From the NCBI GenBank assembly GCA_947650285.1, contig CANTFL010000222.1, positions 49,567 through 113,566 of the forward strand: a DNA stretch of 64,000 nucleotides, written 5' to 3'. This document shows positions 1-64,000 of the stretch, piece by piece. Below the pieces are notes generated by a model. The model did not search any database. It was not told the DNA's origin and worked only from the letters and a program-made list of their open reading frames with translations. The position numbers and the translations under genes were made by a program. The stretch comes from Hyaloperonospora brassicae (lineage: Eukaryota > Oomycota > Peronosporomycetes > Peronosporales > Peronosporaceae). Every line of letters begins with the position of its first letter. Position 1 is the stretch's first letter.

Positions 1-2517
1 TCTCTCTTTGCGTTTTACGAGGGGCTCTCGATGCTAGTTAGGGTTCAAACAATACTAAGTGAAATTATATACTCAACGGCAAATTAGAAAACATAAATAG
101 ATTCTTTTATTTGCATAATTCTCATAACGTTTATGCTACAAATCTACTGTCCACTCATTCTTTCCTGCAAACAGTGGAGCAGCGATCCATCAATATATCT
201 GATGATTTCATCGTCTTAAACGTAGATGACGTCACTACTGGCAGGAGGTACTGGTGAACCCTATACACCGAGAGCAGAAGACTCAACTCTCTCTCTTTTG
301 CTCTTACCGTTTCAAGAACGGTGACGTCTCGATTGGCGTCGCTATAATAAATCGGTGAAGCTACAATCCTACATTTTTTGTCGCTCGCACGACATCCCAT
401 GCGTGAGATCAAAACTAGTTTGCATACTTGCCCATTCAAAATAAAAATGTGCCAATCATGAAGCCATCCTCCATAATTATTTACAGCGCATCACCTATCC
501 CAAAATGTGGGGAGGCGTTTAGAAAGGAAAGAGAAAAGAGTTTTTCTTGGTAGAATTTTCAAATTGTTTTAGGAAACCGCTATTGAGCCATCACCTTCTT
601 GCTAATTGACCCTCAGTCCCGAATCTTTTGAAATTTGATTGGTCAGAGTGTAAATGGGAACATCTCTTTAAAATCACCCAAATATTTTATACGTCACGAA
701 GAGACTTTGGTCTTCTTGGAATTTAGTCGATAGACACGGTTTTGAGCTGTTGTCGCCATATTGCTGCTGCTATGGACATTCTACAAGCCTGTGACACCAG
801 TGACCAGTGTATGTCATTTGTGTGGTGTTTTCTGCTTTGGCAGCGTGTATGTTTATGTACACGGAAAAGTTCCAGTGTCTGTTGGCATTCGCGGGAGTTC
901 CCAAGAATAGCGTAGCTCGAATTTTGCAGGTAAATCTTATGAGAAGAAATGGAGGTTACTGCTGCAGCAGAACATTGACGAGAAGCCACTAACAGTGCAT
1001 TCTGGTTGCAATTGCAGATTATGGTTAAGGTTAAACAGGTCCAAATGGATCAGTTGGCGCACACTATGTTGATTCTGAAGCTTGGCTAGATCGGTTTCGC
1101 GCTTGTTCATTACAATGCAGGAGACGGGCGACTTAATGGAGGTTGCAAGTTTCGATGTGGGTCTTTTGCCGAACGGAAAGCTGGTGGTACATGCACTTTT
1201 GGTTTTATGAGCTATAGATAAGGTGCTTGGCCACCTTGACCACGCATAGAAGAAGAAGGAGGAGGTGTGGCAGCAACGCAGCTCAAATGTCACGGCTAAA
1301 ATTATGTCTTGTGTACCAAATCGTGTTGATGGCAAACAAAACACATTCTTGTTCATTTATAATTGGGCGGTAGGCAACCACGTATTGTCATCATGAACAA
1401 TGTAATTACTTTATTACGTAGACCACGTTGCTGCATTTACATCTTCAACCTTATATTTTAGTGCTTCTGAATCTACTGTTGTTGCTGCTGGTGCTGTATT
1501 TGCTGATGATGGTGCTGATAGTGTTAAAGTAGCTGTTTCTTGTGCATGCCGACGACAGGTTCGGGCATTGTGACCTGTTTACTGGAAAGTCCGACATTGC
1601 CGGCGTCGTACAGATGCTCCAAAGCAGCGTCAACATGCTCGAATTGCGATAACAGTAGCTGCTTTGACCCCGTTGGTCGACCACGAGTCTGAGTTTTTGT
1701 AGGATTGCGAATACCGGCCTCTGGGACTGCCAAGAAATGGTAAAGCAGCACACGCTTGCAATGTTTTGGGGGCATTGTCGCATTCGTCTGCAATCCGCTT
1801 CATTACCATCCCGATTTCAACTTACCTATCCTCAATATGCATCTGTGTTGGCTGTACCAGCCATAAATGCCGATCAAAATCACTGACCGACCGTGATATC
1901 TCCCGGCTACAAATTCATGAGCACATGGATAGCCCATTGGGGATTTAGCGATCCTCACATCGACATTTGGAGTCGTTTACAATCCATGGCACGTTAATTA
2001 CAGCATGCAAACTTCGACACGTCTCGTTTTTTCGAAGCCGCTGCCGATACTGCGTATATGCTGCCTACAGCCTGCAACAGATATCTTAACCATCACTTCT
2101 GAAAACATTGGTCCAAAGTGCATATTAGTAATGACATTCTGCTTTGCATTTTGCTGCATAATAACAGCAAACTGACCTTCACATGCAAGGCGAACTGCTG
2201 AGTTCAATGATAATAGATGACCAGCGATGAGTCACTCGTCAGCGAAAAAATGATAATTACAAATCCAAGAGCTCAGTACTCAGCCACCTTACCGGTTTTC
2301 ACAGGTACTATTTATGAGAGCAGCATGAGGACTCTACACACGCAACTTAAAAAAGGCCATGTTGGCATTTATTCAGTAAGAAAACTGAAACAAATTCTTC
2401 TTGTACACAAGCCAAGTGTAATCAAGGTAGCTCATCGAGACGACTGTGAATGCAGCATGGATAGATGCCAGTTTTGACTCATAACACACTACGGTTGTGG
2501 CAGCAACAAGCCTGTAT
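1..2517. other. Anonymous region, no supported gene
   Basis: I see no convincing coding region here. Open frames are short, on both strands, overlapping and without recognisable domains. The only weak hint is a transposase-like basic motif on the - strand near 1680, listed separately. The right edge is set by the 5' LTR of gypsy-1. The bases just left of that LTR do not match those right of its 3' LTR, so this stretch and the LINE on the other side were probably not contiguous when the element inserted, or one side was later lost. Confidence 0.5.
1524..1793 (-). pseudogene. Possible C-terminal relic of a DNA transposase
   Basis: An 89-codon frame contains a short basic stretch T-R-G-R-P-T-G-S-K. 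It resembles the RGRP-type tail often seen near the C-terminus of MULE/FAR1-like transposases. An overlapping frame on the same strand (1451-1783) looks like its frameshifted continuation. No catalytic domain or terminal inverted repeats were found, so the assignment is a guess from one motif and could be wrong. Confidence 0.2.
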
Positions 2518-2910
2518 TGTTACGGGGCAGCCCGTTACATGGAAATTGTCGTTTGAGAGATAATGACAATAAAGAATATTATGTTGAATATTCTTTTAAC
2601 AATATCACCAATAGTGGTGATATTGATGGGTCGACCAAAGAGTCTGCTCATTGGTTGATATCTTGACGATATCAACCCACCAATCGCCGCAAGACGCGCG
2701 CAATGAGTGGTGAGTAGACGTCGTCATACATTCAGTTGGATTAGTATAATTAAGTGAGGTCAAACAGAGAGACAGTGGTTAAAGACTTAATTATATTAAT
2801 ATAACAGTTCTGCTTTTACCTTATCTACGCTTCCTCGTTTGCCTCGTGTACGTCTGTCGGGCGCACCGAAACCCTTGCGTTAAGCTCACGCAAGGGTGTA
2901 CCCCGTTACA
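2518..2910 (+). repeat. 5' LTR of gypsy-1
   Basis: This 393-bp LTR pairs with 10109-10501. It contains five strong stem-loops: 2518-2526/2531-2539 (one mismatch here, perfect in the 3' LTR), 2571-2580/2587-2596, 2601-2610/2615-2624, 2653-2662/2668-2677 and 2871-2880/2888-2897. The last four are perfect 10-bp stems. The element promoter and polyadenylation signals should lie here, but I could not place a TATA box with confidence. Confidence 0.9.
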
Positions 2911-2930
2911 CCTGGTAGCACTTCGTAGTC
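2911..2930 (+). promoter_or_regulatory. Primer-binding-site-like sequence of gypsy-1
   Basis: CCTGGTAGCACTTCG directly follows the 5' LTR. The TGGTAGCA core resembles the start of an initiator-tRNA-Met primer site and recurs as TTGGTAGCACTTG after the 5' LTR of gypsy-2, which supports a conserved priming role. The tRNA itself was not identified. Confidence 0.45.
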
Positions 2931-2954
2931 CTTCCAAGGACCACAGCATCCAAC

Positions 2955-4082
2955 ATGAACAAGTTGGATGATGAAGAGACCTCTCACGCCACGCGTGAAG
3001 GGTTAACCCATTTGAGTGACATCGAATGGAGTGCTGTAGAACGAATGAATTCTACCGTAGGCGAATTCTCCATTAGCGCCATGTTGGAGTCTCTAGACAG
3101 AGACCAACAACATGCCGCTATAGCCAAGTTCATTCAAAATGAACTTGTCGCCGAAAGGGAGAAAGTAGTCTTGCTTCACCAGCAAGGCTCTCAACAGGCC
3201 GAGCAGTTGAGAGAAATCGGTGCTTAACAGACGGAGCTGTTGAGACAGCAGCAATTCCATGCTGCTGTGGGCGGGACGGCGCATGCGCGTCGTCCCGAAG
3301 TCATGAAAGTTGACATCTCCAAGTACAGTGGAGTCCCGGAAGAATCCCTGTTACTGTGGTTTGTCGAACTCGACAGAGCCCTAAGGGCTCGTCGCGTCGA
3401 AGATGAGCAAATGAAACTCACATTTGATCAAACCCACTTGGCCGGACGTGCCAAAACTTGGTCCCTGGGGCTCGAGAGTAGCGACCCACATGTGTTTGGG
3501 TCGCTAGATGACTTCAATTCCCGGCTCAGAAAAACGTTTGAGCCGCCACGGGCTGAGTTCAGGGCTCGTTCAGAGCTCCTGAAACTCAAGCAGGGTAAGC
3601 GTGATGTGCACGCTTATGCACAACATATACGACTCCTTGCGAGTAGTATAACTGCAAACCCAGTTCATGAACACACGTTGATTACGGTGTTCATGCAAGG
3701 GCTCGCAGAGGGGCCCGTCAGGAGCCACCTATTCCGCCTTGAGCTGAATATGCTGGTAGAAGCGATATCAGCCGCGGAACAGGAAGAATTTAGCATGAGA
3801 CAGGCTTATGCTAGCTCAAACTCTTATCGTCCACCGAGACGACAAGAGATCGGAGGTCCAGAACCAATGGACCTCTGCTATGTTGAGATCGAGAGACCTC
3901 GCTCTTCGAACAACAAGCGATTGCAGAGGTGCAATCGCTGTCAGAAGTTAGGGCACTACGCATATGAGTGTAGTGCTCCACGCCCAGTACCCAACAGTAC
4001 TAAGCGAAATGGACGACCATTTGCCAGAAAGGTCAATGGGCGTGGGTCCAGCGCTGTTGCGAAACCGCAACAGCGAGACTGA
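2955..4082 (+). pseudogene. gag: gypsy-1 gag (one in-frame stop)
   Basis: This is the capsid/nucleocapsid polyprotein that packages element RNA. The frame opens with ATG at 2955 (M-N-K-L-D-D-E-E), meets a single TAA at 3225-3227, and continues in the same frame to 4082, giving about 375 codons if read through. The middle is a helical capsid-like domain. A CCHC zinc knuckle (C-N-R-C ... G-H-Y-A-Y-E-C) is encoded at 3930-3971. The stop most simply reflects one point mutation (for example CAA to TAA). Nothing around it marks a programmed readthrough signal. Pol begins downstream in a different frame at 4160. Confidence 0.85.
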
Positions 4083-4159
4083 CCATCAAAAAATGGTCGG
4101 GGTCAGTAGGGGCGGAGCGCCCTACTGATCCAGCAACCTCAAGAGAATTTGCAAATCTC

Positions 4160-5587
4160 TTGACGAAAGTTGCTCCAGATACACAATCATTGTGTGTCTC
4201 TGCACCTGGTGATGACGTTTCGCTCATCACCTTGAAGTTGGAAGCGACAAATGATTTGTCGCTTCGTGCCCTAGTAGACTGTGGGGCGTCGAACAACTTT
4301 GTTCGACGCCAGTCACTAGAGGATCGTAGGCTCAAGTTCGTTGAGCGCGACATTCCCCTCACGAGGATGACGGTGCGGCTTGCAACAAGCGCATCGATTA
4401 CCGTTGAGAAACGTGTAGTAGGAATCCACTACGCGTTTGAGGTTGAACAGTACGATGATGACTTCATCGTACTGGATCTGGATGACAAATGTGATGTCAT
4501 CCTGGGATTACCTTGGCTCAGAAAATACGAGCCAAGGGTGAGCTGGCAGCATCGATCCGTGAAGATGCCTGCCGCTTGTTCATCAGATGGCCATCTGATG
4601 AACGTCATGGAGCATCCACAAGCGTGTGGATGTTCTGCGAGTGAGTGCGATGGCCTCACTTGCGGTACGGTCGTTCGCACGACTGCACAAGATCACAGTG
4701 TAGTTGATCACTACACTGTGGAGCAAGCTCCCGGCGGCTGTACAGAAGTACAGGCTGCGCCGAAGGTCCACCACTCGAATAAGTCGAGTGGACCGGGACA
4801 TGGATGCATGCCTAGCGGGCAGCATCTTAGAAGAAAGAAACCTGTTGCCTCCAAAGGGCAACATGGACATCCTAGGTCGACTGGAGAGTCGACCGTAGAG
4901 GATCGGTGCCTGACTGTGGTTGCACAGCCACAGTCAGAAGACGTCGAGAGAATAAGTCCCCACGTACTTGAGGAAGGAATTTCTCAAAAGTCACTTGCTG
5001 AAGGATCAGGCCCTCAGCAACCTGTGGAAGCAAGTTCCCAGGAAGAAACCGAGACGTTGAACGTCTTAGTCAATGACAGATCAATTGTAGGCGCTTATAC
5101 ACTTGATCTGATGGTGCCTCCGAAATTAACTTCGGAGATAACTCAATTGCCAACGCTAGAACCGAAACGGTTCTTGCGTGATCTGCGTAGTGGCAAAGTC
5201 AAGCAGATCTGCATACTCGTCACAGATGATGAGTATGTGGCCGATATTCGGTCGGCCACAGTATTTGCTGAGAACGAACGGATTCTCAGCAGCTCATCGA
5301 TGGACGAAAGTGTCCTCGATGAGAAGACCCGGATTGAGCGATACAAGTCTCAATCCTGGGAGTCACTTCAGGCAAATCCTTTGTATAAGGATTTGATCGA
5401 ATTCAAGGATGTATTTTCTGAATCCGTACCGTGCGATTTGCCGAAGGACAAAGGCACTCGACACGAGATCGAGATCAAACCGGGCTCGAAGTACTGTGTC
5501 ACGAAACAGTGTCCACTGCCTCGAGAACAAGTACTAGCGATCGACAAGTTCTTTGCCGATCGCTTAGCAGCGGTCCATGTGAGGTAA
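4160..5587 (+). pseudogene. pol: gypsy-1 pol, protease and linker to RT
   Basis: The N-terminal part of pol is a retropepsin-like aspartic protease. The active-site motif is L-V-D-C-G-A-S-N-N-F, the D-C-G-A-S version of D-T/S-G common in chromovirus-type elements. The C-terminal I-L-G hydrophobic motif follows (V-I-L-G-L-P-W-L). A long hydrophilic linker of about 300 residues leads into the first RT residues (I-E-I-K-P-G-S-K-Y). The frame ends at TAA 5585-5587, where a glutamate codon would be expected, and a one-base deletion a few codons later moves RT into the next frame. The segment is rich in perfect hairpins, including a 26-bp palindrome at 4578-4603. Confidence 0.85.
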
Positions 5588-6669
5588 TCGACATCCCTCA
5601 CACCTCTCCGACCTTCTGTGTGCGAAAGGCCACAGGAGGATGGCGGATAGTGCACGCATTCAACAAATTGAATGCTGCAACGGTACCGGCTCAGACGCGA
5701 ATACCGAGGAAGGACGTAATCATAGATGGTGTGTCAAAGAGTACCATCTTTTCGTCCATGGATCTGATGGACGGATTCTATCAGATCCTCATGCGTGAAC
5801 GGAACATCCCGTACACAGCAGTGAGCATCCTCAGCGGTATAATGTGGGAGTGGCTAGCGATGCCACAGGGGCTGAGCAATGCCCCTGCTACTTTCAACAG
5901 ATGTGTTACAAATCTGGTGAGACCTGTGCGAGACTTCGCACCGAGTTACTTCGAAGATGTGTTCGTTCATAGCCGGGCTATGGACGGAAAGACGGACGTT
6001 GAAGTTCACAGAACTCACGTTCGTCAGGTTCTTCAACTTATGCGCAAGCATAAGTTGTACGCCAACCTCAAGAAGTGCATATTCGCGGCTAGCGAAATAC
6101 CACTTCTTGGGTGCATCGTGGGTAAACACGGCGTACGCCCTGATCTCGAAAAGATCAAGGCTATCACCAATTGGCCAGTGCCATTCGATGTCAAGGGGCT
6201 AAGGAAGTTCCTTGGGCTAGCGGCGTACTTGCACAAGTACTCGCGCAACTACGCCGAGATGAATGTTCATCTTTCTTGCTTGCTCAAGAAAAATGTCAAG
6301 TGGTCATGGAACGCTGAGTGCCAGCGTTTCTTTGAAGGTATCAAGCAAAGATTGATGCAATCGCCGATCTTGGCGATTGCAGATCAGGACAGACCATTTC
6401 ATATGGTTTGTGACGCCAGCGATTTTGCAATCAGCTGTGCGTTAATGCAATTTGACGCAGATGGCGCGGAGCGCGTCATCTGTTATCAGTCGCGTCAGCT
6501 GCAAGCAGCTGAGCGCAATTACCCAGTGCATGACAAGGAACTCCTTGCCATGAAGTACGCACTGGCTAAGTTCCGGATCTATCTATTGGGAGATAGACCG
6601 TTCATCGTCGATACGGACCATGCGTCATTACGCACGGTCGCAAAAGCCCACACATCTCGCAAAGAATAG
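5588..6669 (+). pseudogene. pol: gypsy-1 pol, reverse transcriptase and RNase H
   Basis: After the lesion near 5585-5598 the frame stays open to 6669. Visible RT blocks are S-P-T-F-C-V-R-K, W-R-I-V-H-A-F-N-K-L-N, F-S-S-M-D-L-M-D-G-F-Y-Q (catalytic Asp), the L-P-Q-G-like block M-P-Q-G-L-S-N-A-P-A-T-F, and the YxDD box. That box reads Y-F-E-D at 5947-5958, so the first catalytic Asp is Glu. RNase H follows (V-C-D-A-S-D-F-A; E-L-L-A-M-K-Y-A; D-H-A-S-L-R-T). A one-base deletion near 6640 causes the stop at 6667-6669; the true continuation is one frame over (S-Q-R-I-A-R-W-L-S-F-F-A-E-Y at 6657 on). Confidence 0.9.
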
Positions 6670-7217
6670 CGAGGTGGCTGTCTTTCTTCGCGGAGTATAA
6701 CTTCTCCTTGGATTATAAACCAGGACGACTACTCGTCGTCGCGGATGCGCTCTCGCGCCGGCCCGATTTCGAGCCGGACGCACAACCAAACAGTAAGGAT
6801 AAGCCCACTGTTGCGACACTGTCAGTCAGTGTTCCGTCGTCAAGCTTACTTGACGACGTACGAAAGGCATACGCAGAAGATAAGGATCTTATGCGATTGA
6901 TGGATCATCTGGTGAAACCATCCAGTAAATCAATGAGGGATTTACCGGCTTTGTACCGATCCTCATCGGATCGGTATAGTACACGCAACGGATTGCTGTA
7001 CTATACAGCTGTTGCCGACGACACGCCTCGTGTCGTCGTACCCGCTCATCATGACTTGCGTTTGCGCATCATGTATGAGTGTCACGATGCCCCAACAGGC
7101 GTCCATCGTGGTAGAGAAAAGACTTACCTCACGGTAAGTCGTGAATTTTACTGGCCCCGCCAGTACCTGTTTACACGCAAGTACATACGTGCTTGCGAGG
7201 TTTGCCAACGGGTGTGA
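6657..7217 (+). pseudogene. pol: gypsy-1 pol, RNase H end and integrase zinc domain
   Basis: The frame covers the end of RNase H (D-Y-K-P-G-R ... V-A-D-A-L-S-R-R) and the integrase HHCC domain: H-D-A-P-T-G-V-H-R-G, then Y-W-P and C-E-V-C. It ends at TGA 7215-7217 because of an apparent 2-bp (TG) duplication in GTGTG. The next frame (from 7193) continues K-P-S-P-S-S without loss. Confidence 0.85.
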
Positions 7218-8023
7218 AGCCTAGTCCTTCATCCCGTGCGCCATTACAGCCTCTGCCTGTTCCGACAGAGTGCTGGCTGTCCGTTTTAATGGATTTCGTC
7301 TTCGGTTTTCCCGAAGACGCTCACAAAAATAATGGTATTCTTGTGTTTGTTGACCGATTCAGCAAGATGGTCCATCTTGCTGCTGTACCCGAGTTGATCA
7401 AGGCTCAAGGTTGTGCTCGTGTTTTTCTCGACACGGTCTTTAGACTCCACGGGTAACCCCGTGAACTCGTATCCGACCGTTACTCTCGATTCACGGCGGA
7501 ATTTTGGCAATCCGTGTTCCGTTCTCTCAAAACACGGTTGACGATGTCCACTTCTGACCATCCCAAAACAGATGGTCAGAAGGAATGTGCGAACCGTGTC
7601 CTCGAAGAGATCCTTCGAGGATATGTCCACTCGTTGTCGAGTTGGAGCGAATTCCTACCCACGGTGGAATTCGCCATCAATAATTCGGTGCATGCCTTAA
7701 CACAGCACACACCGTTTTACGTGAATGGTTTACGCGATCCACGCGTGCCCGCCCTTCTAGAGTGTAACTCTTGGATAAGGGGGGAGGGACTCGTTCGAGC
7801 AAAAACCGTTTTGGCTCTTGCTCATCACGTGTCGACGCTAACGTCGTCACGTATGATGCCGATGTCGATCAGGTCGACATCGATGAAGCACACCACCGCA
7901 ATAATAGCGACAACGCTATTATTGGATCGGATGATGATGACGATGCTGGTATATTCAGCATCGTCAACGATTATTCCAGCGAGGAAGAAGACAACCTCGC
8001 TGAAGAAGAGAGCAATCTCTTAG
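7193..8023 (+). pseudogene. pol: gypsy-1 pol, integrase catalytic core
   Basis: This is the rve-type integrase core that joins element DNA to the genome. The three catalytic positions are visible: Asp in V-L-M-D-F-V-F-G, Asp in V-S-D-R-Y-S-R-F, and Glu in K-T-D-G-Q-K-E-C. An in-frame TAA at 7454-7456 falls where a Leu codon is expected (L-H-G-stop-P-R-E-L). The frame continues to about 7770, after which a one-base shift in the G-rich run near 7778 moves the tail into the frame beginning at 7771. Confidence 0.85.
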
Positions 8024-9003
8024 TAGTGCGCACGAAGCGCACTGAAAGACAAAACAAAGAGTCAGCAGAGAACTTCTTGCTGAATCGAGAAGCGGTAGTC
8101 CGTTTCGTTCAGGACTCCATCGCAAATGCGGTGGACCGCCAGAAACGGAACGCAGACAAGAATGGAAGAGCAAATGTTCTTTCATTTAGAGTTAACGACC
8201 TAGTACTACTGTCTACGGTAAACTTACCTGGACATGCAGTCACTAGTGTCGGCAGTAGTAAACTACTGCCGAAATACGTTGGGCCATTTCGAGTGTTGCA
8301 TCGCAAGGGCAATGCATACACACTCGAATTGCCACGTAAGATGCGCACGCATACTACGTTTTACGTGGGGAGGCTTAGGTCGTACTGTCAGTACGAGCCT
8401 TCTTTTTTCGATGAAGATAGCCCCCACCTTCAAGAACATCCATCAAGTTCTCGCGTTCGCGCTCCAGACGATCCGTCTGGTCGCGCAGATATGATACCTC
8501 GGAACTCAAGCGAGATATCTCTCCGCGAGCTGTCGCCAGCTCGCCGTAAAGGGAGCGGACATCCCGCTCGACCTGAAGCTGCGCTGTGGCATAATCGGCG
8601 CGGTCTCTCGCCCAATCATCCTCGCGATCCTTGCGGTTCTTCCGCACGGTATCAGTCAAAGCGTAGCGCCGGTCGCGCTCGTGCTTCAAGTCATCGCGCA
8701 ATTCATCGATTGTGCGATCCATCTCGTAAGGGTCGAGATGGTGAGCAGAATCATCTGGAGGAGGTCTTTCCTCCTCCACCACATCCTCTGGTGGATTCTC
8801 ACGGTGGCCAACGATTTCTAGTGGAGCGTATCTTGAATCAACGTGACGATTCAGGATCAAGGACGAGCTACCTTGTCCAGTGGCGGGGGTATCCACCCTC
8901 TTGGAACAGCTGGGAGCCCCGCTCTCAGCTGTTGATGGATGTTGAAGGTCTCGTCCGCCAGTATGACGAGACTCATCCGATTGGCCCTATGGCCCATCTG
9001 TAA
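7771..9003 (+). pseudogene. pol: gypsy-1 pol tail: GPF/Y module and chromodomain
   Basis: The frame is open for 410 codons. It holds an acidic spacer (D-D-D-D-D, E-E-E-D), then an integrase C-terminal module with K-Y-V-G-P-F-R-V and L-P-R-K-M-R-T-H. A low-complexity Arg/Ser/Pro stretch (about 8440-8800) follows. It ends in a chromodomain encoded at about 8815-8985 (F-L-V-E-R-I-L, Y-L-V-Q-W-R-G-Y, W-N-S-W-E-P). In chromoviruses this domain directs integration to modified chromatin. The low-complexity stretch is the part that reads as a coiled coil on the opposite strand. Confidence 0.85.
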
Positions 9004-9976
9004 ACACGCGCCCTAGGCGCCTGTAGACGGATTGCAAGTTAGCAATCGCGTCACGCATCTCAGCCGAGATGTGTGCCCTTCCCCAGGGCGAACTTAGGGA
9101 ATACACGTCCCTATGTGCACGCTGCGAGTTGTAAACACAACTCGCACAAGGGTCTCCCCATGTGAGGCAAGGAATGTCTGCCTCACTCGACAAACAGTGC
9201 AACCGGTACCTTGCACCGGTTGGCGTTCGCTTTTCGAACCTGAGGCGTACCGCCTCAAGTTTCTTGAGCCACCCTTCTCGTCTAAAATTCTTTACGTTTT
9301 GGACGAACGCGTTCCACGCAGCCAAAAGCGATGCTTTGTCACGCTTTTGGTTGCTGTCGTACGATCGGTGTCTAAGAAAGACATCGGGATAAAAATCTTC
9401 TTTAGCGCGAAAGTTCTTCGCGCTGGAACTCAAGCCGTGAAGCTCAGTCGCATCGAATAAGGGTATTCAATGGTGTTGGCTTGTCTCGTGAGACAAGCCA
9501 TTGATGAGCCGTTCGGGCAGACGCCACGGCTTCAGCTCATCACGCTTCAAAGTGGTACCCTTGTCGGTACCACGGTTGTCAGTATGACGATGGCTTGCAC
9601 CATCGTCAAGTCGCTCGTGCGAAGGAGCACGAGTTGATCGCGGTGATGAGCAATCATACTCATCATCAGACTCATCATCACTTCCGAACAGACTGTGACG
9701 CATGTCACGAGTTCGTATGTCCGGCAGTGTCGTGGATGAATGAGGCACCGCAGGTGAACGCGATGCCTCCAAAGGCTTTTCCGAGTCAGACACGTCTGAA
9801 TCGCCAGAGTAGATGACCTCAACGTCGGGGTCATCGTGCGCACGCGGTGTTGTACCGCGTGCACCTGCAGCACCTGTTCCTGCAGGCGGAGAACGAGCAG
9901 CAGACGACGAATCGTCTGCCGCAGAGGCTGGCACAGCAGCGGACTGTGCGTGTCTTGGGTCACCTCGCATAGACAT
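8375..9976 (-). pseudogene. Antisense ORF of gypsy-1 (unknown protein with coiled coil)
   Basis: On the - strand one frame runs from ATG at 9976 to a stop at 8375, 533 codons, broken only by TGA at 9469-9467 and TAG at 8989-8987. The N-terminus is Ala/Ser/Pro-rich and disordered; residues 51-61 form an acidic motif D-V-E-V-I-Y-S-G-D-S-D. The middle is basic (S-S-A-K-N-F-R-A-K). The C-terminal part (about 8722-8431) is a clear heptad-rich coiled coil (for example I-D-E-L-R-D-D-L-K). It faces pol, overlaps the chromodomain on the other strand, and starts just before the polypurine tract. I do not recognise the family. Gypsy-2 has a related frame in the same place, which argues against chance. 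Hairpin density could inflate strand symmetry, so protein-level conservation is the key test. Confidence 0.6.
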
Positions 9977-10069
9977 GTTAACTATGCGAGGTCAAGCGGA
10001 AAGTGAATGGAACAGACCCAACAAGTGATCCCTGTCCCAATGGTGCCCAATGAGTGGCCGCCATATTTT

Positions 10070-10108
10070 TGATAGTCATACGGTGACTATCAGTTAAGAG
10101 GGGGGTGA
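10070..10108 (+). promoter_or_regulatory. Hairpin and polypurine tract before the 3' LTR
   Basis: A perfect 9-bp stem (TGATAGTCA at 10070-10078, TGACTATCA at 10084-10092, loop TACGG) sits directly before AAGAGGGGGGTGA. The purine run is the expected priming site for plus-strand DNA and abuts the LTR start at 10109. The hairpin is also about 95 bp upstream of the antisense ORF start. Confidence 0.65.
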
Positions 10109-10501
10109 TGTAACGGGGCAGCCCGTTACATGGAAATTGTCATTTAGAAGATAATGACAATAAAGAATATTATGTTGAATATTCTTTTAACAACATCACC
10201 AATGGTGGTGATATTGATGGGTCTATCAAAGAGTCTACTCATTGGTTGATATCTTGACGATATCAACCCACCAATCGATGCAAGACGCGCGCAATGAGTG
10301 GTGAGTAGACGTCGTCATACATATATTTAGATTAGTATAATTAAGTGAGGTCAAACAGAGAGACAGTGGTTAAAAGACTTAATTATACAAATATAACAGT
10401 TCTGCTTTTACCTTATCTACGCTTCCTCGTTTGCCTCGTGTACGTCTGTCGGGGCAACAAAACCCTTGCGTTAAGTTCACGCAAGGGTGTGCCATGTTAG
10501 A
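10109..10501 (+). repeat. 3' LTR of gypsy-1
   Basis: A 393-bp direct copy of 2518-2910, starting TGTAACGGGGC. The first stem (10109-10117/10122-10130) is perfect here. The terminal bases read GTTAGA rather than GTTACA. The right neighbour is the 3' end of the LINE RNase H frame. Confidence 0.9.
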
Positions 10502-10509
10502 TTGAGGGC

Positions 10510-11422
10510 TTACACCGCCAAACAAGGGGGTTCATTTTTCTTCTCTCCAGCCGGGGCCATCGTGCACATTCTGCGATGAGGTACGACGCTCGGGCCATGT
10601 GCTGCCATCGAGTTCAACCGCTGATGCACGTCGTTGTGCAGGTGCTGTTCCAGTCCCGCTATGAGCGAACGGTTCGCACGAGCACACGTCCGCTGCGACG
10701 CTCGCGGGTCCACCTCGTCGTTCGCAGCCCTGTCCGCCATTTTGTTGTGTCCGCGGTAGTAGTGCGTCCAGATATAGATACCCAATACGGTCGCACACCA
10801 CCTCGCCTATAAGTAGAGTGGTCGAAATCGGTGGTGGCGCGGCTATCGGTGCCGCCGCATCTGCTGAATGATCATGAGACTGTATCCTACCACATGCAGT
10901 GGAGTAAGTTGGTCAGCTTCAGATCGACGGAGACCATGATTGAGCCCCCAGAACTCCGTCGAGTTTTTGGTCGTGTCTACCCGAGCGTACGACATGCTCG
11001 CCGCCCAGATGATCTCCGCCGAGTGCGTATCCGTGTCGACGCGCACCATGACCGAATTATATCCACCTGGTCACGGGATGCCACGTGAGCCGCCGTCGGA
11101 GAAGAGCAGACGAAGGCTCTGACTGCTGATAGGCGGCGTCCTAATGAGATCCGCAGTTGGCTCCGTGAGGCGCGCAGCTAGGGCGCCCGTCACGGCCTTC
11201 TTTGGAGCATCTTCTTCGTCCGTGTCTAGCTTGTACTTTAGGGACACAAAGTCGCGCAACGCGTTGTCGACCTTGGCAATAACCACCGCCTACAGCGTAG
11301 ACTGATCCGCTTCCAACTCGTGCCGAAACCGTAGTCGCGCGCACCAGATGGAGTGGATTGTCGTTGCCACCGTGAGCCGCCAGAGACCTCTGACAAATCG
11401 AACAAAACGTCGCGACGTTCAT
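10510..11422 (-). pseudogene. LINE RNase H domain
   Basis: Fragments in several - frames read as RNase H. One has S-T-E-F-W-G-L-N-H-G-L, corresponding to the helix with the catalytic Glu, and T-P-L-H-V-V-G-Y-S, where the usual catalytic Asp of G-D-S is Tyr. Another has Y-Y-R-G-H-N-K-M-A-D-R-A-A-N, the C-terminal His/Asp block. A basic C-terminal tail follows to 10510. Frameshifts separate the blocks, so no active enzyme is encoded. Confidence 0.65.
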
Positions 11423-11523
11423 ATCCGGCCGCAGCGAGACGTTCTTGGACTGCCTGCCACGCGCGTGTCGGCGTGTTGGGGATGTTCAGGCTGAAGCACG
11501 ACTCCATGAGGCATTCCGTCACA

Positions 11524-12323
11524 TTATCGCCGAGTCGCCACACATCGGGTCCTAAAGTCTGCCCACGACGCCTTTGATACCGGGCACTCCGAGAAGACGT
11601 GCTGGAGTGTAGCGAGCTCGTCGCGCCGACACGAGCTCTGCGGGCACGATCGATCACTGTGCACGTAGTTCCACAGATTGAGCTTGTTCGCCTTGATGCG
11701 ATATAGCGTCTGCACCGTGGCGGCGTCCGATCCCGTCACTGTGCCAATGTCACTCCATTTAAGCTGCGCTGACGCACTTCGTAGGTCGCTGTTGCTGGCG
11801 GCCTGCACAGCGATCGCCCGGTAGCGCTCGTGATTTCCTTCCTTCGCGCGCTGCATCGCCGCCACCGCCTTGACCCTCGTCCGCTTAGGCCTCCATCCCT
11901 CGCCCATTTGCAGCTGCACGAGCCGCGACAGTGCCGGGTGGTCGTGTAACCGAAAGTCCCTGTTGCCGACGTCCGCTAGGGCACGTCGTTCGGAGTAGTA
12001 GCGCGACTCGACCCGATAACTGGGCATTAGAGCTTGGGGTACGAAAAGATGACGCCGTCTGCGCTGTCCGTTAGGCGCCACGAGCAGTGCATCGACGAGA
12101 CTGCGCCGATTGGCCGCAGGTGCATCGTCGTGTGCGGTCGGAGTAGGAGCTCAGGTAAGTAGCAAACCATCGCCTTGCAAGGATCCGAAACCGCCCGCCG
12201 CAACACAGGGGTGCGGGACCGCCGCATTTCGGCCTTTATTACGCCGTTCCTTATCCACGTGAAGATGAGGAGGTCTCGAAGCGTGCACCACCTGTCGCCA
12301 CGTCGCAGCAGCCTGATGTTCAT
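11524..12323 (-). pseudogene. LINE RT C-terminal region with Cys/His motif
   Basis: The - frame 12081-11524 ends in C-P-Q-S-S-C ... H-V-F-S-E-C-P, the zinc-binding motif found after RT in many LINEs (zf-RVT-like). It is preceded by a helical thumb-like segment. The frame at 12323-12027 holds the adjoining upstream part. Confidence 0.6.
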
Positions 12324-12697
12324 AGGCTGCCTACTGCTGTCGATCGATCATTGCCGCATGTCGATTCCCACGCGGTCGTACCACTCAAGGCAGAACGGCC
12401 CACGCAAGCGTTGCCTCCCTCTCGACACATGCGTGAGTAAGCGCATTGCATCACTCTCAACGTCGACCTTCACGCAGTCTCCATCCCATTTCGCAGCGTA
12501 CAGTTGCCACCGGAGCAGCGACGCTGTTGCGGCCACATAGCCGGCATCCGTTGATTCGATCGGGTCGCTGTGCTCTCCGAACATTACTTCACCCCGCTCT
12601 TCCACATGGTGTCCGCCACCGTGAAGCCCCCACATACGCGTCCCGCAGCTCCAGAGTCAGGTACAAATTGACTCCCGCTCGCTCTACCAGTAGGATG

Positions 12698-14020
12698 TCA
12701 CCCGCGATCCGCGCCGGACAGTTCACGCCTGCAGCCCACCTGCCGACTGCAGTGGCAGCTATCGCGAGAAAGTCTGTGGCGATGTGCGGCACAGCGAGCC
12801 CCCCCTTCGCACACGCAAAGCACCGCCTGCGCGTCTCTCACCCATGCGAGGGTTGGCACGACTTCTCTCGGGCCCCAGACAAAACGCTTGATCAGCTTCT
12901 GCAGCGGAGACAAGATCTCAAAAGTCGGCTAAGAGTGTCATGCGAGTAACGTGACCTTGGAGATGACGATTGCTGCCTCCAGAGCGTCTCAGCTCCGGAC
13001 CGTGTTCGTCTTCCTTCGGGCCAGCGCTATCCGCGTGTTCAGCGCAAAAAAGACACGCGTCCCAGTTGTCCTTGACCGTCCTCCTCTCTACAACGATCAC
13101 GCCCAGATAAACGGCACCGCTCGCCAGCTTGCAGCAGTCGAATGCCGTGCAGCAGCTCCGGATCGATAAATGACCCATCACAATGCGGCACAGCCAAAGA
13201 ATTTGGGGTATTGGTCTTCAGCCCAGAAGTCTCGCCAAACCGCAACAGAGCCTGCATGACCTCGACAACGTCCTCTAAGGACCGGACGTAGACAGCCGTA
13301 TCATCGGCGTACCCGCAGACCTTGGCCGCCATCGCTGCCGACTTGTTAGCGATCTGTACACCCGTCGAGCGATATCGAGCCGCTCAAAGAGCGGCTACAC
13401 CGCCAAGATGAACAGCAAAGGTACCAACAGGTATCCTGTCGGATGCCACACATGACGTCCAGCAGATAGGGTACGTAGCCGCTCACGATAAATCGGCTCC
13501 TCGTGCAGTTGTGCAGTGCTGCGACGATGCGCACGAACGCTTCCGGGAAATCGAGTCGTCGCAGCGCGGCGAGCAGGAAGTTAAGCGACAGCAAGTCGTA
13601 TGTCTTTAAGACGTCCAGGAGAAGCACAAGCGCGCGTCGCAGATCAAAGTCGTCTCTGGCACAAATCTTCGCGGCAGCAAATATGTCAACGACCGTCGCC
13701 ATCTCGCGGCGTGGTACGAAGCCGGTCTGCAACAGATGCACGAGCGTTGGAAGCATCGGCCGGAGTCGTGAGGCAAACACTCGCGTGAAGATAGTGTAGT
13801 CCAAGTTCAGGAGGGAAATCGGTCGATAGTAGAGCGTGCGCTTCGCTCTCTTCGGCTTCGTGATACACGATAACACCACCTCATCGAATGTGATCGTCAG
13901 GAAGACGCCGAGTGAGCACACGATAAACAGCCGCACCAGCAGAGGGACAATATTGTTTTTGTTTTCGCGATACCAATCGTTGCCGAGCTCTTCCAGGACC
14001 CATGCTATCCGCGCTTGCAC
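12698..14020 (-). pseudogene. LINE reverse transcriptase
   Basis: Non-LTR RT blocks are visible in order: Y-R-P-I-S-L-L-N, the Q-T-G-F-V-P-R-R block, motif A (L-L-L-D-V-L-K-T-Y-D), motif B (C-G-I-R-Q-D-T, where the usual Gly after Gln is Asp), and motif C (G-Y-A-D-D-T-A-V-Y-V, intact, near 13315). A frameshift separates motifs B and C. Palm residues beyond 13039 are hard to follow. Confidence 0.8.
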
Positions 14021-14379
14021 CGCCTGGCTGACTTCAGCACCTCAGCATCTGACACCTCGATGCAAAGCGCCGCCATGTTATCGCCAGGCTCTCTCATTGG
14101 GAGAGAGCTGAGGAAGTCAGTGACAGTGTCACTCTCCAACGGCACCTGCTGCATGACGCCTTGCCAGCCGTCACAAATGTCCTCCGCGAGCTTCCGCGAC
14201 AGTCATCTTCCTTGTCCCGCAGTGCCCTAGAGGTTGTACACCTTGTTGCCACGAACTTCATCGAGACTCGCCGGTAGAGGAGCCGATGCGACCGCGCCGG
14301 ATGATGCTCATGTGATCGTAAAAGTGCTTGCCCCTACTTCTGTTGCCACTCGGCTTTGTACTCCGCGACTATTATATTA

Positions 14380-14466
14380 TTGAGATATTTTTTTTTAATG
14401 TAAACTTTTATGTGTACTAAATTAATTTTATAACGTACTGGATAAGATAATATTTTATCTACCATG
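14380..14466. other. AT-rich island inside the LINE
   Basis: About 90 bp, much richer in A+T than the GC-rich LINE around it, with a run of nine or more T. It lies between the endonuclease and RT reading frames. No terminal inverted repeats were seen. It may be a small insertion or a decayed spacer. Confidence 0.4.
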
Positions 14467-14642
14467 CCGAGCCTTTAGCACATAGCTGGTTAGTCAGTCC
14501 TCCGCATTGGTCCCAGAGCGTAGGGCGCCTTCCAGGCTGTCGGTCAGGGCTTGAGGCTCTGGCGGTTGCCGATTGTTGCTCTCCGTCGCGCTTTCTGGGC
14601 CGCCGTCACGCACTTCTTCCGCAGCTCGCTCTTCGCATTGAT

Positions 14643-15665
14643 CTACCACCCCGCAGCAGCACGTGCTTTGTCCACCGCTATGCTCGCCGCCGTGATAACG
14701 TCTTCCAGGTGCGCCGACGCGCCTGCGAAGAAGTCCGTCGTCACAGCCTCGGAAGTTCTTTCAGCGTTATTCGCCGGCGAGTACACTTGCCGCCTCGTCT
14801 TCACTTGTACCGACCGAATGGGTACCGCGACACGTATCGCGACGCCGTTGTGGTCAGAGAACGGCCCCGAAATTGACAAGCCTACCGCTCGCACCCCGTA
14901 TCCGTAATTGAACGAGGATAACCACCTGCCCAGACGGCAGCTCGCCTCTTGTCCTCCCGACATATTGTAGAAGTACGTGTGGTGCTTTAAACGCTAGTCG
15001 ATCTCCGTGTCGTTGGCCTCTAGGTCGTCGTCCAGAAATATAATCAGAGCACTGCATTGCAGCAGTTGACAAAGAGCGAACGAGTCGTGATTATTCCTCC
15101 GCGACTTAAACGACCGATCTGGAGTCTCGAGGAGCGTGCAGTTAAAGTCGCCGCATAGAAACACTGGGCCGCCAGCACTGGTAACCACTTCTTCCAGCGA
15201 GCTAAACAGTTTCGCCCGCTTCGACACTTGTACCGGCGCGTACACGTTGATGATCGTGAACTCGCGGTCGTCAAAATCGTCGATGCCGCCGATTCGTCCT
15301 TCGCTCGGGCTTCAGAGCGAGAACCGCCGCTCACCATCGCCCACGAAGCCCCACGACCGGAGATGCCGCTCTGCAGCGCCGGCTGTTGCACACGCAGTCA
15401 CCCGCGTCTCTTGCAGGCATGTGATGTCCAGCAGGCCGTCTTGTGTCTGCTGAAGAAAGTGCGAGAACCAGCGGCTCTGTAGTTCCGGTTTGGCATCCAA
15501 CCTCATCAAGTTTTGAGTGAAAGGTCCACACGTCACGTCATGTGCCGACCTTAGACTGCCTCTTGTGCGCAGTCCTCGAACGCGCTGTGAGCGCGCTCGT
15601 GATGTTGATTCGAAGCCCTTTGTAACGACGTGCGACGCCGGCGTGCCAGACCTCTCAGATGACAA
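14643..15665 (-). pseudogene. LINE endonuclease (APE/EEP type)
   Basis: Target-nicking endonuclease remnant. Blocks in order on the - strand are L-D-I-T-C-L-Q-E-T-R-V (catalytic Glu), S-W-G-F-V-G-D-G, V-F-L-C-G-D-F-N-C-T-L (the G-D-F-N box), and S-D-H-N-G-V-A-I-R-V (the S-D-H box). They fall in three frames, so at least two frameshifts separate them. The key residues themselves remain. Confidence 0.8.
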
Positions 15666-16599
15666 GCACTTCGATTAGCGCCTCGTTCAGGAGCACAAAG
15701 TAAGCGACACGCCTCATCTCGTCGTCGTCGTCGTAGACCCGAGCGCTCGTGTCGGGAAAGACAAGACCACAGTCCGGCAACTTTGGGAAGCGACTGGGGC
15801 AAAGCAGACTCCGCAGGTAGAGCACCGCGCTGAGCTTGTCGTCGAGGGCTAGTTCCGTGATTTCAGTGCTCAGGTCGTTGTCAAACTATTCCACCTTGCG
15901 CAACCACGCTGTTGCGTTCGTCTGGTTCCATCGGTTGGTGCCGAGGGATAGAGATCGAACCTCCGTCTCTTGCTTTCGGCACAGCGCGCGCAGCGGCCTG
16001 GCCAAGCCAGGCTCTTGTCAGTGGATAGATGCTCGATCAGCGCAAGCTAAGCGTTGCTACACAGTGTTCGACCGAAGGTCATCCACTCCGTTTTAATCCA
16101 CTCAGTCTTACTCCACGTGTGCAGATCCACGAGAGGGTGCGGGATGAAGGTATTCACGATCACCAGGCTGTCGAATTGGTGCTCAATCCAGCTCGGGAAG
16201 TTTTCGCCTCCAGTCGGCCGGGCTGCGCCTTCGACGTCTGACTCCGACACTTTGCGGACGCGATGCCTTTTCCGTCTTGCGGCGGTTGCTCTCGTCAATC
16301 TTGTCCTTCGTCAGCCGCGCGTGAGCAGCCTTCGGCTGCATCAGCTGAGCGACGTTGATCTCCGGCCTGGTCGTCTCTTGGTGCGAGCGTACTGTTCGCT
16401 GCTTGGTCGTCGCGCGGTATTTGCGCCGGCGTGTCGCAGCAAGCGTAGCTGCGTGGTCGTCGACCCCCCGTCTAGCCGCCGCTACCGCGTTCCACTCGCA
16501 GACTTCATCTCTCGATGGGTTGAAGGGCCGCGGGATGCTTTCGGCATCTGCTGGCTGTTAGGGCTGCGTAGCCGTGCGCCTTGACTGCGCATCAGCTTC

Positions 16600-18536
16600 T
16601 TGGGCCGCAAGGACTGATGCCGTTCCGGGAGGAAGATGAGAAGCGAGGTGGTCCGAGTTGCCGCTCACGTCCGAGTCTTATCTGTCGGTCGAGGGTCTCT
16701 CGCTGTCGTTCGAGCGCAAATAAGAGACCGCTATGGACACCTCAAGCTCATCGACCGCCATTGTGGCTGCTAGCAACTCCCTCGCCTCGTCTGCGGCCGC
16801 GTTGGCCGCGGCCGCCTCCTGAGCAAGTGCTGCTTCTGTTGCCGCCGCATGTGCAGTAGCCGACTCGACTTCCTGCTGCTGAGTCTCAGTCGTCGCTAAT
16901 GGCGCTGTCGTCGGCTTACTAGCTGCTGCCGCAACCACGTACCGAGCCACTGTCTTTGCCGCAGCCTCCGCGCCCTTAGCCATCTGATCTGCCACAGCTT
17001 GCGCTGCCTCATCTTGAGCTGCAGCCGTCTTGGCTGCTGCCATATTCTTTGTCGTCTCATTTGTCTTCTAGCGACAGATCACGTTCAGCTCAGCCGTCAC
17101 CGCTGCCTTGGTTTTCACTCGCGCGTCAACTTTGCGCTTGTAAAATCCGCTTTTGCGCCATGCAGATGCCGACCGCCCTGCTGCCTCTTGGCGCAGGCTG
17201 TCCTTGAGCCCTGGCGCCACTTTTGAGAAATATGTCGGCTGCCTTAGTCCAGCCTTCCGCATGAGGGCGTAGAGTATCACGGCACGTCGCCGCAGCTGTC
17301 GCTGTCACCGTGAAGTTTGCTGAAGCCTTCTCCGGGTCGGCCGTCGCGCAGTCTTTTCGGAAGTGACTGACACAGAAGCAGCGCTGGTACGGTTCGCGAT
17401 TGCTCTTCCGCAGGTGCAGCATCGAAGTCTCGATCGCCATTTAATCTGTAGTAATGCGGAGCACGTGCTTCCGATCGAGCTCTTTGGGACACTCCATGGA
17501 GTCAAAGGTGACTACCCATCGATGCGCGCTGAAGACTTTCGCAGTGGTCGCTTCGTGCGACTCGATCGCGAGCACAGCCGTCGACGACGCGGCTACGATC
17601 CAGGCTCGGATCTCTGCCAAGAAAAATGTACCTTTGCCGTGCACGTGCTCCTGGTAGAGAATCAAGACCGTGTCGTCTGTGTAGCCGGTCTTCTAGTCCA
17701 CCGTGCTTGGGGCATCTGCCACGAGTAGCTGGAGTCGGAAGGAGACCACTCGGAGGTCGGCCGTCGCCCGTGCGTCTCTGGCGGCACGATGTTTGAACGT
17801 GAATGCCACGATCGGCGAGAGTCTCGAGCACCCTGCGCGCGACAAGGCCAAAAAGAGCGCTTTCACTCGCTCCGTCATATCCGTAGCGGCCGCTGCTGCA
17901 AACATCCGGCTGTACAGTTTCGCGCGCGCATCGAACTCAGGGAGAATGAGTCCGACAAACAGTCGTGCGAAGAGCTTGTGAACGAGACGAGTACGCTGGT
18001 GGACCGCAAAAAGTTCCCGTTTCGCTGCCGCGTTAATATAATGAAGAATCCAGGCGCCTTGCTAATCTGGATATTGCTTCATAGCCATGATTTTAGAGTC
18101 TCAGCCTCGATCGCCGTCATCGGTCGCTGAAAGTCATACTTCCAAAAATGGCATTGTTGTTGCGCGCATTTGTACAGTCGGCGGATGTCGTCCTTAATGA
18201 CTGTCGGGGATTAAGCACCCTTCGCCTTCTTTAGCGCGCTGATCGTGTTTCCCTTCCACGCGTCAGTACGCCGGTCCTGCTTTCGCGCGTTCTTCGAGAT
18301 GCCCTGCTCTAAGATCGAGCAAGAAGGGACCACATAACCTTCTCCTGATGCCATCTGCAGTGGAGCCTCGTCTTGGGGGGGGTCGCCTGTGGCATGTCGC
18401 TCGGAGCTTCTACCATCTCAACTTCCTCCTTCGGAGCATGTCCGGTGCCGGCCTGGTCGCCATCGGAACCGACCTGCCCGCCTACAGTTAAAGAGTCACG
18501 AAGAAAGATCGCAGTCGCCACCGCGCCTTTTACCAC
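16600..18536 (-). pseudogene. LINE ORF1 (gag-like) relic
   Basis: Upstream of the endonuclease the - strand shows a disordered acidic N-terminus (18536-18309), a central part with frames such as T-T-A-K-V-F-S-A-H-R-W-V-V-T-F, a Cys/His-rich segment (R-C-F-C-V-S-H-F-R-K-D-C) near 17380-17340 that looks like a damaged zinc knuckle, and an Ala/Glu-rich helical tail (17043-16678). This fits a LINE nucleic-acid-binding ORF1, but the match rests on order and the knuckle-like motif. 15666-16600 adds only a low-confidence linker. Confidence 0.45.
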
Positions 18537-18540
18537 GATT

Positions 18541-20946
18541 CCTCGTCTTCCTGTTCAGCTTCGTGTGCTCTCAACACCTAGCGCCCCGCCTCCTTGTCCA
18601 TGTGGGCGGCGATAATGATTTTCCCAATTGCGTGCTTCTGCAATGCAGGAAATACCGACGTGATAGGTCGAAGTCCTTCTCGCCCTCTCAGTTTTCAGCC
18701 AATCACTTCTCGAATCTGCCCCTTTTGCTCTTCAGCCGGAAAATTTCGAGAGCGTTGCCATCATGATGTGCGTCGTCCATCCGGCCTTTTGTTGTCATAA
18801 TTATCAATATTCTGCGCGGTACTCTCTCACCTACTCGATCGATATATTGGCAAAGAGATACATATGTAGTCACACAGTGTCGTCAACAAAAGTCTATGCT
18901 GTATGATTCGACATGGCGCAAGTGAAGCAGCGTGGACTACGGCAAATCTATCGTACGTTCGCAACAATGCTATCTGACTACTGCAATGTATTCGGTGAGG
19001 ACGATTTAGACAGCATGAAGTAGGACGCGTGAGCGTAGATGGCTCCACAATACATTATGGCGGAAAGAGAGCGCCGCGCTGATAGGCTCCTTGCGAGCTG
19101 GACCGAACGATGTAGCGGAAAGATGCTGGCTTACATGGTCGTCTCCATGTAAATTCACAGCTCGCGAGTGTATATAGTCTATCTCGGATCATGTTTATTC
19201 ATTTGAAATGGACGCTGCGCTCGCCAACAGCGTCGACGAACACTCAACTTTGAGATACAGCTCTTGTACGAGAATCATAGCAGAGGCGCTGCTTCGAGTA
19301 CGACCGACGATCTGCTGTACCAACAATCTGACACACGCAGTCTACGTCGAAGACCGTGCGTGGCACCGAAGCGCACTTTTGGGCCTGTGCGAGTGGATGC
19401 GAGGATCGCTGCCACAAACGATAGACGCTTCGTCATTAAGGTACGACATCCACAGTTTAGTGTTCCTTGCTGTAACAAACGTCGGAAGCTCGTAGTTCCT
19501 TCGTACTTTATAATAACTTCATGGAAAGAACAAGGCTTGACAAATATTTATCGTGTGCAGCGTAGTGCGGACCAACGAAGTAGGATGACAGGGTAATTAG
19601 GATGAGAGAAACTCGAGCTGTTATTTCTCACGGTTGTGACCATACTTTTCAATAGCAACAAGAACTAATGGTCCTCCAATGTCAACTCAGTGGTTTCCCA
19701 AACAATGGGCCTTTCGATAGAATCCGTTACTAATGTCCGCAGGTTTCGGAAATGCATAATGAAAAGTCATCAAAATACGACCAGCAAGATGACAATGAGA
19801 CAGGCAGAGAGCGAATTTGACGAAAAACAAGGAACAAGTGCATATTAAGCTAATTAGATATTGTTATCACTGGACGTCCAGCAGAATCAAAAGCCCGAGT
19901 TGAAGAGGTGGCTTCAATGAACTTGTGGGTGTCTGGTAATTAAAGTCGCGCGTTTGGAACCCGTGGCTTGCAGAGGGGTGAACGGTCCGCTAATCTTGCC
20001 AAAGAAGGTCTTGCGAAGTCAGATCCAAAATTGAGAATGCAATAAAGGCCTTGTTTGATCCAACGTGCCTAACCGTATGCTGCATCTTATTTCATGTATA
20101 CATCGATCCATCCATTAGAGTCTACGCAGAGTGGTCGTGGATTAGTCGTGGCGTAGGATACATTCATCTCTCAATCAGTCAGGTGGTAGATATGCCACGC
20201 GGATGCGGCCCTTTCCGTCGTCGACGTCGCTCTTTTCGAAGACCAAGCAGACGATGTCGACAAGAAAAGGCTCTTTTGGCTAGTGCAATTACACTGTGGG
20301 TGTGCAGTGTTCGAGCTTCATAGAACGATATGGAGGGCTCAAGACGTACCCTCATCCGGGATAGAAGTTAAAATCATGGAGACAAGGCGACATATGCTAG
20401 TAGAAATACTATTGGTGATCAGAGGCGTAGGCTGTGACAAAAAACAAGTCGATGAAGACGTTAACGACCCTCTGGAAGAAGTGCGCGAACTCGCTTGGTT
20501 AACTTTGTGAGCTGCTTGATTAAAAGGCTTCGTTGATCGAGAATGGTCTTGTCAAGCGACGTCGTTGAGCAGCATTGCCTTGTCGTTTATCATGAGGCGA
20601 ATCCATTTCTTCGTCATCGGATATAGAGCAGCGGAACAGAGCTGATTCGATGCGATGTTGAGTCAGTGACGGCCAATTAATGGAGCGCACTGAGACCCGA
20701 TGTCGTATGATACGAGCATATACGATTGCTATGGACAGTAGCGAGGCCGTGGTCCACAAAGTACACACATGATTAGTGGATATGCCATGTCATCCTTCAT
20801 ACCTCACGATCTTATTTGAGATTGCATGCTAAAGAATCGACTGATTAAATCGAAAATGAGCAAACCGCTAGTTCAGAGTTTGTTCTCGACATCTTAAACT
20901 GTCAGTAGCGTATTGCAAGCGTATATGAACACATGTTAAATGCATC
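18541..20946. other. Anonymous region, no supported gene
   Basis: No domain, RNA gene or element boundary could be supported. Small + frames at 19208-19596 and 20051-20510 lack recognisable motifs, and codon use looks random. A TATATA motif near 19170 has no clear partner gene. Confidence 0.5.
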
Positions 20947-21058
20947 TGTAACGGGGCACCGAAGACTACGTACTGGTCTGCCAGTACGGAGTTACCTTTC
21001 ACTGACAACAATGAAATTCAGTGCCCTGCTATATATAAAAATACTGCATAGAAAGGTA
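20947..21058 (+). repeat. Left part of a gypsy-type LTR split by copia-A
   Basis: The sequence begins TGTAACGGGGCACCG, the same opening as the gypsy LTRs elsewhere in this window. It has a perfect 8-bp stem (20969-20976/20981-20988) and a TATATAAAAA box near 21030. The copia-A insertion follows; the right part resumes at 25683. Confidence 0.55.
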
Positions 21059-21335
21059 TTAAGGGTTACCGGTACAATCCGAACTTAAGCGTAGTTTTTA
21101 CGGGATAGTTCTTACGTCGGTATTTACCTCAGAGATGAATAGACGCGTAGGATGATTGGACGCGTGTAAATCAGGTTGATTAGATTCACCATGTGATTGG
21201 ATGCAGTCTAGGGCAGGCAGAGTTAAGACCTATGAATCAATCACTTTCCAATTTTCATTCTTCAGAGCAAGTGTCTTCTCTTCGGCTCGTCCAAGCGCAG
21301 ACTCTCTCGCCCGCCTCAACTTCCGAAGCCAACAG
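21059..21335 (+). repeat. 5' LTR of copia-A
   Basis: 277 bp, TTAAGGGTTACCGG to GCCAACAG; nearly identical to 25400-25676. Confidence 0.85.
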
Positions 21336-21344
21336 GTTATTAGC

Positions 21345-22170
21345 CTAAGCGTCATAACTTCCTCGCACGATGCCAAGGTCACCATTGACAAGTTCAACGG
21401 AGACAACGACGCGACCTGGAGCCGCTACATGCGTGGCGTGTTCCTGACGAAGTCGACGTGGCATGTCGTGAACCGGGAGACGTCGCCGACGTTTGCAGAC
21501 CCACGCGCCATGTAAAACTACGCCAAGGCAAGCAACTTGGCGTTCGGTCTTATGCTTCTGCATATGGACGCGGACTACCACCACGTGGTTGATGACTGCG
21601 AAGAAGCCTGGGCCGCATGGGTGCGCATCAAGACTCTATACGGAGGATCGCGGAAGGCCGGTCGCATCTTCTTGAAGCGCCAGCTCTTCAGCATGGAGAT
21701 GGCGATAGGAGGAAATGTGTTGCACCATTGCAACGAGGTCATCAACATCAGCGCGAAGCTTAGCAGCATCGGCGCCAAGATGGAGGAAGAGGACGTGATG
21801 ATCTGCTTGCTGCGCAGTCTCCACAAGAGCTACGAGAACGTCGTGCTCAACTTGGAGATGAACAGTGCTGAACTTCGATCGCGCGACGTTGTCAAGGTGT
21901 TCACGAACGAGCATATCAAGCGTCAAGGTGCCAAGACTGCGGCGGTGAAGACCGAGAACGCAGCCAAGGCATTCAATGCTGAGCGCGAACCGCATCAATG
22001 CTCGTATTGTGGCAAATTGGGGCCCACGGTGGGACGGTGCTGGACCAAACAGAAAGCGGAAAACAAGGGCCTGAGACGCGGCGGCAATGGCCGTGGACTC
22101 GGGGCCAACAATGTCCACTGGCGCAGCGAAGGGGACGACTACGAGTACATGGATCGAGTCGCCTTCGCAG
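21345..22170 (+). pseudogene. gag: copia-A gag
   Basis: The frame starts near [16 protein letters not shown], without a clear ATG. The UBN2/gag capsid pattern follows ([29 protein letters not shown]). TAA at 21513-21515 interrupts it. The nucleocapsid knuckle reads [14 protein letters not shown], where the usual His is Pro, so zinc binding is probably lost. Confidence 0.85.
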
Positions 22171-22529
22171 TCTCGCTTGAGTGTGGACTTTCAACAGGCA
22201 AGAGCATGCCGGGGATGTGGGCGGTCGACAGCGAGGCAACACACCACATCTGCAACGACAAGGCCAAGTTCGCGACCATCAACGAGCGGGAAGAAGGCGG
22301 ACTTTCGGTGGCCGATGGCAGCAGGGCTGCAATCAAGGGTGTGGGAACCATCATGGAATTGGTGGTTCTGCTTAACGGTGTTGAGTGCATGATCGAGATT
22401 AAGGAAGCGATCTTTGTGCCGAGCATGAGCAAGAATCTACCATCGGTGCCGCAGATCAACAAGACTGGGAAGGTTCAAGTCGTCTTCGACGGTCACAAGA
22501 TGCACGTGACACACAAGAACTCGACATAA
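22171..22529 (+). pseudogene. pol: copia-A protease
   Basis: Aspartic protease in frame with gag. The active site reads [12 protein letters not shown], so the invariant Gly of D-S-G is Glu. The frame ends at TAA 22527-22529 and resumes at once in the same frame as integrase. Confidence 0.8.
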
Positions 22530-22532
22530 GTC

Positions 22533-23333
22533 GTGGCTACGGCGGATCTCGTCGATGGACTCTACTGGCTTCGTACGCCTCAACGGTCGTCCAACACGGT
22601 GATGAACAACCAAATTGTCGACCTGCACGCTCGCATGGGTCATGCACCTTTCGACGTTCTTCGCAAGATGGTCAACGATGGTCTGATCAAGGACGTAAAG
22701 GCTCCTGCCAAGTCGAACGGATTAAGCGTGTGTCTCGGGTGTCAACAAGGGAAGATGGTTCAAAAACCATTCCCAAGAAACCGCGACAAGCGTCGTTATG
22801 CCACGTTTGAGCTACTTCACTTCGACATCTGCGGGCTAATGGAAGAAGTCTAGATCGGCGGCAGCAGATATCTGCTGCTGATTGTTGACGAAGCCAGCGG
22901 GTGCATGAAGGGCTTCTGCTTACGTGCCAAGTCGGAGAACGAAGACTGCATCAAGAGCTACATTCTCAAGATCGAGACCCAGTTCGGCAAGAAGGTCAAG
23001 TTCGTTCGTCACGATGGAGCACGTGAGTTTGCATCCAATTCGCTCAAGGTCTTCTACGAGAACGAAGGCATCGAGCAACAGACCACGGTGCCTTATGCGC
23101 ACCAGACTAACGGCACGGCAGAGCGCGCCACTCAGTCTATCGTCACGATCGGCCGCAGCTTGCTGTACCACGCCAAACTTGAATAGTGTTTTTCGACTGA
23201 AGCGGCCATGACGGCCATCTACATCAAGAACCGTCTGCCATCGCCCAAGATTCCCCACAAAACGCCGTTCGAGATCGTGTGTGGCTCAAAGCCAAACGTC
23301 AAGCACATGCGTATTTTCGGGTGTCAAGCTTGA
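22533..23333 (+). pseudogene. pol: copia-A integrase
   Basis: The HHCC domain (H-A-R-M-G-H ... C-L-G-C-Q-Q-G-K) is followed by the rve core: Asp in L-H-F-D-I-C-G, Asp in V-R-H-D-G-A-R-E-F, Glu in H-Q-T-N-G-T-A-E-R. In-frame stops lie at 22851-22853, 23184-23186 and 23331-23333. The last results from an apparent deletion of about 7 bp that moves the next part into the frame open at 23279-23959. A second shift near 23690 precedes the RT. Confidence 0.88.
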
Positions 23334-23992
23334 CTCCGAAGGAAAAACGACTCAAGTGGGATCCCAAGGCTCGTGTCGGCATCTTCATGGGCTACGAAGA
23401 AGTTTCCAAGGCATATCGCGTGTTTGACATCGAGGCTAGACAAGTTGTGATCAGCCGTGATGTCAACTTCGACGAGTCATCTTTAAAGTTTTCGATGGAG
23501 CCATCAAGTGAAGAAGTCGATGATGCAACGTTGGACCTCGATCTTCTCGACATCAACGACAGCGATGTACGCCAGACGAACTACAGACAGACCGGCAAGC
23601 AAAGAACCGGCCAAGCAACAACGTTGTGCGCCCAGCCCGTCGTCGAACTGGGTTGGAGGAAGCAAGTGCACCGGACAGCTCATTCGATCGCCGCCAGAAA
23701 CGTCGATCAAATGGCAGAGAAGATCCAAGATATACTGAAGATGAAGAAGAAAAAGAGGACTTCAGTGATCAAGATGATGACTCCACGCCTCCTACTTTCT
23801 GGCGTGCAAGTGATAATGCAGTGGAGGCGACTGATCTGGCTGAGCCTGCAACGGTTCAGGATGCGATCAGCGGACCTGATCAAGTTCACTGGCGCAAGGC
23901 CATTCGGGTCGAGCTCGAGTCGATGCGACCTCGCGGATTTTTTTCGTGCCGCCAAGTAGCCAATATATCAACGCGCTATTGGGACCAAGTGG

Positions 23993-25390
23993 GTGTTCAA
24001 GATCAAACGCAAAGCAAGCGGATCGATCGAGAAGTTCAAGGCGCGTTTAGTTGCGAAGGGATACATGCAGATGTACGTAATCGACTACACCGAAACATTA
24101 TTGCCGGTGGTCAAGTACGTGACACTGCGCATGGTAATTACGATCACCAAGTACTTCGACTGGCCTCTCAACCAACGTGGCGTGGTGACGGCATTTCTGT
24201 ACGGAGTGATGAAGGAAAAGGTGTTCTGCAACATTCCAGAAGGTGTTGAGATGGATGGCTACTTCGACTGTCTCGAGTTGGTAAAAGCGATCTACGGTCT
24301 CAAGCAAGCGTCGCGCGTGTGGAACGAGACTTTCGACGACTTCTTGTGCTCAATTGGATTTCAAGTATCGGCATTCAACCCGTGTCTCTACATCAAGATG
24401 GTCGACGGTCACTGCGTGCTGGTGCTGGTATACGTGGACGACGTGCTCGTGACAGGCAGCTCACTCGACTTGATCGCGCAGACAAAGGCCGATCTCAAGA
24501 CGCGCTTCGAGATGATCGACAGCGGCAAGTGCACTTTTGTGCTGGGCATCGAATTGGTCGACGGAACTGACGGCAGTGTCACCATGTGCCAGCGCCGCTA
24601 TGTCGACAAGATCCTTATACGCTTCGGTATAGACGAGTGCAAGGCCACTGTTGGTCCGGTCGATTTGAGCTCTCCACTTGTGCCTAGCAACCATGGGACC
24701 AAGGTGGACGCTCCGTTTCGCGAACCAGTTGGTTCTTTAATGAAACTGATGACCGCGACCCGCCCAGACATAGCGTATGCTGTGTGTTACGTGTCGCGCT
24801 CAATGGAGAATCCGCAACAAGAGCACTGGGTTGCAGTAAAGCGCATCTTCCGCTATCTTCAAGGCAACAAGTCGCACGGGGTCTGCTATTAACCAAGTGA
24901 CAAGATCGACTTTCGCGGAAACTCCGACGCGGACTGGGCCGGCGACCACGCGGATCGCAAGTCGACTTCAGGCTTCGTGTTCATGCTGCTCGGCGCACCC
25001 ATCAGCTGGGGAAGCAAGAAATAGTCAAGCGTGTCGCTATCGACGAGTGAAGCGGAGTACATCGCGCTAAGTCTGACCATCCAAGGCAAGTGGATTTATC
25101 GCCTGCTATGCGAGGTTCTGACGGCTGCCAACGAAGAAGGTCCAGAGCTTGTCATCTTTGAAGACAACCAGTCGTGCATCAAGATGACGAAGAACCTAGT
25201 CAACCACGGCCGTGCCAAGCATATCGACATCAAGTACCACCACATCCGTGATGAAGTCAAGCGCGGCGAAGTGCAGCTTGAGTATTGCGAGACGGCGACC
25301 ATGTTAGCGGACAGCATGACGAAGGGACTGCATGGACCGCGCCACAAGGACTTGACGACGGCTCTCGGCATCCGTGCGAGTTCGGATTGA
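23993..25390 (+). pseudogene. pol: copia-A reverse transcriptase and RNase H
   Basis: RT blocks are K-W-V-F-K-I-K-R, K-A-R-L-V-A-K-G-Y, Y-G-L-K-Q-A-S-R-V-W, and an intact catalytic box Y-V-D-D-V-L-V-T-G. RNase H follows with [25 protein letters not shown] and the final D-I-K-Y-H-H-I-R-D. Only two stops interrupt about 465 codons: TAA at 24890-24892 and TAG at 25022-25024. This is the best preserved polymerase in the window. Confidence 0.92.
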
Positions 25391-25399
25391 GGGGCCGTA

Positions 25400-25676
25400 T
25401 TGAGGGTTACCGGTACAATCCGAACTTAAGCGTAGTTTTTACGGGATAGTTCTTACGTCGGTATTTACATCAGAGATGAATAGACGCGTAGGATGATTGG
25501 ACGCGTGTAAATCAGGTTGATTAGATTCACCATGTGATTGGATGCAGTCTAGGGCAGGCAGAGTTAAGACCTATGAATCAATCACTTTCCAATTTTCATT
25601 CTTCAAAGCAAGTGTCTTCTCTTCGGCTCGTCCAAGCGCAGACTCTCTCGCCCGCCTCAACTTCCGACACCAACAG
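25400..25676 (+). repeat. 3' LTR of copia-A
   Basis: 277 bp, TTGAGGGTTACCGG to ACCAACAG. The purine run GAGGGGCCG just upstream (near 25388-25397) is the likely polypurine tract. Confidence 0.85.
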
Positions 25677-25682
25677 AAGGTA

Positions 25683-25790
25683 AGCGGCTAACCTAAAGAT
25701 TCTAGTCGTGGTAAAAGTAAAATACTATTCAACGCAATTCAATATTATAACTCTTGCTCTTTTTTTGTTCGGACTTAATTTGAAAGATAA
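25683..25790 (+). repeat. Right part of the gypsy-type LTR split by copia-A
   Basis: This follows the second AAGGTA copy and continues the sequence interrupted at 21058. Its right end abuts the LTR-like segment starting TGTGGTATAG at 25791. The LTR's own 3' end was not identified. Confidence 0.4.
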
Positions 25791-26521
25791 TGTGGTATAG
25801 TAGTAAGTTTAATTATAATACAATAGCCTCATCGCACAAACACAACAATCGTCGAGCTTAGTCGGCGCAAGGGCTGGTACTTGATGGTAGTTCCCCCGCA
25901 GTTCGCCCTTTCGGGGTTCAGTTGTGGCTCTCGTCTAACTGATTCCTTACTACCAATTCCTCCGGAAGTATTCCTGAGCTCAGCAGCTTCCAACCCATTT
26001 CACTCCCTGTGACTTCACACCTTAGGATGGAAGCCGACGCTCACGCGTTATAACAAGTCACCAGGAGCAGTGTCCGCCGACTAGAAGAATTAAGGTGCCC
26101 TCGGCTGAGGCCCACTGGCTTGTCGTTCTACAAGACCTTAAACGGTGCCGTCAATTGGGTCACCAAGTTGTTCCTTGACTTGACTCACAACAGTCCATTT
26201 ACTAAGTTTACCGGTACGTCGACGACGAGACCCCTTCTTTCGCTAGTAGCGAGCGCTGCACAAACCGTAGAATTCCTTCACTCTTGGCTCTACCAGTCGA
26301 TACCTCTACAAGCTATGCCTCTCGAGGATCGATGGCAGACATAATCTAGCCCACGCAGGGACTTACCTAAATTGTACGCGTGTCTTGGACTTATAAAATT
26401 TGCACTGTATTAATTTATCGATTTGGCTACCTCATAGAGCCAGTTTGAATGGCTCACTGTCATTCTCTATCTCTATTACATAAAGTGAAGAATCTGTCGT
26501 TCGATCTCCTCTCGTTCTGCA
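25791..26521 (-). repeat. LTR-like segment, probable 3' LTR of gypsy-C
   Basis: About 731 bp with TG...CA ends (TGTGGTATAGTAG to GTTCTGCA on +). It is homologous along its length to the six LTR-like segments of the 39-51 kb array (for example 39979-40712). Orientation is inferred. On the - strand a purine-rich run lies just before it, and gypsy-C pol reads towards it, so it fits a 3' LTR of the - strand element. The TG...CA ends do not settle orientation. Confidence 0.55.
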
Positions 26522-26858
26522 CGACACTTGAGTCGTTCAAACTTCAGTCGCCAACACTTGAGACGCCGACACTTGGCTCGTCGAAACTTAAGTCGCTGAT
26601 ACTCATATTACCGACCCATTTCGCTGTCACTTGAGCCACTGAAATTCATGTCGTCGCTACTGAGTTGCCTATTATTCGATCGCCAGCCTTTAAGTTGCCG
26701 GCTCTCAATTCGCTGACCGCTGGACTAATATCACGAGATTAATAATTATCTACCTCACAACTACCCCCTGTCGCGATACAAACCTCTTGGGCTAGTGTCC
26801 AGATCATTCTCTTTGCCGCCATTCAGGAATATTCTCACAGTACCATAGTACGATTCTT
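26522..26858. repeat. Degenerate minirepeats beside the LTR
   Basis: 26522-26740 repeats a motif like TCGCCAACACTTGAG about a dozen times with drift. The same kind of repeat (TCGCCGACCTCCGATTTG) lies at the matching place in the array. On the - strand it is purine-rich. 26741-26858 shows nothing I can name. Confidence 0.5.
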
Positions 26859-29800
26859 ATGATGCTTCTCTTCTTTTTTCTCGTTGTAATTGTTAATTTG
26901 TGCTCTGCTCGGCGGTATGTTCTCCGTCCTATCTTTCAGTCTGTCGACGACCCACAATCGACGACTTACGAGAAGCTACTTAAAATCGATCCGCCGCCGC
27001 CGTCTACGCTTGTTTCGTCCGCTCTGTCGGCAGTCAACGGAGTAACTTGTGACCGGGGAACATCTTCCTCGTCGGATTAAGCTGTGGGTGAATCGTCGAG
27101 CTTGGAAAATACACTCCACGATTCGTCGAGATCGGCTCCTCGTGACCCTTCTGTATCTGGCGCCGTCTATGCCGACTCCGCCTAGGTCGCGCCTGCAATT
27201 GGCCATGGATCTGGATCATAGCTGGGTACGCTTTATCTCCCTCGCCGCCTCTCAAGCATCGGCGACTGCATGCAGCGGCGCATAGTCGAATTGATCCGGG
27301 TTATCGTGACGTAGATGGAATCTTCTCGTTTACTTCTCGACACGTCGTTGAGGCAATTCAACCTCCGAGTTCGCACGCTGGATAACTTGAATTTGTTGAT
27401 GGCCGCTGACGTTGCTCCTGTCGTCGACCACTCCGCAGATATCTCGGCTCTGTGCGTGGCTCTTTCCTATTCTCACCGAGAGAATGCTTTCCTTCGTCGA
27501 CGAATGCAAGCTGCTGTCTCAGACTTGGTCGACCTGCAGCATCGTTTGTCAACGACTGATAAAGAGTCTCAGTCTTGGAAGTCTGCGTCTCAGAAGACGA
27601 CCGCATTGATTGGCTCGTTGCACAAGTCGATGTACTCTCTCGAGTCATCTGCGCGCCAGACAGCTACGCATCAGGACAATCGTCTTGCGTCAGCCGTGCG
27701 TATGATTGCTGAGATGTACGCAGGTACAGCAGGCCGTGATCTCGTGATCGACCAGCTTACGCGCGACCTCGCCAATGCTGAAGCTCGTCAAACTACTGTA
27801 CAAGACGTTGCCGCCGGTTACTTTCGGCAGCTCCAAAATGCAACGATGGCCTTGTGCAACGGGTATAGCCATGCGCTCTGGGCGATGCGACGCACCGTCA
27901 GCAGTCAACAATATGTCATCCGACAACAAATAGGCTCTGCTGCATCGTGGAAACATCTAATGTCCGCTGGATCCGAACCTTCGGGTGACTGCAGCGGTTG
28001 GCGTGGAAGTTCCAGGATTAAATCCTTGAGATATGGACATCAACTCGCGATTGTGTGAACGTCTTGCGACTCGTTTCCCGGACGTCATTTCGTTCGACGG
28101 GTTGAGAGCATTTAAAATCATGGTCTTGCGTTTCGATACTTCGTCTGCTGTTGCCATCAAGCCATATTTAACACGGGCAATCCTGATGGATCCGCTTCTT
28201 CCTGTCGCTTCAAATATCTTTGCGACACCCGTCTTCCAGGTCTAGGCTACGGTCTTCACCTTTTTTTATCTTCATTCGTGTCTCCCGTATATTCGACTTC
28301 TACGCCGTCTACTGCTGTGAGTGTCAGCGTAGCGTATTTGTCGTAGACTGATGCGACTGGCGGCGAGCCGTTCTCGTCGGCGTAATCTTCTTCAAATGAT
28401 CTGAGATGAATATCGGATTCGATTAATTCTGCAACGGACCCCAGTGTACTCCCGGATCCAGACTCTTCCCTCTGATCGGCGTCGCCATCGACGGCTAGTT
28501 CGGTATCAGAGGGTGCGACTGCATCATCGCCTCAAGTAACGTCTTCTCAAGCTGTTGGATATCGGATCATGGTCTTAAACTTCGTCTCTGACCGAGCCGT
28601 ATTCTTATGTTGACTCAGCTATGACACCCATTTTCGCGCATGAGTTGATGAAAATCGCTCCGGCGGCTGTTTCGTCGACCACTTTATAGTCTCAGCGTAT
28701 GGGGTTAGCGGGGGTGAGTAATTCTGCCGTGCAATCCTACGTTACTCCAAATCTCCCTCGCCCCGCGTCGCCATCGGTAGTACCACTGGCGAAGACGCGT
28801 CGAAACATGGGTGCAGTACACCGTCGAGTTCCGAGCATTCAACCGCGTCACCAATTAAGATCAAGGCTCCAAAGGCTTCCGCACTACCAAATAAATTTAA
28901 GGTGGCTGGTACAACTGCTGCCCCAGCCGCATCACTTACCAGGATAAGAAATCACCGGTCTTCCGCCACTGTGTCCGTTCCACCACCCGCGGTCGCTCCT
29001 GTGTCACCGTTCCACGCATAAGTAGCTCCAATTCCGGGCTCGTCGATCATCGTCGCGACCACCTCATCAATTGAAGCCGTATCTGACGTGGTTTCATCGA
29101 CGTCGCCGAACGACGTAGTTGTTTGTGCTAATGTTTCTTACGTGGTTCTTACTAGCCGGTAGTTTGCTAAGTCTTCCAAGAAATAAAAAGATGTCCTAAT
29201 TCTATCACCCTCTCCATTTCCTGTCACATCCTCCTTAGTGGACTTCCCTGCCGTCTCAACTAGCGTGGCTCTCGTCAGCTCATCGAAGAACAAGATCATC
29301 GATCCCGTCACCCCGTCGACTCCGCCCCCTATTCCTACTGATGTCGACTCCTCAACTGCTTCCGTTGGTGGACGACCAACCAGTTCACCGAAGATCAACC
29401 AACAGATACAGCGGTACCGATCTTATCTCAGCAAGATCTTAACAATTGGAATGGCGGCTACCTCTTCGTCGACGTCTCACATTCGTTAGTGTCGAATGGT
29501 ATCGGGTCCAATTCCCCGTCACCCCCGCATGCAACTGCTGCTGTTGGCTTACCTGAACCATTAGCGGTTCCGTACTCTCTTCTTTGCGCTCGTGCGGGCC
29601 AAGTGGTTGCGCGGGAGTCCTGGTCGACTCCTGACATGCAAGCGAGTCGAAATATACGTTTCTTCCATCACGGGTCAGCTCGCTGCTGGTTGCATATCAC
29701 GTCGGCTTGGTCGCCTATCAGACAGGAGCTCGTTGGATCGAATTCGTTCGTCGCTCCTACCCCCGTTTCACTCGTAGGGCTCCTCGCGTTTGATGACGTG

Positions 29801-30536
29801 TATAATCCGTCGCATCCGTGTCAGATAAATCTGACGTTATTTCCATCGAAGCCGATGTTCATGAGTAAGTCCAAGCGTGACGACGCTCAAGATCGGCTCC
29901 ACCGTCATCCCCGTTATTTTCAGCCTAGTACTCTTCTGGACTCGGTGGATGACGCATAGTCAAGTTTCGCGGAGATGATCGTGATACAACGCCGTCTGCC
30001 CGTGCCGATGCTCGCTCGATGTTTTTTGTGGCTTTATGGGAGCGTACACATTGGATGTTGGAGTCGAGTATTCTGATGGGCATGCCTTACGAGATGCGGC
30101 GTCTGCGAAGTCAATCGTGTACTCACACCTTTGCTTGGATTCGAAATTTTGTGAGCCGTCAGTGCATGTGTACCCAATCATGAGCTATGCGTGGGTTCCC
30201 GAGAGCGTAGAAAAAAATAACGAACTTGATACGCTTGATCAAGTTGAACACTGGCATTTCTAGTGGATGACTATCCCATCGGAGCACCCTTATAGCACGT
30301 GTTTTCGTCCTTGCAATCTGTGGTTCCCTGTCTTCGCTCCGGTCGGTACGTCTGAGAGCGAAATGAAATCACTTATCGTCGACGGTGTTGACGAAGAGAA
30401 AGCTTTTCCTCCGGTCGCCAATCCATTTGCTCCCGAGCTTAAAAATCGAGATGGTATGCAGATTTTTGATGACGCTTCTAACTGTGTTTATGCGCTGTCT
30501 CTTGGTGATTCCAGCTCGTCAGTCGCTTACATTTAG
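26859..30536 (+). pseudogene. Coding relic antisense to gypsy-C pol, coiled-coil N-terminal region
   Basis: A long + strand relic fills the space between the LTR and the end of gypsy-C pol. One frame spans 26859-28058 with four stops: Ser-rich first, then from 27315 a helical, heptad-like region (L-L-L-D-T-S-L-R-Q-F; L-V-D-L-Q-H-R-L-S-T-T). A Ser/Thr/Pro-rich middle follows in shifting frames (about 28250-29450). Then come a segment with P-E-P-L-A-V-P-Y-S-L and W-L-H-I-T-S-A-W-S-P (29489-29959), and a final part (30036-30536, one stop). I do not recognise the protein. A second, inverted copy of 28800-29975 lies at 37825-38985, so it belongs to a repeated unit. Its position matches the antisense ORFs of gypsy-1 and gypsy-2, but no sequence similarity to them was proved. 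Confidence 0.45.
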
Positions 30537-30759
30537 GCACCTCTATGGTGGCATCGTGGCTTTATCTCGTTAATTGCTTCATCTTTGTCTCAATGCATAA
30601 TCACATCTTGAAGCAGTTACTTCACCTCTCTTTCTGCCTGCTAGTCTTCACAGAAAGAGAGTGTGCTTGGTGCTGGTGTTTTTACTGTTCGTATGCCACT
30701 TGCATCATTTGCAGACGAGTCCCGCTTTTCTTCCACCTTAAGTAGTCGAACAATAAACC

Positions 30760-32034
30760 TCCGCATGAAAATTTATTTAATGTCTCTCAAGTGTTTTCTT
30801 TGTGTCCCACCCATTTCCACTAAGAACTCCCGCTAGATTTTGTCAGTAGTTGTGGAACTTGTCGTGTCATCGTCGAGTATGGCTTCTACCTCGTATCGGC
30901 CTCTGTACTTGTCCACCATTTAGCTATCTTCCGGCAGTCGTAATTCGTCAAAGTCAAGTCGATCTGTCTCTCCTAGTACTTGCACCAACTCCGTAGTTGG
31001 ACGTGCCCCTTGTTCTGTCACTTTTTTCAGGCGCGAAATATGGACAATCGGGTGGAATCGATATCCGCTTCTATCTGGCAACTCCAATTCAAACACGAAC
31101 TCTCCAACGTATTTCTTAATTCTGAAAGGACCACACCACCTGTGTGCTGTGTCTTTTTGAGTTTATGCTTTACAAGCTCTATAAATAGCCACACTTATTC
31201 TCCCCAATAAATTATAGCACTAACCGTCTTCTATGACTTTGTGTTTTATACCCTGTTGTAACCCGTTCGAGTAGCTTGATCTCCTAGCGCCTCATTGTCT
31301 TTCTCAGTATTCTTCACGGTGTTTGTTGACTCATTTCGTCGCTCAACTTGACTTAGTAACGTGTTATGTTCACGCGCTCTTCTTGCTACCTCTCTCGCTT
31401 GGTACTACTTTATTAGTCTTAAAGCCGCTCCTCGCTGCCTGTTGGACCCGCGACGCCACAGGACTGGATTCGTCGAGTCCATCACCCTATTATCCTTTGA
31501 AATGGCGGGTCGTTATGACGGTGTCATTTACTTCAGTTTTGAATGGCATTCCAACCGTAAACCAAATAGAACGGCATCTCTATTCTCGTTGAATCGCTTG
31601 AGCTGATAATGGCGTGAACCCTTTTTCTGCAATGTCATCATATCGGCTTGTAGTGGATCTTCTACATACACTCGCACCGTCTGTTTCATTGTCTTTACAC
31701 TTCGCTCTTGTTACCGGTTTGCTTGTGGACGATAGCTGAGAGTTGCTCTTGACTTTGCTTGCATTATTTCAGCAAACGTTTGAAAGACTTCGCTTATAGA
31801 CCTGGGATCTCTGTCGTGACGAATGTGACTAGGAGCAACAAAATGACGGAAGATATTACCATCAAACGGTTATGCTACCTTCAATGCCGATGTTCATTTA
31901 TATCCTTAGCTACCACAAATCCCGTAAAATGTTCTTGGAACAGTAACAGCGCCGTATTTCCACGTCTAGTCTTCGGAAGTGGTATGAAGAAGTCCATTGA
32001 CACCACTTGAAATAATCGCTCAGGGACCATGTTA
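30760..32034 (-). pseudogene. pol: gypsy-C integrase core to chromodomain (3' half)
   Basis: Immediately left of gypsy-2, the - strand reads P-E-R-L-F-Q-V-V-S-M-D-F (first integrase Asp) and R-R-G-N-T-A-L-L-L-F. It continues exactly the frame that breaks off at 57537 on the far side. Further left are weak traces of the integrase C-terminal module (about 31200-31050). A chromodomain-like start (Y-R-G-R-Y-E-V-E-A-I-L-D) lies near 30905-30862. Several stops and shifts interrupt the segment. Confidence 0.7.
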
Positions 32035-32039
32035 CCCGG
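32035..32039. repeat. Target-site duplication, left of gypsy-2
   Basis: CCCGG here and again at 57532-57536. Removing gypsy-2 and one copy restores an unbroken gypsy-C integrase frame across the junction (G-H-S-P-G-N-M-V-P-E). Confidence 0.9.
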
Positions 32040-32512
32040 TGTAACGGGGTTACACGTCGACTGGTAGTCGACAATAGGTAGGGTGCACACAAGGGATGAG
32101 ATCCCCTGTAAAGTAATATTAGAACAAAAGTATCAATTGTTGAAGACTGATGTCTGTCAACCATTGATTACGAGATCTTTTAATAGGTTTATTTAGGACA
32201 TAAGTGGTAGGTTATTTACTTTGTTCTACGGTGTTCTTTAAATGAAAAGAAGAAATAAAATTCAGTTCCCATTTTGATCAACATAAAACACGTGCCTTGC
32301 GAGGCGTCTTGATCGGAAGAGCTAGCAACGCCTGTAAAGGTAGCTGTTCTTAAGCATTCTGTGCTGTGATTCTCTTGAATTATTTGGTCCCCCTGGAACA
32401 GAGACCGTAAGCTCTCTAAGCTTGTTGACTCTTTACGTCGGAATCCTAGAATCGATTCCTCTTTGAGCGTTAAGTCTTCCTCTGACTTAAGGAGGTGTGT
32501 AGCTCCGCTACA
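32040..32512 (+). repeat. 5' LTR of gypsy-2
   Basis: 473 bp, pairing with 57057-57531. It has short stems such as TGTAAC/GTTACA at the start, TTAAGTC/GACTTAA near 32471-32491 and GTAGC/GCTAC at the end. It is followed by CTTGGTAGCACTTG, a primer-site-like sequence resembling that of gypsy-1. Confidence 0.92.
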
Positions 32513-32571
32513 CTTGGTAGCACTTGTAGTCAATCTACACCTGAGTCTTTAACGATTGATTTTCTGTGAGG

Positions 32572-33603
32572 ATGGAGAAATTCACAATCCTCTCTGAGTT
32601 TCAAAAGGTCGCGCTTGAGAAGCTGACCGCGGCCGTAGGCCCTGAGTATGTGGAGTTTCTAGCTGCATAAGGTCCCGATGTGCTCAATGCACGAGTCGAG
32701 GCATTCATGCAGTATAAAACGACCTGTTAGGGCAGGTTCAAAACCAAGTAGCGTCGGCTATGCCAACACGATACGTGGCGATGCCAGATGAAGAGGCTAA
32801 GCCTTGTCCCCTTCGGGTGGACGTTAATTATTACTCCGGAAAGGAGGGGGAAAACTTGACCCTCTGGATCTGTGAGATTGAGATGGCCATGAGCTCTGGC
32901 CTTATCTCACTGGAGTACCAGCAGGTCTCGCTGGCCATCTCCAAGCTCGACGGAAGAGCTAGAGAGTGGGCTCTGACATGTAGCACGTCGGTCGACTTGG
33001 CGTTTCCCACATGGGATTCGCTCAAGTTAGACCTTTTGCGAGTTTTCTCGCCGCCTAAACAGGCTTATCGCGTGCGCTTACGCTTCTTGTCTACCCTTCA
33101 GGGAAAGAATAAGCTAACAGACTATATCCAAGAGTTGAGAACTCTTATGACTGCTATGCAGTCCGACCCTATCCCTAAGACAGTCTATGTGACTGTCTTC
33201 ATGGAAGGTCTTCATGATGGCGTTGCCAGGCCCGAGGTACTTCGGGTCCATCCCTCTACTTTTGAGGAGGCTGTTAGCATCGCTCAAAATGCTGAGCACA
33301 ACTTCAAGATGGCCAGACTTGGTTGGAATGGGTACAACCCAAGCTTTGCGAGGGCAACCTCTGCGAGCACCTCGGCTTACTATAAGCTAGAACCAATGAA
33401 TCTCAGCCATGATGAAGATGAAGCTGAAGCGGAGATTCATGTTGCAGAGCAAAGACAGTAAGTGAAACGCTGTTATATGTGCGGAAGCACTAAAACTTGC
33501 GTCTATGTTGTCCTTTGCGTAAGCAACAACCGGCTCCTATGGGCCAAAACCCCAGCTACAACCAGAAACCTCGTATGGCACGGGAAAACGTCGATACCCA
33601 GTA
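32572..33603 (+). pseudogene. gag: gypsy-2 gag
   Basis: An ATG at 32572 (M-E-K-F-T-I-L-S-E-F) opens a frame with three stops before 32760. A frameshift leads to the long open part 32760-33461 with a capsid-like region (L-T-L-W-I-C-E-I-E-M, L-A-I-S-K-L-D-G-R-A-R-E-W, F-S-P-P-K-Q-A-Y-R). After TAA at 33459-33461 a damaged zinc knuckle is split over two frames (C-Y-M-C-G-S ... L-R-L-C-C-P). Confidence 0.85.
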
Positions 33604-33779
33604 GGCGCGGGGCGCCCTACTGAGGTAGAACTGAGTTCTGTTGCTTCTCTACGAGGAAGAGTGAAACAGGGCTTAGCCCCACCGAGCTATGTGCCCACCA
33701 TCACAGAGCGTGGATGTAAGCCTGGCTTGTTAGCCGCCGAGGCTAAAGTTTAAGGCTTTGGGAAGCATTGTTCGATCTT

Positions 33780-34202
33780 AATCTACTCCAGAGCATCATC
33801 TAATTATGCTCGACGTCGTTCCCTTGAGAGGAGTCAGCGATACGCTGAAGCGCTCAAAGCGCATGAAGGTGATTCGATCAACGTTTGTATATCGACTGGT
33901 AGTCTCTTCACGGTGCCTAAAGTTCCGTTGAACTTAGGTGTAAAGTTTTGGACTTTGACAGCATTGAACGCTGTCTTGTCCTCGATTTGGATTCGAAATA
34001 CGATCTCATCCTGGGAATGGCTTGGCTTGAACTCCATGAGCCATGGATTGATTGGAGGTCTAAGACCTTAGGCGCCACGCGCAATGTTCCTGGCGAAGCT
34101 TTGGAGAGTCATGAACCCACCTTTGCTAGGCAACAAAAGCGCTATTGGCGCGAGCCATTGACGGAAGATGCCAATGTGCTGGACATTGGTATGTCAGAGT
34201 AA
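33780..34202 (+). pseudogene. pol: gypsy-2 protease
   Basis: The region lines up with the gypsy-1 protease. The active site has decayed: Y-S-R-A-S-S-N-Y stands where D-C-G-A-S-x-N is expected. The C-terminal half is better kept (L-V-L-D-L-D-S-K-Y-D-L-I-L-G-M-A-W-L, 33980-34027), in another frame. It ends at a TAA at 34200-34202. Confidence 0.75.
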
Positions 34203-34370
34203 ATTAAATTCAATGTCACCGACACGGAAATTGAGCGGAGATCTTAATCGTATGTGACGAGACTTATACTCCGTTAAGTGATACTCGTTGTGATACTGAG
34301 TCACTGCATGCTGCAGGCATGGTTGGCCTAGGGCCGAGACATCAAGAATGTATTTTCTCTGATGAGAGTG

Positions 34371-34758
34371 GAGTTGCACGTGAGATCCCACCGAGTGAGG
34401 GCGGCCGAGGTGTCACCTCACTGAATGTCGGTAATGACATTGATGGAGAGAAATTAGCGTGTTCAGGGCTAGGCCCGAATGCTGTACGTGAAGTGGCACG
34501 CAAAATTCCACCGAGTGAGGGCGGCCGAGGTGGCACCTCACTGAATGTCGGTAATGACATTGATGGCAAGAAATTAGCGTGTTCAGGGCTAGGCCCGAAT
34601 GCTGTACGTGAAGTGGTACGTGAAATTACACCGAGTGAGGGCGGCCGAGGTGGCACCTAACTGAATGTCGATAATGACATTGATGGCAAGAAAATAGCGT
34701 GTTCAGGGCTAGGCCCGAATGCTGTACGTGAAGTGGTACGTGTAAATCCACTGGGTGA
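34371..34758 (+). repeat. 120-bp tandem repeat, three full units and a partial
   Basis: The block repeats with an exact 120-bp period (34381, 34501, 34621, then a decayed start at 34741). Each unit encodes about 40 residues, including P-P-S-E-G-G-R-G and L-N-V-G-N-D-I-D-G and C-S-G-L-G-P-N-A-V-R-E-V. The first two units are open in one frame (34319-34660); the third has a stop. It lies in the variable linker between protease and RT. Confidence 0.9.
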
Positions 34759-34801
34759 AGTGTTCGAGTTACGTAACACTTCACCAGATGTCGTTTAAGA
34801 C

Positions 34802-35327
34802 ATGAGCTCTCGTATAGAGCGTGCTAAGATAAATAGCAACCACGAGGAACCGACTGTCCCGGACTCTATGAGGCGAAAGGTTTCTTTGAGGAAACAATCT
34901 CAGCGTAGGGTGGCAACTGTTAAGCGCCCAACGTCTAAGAAGTCACGAAGTGATAATAGTAATAATACATTATATACACTTTTCAATGGGTTGACTGGCC
35001 AGATTGATGGCAATATTAGTCTTGAGACTCTTCCATCCTTGGATACTCTCTTTGAAGTAGACGAAATGTCTGACGGCGAACTTTAGCCAAGCCTTACAGG
35101 CATGAGAATTATCCGAGTTAGTGGTCATTCGGCCGGATAATGAGTTGAGCTCATCCTCGTTATTGGACGAGTCAGTCCTTGAGGACACAAAGGGGGCATT
35201 GAATGCATGTAGTGGATCTTCAATCTTTAATGATCCTCTTGATCCGTTCTATCCTTTGGTAAAGGAATTTCAGGACTTGGTGTGTCACAACCCACCGTTT
35301 GTCTTGCCTCCCGATGGAGGCGTACGT
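34802..35327 (+). pseudogene. pol: gypsy-2 protease-RT linker
   Basis: Two frames, 34802-35086 and 35121-35327, give a basic then acidic linker ending [20 protein letters not shown]. The matching continuation (E-I-D-W-V-P-G-T-K-Y-C-V-T-R-Q) appears only at 51142, so this is the left edge of the 15.8-kb insert. Confidence 0.8.
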
Positions 35328-36662
35328 CTTGGACTCCTTGTCCAGATCTTCTGACCACTTGAGCCGCCTCGCGATCTTGTGACTAAAATTCTTTTCCGTT
35401 GTTGCTGCTACCCTAGCAGTTTGAGTTGAGTTGAGTTACCTTAACCCCACCTTGGCCAAACAATCCAAGGTGAGTACACAAAACACGGTGCGGCAAAGTC
35501 TCTTGATCGACGGGAGGCTAAATATCCTGCCCCGAAGAGAAGTCTGCGACGTGCTTTATTAGTAAAAACGGTAACTGCTTTATTATCCAACCAAATTAAT
35601 AGTCAACCTATCCTTAAGCCTATTTCAAACTGTAGGTCACTCTCCAAGTCGATATCAACTTTAAGCTTGACCGCCTCCTTGAACACGTGTCGAAATTTCA
35701 TCATCTGTACTCCAAAGATAGCGCCAATACTCCCGATATCGTGCTTAAAGGCCCAGAAGAGACCAAATCCCAAATACGGTGCCAAATTCCCAATTTTGGT
35801 ACCAAAAGGTCCGAAATAGTACTTACGTGCCAAATGTGCCTAAATCCATTTTGCGACGTCAGTTCGACCGGCTTCCACCGGCTCTTTTGGTCTGAACTTT
35901 TGAGATATCACTCATGGACCTTCAACAAAAGATTTATCATGTTACAAAGTCTCATCAGCAATATTTCCATGATTAACAGGGAACATGACCGATCTGGTGC
36001 CCAATTCGAGATCGGTGAGATCGACACATTATAATTTAATAGTAGACATTTTCCCGTTGATTGTGTGTGCCTAAATACCATCCTCTAAGGTTTATCTGAT
36101 CAGTGGAAAAATCCACGCGTCTTGAAATGGGTCCCTGGACTCTCATAAGTATTCATACTTCCAGATCAGGCTTTTTATAACCAAAATCAGTATTCTTATT
36201 TTGGGACCGGTAAAGAGTATCACCGATCTGCAAGATGTTGCACCTTGGTTACAGGATCACATCGCATCACCTGGTTTCATGTGCACCTTTCCCAGAGTAA
36301 TTCTGCCACAGTACCCAGTCTTCACCTGCGTCAACACACACATTGTTGTCCTTGACCAACCTTCAAGCGGATCGCTTGACTTCATCCCTTCCTTTGTCCC
36401 AGACCGCCCCATAGAAATCATATATACCTGCGACTCGTCCCAGATTGTTCCATGAAAATAATCCCTTTCTACGCCTCGTCTTAGATCGTTCCATGTCCAT
36501 CATTCTGTCGATAGTTGGATCTGCTCGTTGAGTCTCGTTGGAATAGCCTTCCATCTCCCATTGGATCGCTAGATCATCCGGTGTCGTTTTCTGCCAGTTG
36601 ATGAAGTCTCAACTAGGTGGCCACAGATCCACATCCCAAAATTGATTAGCGACTTTACCACA
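35328..36662. repeat. Truncated copy of the 1859-bp LTR-like repeat
   Basis: Similar, with drift, to about 53768-55080. Landmarks shared in order include ACTCCTTGTCCA, TCGCGATCTTGTG, CCAAATTAATAGTCAACCTA and CTCCAAAGATAGCGCC. The first 540 bp of the intact copy are missing here. No coding region was found. Confidence 0.65.
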
Positions 36663-37824
36663 ACCACCCCCATTATTGAACTCCTTTGTACAGCAATTGA
36701 CTTCAGTTCAATCACTCATCAAATTAGATACAATTACTTAAGTTCTCCCATGTCCCCACTTATACATCACTTCACCTCGCCGTCTCCTTTGGATCGCTCC
36801 TCCGAACCTCTGTCTCCTGATCGAGATATGTCATCCAGATCGCCCGATCACGTCAGATTGCTAGATGTCACAGATTTTTCTAGATCACGACACGTCACTT
36901 AAATCGCTAGATCTTCAAATCCTTTCAGATAACCTTTATGGTAAAATCGTCCATCGGATCAATTGTCTTGTCCGGATTACCGCTCGTTTGCATAGGATCG
37001 CCAACCTAAATCGAGCTTACCGGACGTTTTGTCAGATCGCGGCACATCTTGTCGACAGTCTGGTCTCCAAGCACATTTCCATTTCCGTCGGTTTAACATA
37101 ACTCGTTGAATCGGCCAAAAATATCTCTATCTCTACTCGTCCCAACAGGATCACCGGGTCGACAGCCTGAGTTGAGCCAATCCCATGTTTCACCAGATTA
37201 TCAGATCTTCAAACTCCAGTGCAACTAGCCTTTTCCCAGATTTCATCGGAAACCGTTGCACCTAGCTTGGTCCCATATCGGGTCGTTGCTTAATAAAAGG
37301 AACTGTCATACTTCCAGATACTGACTGCCATAAATTCGATTCTTGTCCCATATTGGAGGCACAGGGGCCACTGTCGTCAATTTTCTTGAAATGACTTTAC
37401 CACAACCGCCCCCTGTACCGAAGTCTTTCGTAAAGCGACCGATCTCAGTCTAAACACTCGAAAAAGATCAATCATGTCATCAAGTATCATTCTCATGTCC
37501 TCGTCTCCACATCACCCGGCTTTGTCGCCCCATCGCATTGTCAACCGAACCCCATTATTTGGATCGGGACACGTCGCCCAGATCGTCAGATCTTCAGAGG
37601 CATATTCCATCACCTCCCGATCACCACCGCCCTCCGGATCGTTCAGATTCGTTTGTATCGTCACCTGTCCGTACAGGGTCACCGGACCGACAACCGGAGT
37701 CGAGCCCATCCTACCTTTCACCAGTTCGATAGTTAATTCGGCTCCACTAATATCGCCAGTCGATCAACCTAGATCTTCAGTCTCGGGTCAGATCGCTATC
37801 CGTTCGAGCGAATATCTCCGCGAA
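36663..37824. other. Non-coding mosaic segment
   Basis: C/T-rich sequence with many GATC and TCAGATC motifs. A part near 36650-36740 recurs, diverged, near 37385-37470 (GACTTTACCACAACC), suggesting an old internal duplication of about 740 bp. No gene is supported. Confidence 0.45.
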
Positions 37825-38985
37825 ACTTGACCTACGCGTCAGCTACTAAGTCCAGAGGAGAATCTGAATGAGAAGCACGAGGAGAACACTGGAGCCGATC
37901 TTGAGCTTCACCGAGCTTAAAACCACGTACGAATACTAGTTTCGGTATTCATAACGCCAGAGTGCGCTGACACGGATGCGACGTATCAAAGACATCTGCA
38001 GATGCGAGGAGCCCTGCGAATAAAACGAGGGTGGTAGCGACAAACGACCTCGATCGAAATTCACCTGTCACATAGGGGATTGAGCCGACGTTATGCGCAA
38101 CTAACAGCGAGCTGACCCGTGATGGAAGAACAGAATATCTCGGTTCGCTCGCATGTCAATAGTCGACCTTGATTTCCGAGCGACTACTTGACCGCCACGA
38201 GCACGAAGAAAAGAGTACGGAACAGCTTACAGTTTGATAAATTAACAGCAGCAGTCGACTCCGGTGGTGACGGGGACTTGGACCCGTCATCACTCGATAC
38301 AAACAAATGCGGTGGTGTCGACGAAAAAGTGGCTGCTACTCCAATTGTTGAAGTTTGTGGCTAGCTCTGAACCGCTGAATTCGTTTCTTCTTCTTAGGTG
38401 AACTGCTGGGTCGTCCATCGGTGGAAGCAGCTGAGGCGTTGATAGCAATGATAACAACAGATGGAGTCGGTGGGGTGAAGGAAGATTTGTTATTCTTCTT
38501 CGATGGGCGTTTTAAATACGCGCTGGTCGAGACAGAAGGGACGTCCGCCGAGGAGGCTTGAACAGAAACTAAATCGGGTGATGGAAGTAGGAAAAAAATT
38601 CTTTTAAATAAAGCCCTAACAGACGACCGGATAGTGGGGACGACAGAACACGCAAATGCAGCAACAACGAAGGCGGTCGGCGATGTCGATGACGCCACGT
38701 CAAATACGGCTTCACTCGACGAATTGGGCGCGATGATGCCGACAGGACAACAGTTAAAGCAGCTTAGGTGTGGAACGGCGGCGGATGGTAATTAGGACAC
38801 AGTTGCGAAAGACCGGCGAGTTCTCATCCTAAAAGGTAATGCGGTTGGGGCAGCAGGTGTAATGGCCACTTAGGATCTTCATGATCGTGCGGAAGCATTC
38901 AAGGCCTTAAACTTCTTAAATGACTTGGCTGATCGCTTGGTAATAATAGAACGGACTGCACCCACCTTTCGACGCGACTAGGCCG
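37825..38985 (-). pseudogene. Inverted partial copy of the gypsy-C antisense gene
   Basis: On the - strand this matches 28800-29975 of the + strand in order. Both have G-R-P-(S/T)-S-S-P-K followed by I-Q-R-(F/Y)-R, T-S-H-P-C-Q, A-Q-D-R-L, and a final V-K-F-R-G-D-like stretch. It is the best evidence that the unknown gene at 26859-30536 is a repeated unit rather than random open frames. Similarity stops at 37825 and at the array edge. Confidence 0.6.
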
Positions 38986-39022
38986 GTGACACAACTGTGA
39001 AATAGCAGTTATTTAAATCTGT

Positions 39023-40927
39023 CCATTGCAGGCAGTAGAATGCAGGCAACAGCTACGATAGAGTGGCAGTTGCAGATTCTATGGAGTGCGGAGCGTCCAC
39101 GGACAAGTATGTGTCTCCATTGCGGGCCGCCGACAGAGGTGCAACGCGCCAAATTTGTCATGACAAGGCCAAGTTTGCAAGCCTAATCAAGCTTGACGAT
39201 GAACGGCCACGGGGAGGTAGCCTATGGAAACGAGGCGGCTATCTAGGGTGTGCAGACCGTTCTTCCATACGCGAACGGGTTAAGCCCAAACAAGGTGATT
39301 TGCAAGATGATCACCACCAACATGATCAAGAAATGAACAGCCCCGCCAATTCAAGCGGATCGAGCACATATCGAGGTTGTCAGCGAGAAAAGATGGCCCA
39401 GAAACAATTTCCAAGCAACCGGGAGGGGCATCATTTTGACGCGTTCGAGCTGCTTCGCTTCGACATATGTGGGCCAATGGAACGGTTTTTACTGGGTGGC
39501 AGCAAGTTTTTGCTGCTGATTGTGGTGGAGGCCAGCGGATACATGAACGGCTTTTGCCTACGAGCGAAGTCGGAGACTGAAGACTGCACTATGAAGTACA
39601 TCGTGATGGTGGACTCGCAATCAGACGAGAAGGCCAAGTTTGTGCGATACGATGGTGCTCGCGTGTTCGCGACCAACACGCTTCAAGTGTTCAGAGAAAA
39701 CGAAGGTACCGAGCAGCAAATCACGGTTCCGTATACATATCAATTCAACGTAACAGCAGAACGCGCGATTCGAGCTATCTTCACGATCGGCCGCAGCATT
39801 CTCCATCATGCCAAGTTAGACAAGTGTGTATTGGCGGAAGTTGCGATGACGGCTGTTTACGTCAATAATCGTCTACCGCCACCTAATATCTAGCACAAGA
39901 CACCGTTAGAAATTGTCTACGATTTCAAGCCAACTGTCAAGCACATGCGAGTGTCCGGTTGTCAGACGTACATACTGATGTGGTGTAGTAGTTCGTTGAA
40001 TCTGTAATACAACAGCCCCAACGTACAAACACAACAGTCACCGAGATTAGAAGGCAAAACGGGCTGGTACGTGAGGGCAATCTCCTCGCGGTTCGCCCCT
40101 TCGGGGTTCAGTTGTGCTCTTGCCGAATAAAGTCCTTACAACCAATTTCTCCAGAAGTCTGCCTGAGCTCAGCAGCTTCTAACCCTTTCACTCCCTGTGA
40201 CTTCACGCCGAAGGGAGGAAGCCGACGCTCACGCGTGATTACAGGCCACGGGCGCAGTATCCGACCGACTAGAAGTTTTCGGTGCCCTCAGCTGAGGCCC
40301 ACCATCTTGTCGCTCGACAAGCCTCTCACCAGTGCCGTCTATTAGGTCCACCGGCTTGTTACTTGACAAGACTCGAACAGTGCCGGCTATTGGGTCACTG
40401 GCTCGTCGACGACGAGGCTCTTTCATTCGCTGGTAGCGAGTGTTGTCCAAACAGGGCCTTCCCAATCTCTTGGCGCCACCAGCCAAAACTTTTATGGGAT
40501 ATGCATCTCGAGGTTCGACGACAGGCATAACCTTTCTCGCGCAGAGACTTACCGTAAGTGTACGCGTGTCAGTAAATTAGAAAGATCTGCACTGTATTGT
40601 TTAATCTCTTTTGCTGTGTCGCAGAGCCAGTTTGAATGACTCTCTATCCTTTTCTTTGTTCTTTATACAAATAAATGATGAATCTGACGTTCGATCATTC
40701 TAGTGCTTTGCATCATGAACGTGAATTGGCCGATATCTGGCTCGCCGACCTGTAATTTGCCTGCTTCAAGTTCGCCGACCTCCGATTTGTCGACCTCCGA
40801 TTCGCCGACCTCAAGTTCGCCGACCTTCGATTTGTCGACCTCTGATTCGCCAACCTCCATTTTTGCTGGCCTCCGGTTTTACTGACACCCAGTTCACCGA
40901 CACCCAGCTCGCCGACAGTCAACTTAT
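39023..40927 (+). repeat. Array copy 1 (left-truncated)
   Basis: It starts within the copia fragment, lacking the gag knuckle. The integrase-bearing frame is 39063-39893 (D-I-C-G-P-M-E-R-F-L-L-G-G; V-R-Y-D-G-A-R-V-F). The LTR part is 39979-40712. The minirepeat tract at 40720-40925 is the longest of the set. Confidence 0.85.
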
Positions 40928-43312
40928 ATGAAATCCGTTTTCGATCATTCCCTTTACCACAACGTCAATTGGAAAGCCGGGAAGATGACGACCACGACGA
41001 CAACAACGGTGAAAGCTGATAACACAGCCAAGGCCTTCAGTACTGAGCGTGAGCCCTATCAGTGCACTTACTGCGGCGGGGCGGGGTACACGGTAGAGCG
41101 TTGCTGGACGAAGTAGAAGGATGAAAGTCAAGGAAACCGACGCGGCGGTAATTTCTGTGGACGCGAAGCTAGCAATGTCCATTGAAGTCATCATGATGCA
41201 GGCAACAGCTACGATCGAGTGGCAGTTGCAGATTCTATGGAGTGCGGAGAGTCCATGGACAAGGATGTGTCTCCATTGTGGGACGCCGACAGAGGTGCAA
41301 CGCGCCAAATTTGTCATGAAAAGGCCAAGTTTGCAAGCCTGGTCAAGCTTGAGGATGAACGACCACGGGGGGTAGCCGATGGAAACGAGGCGACTATCTA
41401 GGGTGTGCAGACCGTCATTCAGCCGGGGTCCTGCCAACAGGTAACGATCGAGAGATCAAACTAAAGTATGCACTATAAGCACCAAGCAGGAGCAAGAACT
41501 CTTTCGGTACCTCAAGTCAACAAACATAGCAATTCGCGATTGATGTTTGATGGTATCAAGATGCATGTCACTTGCAAAGACTCGAACCACGATGTGCCGA
41601 CGGAGAATCTCGTTGATGGCCTTTGTTGGTTTCGCATAGTACAGCGATGGCAAATACGGTGACAAGTGGAAACATTGATACCTTCATACACGAATGGGTT
41701 AAGCCCAGTCAAGGTGTTTTGCAAGATGATCACCACCAACATGGTCAAGAAATAAACAGCCCCGCCAATTCAAGCGGATCGAGCACATATCGAGGTTGTC
41801 AGCGAGAAAAGATGGCCCAGAAACAATTTCCAATCAACCGGAAGGAGCATCATTTTGACGCGTTCGAGCTGCTTCGCTTCGACATATGTGGGCCAATGGA
41901 ACGGTTTTTACTGGGTGGCAGCAAGTTTTTGCTGCTGATTGTGGTGGAGGCCAGCGGATACATGAACGGTTTTTGCCTACGAGCGAAGTCGGAGACTGAA
42001 GACCGCACTATGAAGTACATCGTGATGGTGGACTCGCAATCAGACGAGAAGGCCAAGTTTGTGCGATACGATGGTGCTCGCGTGTTCGCGACCAACTCGC
42101 TTCAAGTGTTCAGAGAAAACGAAGATACCGAGCAGCAAATCACGGTTCCGTATACATATCAATTCAACGTAACAGCAGAACGCGCGATTCGAACTATCTT
42201 CACGATCGGCCGCAGCATTCTCCATCATGCCAAGTTACACAAGTGTGTATTGGCGGAAGTTGCGATGACGGCTGTTTACGTCAATAATCGTCTACCGTCA
42301 CCTAATGTCTAGCACAAGACACCGTTAGAAATTGTCTACGATTTCAAGCCAACTGTCAAGCACATGCGAGTGTCCGGTTGTCAGACGTACATACTGATGT
42401 GGTATAGTAGTTCGTTGAATCTGTAATACAACAGCCCCAACGTACAAACACAACAGTCACCGAGATTAGAAGGCAAAACGGGCTGGTACGTGAGGGCAAT
42501 CTCCTCGCGGTTCGCCCCTTCGGGGTTCAGTTGTGCTCTTGCCGAATAAAGTCCTTACAACCAATTTCTCCAGAAGTCTGCCTGAGCTCAGCAGCTTCTA
42601 ACCCTTTCACTCCCTGTGACTTCACGCCGAAGGGAGGAAGCCGACGCTCACGCGTGATTACAGGCCACGGGCGCAGTATCCGACCGACTAGAAGTTTTCG
42701 GTGCCCTCAGCTGAGGCCCACCATCTTGTCGCTCGACAAGCCTCTCACCAGTGCCGTCTATTAGGTCACCGGCTTGTTACTTGACAAGACTCGAACAGTG
42801 CCGGCTATTGGGTCACTGGCTCGTCGACGACGAGGCTCTTTCATTCGCTGGTAGCGAGTGTTGTCCAAACAGGGCCTTCCCAATCTCTTGGCGCCACCAG
42901 CCAAAACTTTTATGGGATATGCATCTCGAGGTTCGACGACAGGCATAACCTTTCTCGCGCAGAGACTTACCGTAAGTGTACGCGTGTCAGTAAATTAGAA
43001 AGATCTGCACTGTATTGTTTAATCTCTTTTGCTGTGTCGCAGAGCCAGTTTGAATGACTCTCTATCCTTTTCTTTGTTCTTTATACAAATAAATGATGAA
43101 TCTGACGTTCGATCATTCTAGTGCTTTGCATCATGAACGTGAATTGGCCGATATCTGGCTCGCCGACCTGTAATTTGCCTGCTTCAAGTTCGCCGACCTC
43201 CATTCCCCCCCCCGATTTGTCGACCTCTGATTCGCCAACCTCCATTTTTGCCGGCCTCCGGTTTTACTGACACCCAGTTCACCGACACCCAGCTCGCCGA
43301 CAGTCAACTTAT
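40928..43312 (+). repeat. Array copy 2 (2385 bp, retains extra segment)
   Basis: It has the gag knuckle frame 40928-41116 (C-T-Y-C-G-G-A-G-Y-T-V-E-R-C, where the expected His is Tyr). A segment of about 273 bp (41414-41686) is missing from the other copies; it encodes the end of protease and start of integrase (V-P-Q-V-N-K-H-S-N-S; H-D-V-P-T-E-N-L-V-D-G-L). The LTR part starts at 42398. A run of nine C near 43206 interrupts its minirepeats. Confidence 0.88.
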
Positions 43313-45422
43313 ATGGAATCCGTTTTCGAGCATTCCCTTTACCACAACGTCAATTGGAAAGCCGGGAAGATGACGACCACGACGACAACAACGGTGAAAG
43401 CTGATAACACAGCCAAGGCCTTCAGTACCGAGCGTGAGCCCTATCAGTGCACTTACTGCGGCGGGGCGGGGTACACGGTAGAGCGTTGCTGGACGAAGTA
43501 GAAGGATGAAAGTCAAGGAAACCGACGCGGCGGTAATGTCTGTGGACGCGAGGCTAGCAATGTCCATTGAAGTCATCATGATGCAGGCAACAGCTACGAT
43601 CGAGTGGCAGTTGCAGATTCTATGGAGTGCGGAGAGTCCACGGACAAGGATGTGTCTCCATTGTGGGCCGCCGACAGAGGTGCAACGCGCCAAATTTGTC
43701 ATGACAAGGCCAAGTTTGCAAGCCTAATCAAGCTTGACGATGAACGACCACGGGGAGGTAGCCGATGGAAACGAGGCGGCTATCTAGGGTGTGCAGACCG
43801 TTCTTCCATACAAGAACGGGTTAAGCCCAGACAAGGTGATTTGCAAGATGATCACCACCAACATGATCAAGAAATGAACAGCCCCGCCAATTCAAGCGGA
43901 TCGAGCACATATCGAGGTTGTCAGCGAGAAAAGATGGCCCAGAAACAATTTCCAACCAACCGGGAGGGGCATCATTTTGACGCGTTCGAGCTGCTTCGCT
44001 TCGACATATGTGGGCCAATGGAACGGTTTTTACTGGGTGGCAGCAAGTTTTTGCTGCTGATTGTGGTGGAGGCCAGCGGATACATGAACGGTTTTTGCCT
44101 ACGAGCGAAGTCGGAGACTGAAGACTGCACTATGAAGTACATCGTGATGGTGGACTCGCAATCAGACGAGAAGGCCAAGTTTGTGCGATACGATGGTGCT
44201 CGCGTGTTCGCGACCAACACGCTTCAAGTGTTCAGAGAAAACGAAGGTACCGAGCAGCAAATCACGGTTCCGTATACATATCAAGTCAACGTAACAGCAG
44301 AACGCGCGATTCGAACTATCTTCACGATCGGCCGCAGCATTCTCCATCATGCCAAGTTACACAAGTGTGTATTGGCGGAAGTTGCGATGACGGCTGTTTA
44401 CGTCAATAATCGTCTACCGTCACCTAATGTCTAGCACAAGACACCGTTAGAAATTGTCTACGATTTCAAGCCAACTGTCAAGCACATGCGAGTGTCCGGT
44501 TGTCAGACGTACATACTGATGTGGTATAGTAGTTCGTTGAATCTGTAATACAACAGCCCCAACGTACAAACACAACAGTCACCGAGATTAGAAGGCAAAA
44601 CGGGCTGGTACGTGAGGGCAATCTCCTCGCGGTTCGCCCCTTCGGGGTTCAGTTGTGCTCTTGCCGAATAAAGTCCTTACAACCAATTTCTCCAGAAGTC
44701 TGCCTGAGCTCAGCAGCTTCTAACCCTTTCACTCCCTGTGACTTCACGCCGAAGGGAGGAAGCCGACGCTCACGCGTGATTACAGGCCACGGGCGCAGTA
44801 TCCGACCGACTAGAAGTTTTCGGTGCCCTCAGCTGAGGCCCACCATCTTGTCGCTCGACAAGCCTCTCACCAGTGCCGTCTATTAGGTCACCGGCTTGTT
44901 ACTTGACAAGACTCGAACAGTGCCGGCTATTGGGTCACTGGCTCGTCGACGACGAGGCTCTTTCATTCGCTGGTAGCGAGTGTTGTCCAAACAGGGCCTT
45001 CCCAATCTCTTGGCGCCACCAGCCAAAACTTTTATGGGATATGCATCTCGAGGTTCGACGACAGGCATAACCTTTCTCGCGCAGAGACTTACCGTAAGTG
45101 TACGCGTGTCAGTAAATTAGAAAGATCTGCACTGTATTGTTTAATCTCTTTTGCTGTGTCGCAGAGCCAGTTTGAATGACTCTCTATCCTTTTCTTTGTT
45201 CTTTATACAAATAAATGATGAATCTGACGTTCGATCATTCTAGTGCTTTGCATCATGAACGTGAATTGGCCGATATCTGGCTCGCCGACCTGTAATTTGC
45301 CTGCTTCAAGTTCGCCGACCTCCGATTTGTCGACCTCCGATTTGCCAACCTCCATTTTTGCCGGCCTCCGGTTTTACTGACACCCAGTTCACCGACACCC
45401 AGCTCGCCGACAGTCAACTTAT
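43313..45422 (+). repeat. Array copy 3 (2110 bp)
   Basis: Gag knuckle frame 43313-43501; protease/integrase frame 43604-44434; LTR part from 44520. The protease motif reads A-A-D-R-G-A-T, so the copia D-S-G site is changed. Confidence 0.92.
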
Positions 45423-47532
45423 ATGGAATCCGTTTTCGAGCATTCCCTTTACCACAACGTCAACTGGAAAGCCGGGAAGATGACGACCACGACGACAACA
45501 ACGGTGAAAGCTGATAACACAGCCAAGGCCTTCAGTACCGAGCGTGAGCCCTATCAGTGCACTTACTGCGGCGGGGCGGGGTACACGGTAGAGCGTTGCT
45601 GGACGAAGTAGAAGGATGAAAGTCAAGGAAACCGACGCGGCGGTAATGTCTGTGGACGCGAGGCTAGCAATGTCCATTGAAGTCATCATGATGCAGGCAA
45701 CAGCTACGATCGAGTGGCAGTTGCAGATTCTATGGAGTGCGGAGAGTCCACGGACAAGGATGTGTCTCCATTGTGGGCCGCCGACAGAGGTGCAACGCGC
45801 CAAATTTGTCATGACAAGGCCAAGTTTGCAAGCCTAATCAAGCTTGACGATGAACGACCACGGGGAGGTAGCCGATGGAAACGAGGCGGCTATCTAGGGT
45901 GTGCAGACCGTTCTTCCATACAAGAACGGGTTAAGCCCAGACAAGGTGATTTGCAAGATGATCACCACCAACATGATCAAGAAATGAACAGCCCCGCCAA
46001 TTCAAGCGGATCGAGCACATATCGAGGTTGTCAGCGAGAAAAGATGGCCCAGAAACAATTTCCAACCAACCGGGAGGGGCATCATTTTGACGCGTTCGAG
46101 CTGCTTCGCTTCGACATATGTGGGCCAATGGAACGGTTTTTACTGGGTGGCAGCAAGTTTTTGCTGCTGATTGTGGTGGAGGCCAGCGGATACATGAACG
46201 GTTTTTGCCTACGAGCGAAGTCGGAGACTGAAGACTGCACTATGAAGTACATCGTGATGGTGGACTCGCAATCAGACGAGAAGGCCAAGTTTGTGCGATA
46301 CGATGGTGCTCGCGTGTTCGCGACCAACACGCTTCAAGTGTTCAGAGAAAACGAAGGTACCGAGCAGCAAATCACGGTTCCGTATACATATCAAGTCAAC
46401 GTAACAGCAGAACGCGCGATTCGAACTATCTTCACGATCGGCCGCAGCATTCTCCATCATGCCAAGTTACACAAGTGTGTATTGGCGGAAGTTGCGATGA
46501 CGGCTGTTTACGTCAATAATCGTCTACCGTCACCTAATGTCTAGCACAAGACACCGTTAGAAATTGTCTACGATTTCAAGCCAACTGTCAAGCACATGCG
46601 AGTGTCCGGTTGTCAGACGTACATACTGATGTGGTATAGTAGTTCGTTGAATCTGTAATACAACAGCCCCAACGTACAAACACAACAGTCACCGAGATTA
46701 GAAGGCAAAACGGGCTGGTACGTGAGGGCAATCTCCTCGCGGTTCGCCCCTTCGGGGTTCAGTTGTGCTCTTGCCGAATAAAGTCCTTACAACCAATTTC
46801 TCCAGAAGTCTGCCTGAGCTCAGCAGCTTCTAACCCTTTCACTCCCTGTGACTTCACGCCGAAGGGAGGAAGCCGACGCTCACGCGTGATTACAGGCCAC
46901 GGGCGCAGTATCCGACCGACTAGAAGTTTTCGGTGCCCTCAGCTGAGGCCCACCATCTTGTCGCTCGACAAGCCTCTCACCAGTGCCGTCTATTAGGTCA
47001 CCGGCTTGTTACTTGACAAGACTCGAACAGTGCCGGCTATTGGGTCACTGGCTCGTCGACGACGAGGCTCTTTCATTCGCTGGTAGCGAGTGTTGTCCAA
47101 ACAGGGCCTTCCCAATCTCTTGGCGCCACCAGCCAAAACTTTTATGGGATATGCATCTCGAGGTTCGACGACAGGCATAACCTTTCTCGCGCAGAGACTT
47201 ACCGTAAGTGTACGCGTGTCAGTAAATTAGAAAGATCTGCACTGTATTGTTTAATCTCTTTTGCTGTGTCGCAGAGCCAGTTTGAATGACTCTCTATCCT
47301 TTTCTTTGTTCTTTATACAAATAAATGATGAATCTGACGTTCGATCATTCTAGTGCTTTGCATCATGAACGTGAATTGGCCGATATCTGGCTCGCCGACC
47401 TGTAATTTGCCTGCTTCAAGTTCGCCGACCTCCGATTTGTCGACCTCCGATTTGCCAACCTCCATTTTTGCCGGCCTCCGGTTTTACTGACACCCAGTTC
47501 ACCGACACCCAGCTCGCCGACAGTCAACTTAT
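45423..47532 (+). repeat. Array copy 4 (2110 bp)
   Basis: The 276-codon frame at 45714-46544 is identical in product to that of copy 3. LTR part from 46630. Confidence 0.92.
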
Positions 47533-49642
47533 ATGGAATCCGTTTTCGAGCATTCCCTTTACCACAACGTCAACTGGAAAGCCGGGAAGATGACGACCAC
47601 GACGACAACAACGGTGAAAGCTGATAACACAGCCAAGGCCTTCAGTACTGAGCGTGAGCCCTATCAGTGCACTTACTGCGGCGGGGCGGGGTACACGGTA
47701 GAGCGTTGCTGGACGAAGTAGAAGGATGAAAGTCAAGGAAACCGACGCGGCGGTAATGTCTGTGGACGCAAGGCTAGCAATGTCCATTGAAGTCATCATG
47801 ATGCAGGCAACAGCTACGATCGAGTGGCAGTTGCAGATTCTATGGAGTGCGGAGAGTCCACGGACAAGGATGTGTCTCCATTGTGGGCCGCCGACAGAGG
47901 TGCAACGCGCCAAATTTGTCATGACAAGGCCAAGTTTGCAAGCCTAATCAAGCTTGACGATGAACGACCACGGGGAGGTAGCCGATGGAAACGAGGCGGC
48001 TATCTAGGGTGTGCAGACCGTTCTTCCATACAAGAACGGGTTAAGCCCAGACAAGGTGATTTGCAAGATGATCACCACCAACATGATCAAGAAATGAACA
48101 GCCCCGCCAATTCAAGCGGATCGAGCACATATCGAGGTTGTCAGCGAGAAAAGATGGCCCAGAAACAATTTCCAACCAACCGGGAGGGGCATCATTTTGA
48201 CGCGTTCGAGCTGCTTCGCTTCGACATATGTGGGCCAATGGAACGGTTTTTACTGGGTGGCAGCAAGTTTTTGCTGCTGATTGTGGTGGAGGCCAGCGGA
48301 TACATGAACGGTTTTTGCCTACGAGCGAAGTCGGAGACTGAAGACTGCACTATGAAGTACATCGTGATGGTGGACTCGCAATCAGACGAGAAGGCCAAGT
48401 TTGTGCGATACGATGGTGCTCGCGTGTTCGCGACCAACACGCTTCAAGTGTTCAGAGAAAACGAAGGTACCGAGCAGCAAATCACGGTTCCGTATACATA
48501 TCAAGTCAACGTAACAGCAGAACGCGCGATTCGAACTATCTTCACGATCGGCCGCAGCATTCTCCATCATGCCAAGTTACACAAGTGTGTATTGGCGGAA
48601 GCCGCGATGACGGCTGTTTACGTCAATAATCGTCTACCGTCACCTAATATCTAGCACAAGACACCGTTAGAAATTGTCTACGATTTCAAGCCAACTGTCA
48701 AGCACATGCGAGTGTCCGGTTGTCAGACGTACATACTGATGTGGTATAGTAGTTCGTTGAATCTGTAATACAACAGCCCCAACGTACAAACACAACAGTC
48801 ACCGAGATTAGAAGGCAAAACGGGCTGGTACGTGAGGGCAATCTCCTCGCGGTTCGCCCCTTCGGGGTTCAGTTGTGCTCTTGCCGAATAAAGTCCTTAC
48901 AACCAATTTCTCCAGAAGTCTGCCTGAGCTCAGCAGCTTCTAACCCTTTCACTCCCTGTGACTTCACGCCGAAGGGAGGAAGCCGACGCTCACGCGTGAT
49001 TACAGGCCACGGGCGCAGTATCCGACCGACTAGAAGTTTTCGGTGCCCTCAGCTGAGGCCCACCATCTTGTCGCTCGACAAGCCTCTCACCAGTGCCGTC
49101 TATTAGGTCACCGGCTTGTTACTTGACAAGACTCGAACAGTGCCGGCTATTGGGTCACTGGCTCGTCGACGACGAGGCTCTTTCATTCGCTGGTAGCGAG
49201 TGTTGTCCAAACAGGGCCTTCCCAATCTCTTGGCGCCACCAGCCAAAACTTTTATGGGATATGCATCTCGAGGTTCGACGACAGGCATAACCTTTCTCGC
49301 GCAGAGACTTACCGTAAGTGTACGCGTGTCAGTAAATTAGAAAGATCTGCACTGTATTGTTTAATCTCTTTTGCTGTGTCGCAGAGCCAGTTTGAATGAC
49401 TCTCTATCCTTTTCTTTGTTCTTTATACAAATAAATGATGAATCTGACGTTCGATCATTCTAGTGCTTTGCATCATGAACGTGAATTGGCCGATATCTGG
49501 CTCGCCGACCTGTAATTTGCCTACTTCAAGTTCGCCGACCTCCGATTTGTCGACCTCTGATTCGCCAACCTCCATTTTTGCCGGCCTCCGGTTTTACTGA
49601 CACCCAGTTCACCGACACCCAGCTCGCCGACAGTCAACTTAT
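47533..49642 (+). repeat. Array copy 5 (2110 bp)
   Basis: The 276-codon frame at 47824-48654 differs from copies 3 and 4 at two residues near its end. LTR part from 48740. Confidence 0.92.
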
Positions 49643-51141
49643 ATGGAATCCGTTTTCGAGCATTCCCTTTACCACAACGTCAATTGGAAAGCCGGGAAGA
49701 TGACGACCACGACGACAACAACGGTGAAAGCTGATAACACAGCCAAGGCCTTCAGTACTGAGCGTGAGCCCTATCAGTGCACTTACTGCGGCGGGGCGGG
49801 GTACACGGTAGAGCGTTGCTGGACGAAGTAGAAGGATGAAAGTCAAGGAAACCGACGCGGCGGTAATGTCTGTGGACGCGAGGCTAGCAATGTCCATTGA
49901 AGTCATCATGATGCAGGCAACAGCTACGATCGAGTGGCAGTTGCAGATTCTATGGAGTGCGGAGAGTCCACGGACAAGGATGTGTCTCCATTGTGGGCCG
50001 CCGACAGAGGTGCAACGCGCCAAATTTGTCATGACAAGGCCAAGTTTGCAAGCCTGATCAAGCTTGACGATGAACGACCACGGGGAGGTAGCCGATGGAA
50101 ACGAGGCGGCTATCTAGGGTGTGCAGACCGTTCTTCCATACACGAACGGGTTAAGCCCAGACAAGGTGATTTGCAAGATGATCACCACCAACATGATCAA
50201 GAAATGAACAGCCCCGCCAATTCAAGCGGATCGAGCACATATCGAGGTTGTCAGCGAGAAAAGATGGCCCAGAAACAATTTCCAACCAACCGGGAGGGGC
50301 ATCATTTTGACGCGTTCGAGCTGCTTTGCTTCGACATATGTGGGCCAATGGAACGGTTTTTACTGGGTGGCAGCAAGTTTTTGCTGCTGATTGTGGTGGA
50401 GGCCAGCGGATACATGAACGGCTTTTGCCTACGAGCGAAGTCGGAGACTGAAGACCGCACTATGAAGTACATCGTGATGGTGGACTCGCAATCAGACGAG
50501 AAGGCCAAGTTTGTGCGATACGATGGTGCTCGCGTGTTCGCGACCAACACGCTTCAAGTGTTCAGAGAAAACGAAGGTACCGAGCAGCAAATCACGGTTC
50601 CGTATACATATCAATTCAACGTAAAAGTAGAACGCGCGATTCGAACTATCTTCGCGATCGGCCGCAGCATTCTCCATCATGCCAAGTTACACAAGTGTGT
50701 ATTGGCGGAAGTTGCGATGACGGCTGTTTACGTCAATAATCGTCTACCGTCACCTAATGTCTAGCACAAGACACCGTTAGAAATTGTCTACGATTTCAAG
50801 CCAACTGTCAAGCACATGCGAGTGTCCGGTTGTCAGACGTACATACTGATGTGGTGTAGTAGTTCGTTGAATCTGTAATACAACAGCCTCAACGTACAAA
50901 CACACCAATCACCGAGATTAGAAGGCAAAACGGGCTGGTACGTGAGGGCAATCTCCTCGCGGTTCGCCCCTTCGGGGTTCAGTTGTGCTCTTGCCGAATA
51001 AAGTCCTTACAACCAATTTCTCCAGAAGTCTGCCTGAGCTCAGCAGCTTCTAACCCTTTCACTCCCTGTGACTTCACGCCGAAGGGAGGAATCCGACGCT
51101 CATGCGTGATTACAGGCCACGGGCGCAGTATCCGACCGACT
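49643..51141 (+). repeat. Array copy 6 (right-truncated)
   Basis: The frame 49934-50764 differs from the central copies at several residues. The LTR part begins at 50850 and is cut after CCGACCGACT at 51141, with gypsy-2 RT sequence directly after. Confidence 0.88.
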
Positions 51142-52280
51142 GAAATTGACTGGGTTCCTGGAACTAAATACTGCGTAACACGGCAGTAGCCTTTACCTAA
51201 GGAACAGTGTGACGTCATTGACGACTCCTTTCGTGCAAAGCACGCGGCAGAAATGGTACGTGAGAGCAAATCTCCCCATTCCACACCGACCTTCTGTGTC
51301 AAAAATTCAAATGGGAAGTGGCGCATTGTTCATGCTTACACTAAGCTTAATGCGGCCACCATCCCATCTTAGACACCAATTCCGAGGAAGGATGTTCTTT
51401 TGAACAATATGGTGGGATGTACAATGTACAGTGCGCTCGACTTAGTCGATGGTTAGTACCAGCTGCCCATGCGAGAAAGCGATATTCCGCTGACAGCGGT
51501 CAGCACTCCGAGCGGTATGATCTGGGAGTGGCCTCTAATGCCGTAAGGGTTATCCAATCCCCTGGCTACATTCAATCGTCTTGTGAAGCAACTGTTCAGA
51601 CCTCACCAAGGATATGCACAGACGTACTTTGATTTCATCTTTGTCTATATTCGTGCTATAAACGGTCAGGCAGATGTGCACAATCACATTGACCATTTAC
51701 GAGCGGTGCTCGAGTGCTTGCGCACGAATTAGTTGTACGTCAACGCGTCTAAGTGCATCTTTGGTGCAGAAAAGATTCCCTTTTTAGAATGCTCTATTGG
51801 TAAGCGAGGTCTTAGAGCAGATCCCGCCAAGGCAAAAGCCATAGTTGATTGGCCGGTATCAAAGAGCCAAAAGGACTAACGTAAGTGGCTTGGCTTTGCC
51901 AATTACTTACACAAGTCCAGTGCGAATTACGCAGATATGGCTCGGCCATTATCCCATCCTCTTTAGAAGGATGTGGGATGGTGCTGGACTAGCACCGAGC
52001 ATGTTGTTTTTCAAGCAGTAAAGGAAATCCTCCTTCATGCGCCAATCTTGGCTTTGCCTGATCCTGATTGATCTTTCAGTGTCGTCTGTGAAGCATCTGA
52101 CTTTGCCATAGGCAGCGCTCTGGTAAAGAAAGATTCTGATGGACGGGAACGCATCATTGCGTTTGAGTCCCGACAGCTGAAGGCTGCAGAAAAGAACTAA
52201 AATGGTCGTGACAAAGAGCTACTTGCAATGAAGTATGCTCTCGTCAAATTCAGTTTTATCTTCTTGGCTCTAAGCCGTTT
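51142..52280 (+). pseudogene. pol: gypsy-2 reverse transcriptase and RNase H
   Basis: The reading resumes with E-I-D-W-V-P-G-T-K-Y-C-V-T-R-Q then a stop, and continues in one frame with many stops. Blocks seen are S-P-H-S-T-P-T-F-C-V-K, W-R-I-V-H-A-Y-T-K-L-N-A-A, and S-A-L-D-L-V-D-G. The YxDD box reads Y-F-D-F, so the second Asp is Phe. RNase H blocks are V-C-E-A-S-D-F-A (first Asp is Glu) and K-E-L-L-A-M-K-Y-A. It is clearly inactive. Confidence 0.88.
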
Positions 52281-52913
52281 GTGATATACACAGATCATGC
52301 GTCACTACGCACTGCGACCCAGTCGCCACACCGCTCTCAGAGAATGGCTCGTTGGCTTTCCTTCTTTGCCGAGTACAACTTCGAGGTGAAGTATAAGCCG
52401 GGCAAGCAGATTGCTTTGGATGATTCGTTGTCACGCAGGCCTAAATATGAGCTTGCTCATGTTACGATTCTGTCGTCGTCGGTCACTGACCTCATCCGTA
52501 CGGCATATGCCAAGGATGAACACTGTGTAGATCTGCTACGTGCTCTAGGGAGCGGTGAGTTTAGGAACAAAGACATAAAATTGTCAGCACGATTACATGC
52601 GAGGATACATCGATATTCTATCGATCAAGGCCTGTTTTGCTATAACATGGATGTGGAGGATACCCCTCGCATCGATGTCCCTCATGATGAGAAGTTGAAG
52701 TATCGGATCCTCTATGACGCACATGATACTGCGTTGAGTGGTCATCGCGGTCGTGAGAAGACCTATGGCTCAGTCAGCCAACGCTATTGGTGGCCCAAAC
52801 TATACAAATGGGTGAGCACATATGCGCGTACGTGTGAAACGTGTCAACAAGTGAAACCCTCATCCCACGCGGCCACGCCGCTGGAAAGTTTGACTGTACC
52901 CAAAGGGAGTTGA
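52281..52913 (+). pseudogene. pol: gypsy-2 RNase H end and integrase zinc domain
   Basis: Open for 210 codons: T-D-H-A-S-L-R-T-A, R-M-A-R-W-L-S-F-F-A-E-Y, K-Y-K-P-G-K, then the integrase HHCC domain (H-D-T-A-L-S-G-H-R-G ... C-E-T-C-Q-Q-V). It ends at TGA 52911-52913; integrase continues from 52926 in the same frame. Confidence 0.88.
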
Positions 52914-52925
52914 GAGTCTATCAGT

Positions 52926-53226
52926 ATGGATTTCCTGTTCGGTTTACCGAAAGATCTGTATGGAAATACGGGTATTGTGGTCTTTGTTGACCATTTGAGC
53001 AAGATGGCTCATTTAGCGGCGGTGCTGGATACCATTGATGGTGAGGGTACAGATACGCTGTTTATCGATCGCGTGTTTCGACAACACGGTTTGCCGTTGG
53101 CAATTGTCTCCGATAGAAAATTTTGCTTCACTGGGAAGTTTTGGAAGTCCATCTTCAAGGTGCTCGGTACACGTTTGGACAAGTCCACAGCGGATCATCC
53201 GCAGACTGATGGTCAAAACGAGCGAG
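52926..53226 (+). pseudogene. pol: gypsy-2 integrase core (interrupted)
   Basis: Catalytic positions are Asp in S-M-D-F-L-F-G-L-P, Asp in V-S-D-R-K-F-C-F, and Glu in T-D-G-Q-N-E-R-V. The coding match stops at the residue after E-R, where the 1859-bp insert begins. N-R-I-I-D-D-I-L-R resumes after 55085. Confidence 0.88.
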
Positions 53227-55085
53227 TGTGGCGAAGTCGATCTCACAAAATTACTTTAGTGAGAGTCGATCTTCCACTTGCCCAGATTTGCCGACTCACG
53301 GAGGGGGTACTCCGATCTGTGCCTTGCTGTATAACCTTGTGCTCACCTATGTGTATTCGTCGTTTGGGCTGGCTTGAGCTCTTCGTAATGGACTTGGGAG
53401 ACGTCGATCTCGCTGAGAGGTTGGGTTGAGCGTTCGCTTCCGGTGCGGAAATCTTCACACCATGAACGGGGGTTCTGCGATCTTGATCTCGAGTCGCGAC
53501 GATCTCTATCTGGAAACGTCGCGATCTCGATCTTGAATCACACCGATCTCGATTTATCCTTCAGGGTCGGGGTCTTTGCTAAACGGAAATCTTCACTCAG
53601 AAAATGATAGTCTTGCGTCAATCTTGCCTTGGGATCGGTCCGATCTGATCTTGGGATCGGTCGACCTTGCAGGAAGTGCGCAATGTGGGCCGAGGGATGT
53701 CCTGTTTTGCCAAAGTGAAACGTGTCGATCGATCCGGTAGATCACTTCGATCTTGCTCGGTCTTGTCTTGAACTCCTTGTCCATATTTTCAGATTACTAG
53801 AGCCGTCTCGCGATCTTGTGTCCAAAATAATTTTCCTTTGTTGTGTGGCTGCTACCCTATAAGTTGAGTTGAGTGTGAGTACTTGATCGATCCGGGCCAG
53901 ATATACCGAGATCGCTCTTCTCGGTCTTGGCCAGCAATCCAAGATCGGTCTTCTGTGTCCCTGCAACACGCGTGCCTTGTCCCGCCGGGGAATCCAAATC
54001 AATCTTGCCCGGAGAAGAGGGGAGGAACGCGCGTCGTGTGCAGAAGAAGAAGAGTTCAAGTCTGTTTATTATATAACCAAATTAATAGTCAACCTATCCT
54101 TAAGCCTATTCCAAAATGTAGGCCACTCTCCAAACCGATATCACCTTTAATCTTGACCGCTCTTTTGAACACGTGTCGAAGTTTTGTGACCTGTACTCCA
54201 AAGATAGCGCCAATACTCCCGATATCGTACCTAGACACCAAAAAGAAACCAAATTCCAATTACGGTACTAAATACCCAATTTTGGTACCGAAAAGTTCAA
54301 AATAGTATCTAAAATGCGGAATGTGTCTAAATCCATTTTGCGACGTGAATTCGACCGGATTCCACCGGCTCTTTCGGTCTGAACTTTTGGAACGTCCCTC
54401 ATGGACCTTCCACAAGCATGTATGTCACAATACAATAGCTCCATCATCGATATATCCATAATCAGCAAGGAACCTGGCCGATCTGATGCCCAATTAGAGA
54501 TCGTTGAGGATCGACACAGTGCGATCCGGCCCTATGTGTTTTTTTCGTTCAGTTTGCATGCTCCGATACCATCCTCAAGGGTTTATCCGCACAATGGGAC
54601 CATCCACGGTTCTCACAACGGTCCCACGGACCTCCACGAACATCCACACTTCCAGATCGGGCTATACTTAACCTAAATCAGTACTCCCATTGGAGATCGG
54701 TGATATGTATCTTCGATCACCTGGATGCTGCACCTTTGTCACAGAGTCACGTCGCATCGCCTGGTCTCAGACGTACCTTTCTTAATTCAGATCGGTCGTC
54801 TGGTTCAATCTAGTCCCTCGTCCCAGATCGCACCGTGGAAATCATCCATGTCTGCGACTCGTCCCAGATTGTTCCAGGGAAATCTCCCCTTTCTGCGCCT
54901 CGTCTCAGACCGTTCCACGTCCATCCTTCGGTCGACCGTTGGATCGGTCCGTCGATCTCCGTGGGATCACCTTCCGTCTCTCATTGGATCGCCATATCAC
55001 TTGGTGCCATTTTCACCAATAAGTGGCGACTCATTTGGATGGCCATTGATCCATGTCATAAAATATGATTAATGACTTTGCTACA
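53227..55085. repeat. 1859-bp LTR-like insert in gypsy-2 integrase
   Basis: The ends are TGTGGCGAAG and TTTGCTACA, flanked by CGAG on both sides (53223-53226 and 55086-55089; 5 or 6 bp if the start is placed one or two bases later). TG...CA ends, a short duplication and no coding content suggest a solo LTR of an unidentified family. It is rich in short pyrimidine-biased TCGATCTTG-like words. A truncated relative lies at 35328-36662. Confidence 0.7.
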
Positions 55086-55089
55086 CGAG

Positions 55090-55675
55090 TGAATCGCATC
55101 ATAGATGACATCTTGCGCAGTGTTTTTGCTGAAACGCCTAAGCGTTGGAGTTTGATGCTCCCTGTCGTTGAATTTGCGTTGAATACTTCCGTGCATGTCT
55201 CCACCGGCTACACAACGTTTTATGTGAATGGTCTCACACACCCTCGCGTTTTGTTAACGCTACCACTGCGTGTTCAGGGCTTGGTGAGGGAGGAGTAACC
55301 GATCGTCTTGCTGATATCAGCCCTGCTACTGTTCAAAAACAGGTAAGCGAGTTTCCCGCAACGCGATTGAATGTCTTACGACATGTGCGTGTAGCACTGG
55401 CTGGTAGCCAAGACAAGAAGAAGGAACAAGCTGATGCTACAGGCAGAGGTTGTGTTAAACTTTATGAGGTCGGAGACCAAGTTCTACTCAATGCTAAAAA
55501 CCTACCTACAAATGTAGTGTTTGCTGTCTTCAAGACAAAGTTGCGCCCACGCTTCATTGGACCATTCACGGTCGTCGCCAAGAAGGAAATTGCGTATACG
55601 CTCAACCTTCCGCGCAAACTACGCACACACCCCGTGTTCTAAGTTGGCTTGCTAAAGCCGTATCGGGATCCGTCC
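55090..55675 (+). pseudogene. pol: gypsy-2 integrase end and GPF/Y module
   Basis: Continuation of the core (V-V-E-F-A-L-N-T-S-V-H, T-T-F-Y-V-N-G-L) to TAA near 55298. After a frameshift the C-terminal module follows (V-G-D-Q-V-L-L-N-A-K-N-L; R-F-I-G-P-F-T-V-V; L-P-R-K-L-R-T-H). A TAA at 55640-55642 interrupts V-F-stop-V-G-L-L-K-P-Y. Confidence 0.85.
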
Positions 55676-55727
55676 CACGTTAACTTGGAGGCGGTTGCGC
55701 CGGGTAGGTTGGCCTTGCCATCGGTTG

Positions 55728-56932
55728 CTAAATCCGTATCAGGAGGTCAAGCTGAGCCTCCATCCGGGCTTGGCCCAGCTCCAACGCCTGGACACGGGCT
55801 CGCATCGCGTCAAACGCACTCTGGGTCTTACCCAATGTTTGACGGAGACCACTTAGTTCGAAAAGCACCTTCTCATGCTCCTCCTTCGGTATACCGACCA
55901 CCTCCGACGCTGCTCGAAGAGCAAGGGAATGCCAGTTCCATGTGGAGCGACTTCTAAAACGACGTCGTCGTCAGGGTCAATACGAGTTTCTGGTGAAGTG
56001 GCGAGGGTACCCGGAGTCGGAGATCTCGTGGGAGTTTGAAATACCCCTTCGGCAGGATTGCCCATACGTCGTTGAATTTTTAACATCGTGGCAGGGGTCA
56101 TCCCTCGACCGAGAGCGCTTCTCACCAATAGTGGTGGAGGCAGGTGGGTAGTTGGGCACCGCTTGACCAACACCCACATCAACCGGCACAGCCGGAGCAT
56201 AGCGTGTGCGAGTTCGCAACTGGCCTCTGGCCTTAAACTTGGCGTAATCATACCGAAGCTTTCGTTCTAGACGAACATCTGCCACATTGGCACTTGCTCT
56301 GAGAGCTAACACGCTGCTGAGGTGTCGTTTACGATGCACTTAGCGAACAAAATCGTTGTTTTCTTCCTCCTGAGATTCGCCTGCAAATAGGAAGATGGTA
56401 TACCCTCCATCGGTGGGACCGGTGCACCCCGTGCTTGCGTGTCAAGTCGCAACTTGTATTGACTCTGAGTCGTCAATTGAGGTTGCAGGTAACTCTCGCG
56501 AAGTACCTGTCGACCCGCCACCTCATCAGAAGATGTTGGCTCAGCGCCTATGGCCCAAGTTGCGAAAGAACGACCTGTCGTTTGGCGTATGCGCTCTTCC
56601 ACACTAAGTGGGGTGAGCAGATAGCCACGACGACCCTCAAGGGTTGCAGCAAGCTGCATATGGCGCTGAGCGCTCTCCTCTCGTTGGATAGTAAACTGTT
56701 ATTGCTCATCGAGAGGATTAGTGATGATGTCATTGACCATCATGGGTGTTTGATGCGGCGCCGATGGCGCGTTAGCTTCGCCACGCTCGGCAAATGGGTT
56801 CAGTGCAGTATGAGGCGGTGCCTCTTGCACTGGTAAGTAGGACATTGTCCTCTTTTCACCATGGATATCGGTATCGCTACCATAATCCACCTCCACATCG
56901 ATGCCGAGGTAGGAAGAGAGTCGTGGACTCAT
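55728..56932 (-). pseudogene. Antisense ORF of gypsy-2 (unknown protein with coiled coil)
   Basis: On the - strand a coding relic starts with ATG at 56932. Residues 12-22 read D-V-E-V-D-Y-G-S-D-T-D, matching the motif of the gypsy-1 antisense ORF. After a stop at 56701-56699 the same frame runs on to 56306. Frameshifts near 56340 and 56250 lead to D-P-D-D-D-V-V-L-E-V-A and, after another near 55915, to a heptad-rich coiled coil (E-E-H-E-K-V-L-F-E-L-S-G-L-R) ending at a stop at 55728. So the layout (acidic N-terminal motif, basic middle, C-terminal coiled coil, opposite the chromodomain) is the same as in gypsy-1. Function is unknown. Confidence 0.6.
55942..56090 (+). pseudogene. gypsy-2 chromodomain
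   Basis: V-E-R-L-L-K-R-R-R-R, Y-E-F-L-V-K-W-R-G-Y-P, I-S-W-E-F-E form a typical chromodomain at the end of pol, in a different frame from the integrase tail. Confidence 0.8.
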
Positions 56933-57056
56933 GGGATGGCGATGCCATGGTGTTTTGTGTTATGCCAACCGTAAGGTTGAAGAGCACACGCACCGTCCTC
57001 TTCGAGCAAGAAATTCGATTGACGTTTTGTGGAAACGTTAGTCTGGTGGGGGAGTG

Positions 57057-57531
57057 TGTAACGGGGTTACACGCCGACTGGTAGTCGACAATAGGTAGGG
57101 TGCACACAAGGGATGAGATCCCCTGTAAAGTAATATTAGAACAAAAGTATCAATTGTTGAAGACTGATGTCTGTCAACCATTGATTACGAGATCTTTTAA
57201 TAGGTTTATTTAGGACATAAGTGGTAGGTTATTTACTTTGTTCTACGGTGTTCTTTAAATGAAAAGAAGAAATAAAATTCAGTTCCCATTTTGATCAACA
57301 TAAAACACGTGCCTTGCGAGGCGTCTTGATCGGAAGAGCTAGCAACGCCTGTAAAGGTAGCTGTTCTTAAGCATTCTGTGCTGTGATTCTCTTGAATTAT
57401 TTGGTCCCCCTGGAACAGAGACCGTAAGCTCTCTAAGCTTGTTGACTCTTTACGTCGGAATCCTAGAATCGAAGTTCCTCTTTGAGCGTTAAGTCTTCCT
57501 CTGACTTAAGGAGCTGTGAAGCGTCGCTACA
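57057..57531 (+). repeat. 3' LTR of gypsy-2
   Basis: 475 bp, preceded by the purine run GTGGGGGAG (57046-57054). It is followed by the second CCCGG copy at 57532-57536. 56933-57056, between the antisense start and this LTR, holds only the polypurine tract and spacer. Confidence 0.92.
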
Positions 57532-57536
57532 CCCGG

Positions 57537-57883
57537 AGAATGCCCCTTGAGTGCTGGCTTGCTTTTCCTTGTAGTGAAATTTTCACACGCCTGTACGTGT
57601 CTTACGACGTCTGCATACAACCCGGTCCAGTAATAATCAGACTTGACCTGTCGTATGTCCGCACAATTCCTTGGTGACCGCCTTCTATCGAAAAATGACA
57701 ATTTAGCATGGTATTATCGACTAGTGTTGTTGGGGTTACAAGTCGCAGTTTGATGTCTTCCTAATGTGTCTCTATCAATCCTCGGCGCCGTCCTACGTAG
57801 TACAGTAGCCCGTCTTGACTCAACACGAATCGACCAGCGATCTTCCCAGCTTCGCTAGCTTTACGATATATTAATTTGTAAAA
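57537..57883 (-). pseudogene. pol: gypsy-C integrase zinc domain (5' side of the break)
   Basis: The - strand shows the His pair (C-H-F-S-I-E-G-G-H-Q-G) and, after a frameshift, Y-Y-W-T-G-L-Y-A-D-V-V and A-C-E-N-F, where the second Cys of C-x-x-C is Phe. It runs to K-G-H-S-P-G, where gypsy-2 was inserted. Confidence 0.75.
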
Positions 57884-59162
57884 TTATTCTTGCAGGTACA
57901 TTTTGAGATCTATCCACTTCGTCCCTTCTTCTTGTGCGGTCGATAATAGTTCTATACGTTGATTTTGAACTGTTGCTGGGTCAATGTCCTCCGCATGTGA
58001 TGATGCTCGGTTCTCGGGATTAGATCGGGTCACTGTGTGTCGGACATTCTTATCGTATTCTTGATTTTCACTCGACTCTTCACTCGTCGCTGTCGGTCGC
58101 CCATTGCTCGATTGGTCGGCATATCGCACACGACGAGTTGTACACCGCGTAATCACCGACACCACTGGTATTCCTTCGCTCGTCTCAACCGATTTGTCAC
58201 CCCCAACCAAATTATCTTGTATACAATTTAATTCCGTAGCTTTCCGTTGGCGTTTCTCCTCTAAGTGCAAATCCTTAGTCTCGATGTCCAATGCTTCCGC
58301 GGCCAAGACGTTGGCGGCCGTATCGTAACAACGGATAACATGCAGGTATTGCACGGAATCGCTTTTATACCTAACTCTTTATTACGTGCTAGTTCCACTT
58401 ACAGTGCGCTGTATTTGCATGCAATCACTCCCATTGCTTGCTAGATCGCTAGCCTCGAGTCCCCCACTATGATCGGATCAGTAACTTGGTGATCCAATGA
58501 TGCTTGAGCGCCTCAATTCATGCCGGCATATTTGTCCAAGTTGACTGTGGTCGACGGATGGTAATCACTCGCTACCATTACGATCGACCACTCGGAAAGC
58601 TTCCACAATATTCACGCACAACTACCAATTCCACCATGTTTTGCCGTCTTCGATGAACCGTCGAAAGACATAACGAACCTACTAAATTCTGACGAAACTC
58701 TTGCATACAAAGACCACGATATCGGTGGAACACTGTACCTTGATTGGAACATGTGGCAATGTGGGCCAGCGATTCGTCGAGTCCGACAGTCGGCGTGATG
58801 GACGCCTGGAGTAGCTGCTGAATTCGACATCGCGCTCTCTGACCCTCTTGATTTTCAAACGATAGGGGACAGCAATACGACGAAGCTCACTGCTCGACCA
58901 TACAACGATTTGGATGTGAAGACCCACTCCAACGTTTAGTTCCTCGTTTAGACGTGTATTATTTCCCCACAAGTATCGTAAAAGCAGCATTGACACGCCG
59001 CAATAATGCGAGTACCTCACGTTCTGCGGGGTGGTAATTCTTCTCATTATCATTCAACATTCGTCCGAGTAATTGCACTGGATGCAGTTTGTGGTCGTGG
59101 AGTTTCAATAAAGTGCTACTCAATGCCCATTCATTTGCGAAGATCATCACGTGAACGTCCAA
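57884..59162 (-). pseudogene. pol: gypsy-C RNase H region
   Basis: Segments in order on the - strand are I-F-A-N-E-W-A-L-S-S-T-L and N-Y-H-P-A-E-R-E-V-L-A-L-L (59162-58959), R-V-R-E-R-D-V-E-F, F-V-M-S-F-D-G-S-S-K-T (58700 area, RNase H catalytic Asp), and Y-L-H-V-I-R-C-Y-D-T-A-A-N (58354 on). An acidic linker follows to 57884. Frames shift between segments. Confidence 0.75.
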
Positions 59163-60493
59163 CTTCTGATTAAATAACGGAGGGTGGGCGCTTTAATGAT
59201 CGATTGTTTAAGCTGCTCAAACGATTTTCGAGCTGTACACCAGAGCTGGTGACCCCAGGAAATCGTCCTCCTTCAATCGGTTGAGGACTGCCTCGTATTT
59301 GGCTACATTCTGAATGAACAGGCTATAGTAATTGAGAGCCGACAAGAATAGTTGCATTCCTTACTACGAAGTCGGGAATGGGAGTTAAGAAAAAGCTGCC
59401 ACCTATTTTATGCCAGCTACTATCCTTTGCTCGTTTACTGTATGAGCGAGGAAGTCAACTAGAGGATAAACACATATGCTCTCAGTAAAGCTCACGCTTA
59501 TTCGACACTCTGTTGATCGTTTTAACAATTTATTGGGAGTTGCTAATCAATCCTCGAAAATCCGTCCACCAAAACAAATATTATCGACGAACGGTCGACG
59601 CTTGAACACCGGGGCAAGTGACTTTTCATCGGGTTCACCTGTTAAGACCATGTTATTCTTAGAACCGTTGACCGATCGTTTACTGCGTCAGGGTCCGTTT
59701 TGATGTAGCAGTTTGCTTCAAACTTAGTGACGGTTTGTGTGGGTCGGACGCGCAGTGGCGCCTTTGATGAAAACATTGATTGTCTGTTCGCCGCTTCTTT
59801 TTCCACATCAAACAACTTCTATTAAAACTAATTACACTCTCATTTAGGTTAAACGTAACCCCACATAACATTGTTTTTCAATCGCTGGTAGACTATCGGG
59901 GCGATCTTTCATCCGGATGCCATCCGCAACCAATTAAAGTGCTCTATATAGCACACGAAAGACGAAACTTGTCTCTCTTTTTCTGTCATCATTATCGTCC
60001 AAAACCCACTAGCAGCATCAATATAGGCAAAGCATTGATAGCCTTCCATTTTCGTAAGTAAATTGTCCACCAAATGCATCGCATATTCCATACCCGCCGT
60101 CACAGCATTGACCACCATGTAGTCAATACACAAACGTATGCCCACGCCATTCTGTTCGGGAACAATTACAATTGGTGGGGCCCACGTACTCTGTGAGAGC
60201 AAAATAAGCCTGGCCGTAAACAATCCCTTCAGTAATTTGTGCATGTTAGTCAGGTGTAAAAGAGACATGCTTCGAGCCCGTTGTTGAATAGGATCATGAT
60301 CGTTTACATCGATGTCGCAAACTACTCCGTACGATGGAGGTGGTACTGCATTCTCACTCGAAACCATTATCTGCTCATGTTTCGTCAATACTGCAATCAA
60401 CCTGGCTTGCTGTTTCTCATCATGAGCCGATGATATCACATTCTTTTCGCCGTATTTCAACTTTGTTGGTCCCAATAAAGTGAGACCCGGCAT
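59163..60493 (-). pseudogene. pol: gypsy-C reverse transcriptase
   Basis: The - frame 60493-59909 carries RT fingers and palm: W-A-P-P-I-V-I-V, G-I-R-L-C-I-D-Y, and C-F-A-Y-I-D-A-A-S-G-F-W (catalytic Asp). Past a frameshift the YxDD box reads F-V-D-N at 59591-59580, so the second Asp is Asn. It is followed by I-C-F-G-G-R and a stop. 60494-61402 is a charged linker with frames at 60738-60457 and 61144-60839. Confidence 0.8.
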
Positions 60494-61402
60494 AGGGGGG
60501 GTTCTAGGGCGTAATTAATCATTGTGTCTCCGCTGGATTTATGCTTATAGGTCGGTTGCTTCACTTGCGCAGTCGATGACTCTTTATCCGATAGGTCCAC
60601 GCTAGACCCTTCCGAAACGCCCAAGAACCGTTTGTGGAGCTCTTCGACGGAGGTTTTCTCTCTTACGTGACGGTATATCTGCTTTAGATAATTCGACAAC
60701 TCGACTTCGTTTTGTACCTTGCTCTCTCTGTTCATCATCTAACCGATGGTTTGACTCCTTGAGCAACGACGGGTCGTCCCCTACTTTACTTCGCATTGTT
60801 GATGCTGAAGCCGAATGACTCGACATCTTGATGACGGCTCAATTTTCATCCTTGACACGCGCGGTCGGGTTTGGATGATGATCAGCGAAATGACTATCGT
60901 CACTATTAGGTTCACTCCTTGTAAGCTTCGTGAGACCATACTGAGCTGCTTGCCTCAGTGCACTGTCTTCACTCTCCCAATTACGCTCTTCCTTGTTGAT
61001 CGGACATTGTGCACCCATAGTCGCTTTATCTCGACGAAGGTTGGACCGCGGTAGTGTGTAAATAGGTCGTTCCACCGACGGTAGTTGTCGAGACAAATCT
61101 TTCTCATACAAACCTTTCTCTTTCCGTAGCAATTCTTTGCCCAAGACATGTTCGTATGCCAGTACCTACCAATCTCTGTACTTCGACAATTTCAAACGTG
61201 CATATCCCTCATCGCGTGGGAGCGTTTCATGTGGCATCCACACGACTATTAAGAAATGTGCCGGGCAGGTCGTTACCCGTGGTGCAAGATTAGTCAATTT
61301 GACCGTCGTCGCTTTTCTTCTCCCGTTGTATATAATTGTGGGTTGTAGTGCGGTTAATTGACGAGCGCACCGTTTGTGCGTAGATCAAGGTGGTTTTTGG
61401 CG

Positions 61403-62055
61403 CTACAGCTGGAACACATCAGACCCTCGTTGATCGACAATCATGGTATCTCTGGGCCACCCTGTGACTTCTCTTCCCCATTCTTGTTCGTCGACCACTT
61501 TCGCGGACTTGAGCAGTGATATAACCAGTTTGTCGGGTAATTTCGCCGTCAAAGTGAAGAGATCTAGATGGACCCCGGCTGAGATCGTGAAGTCTGTTCC
61601 AAAGAATAGGTCCACCTGCGCGTGATGTGGCATGATCCATACTTCGAATCCATAGACCACCTTCCACCCAGGGTTATATTGACTGTAGCTCTTGACGTTG
61701 TTACCACCTTTGACTTCCCGATTCCTTGTACGTCAATCTTCTTGTCAGTGATCATGTGACCCTTGAGCTAAAGTCTTTGTGTAAAAGCCTCACTGATCGC
61801 CGAGACGTTAGCTCCGGTGTCGAAAAGTATCTTGGTTCGTTTATCATTCACTGTTTTCATTACAAAAGCTCTCATTTTCCTTCTTTTATCAAAATTCCTG
61901 GACAACCACCATCCTAGTCGCTCTCCTTGTAACAACGTTAGTGTCTTACTCGATTCCATCCGTCGCCGATAGTTAGGTGATGCGTCTATCCGAGCCATCG
62001 CTGTTTCTCCATAAAGCTGTTCGTGTATAATAGATGACTCCGGTTGGTCTACCAT
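61403..62055 (-). pseudogene. pol: gypsy-C protease
   Basis: The aspartic protease site is intact (I-L-F-D-T-G-A-N-V-S-A-I-S, near 61820). It lies at the end of the - frame 62055-61768. The second half (F-G-T-D-F-T-I-S-A-G-V-H-L-D-L-F) is in the frame 61660-61403. A stop and shift separate the two. Confidence 0.8.
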
Positions 62056-62340
62056 TCAATTTCCCTTTCCATACACTTCATCGCCGAACTTTCTTGTGTC
62101 TCCAATGGAAGCAAACACGTATTTCGCGTCGACTTCTGGTTTCACTGACGGTGGCAGACTGTTGGTTCCCGACCCATTCAAAGTCGGCGAGCTTCCTATT
62201 TTAATAGCTAGGCGGATATATTTGTTGGACTTCTTTAGGCACAGTTGCTCGATCAACCGATGACTTGACAAACTTCGTCAGTATTTCAATCTCAGTAAAC
62301 AATTCGCAACGCTGTCGACATGCACTTGTTTTTAGAAATT

Positions 62341-63779
62341 GCAACGGCGTCTGCAAAAATGAGCGTCGGGACCTGCTGCACCACACGCACCGCAGAGGAC
62401 CCATGCTTGGCGTTATTTTAAGTAGTCTTGTAGATGACGCTGATTTACTTGCTCCCATTCCCTTTGAGTGGCTTGTCTACTATAATCAGCTGGTACGCCC
62501 GCCCGAATCATCGGGTAAGGTCCAGACCGTACTGGCTCATCGCGCTTTGCAGGTGCCGTCGCCCGGTTCACCTCTCTACCCACTTCCACGTAATCGGTGT
62601 CAGGGTCCTATTCGTAGTCGTTCGAGTGGTCATAGTTGTTTTATTCGTCTGGCGACTCGTACTGGTCGGCGTGTTGTCTAGATAACAATTCGTCAGTTGC
62701 AGCTCGTAAATCGTCTGTGGTCGCTGATACGAGGGTAATACGGCGTCTGTTATTACTCTAGAATCACGCCCCTGTCCGTTCATCGCGCCGTGATTTTTAT
62801 TTCTGCTGACGACTCGGTGCTCGTCACGTATTTCCCGAATATCGAATCAGAAATAGGACGTCGTTCTCGATGATTGAATCGGTGATCATCGATCCTGTCA
62901 TCACGTCGGCTCTCCGACCGACGAGTACTGTAATTTCGACTATCCGTGCGGCGATTAACTCGGGACTCGTATCTGTGGGGATCAGACAGTCGACTGTTGC
63001 ACTTTCGATCCCGCTACTTCTTACTCGTCTCTCCTAGAAGTCGGTAACTAATCATCAGCTTCGACAGATGTATATCTCCCAGTAGGTGCGTGTCGACGAA
63101 ATTCATCAAGTCATCATCTCCACAATTGCGAAACATATCTTCCGCATGATCTTCGGATATAGTGCCACCCATTCCTATTGAATCTACGATGCTCGTGCAT
63201 ATCAATTCAAGCGGAGGAGGATGTCGCACACATGTTCCGATTCTTGACGAGTCGCCGAGTAGTATCTGGACCTTACCAGCTAATCGCACTGTAAACAGTA
63301 GTACTCTAAAAAAAGCCTTGCTAAGCAACTTCCATGTTCGTTGCCTTTTCTTCGACAACTATCGCTATTAGCTCTGGTCAGCGTTCCACAAAATCAATGA
63401 AAATGGCTCACACCAGTCGTTCTAAGGCCTGCATCTTCCTTTCATCTCGTAAGCGAACGTCTTGATCCACTTGAAACCTTCGTCGGACCGATACCTTCTT
63501 TCTTCAAAATTGGCAATCTTTTGTGACGAGGTGTGTGTCCGTATCTCGAGTACCTGTCCTCGTTCACTCAAGGATTCATCAAAACTCAATTGACGATTGA
63601 AGTTGCGTGTCGAAGTGCTTCCCCGATGCTGTCAAGTCCATTCTTTATCATCGTCGTTGTCCTCATCGTCGTCATAAGGTCCTCGTTCATTTTCTCCTCT
63701 TGTTTGTGAATTCCGTCTTCTCGTCGAAGGGTATGACTTTGGTGTGTCAATATCGAGGACCTCCATGTAAGGCGATTTG
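62341..63779 (-). pseudogene. gag: gypsy-C gag
   Basis: The - strand has a retrotransposon gag segment (F-R-N-C-G-D-D-D-L-M-N-F-V-D, 63150-63090) and a Cys/His cluster at 62394-62341 (C-G-A-C-G-A-A-G-P-D-A-H-F-C-R-R-R-C). An acidic N-terminal region near 63750-63600 precedes them. Frameshifts are frequent. Its upstream end is cut by the inverted LTR at 63780, so the 5' LTR of gypsy-C is not in the window. Confidence 0.7.
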
Positions 63780-64000
63780 TGTAACGGGGCACACCCTTGC
63801 GTAACTTAACGCAAGGGATTTGGGTGCCCCGACGGACGTACACGTGGCGAGCGAGGAAGCGTAGGTAGGGTAAAAGTAGAACTGTTATATTAATAAATTA
63901 AGTCTTTAAACTACTGTCTCTTCGTTTGACTTAATTCAATTATACTAATATAACTGCATGTATGGTGACGTCTCGTCACCACTCATTGCGCGCGTCTTGC
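63780..64000 (-). repeat. Inverted gypsy-1-family LTR, truncated by window end
   Basis: The reverse complement matches the 3' part of the gypsy-1 LTR: ACCCTTGCG...CGCAAGGGT hairpin, GTACGTC, ACGCTTCCTCG, TTAATTATA-like runs, and GCAAGACGCGCGCAATGAG at the edge. No primer-binding site follows on the gypsy-C side. This is therefore either a solo LTR or the 3' LTR of a - strand element lying beyond 64000, inserted in gypsy-C gag. Confidence 0.85.

What the first reader, a model, noticed from the sequence alone, without database searches (positions are those of the whole stretch)
2518..10501. Gypsy-1 is a chain of perfect short hairpins from end to end
Perfect inverted repeats with short loops recur every few tens of bases through LTRs, gag, pol and the antisense region. 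Stems of 9 bp or more that I located: 3479-3488/3497-3506, 3916-3925/3930-3939, 4052-4061/4066-4075, 4285-4294/4301-4310, 4448-4458/4464-4474, 4694-4704/4710-4720, 4910-4919/4928-4937, 6034-6043/6048-6057, 6836-6844/6849-6857, 6974-6982/6998-7006, 7016-7025/7029-7038, 7361-7370/7372-7381, 7551-7561/7572-7582, 7899-7909/7914-7924, 7939-7948/7956-7965, 9322-9330/9342-9350, 9477-9487/9490-9500, 9963-9972/9982-9991. With about 8000 start positions and 25 loop sizes, fewer than one perfect 10-bp stem is expected by chance. Many fall in conserved protein motifs, so synonymous codons were evidently shaped around them. Causes could be template-switch repair of imperfect palindromes during reverse transcription, or selection for a structured RNA (packaging, or RNA silencing). 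I saw no comparable density in copia-A, the LINE or gypsy-C; gypsy-2 shows it weakly.
Basis: partly seen in the sequence, partly recalled or inferred. Interest (0 to 1): 0.87.

Follow-up and report, generated by a model that had tools for sequence, protein, structure and literature searches.

The report
Retrotransposon folded into hairpins throughout
An oomycete jumping gene has most of its 8,000-base sequence arranged as well over a hundred short, near-perfect hairpins that selection appears to keep intact even at silent codon positions, far more than the neighbouring elements compared here, although what the folding is for is still unknown.

Summary
All 18 listed stems are perfect. The region holds 82 perfect stems of 8 bp or more against a mean of 2.9 in 60 shuffles. 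All 52 family loci read (42 distinct copies) show it. A young copy holds 138 non-overlapping stems of 7 bp or more in 7,975 nt. Codon-preserving shuffles do not reproduce it (56 against 1.5). Neighbouring elements lack it or show it weakly.

With stems defined in one subfamily only, variants shared between other copies avoid stem positions in pol (0.31 of the unpaired rate) while private variants do not (0.91; p = 2.7e-6; third codon positions 0.25 against 0.87); the 3' piece shows no such contrast. Fixed differences between subfamilies include 8 compensatory pairs against 0.66 expected. Stem length peaks at 8-10 bp. Both strands fold equally.

Loops are inverted in some copies (29 against 475 at one hairpin), a known sign of template switching, but arm homogenisation is not clearly seen. 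Best reading: selection for a chain of short hairpins, perhaps shielding the RNA from antisense and small RNAs. The function is inferred.

The parts
2518..2910 (+). 5' LTR of gypsy-1, with hairpins at 2571-2596, 2600-2625, 2653-2677 and 2871-2897
3228..4082 (+). gag frame (capsid, zinc knuckle), with hairpins
   Evidence: Pfam Retrotrans_gag 1.4e-14, Ty3_capsid, zf-CCHC_3
4004..9003 (+). pol: protease, reverse transcriptase, RNase H, integrase zinc domain, Tf2-type SH3 and chromodomain, in broken frames in this copy; with hairpins
   Evidence: Pfam RVP_2, RVT_1, RT_RNaseH_2, Integrase_H2C2, SH3_Tf2-1, Chromo; open up to 1,666 codons in a young copy
8375..9991 (-). antisense gene, split in three frames in this copy; 539-codon antisense frame in 3 of 4 young copies examined (462 in the fourth)
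10109..10500 (+). 3' LTR with hairpins 10162-10187, 10244-10268 and 10462-10488; a purine-rich tract lies just upstream
3479..3506 (.). hairpin, 10-bp stem (perfect in 0 of 14 other copies, within one mismatch in 13)
3916..3939 (.). hairpin, 10-bp stem
   Evidence: perfect in 13 of 14 other copies
4052..4075 (.). hairpin, 10-bp stem
4103..4128 (.). hairpin, 9-bp stem, 8-nt loop that is exactly inverted in copy L016
4241..4265 (.). hairpin, 12-bp stem, 1-nt spacer
   Evidence: compensatory changes across copies
4285..4310 (.). hairpin, 12-bp stem
4448..4474 (.). hairpin, 11-bp stem
4578..4603 (.). perfect 26-bp palindrome (13-bp stem, no spacer), the longest stem in the window copy
4694..4720 (.). 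hairpin, 11-bp stem; perfect in 23 of 30 other copies
4910..4937 (.). hairpin, 10-bp stem
6034..6057 (.). hairpin, 10-bp stem
6356..6381 (.). hairpin, 10-bp stem
6835..6858 (.). hairpin, 10-bp stem
6974..7006 (.). hairpin, 10-bp stem; in clade B the differences fall mostly on the left arm
7016..7038 (.). hairpin, 10-bp stem, loop CCT, inverted to AGG in L050
7297..7319 (.). hairpin with 5-nt loop; 475 genomic matches with a direct loop form and 29 with the inverted form
7360..7382 (.). hairpin, 11-bp stem
7899..7924 (.). hairpin, 11-bp stem; several compensatory pairs between clades
7938..7966 (.). hairpin, 11-bp stem; loop inverted in L016 relative to L029
8249..8272 (.). hairpin, 11-bp stem
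9322..9350 (.). hairpin, 9-bp stem; perfect in 12 of 13 other copies
9477..9500 (.). hairpin, 11-bp stem
9962..9992 (.). hairpin, 11-bp stem

Best explanation
Gypsy-1 is a copy of a large, recently active Ty3/gypsy family with a chromodomain. Its replicating lineage is under purifying selection to keep nearly the whole element folded as a chain of short hairpins (stems mostly 7-10 bp, loops mostly 3-8 nt, one every ~58 nt in a young copy). Shown here: the hairpins exist in every copy read, greatly exceed codon- and dinucleotide-shuffled controls, are conserved in pol (also at third codon positions) among variants shared between copies, change in compensated pairs more often than chance, and are fewer in most diverged copies. 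Also shown: both strands fold equally well by prediction. Inferred: the folded form protects the genomic RNA, and any antisense RNA, from pairing with complementary RNA and small RNAs, while stems stay too short to be good Dicer substrates. [quoted passage not shown] Loop inversion by template switching is then a side effect of having hairpins.
For: Excess over controls: (MFED 48-49% on the two strands of young copy L043, 37-40% in the window copy, 30-31% in RNA phages MS2 and Qbeta computed the same way, 0.5% in copia). All 52 loci (42 distinct copies) carry it; loci of copies with long open frames have 10.5-14.4 stems of 8 bp or more per kb, the 20 diverged ones 7.8-12.8, the window copy 8.4-9.2. 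Stems defined only in clade B: paired/unpaired rate ratio in the 27 other sequences 0.91 for singletons and 0.31 for shared variants, p 2.7e-6; third codon positions 0.87 and 0.25, p 1.4e-4; arms shifted by 13 columns give 0.96 and 1.08; a second definition of stems gives 0.85 and 0.48, p 0.009. Fixed differences between clades: 8 compensatory pairs of 444 against 0.66 by permutation, none of 2,000 reaching it; reverse direction 6 of 366 against 0.21. LTR stem positions change less than unpaired ones (0.08-0.22 against 0.30-0.33). Stem lengths of 7-12 bp in L043 number 22, 35, 31, 27, 7, 2 with loops of 3-14, and 27, 36, 33, 26, 11, 4 (plus one of 14) non-overlapping with loops of 0-14, a hump instead of the steady decline of shuffles. 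For the silencing idea: P. infestans small RNAs map in both orientations along its two most abundant Gypsy elements, and its LTR elements give about twice as many 21-nt as 25/26-nt small RNAs (PMC3522703, passages); structured viral RNAs escape innate recognition (PMC3950689, abstract).
Against: No RNA was probed and no small-RNA data of this organism were seen; the function is inference. A wobble test gives no support to sense-RNA folding: G.T and A.C mismatches in helices are equal (16 and 14 fixed ones in young copies; 17 and 19 shared variants in the pol alignment). That test is weak, because four RNA phages also give 19 and 16. The 3' piece shows no contrast between private and shared variants (0.67 and 0.65), nor do second codon positions (0.70 and 0.76); first positions give 1.22 and 0.47, p 0.09, and third positions under the second stem definition 0.76 and 0.42, p 0.07. 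At the end of pol (7917-9003) stems of clade A are not conserved in either clade-B copy (paired 0.24-0.26, unpaired 0.24-0.27). The 3' region is partly coding on the other strand, so conservation there has another possible cause. Hairpins might feed Dicer instead of evading it: in maize, miRNA-like structures in transposons correlate with more small RNAs (PMC10760457, abstract). No relatives from other species could be read as DNA.
Confidence: 0.5

Rival explanations
1. The hairpins are made and kept by template switching (quasi-palindrome correction) during replication of the element: one arm is rewritten from the other, and selection plays no part beyond protein coding.
For: Loops are inverted in individual copies: 12 of 114 same-length loop pairs with 3 or more differences are reverse complements (exact, or within one base for loops of 6 or more), falling on 6 hairpins; exact reverse complements 11, plain complements 2, plain reversals 0 among 481 pairs with 2 or more differences. 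At hairpin 7297 there are 475 direct and 29 inverted matches, counting copies and not events. One stem (7899-7924) carries several compensatory pairs at once between clades. Mismatches show no wobble preference. The mechanism is reported for yeast genes (PMC8604942, abstract and section 6) and proposed for RNA gene hairpins (PMC8794818, passages).
Against: Of 529 clusters of private changes only 6 match a nearby reverse complement over 10 nt or more (expected 1.0), and 3 of the 6 are loop inversions, not arm repair. Unselected arm copying predicts concerted change at about the unpaired rate; in the LTR and 3' region double compensatory changes are 0-4 of 43-153 pairs while unpaired sites differ by 16-33%. 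The fall above 10 bp is not obviously expected. Diverged copies tend to have fewer stems.
Confidence: 0.27
2. The hairpins are repeated binding sites, for example for Gag or another protein during packaging, spread along the genome.
For: Fairly uniform unit size (109 of 138 hairpins span 20-28 nt) and spread over the LTRs, gag-pol and the 3' region.
Against: No fixed spacing was found (CV 0.64 against 0.59 for random placement) and base frequencies per stem position are nearly flat; loop motifs were not searched systematically. The hairpins lie in the LTR about as densely as elsewhere (12-15 against 17-21 per kb).
Confidence: 0.13
3. The pairing matters at the DNA level: single-stranded minus-strand cDNA or extruded cruciforms, not RNA.
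For: Strand symmetry of folding (-5.87 and -5.77 mean z in L043, difference -0.09 +- 0.22; all six RNA controls were lower on the sense strand, by 0.24 to 0.75, but only 23S rRNA by as much as three standard errors) and equal G.T and A.C.
Against: RNA phages, selected as RNA on both strands (recalled), give a similar wobble balance, so the symmetry does not exclude RNA. No DNA-level role for hairpins along a whole retrotransposon is known to me (recalled, not searched).
Confidence: 0.1

Closest known systems
[quoted passage not shown]
   Same: Folding energy far below shuffled controls along the whole genome, made of many consecutive stem-loops, with less diversity at paired sites (PMC7642675, passages).
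   Different: Here it is an LTR retrotransposon. Many stems are perfect and of narrow length. MFED is about 48% in my computation against 15% reported for SARS-CoV-2 and 23.4% as the highest in that paper; methods differ, and MS2 gives 30% in my computation. [quoted passage not shown]
Template-switch mutations at inverted repeats (yeast genes; RNA gene hairpins)
   Same: Perfect short inverted repeats and exact loop inversions (PMC8604942, abstract and section 6; PMC8794818, passages).
   Different: Those are isolated loci; here over a hundred hairpins fill one element. Arm homogenisation is not clearly detected.
Ty3 and Ty1 retrotransposon genomic RNA of yeast
   Same: Ty3/gypsy domains (Ty3); structured RNA genome.
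   Different: Their RNAs are described as a mosaic, with stable structured regions up to 30% of the RNA (PMC11381356, abstract and section 29), not an end-to-end chain of perfect hairpins.
Gypsy-2 of the same genome
   Same: Ty3/gypsy element in the same host, with a mild excess of stems in its left part (14 against 4.3).
   Different: MFED 10.5% in its left part against 37-49% in gypsy-1.

Membership tests
Ty3/gypsy LTR retrotransposon (chromodomain type) | LTR pair flanking gag and pol | tested here: met
Ty3/gypsy LTR retrotransposon (chromodomain type) | gag, protease, RT-RNase H, integrase in gypsy order, with chromodomain | tested here: met
   Pfam matches; the integrase core was not matched in the frames given to that call
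Ty3/gypsy LTR retrotransposon (chromodomain type) | primer binding site matching a host tRNA | not tested
   sequence after the LTR read, no tRNA compared
Genome-scale ordered RNA structure | folding energy well below shuffled controls along the whole genome | tested here: met
   52 of 53 windows of 150 nt in L043 have a sense z of -3 or lower (25 shuffles each); mean MFED 48% over 22 fragments
Genome-scale ordered RNA structure | lower diversity at paired sites | tested here: met
   for the pol piece; the 3' piece shows lower diversity but no private/shared contrast
Genome-scale ordered RNA structure | the structure forms in the RNA | not testable with these tools
   needs chemical probing
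Template-switch-generated inverted repeats | exact loop inversion between related copies | tested here: met
Template-switch-generated inverted repeats | clusters of changes that make one arm complementary to the other | tested here: inconclusive
   3 non-inversion cases among 529 clusters; about 1 expected for all classes together

The most novel reading that the evidence does not exclude
A whole retrotransposon genome is selected on both strands to fold into units of about one helical turn, long enough to block annealing to antisense RNA and small RNAs but too short for Dicer, so that the element carries its shield against RNA silencing in its own coding sequence.
Probability: 0.28. Interest if true: 0.92.

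Novelty: new variant of a known kind. Interest (0 to 1): 0.78.

Why it matters
Genome-wide RNA structure is known from RNA viruses. The listings of my searches (some capped, most listed papers not opened) showed no report of an LTR retrotransposon filled end to end with perfect short hairpins. With several hundred copies of different age in one genome, the family is a natural experiment: resident copies approach the unselected state and young copies show the selected one, so structure at silent sites can be separated from mutation. It makes testable whether transposons hide from RNA silencing by folding, and offers many cases of loop inversion at known hairpins.

Tried and rejected
Chance and composition: rejected by dinucleotide and codon-preserving shuffles. 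A general feature of the retroelements of this genome: rejected by copia and gypsy-2 in the window and by two loci of a gypsy-2-like family, one with a mild excess (6 against 2.1) and one without (2 against 2.1). Artefact of one copy: rejected; L049 is the poorest copy (5.4 per kb, and 2.7 per kb in its 3' piece, which aligns badly).

Wobble test as proof of a DNA-level process: first taken as decisive (my notes say so), then dropped when the RNA phage control gave the same balance; the rRNA control had too few cases. The greater share of G.T and A.C among shared mismatches is explained by a general excess of transitions among shared variants at unpaired sites. Loop composition: loops are A-rich (about 0.31), but I judged the A over T asymmetry weak and draw nothing from it. 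Polarising changes with L049 failed because L049 is nearer to the young clade than to clade B. Regular spacing of hairpins: not found. Relatives in viral and prokaryote contig collections: none. The expected number of double changes used one third as the chance of a match and so understates it; one search replaces it. The first, possibly circular form of the private/shared comparison is replaced.


Full report
What was checked. The finding says that gypsy-1 (2518-10501) is a chain of perfect short hairpins. All 18 listed stems are perfect at the stated places. An exhaustive scan found 82 perfect stems of 8 bp or more with loops up to 25, 52 of 9 or more and 31 of 10 or more; 60 dinucleotide-preserving shuffles averaged 2.9, 0.7 and 0.27. 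In 2-kb bins the rest of the window holds at most 4 stems of 8 bp or more, against 8-24 in the five bins that cover the element. Sampled 150-nt stretches fold well below shuffles through most of the element on both strands, while most z values elsewhere lie between -2 and +2, with a few down to -3 or -4, as near 35 and 56 kb. Two sampled stretches of the window copy (near 2701 and 5401) are near background.

What it sits in. The element has LTRs at 2518-2910 and 10109-10500, a gag frame, protease, reverse transcriptase, RNase H, integrase zinc domain and a chromodomain, in broken frames in this copy. Among the 120 listed of 1,565 matches to its RT-RNase H piece, the nearest named proteins are from oomycetes, chiefly Phytophthora and Peronospora, so the host is an oomycete, probably of the Peronosporaceae (inference). 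The assembly has 100.6 Mb in 898 contigs. At one hairpin alone 504 exact matches were counted (475 plus 29), so the family has several hundred copies. Of four young copies examined, all have long sense frames (gag 343-396 codons, pol up to 1,666), and three carry a 539-codon frame on the opposite strand over the end of pol and the 3' region, the fourth one of 462.

The property belongs to the family. All 52 gypsy-1 loci read, which are 42 distinct copies including the window's own, show it: 5.4 to 14.4 stems of 8 bp or more (loops up to 14) per kb, three shuffles of each giving 0-5 per locus. Loci of copies with long open frames have 10.5-14.4 per kb, the 20 diverged ones 7.8-12.8, the window copy 8.4-9.2. 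A young copy, L043, has 138 non-overlapping stems of 7 bp or more, mean spacing 58 nt. In its 4,017-nt pol frame 56 stems of 8 bp or more stand against 1.5 in codon-preserving shuffles (maximum 6 of 60), and the register in which third codon positions face each other is the rarest (12 of 72 stems). Stem lengths of 7 to 12 bp number 22, 35, 31, 27, 7 and 2 in L043 with loops of 3-14, and 27, 36, 33, 26, 11 and 4 plus one of 14 when non-overlapping stems with loops of 0-14 are taken. Mean MFED is 48.0 and 48.8% on the two strands, against 30-31% for MS2 and Qbeta, 10.5% for the left part of gypsy-2 and 0.5% for copia.

Selection. I defined stems only from three diverged copies (clade B: L016, L028, L029) and looked at variants among the 27 other sequences of the pol alignment. 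Singletons, mostly mutations of resident copies (inference), hit stem sites at 0.91 of the unpaired rate; variants shared by three or more copies, most of which must have been transmitted, at 0.31 (19 on 736 sites against 200 on 2,419; p 2.7e-6). At third codon positions the ratios are 0.87 and 0.25 (p 1.4e-4), at first positions 1.22 and 0.47 (p 0.09), at second positions 0.70 and 0.76 (p 0.8). With stems defined within the 27 and only rarer shared variants (3-6 copies) the ratios are 0.85 and 0.48 (p 0.009), third positions 0.76 and 0.42 (p 0.07). Arms shifted by 13 columns give 0.96 and 1.08. In the 3' piece the ratios are 0.67 and 0.65, without contrast; fewer old copies were available there (all). 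Between clades A and B, fixed differences in stems of A include 8 compensatory pairs of 444 (0.66 expected, 0 of 2,000 permutations) and in stems of B 6 of 366 (0.21 expected), while paired sites differ by 5.6% and 3.3% and unpaired ones by 11%. In the LTR, paired sites differ by 8-22% and unpaired ones by 30-33%; in the 3' region by 6-10% and 16-18%; at the end of pol, stems of A are not conserved in B (24-26% paired, 24-27% unpaired). In the old copy L020 compensatory double changes (2 against 0.7) are no more in excess than non-compensatory ones (5 against 1.4).

Template switching. Among copies sharing the same arms, loops are found exactly inverted: an 8-nt loop in L016, 5-nt loops in L018 and between L015 and L025, a 7-nt loop between L016 and L029, and shorter ones elsewhere. 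At the hairpin at 7297, 475 genomic matches have a direct loop form and 29 the inverted form; these are copies, not events. Such inversions are described for yeast genes and attributed to switching between strands (PMC8604942, section 6 read). Clusters of private changes do not show clear arm repair: 6 of 529 match a nearby reverse complement over 10 nt or more, 1.0 expected, and 3 of the 6 are loop inversions. I therefore read the inversions as a consequence of the hairpins. A role in first making the stems stays possible.

Strand and molecule. Folding is equally strong on both strands (difference of mean z -0.09 +- 0.22), while two rRNAs and four RNA phages were all lower on the sense strand by 0.24 to 0.75, most of them within about two standard errors. 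Wobble mismatches are not favoured, but RNA phages show nearly the same balance, so this does not separate RNA from DNA. It agrees with selection acting on both strands.

Function. This part is inference. In Phytophthora infestans small RNAs map along the two most abundant Gypsy elements in both orientations (PMC3522703, passages). A transcript folded into short stems would pair more slowly with antisense RNA and small RNAs, and stems of 8-10 bp are about one helical turn and short for dicing (recalled, no call). Structured viral RNAs escape innate recognition in mammalian cells (PMC3950689, abstract). Against this, miRNA-like structures in maize transposons correlate with more small RNAs (PMC10760457, abstract).

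Limits. No DNA of other species was available. The p-values treat sites in related copies as independent, not as changes on a tree.

Noticed in passing
8375-9991 (-); intact in L043 6215-7831 (-): An antisense gene of 539 codons overlaps the end of pol and the 3' region; 12 homologues were found, the named ones being uncharacterised proteins of Peronospora matthiolae, with only weak coiled-coil-type Pfam matches.
   Followed up: partly
39000-50800: Repeat units spaced mostly about 2,110 bp, 95-100% alike over most of their length, several with a frame of about 287 aa (one was scanned, without Pfam match), lying between two 300-bp repeats that look like gypsy-2 LTRs (32039 and 57056).
   Followed up: no
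34368-34758: Three tandem copies of a 120-bp unit inside gypsy-2.
   Followed up: no
63805-64000 (-): Start of another, diverged gypsy-1 LTR (82% to the 5' LTR) in antisense at the window end, keeping one of the LTR hairpins.
   Followed up: partly
32039-39000: Gypsy-2 shows a mild excess of hairpins in its left part (14 against 4.3 at 7 bp or more), and in its right part only when 6-bp stems are counted (25 against 14.6).
   Followed up: partly
L010-L038: Copies in one genome span a range of divergence (83-95% to the window copy over the pol piece), useful for dating bursts.
   Followed up: no
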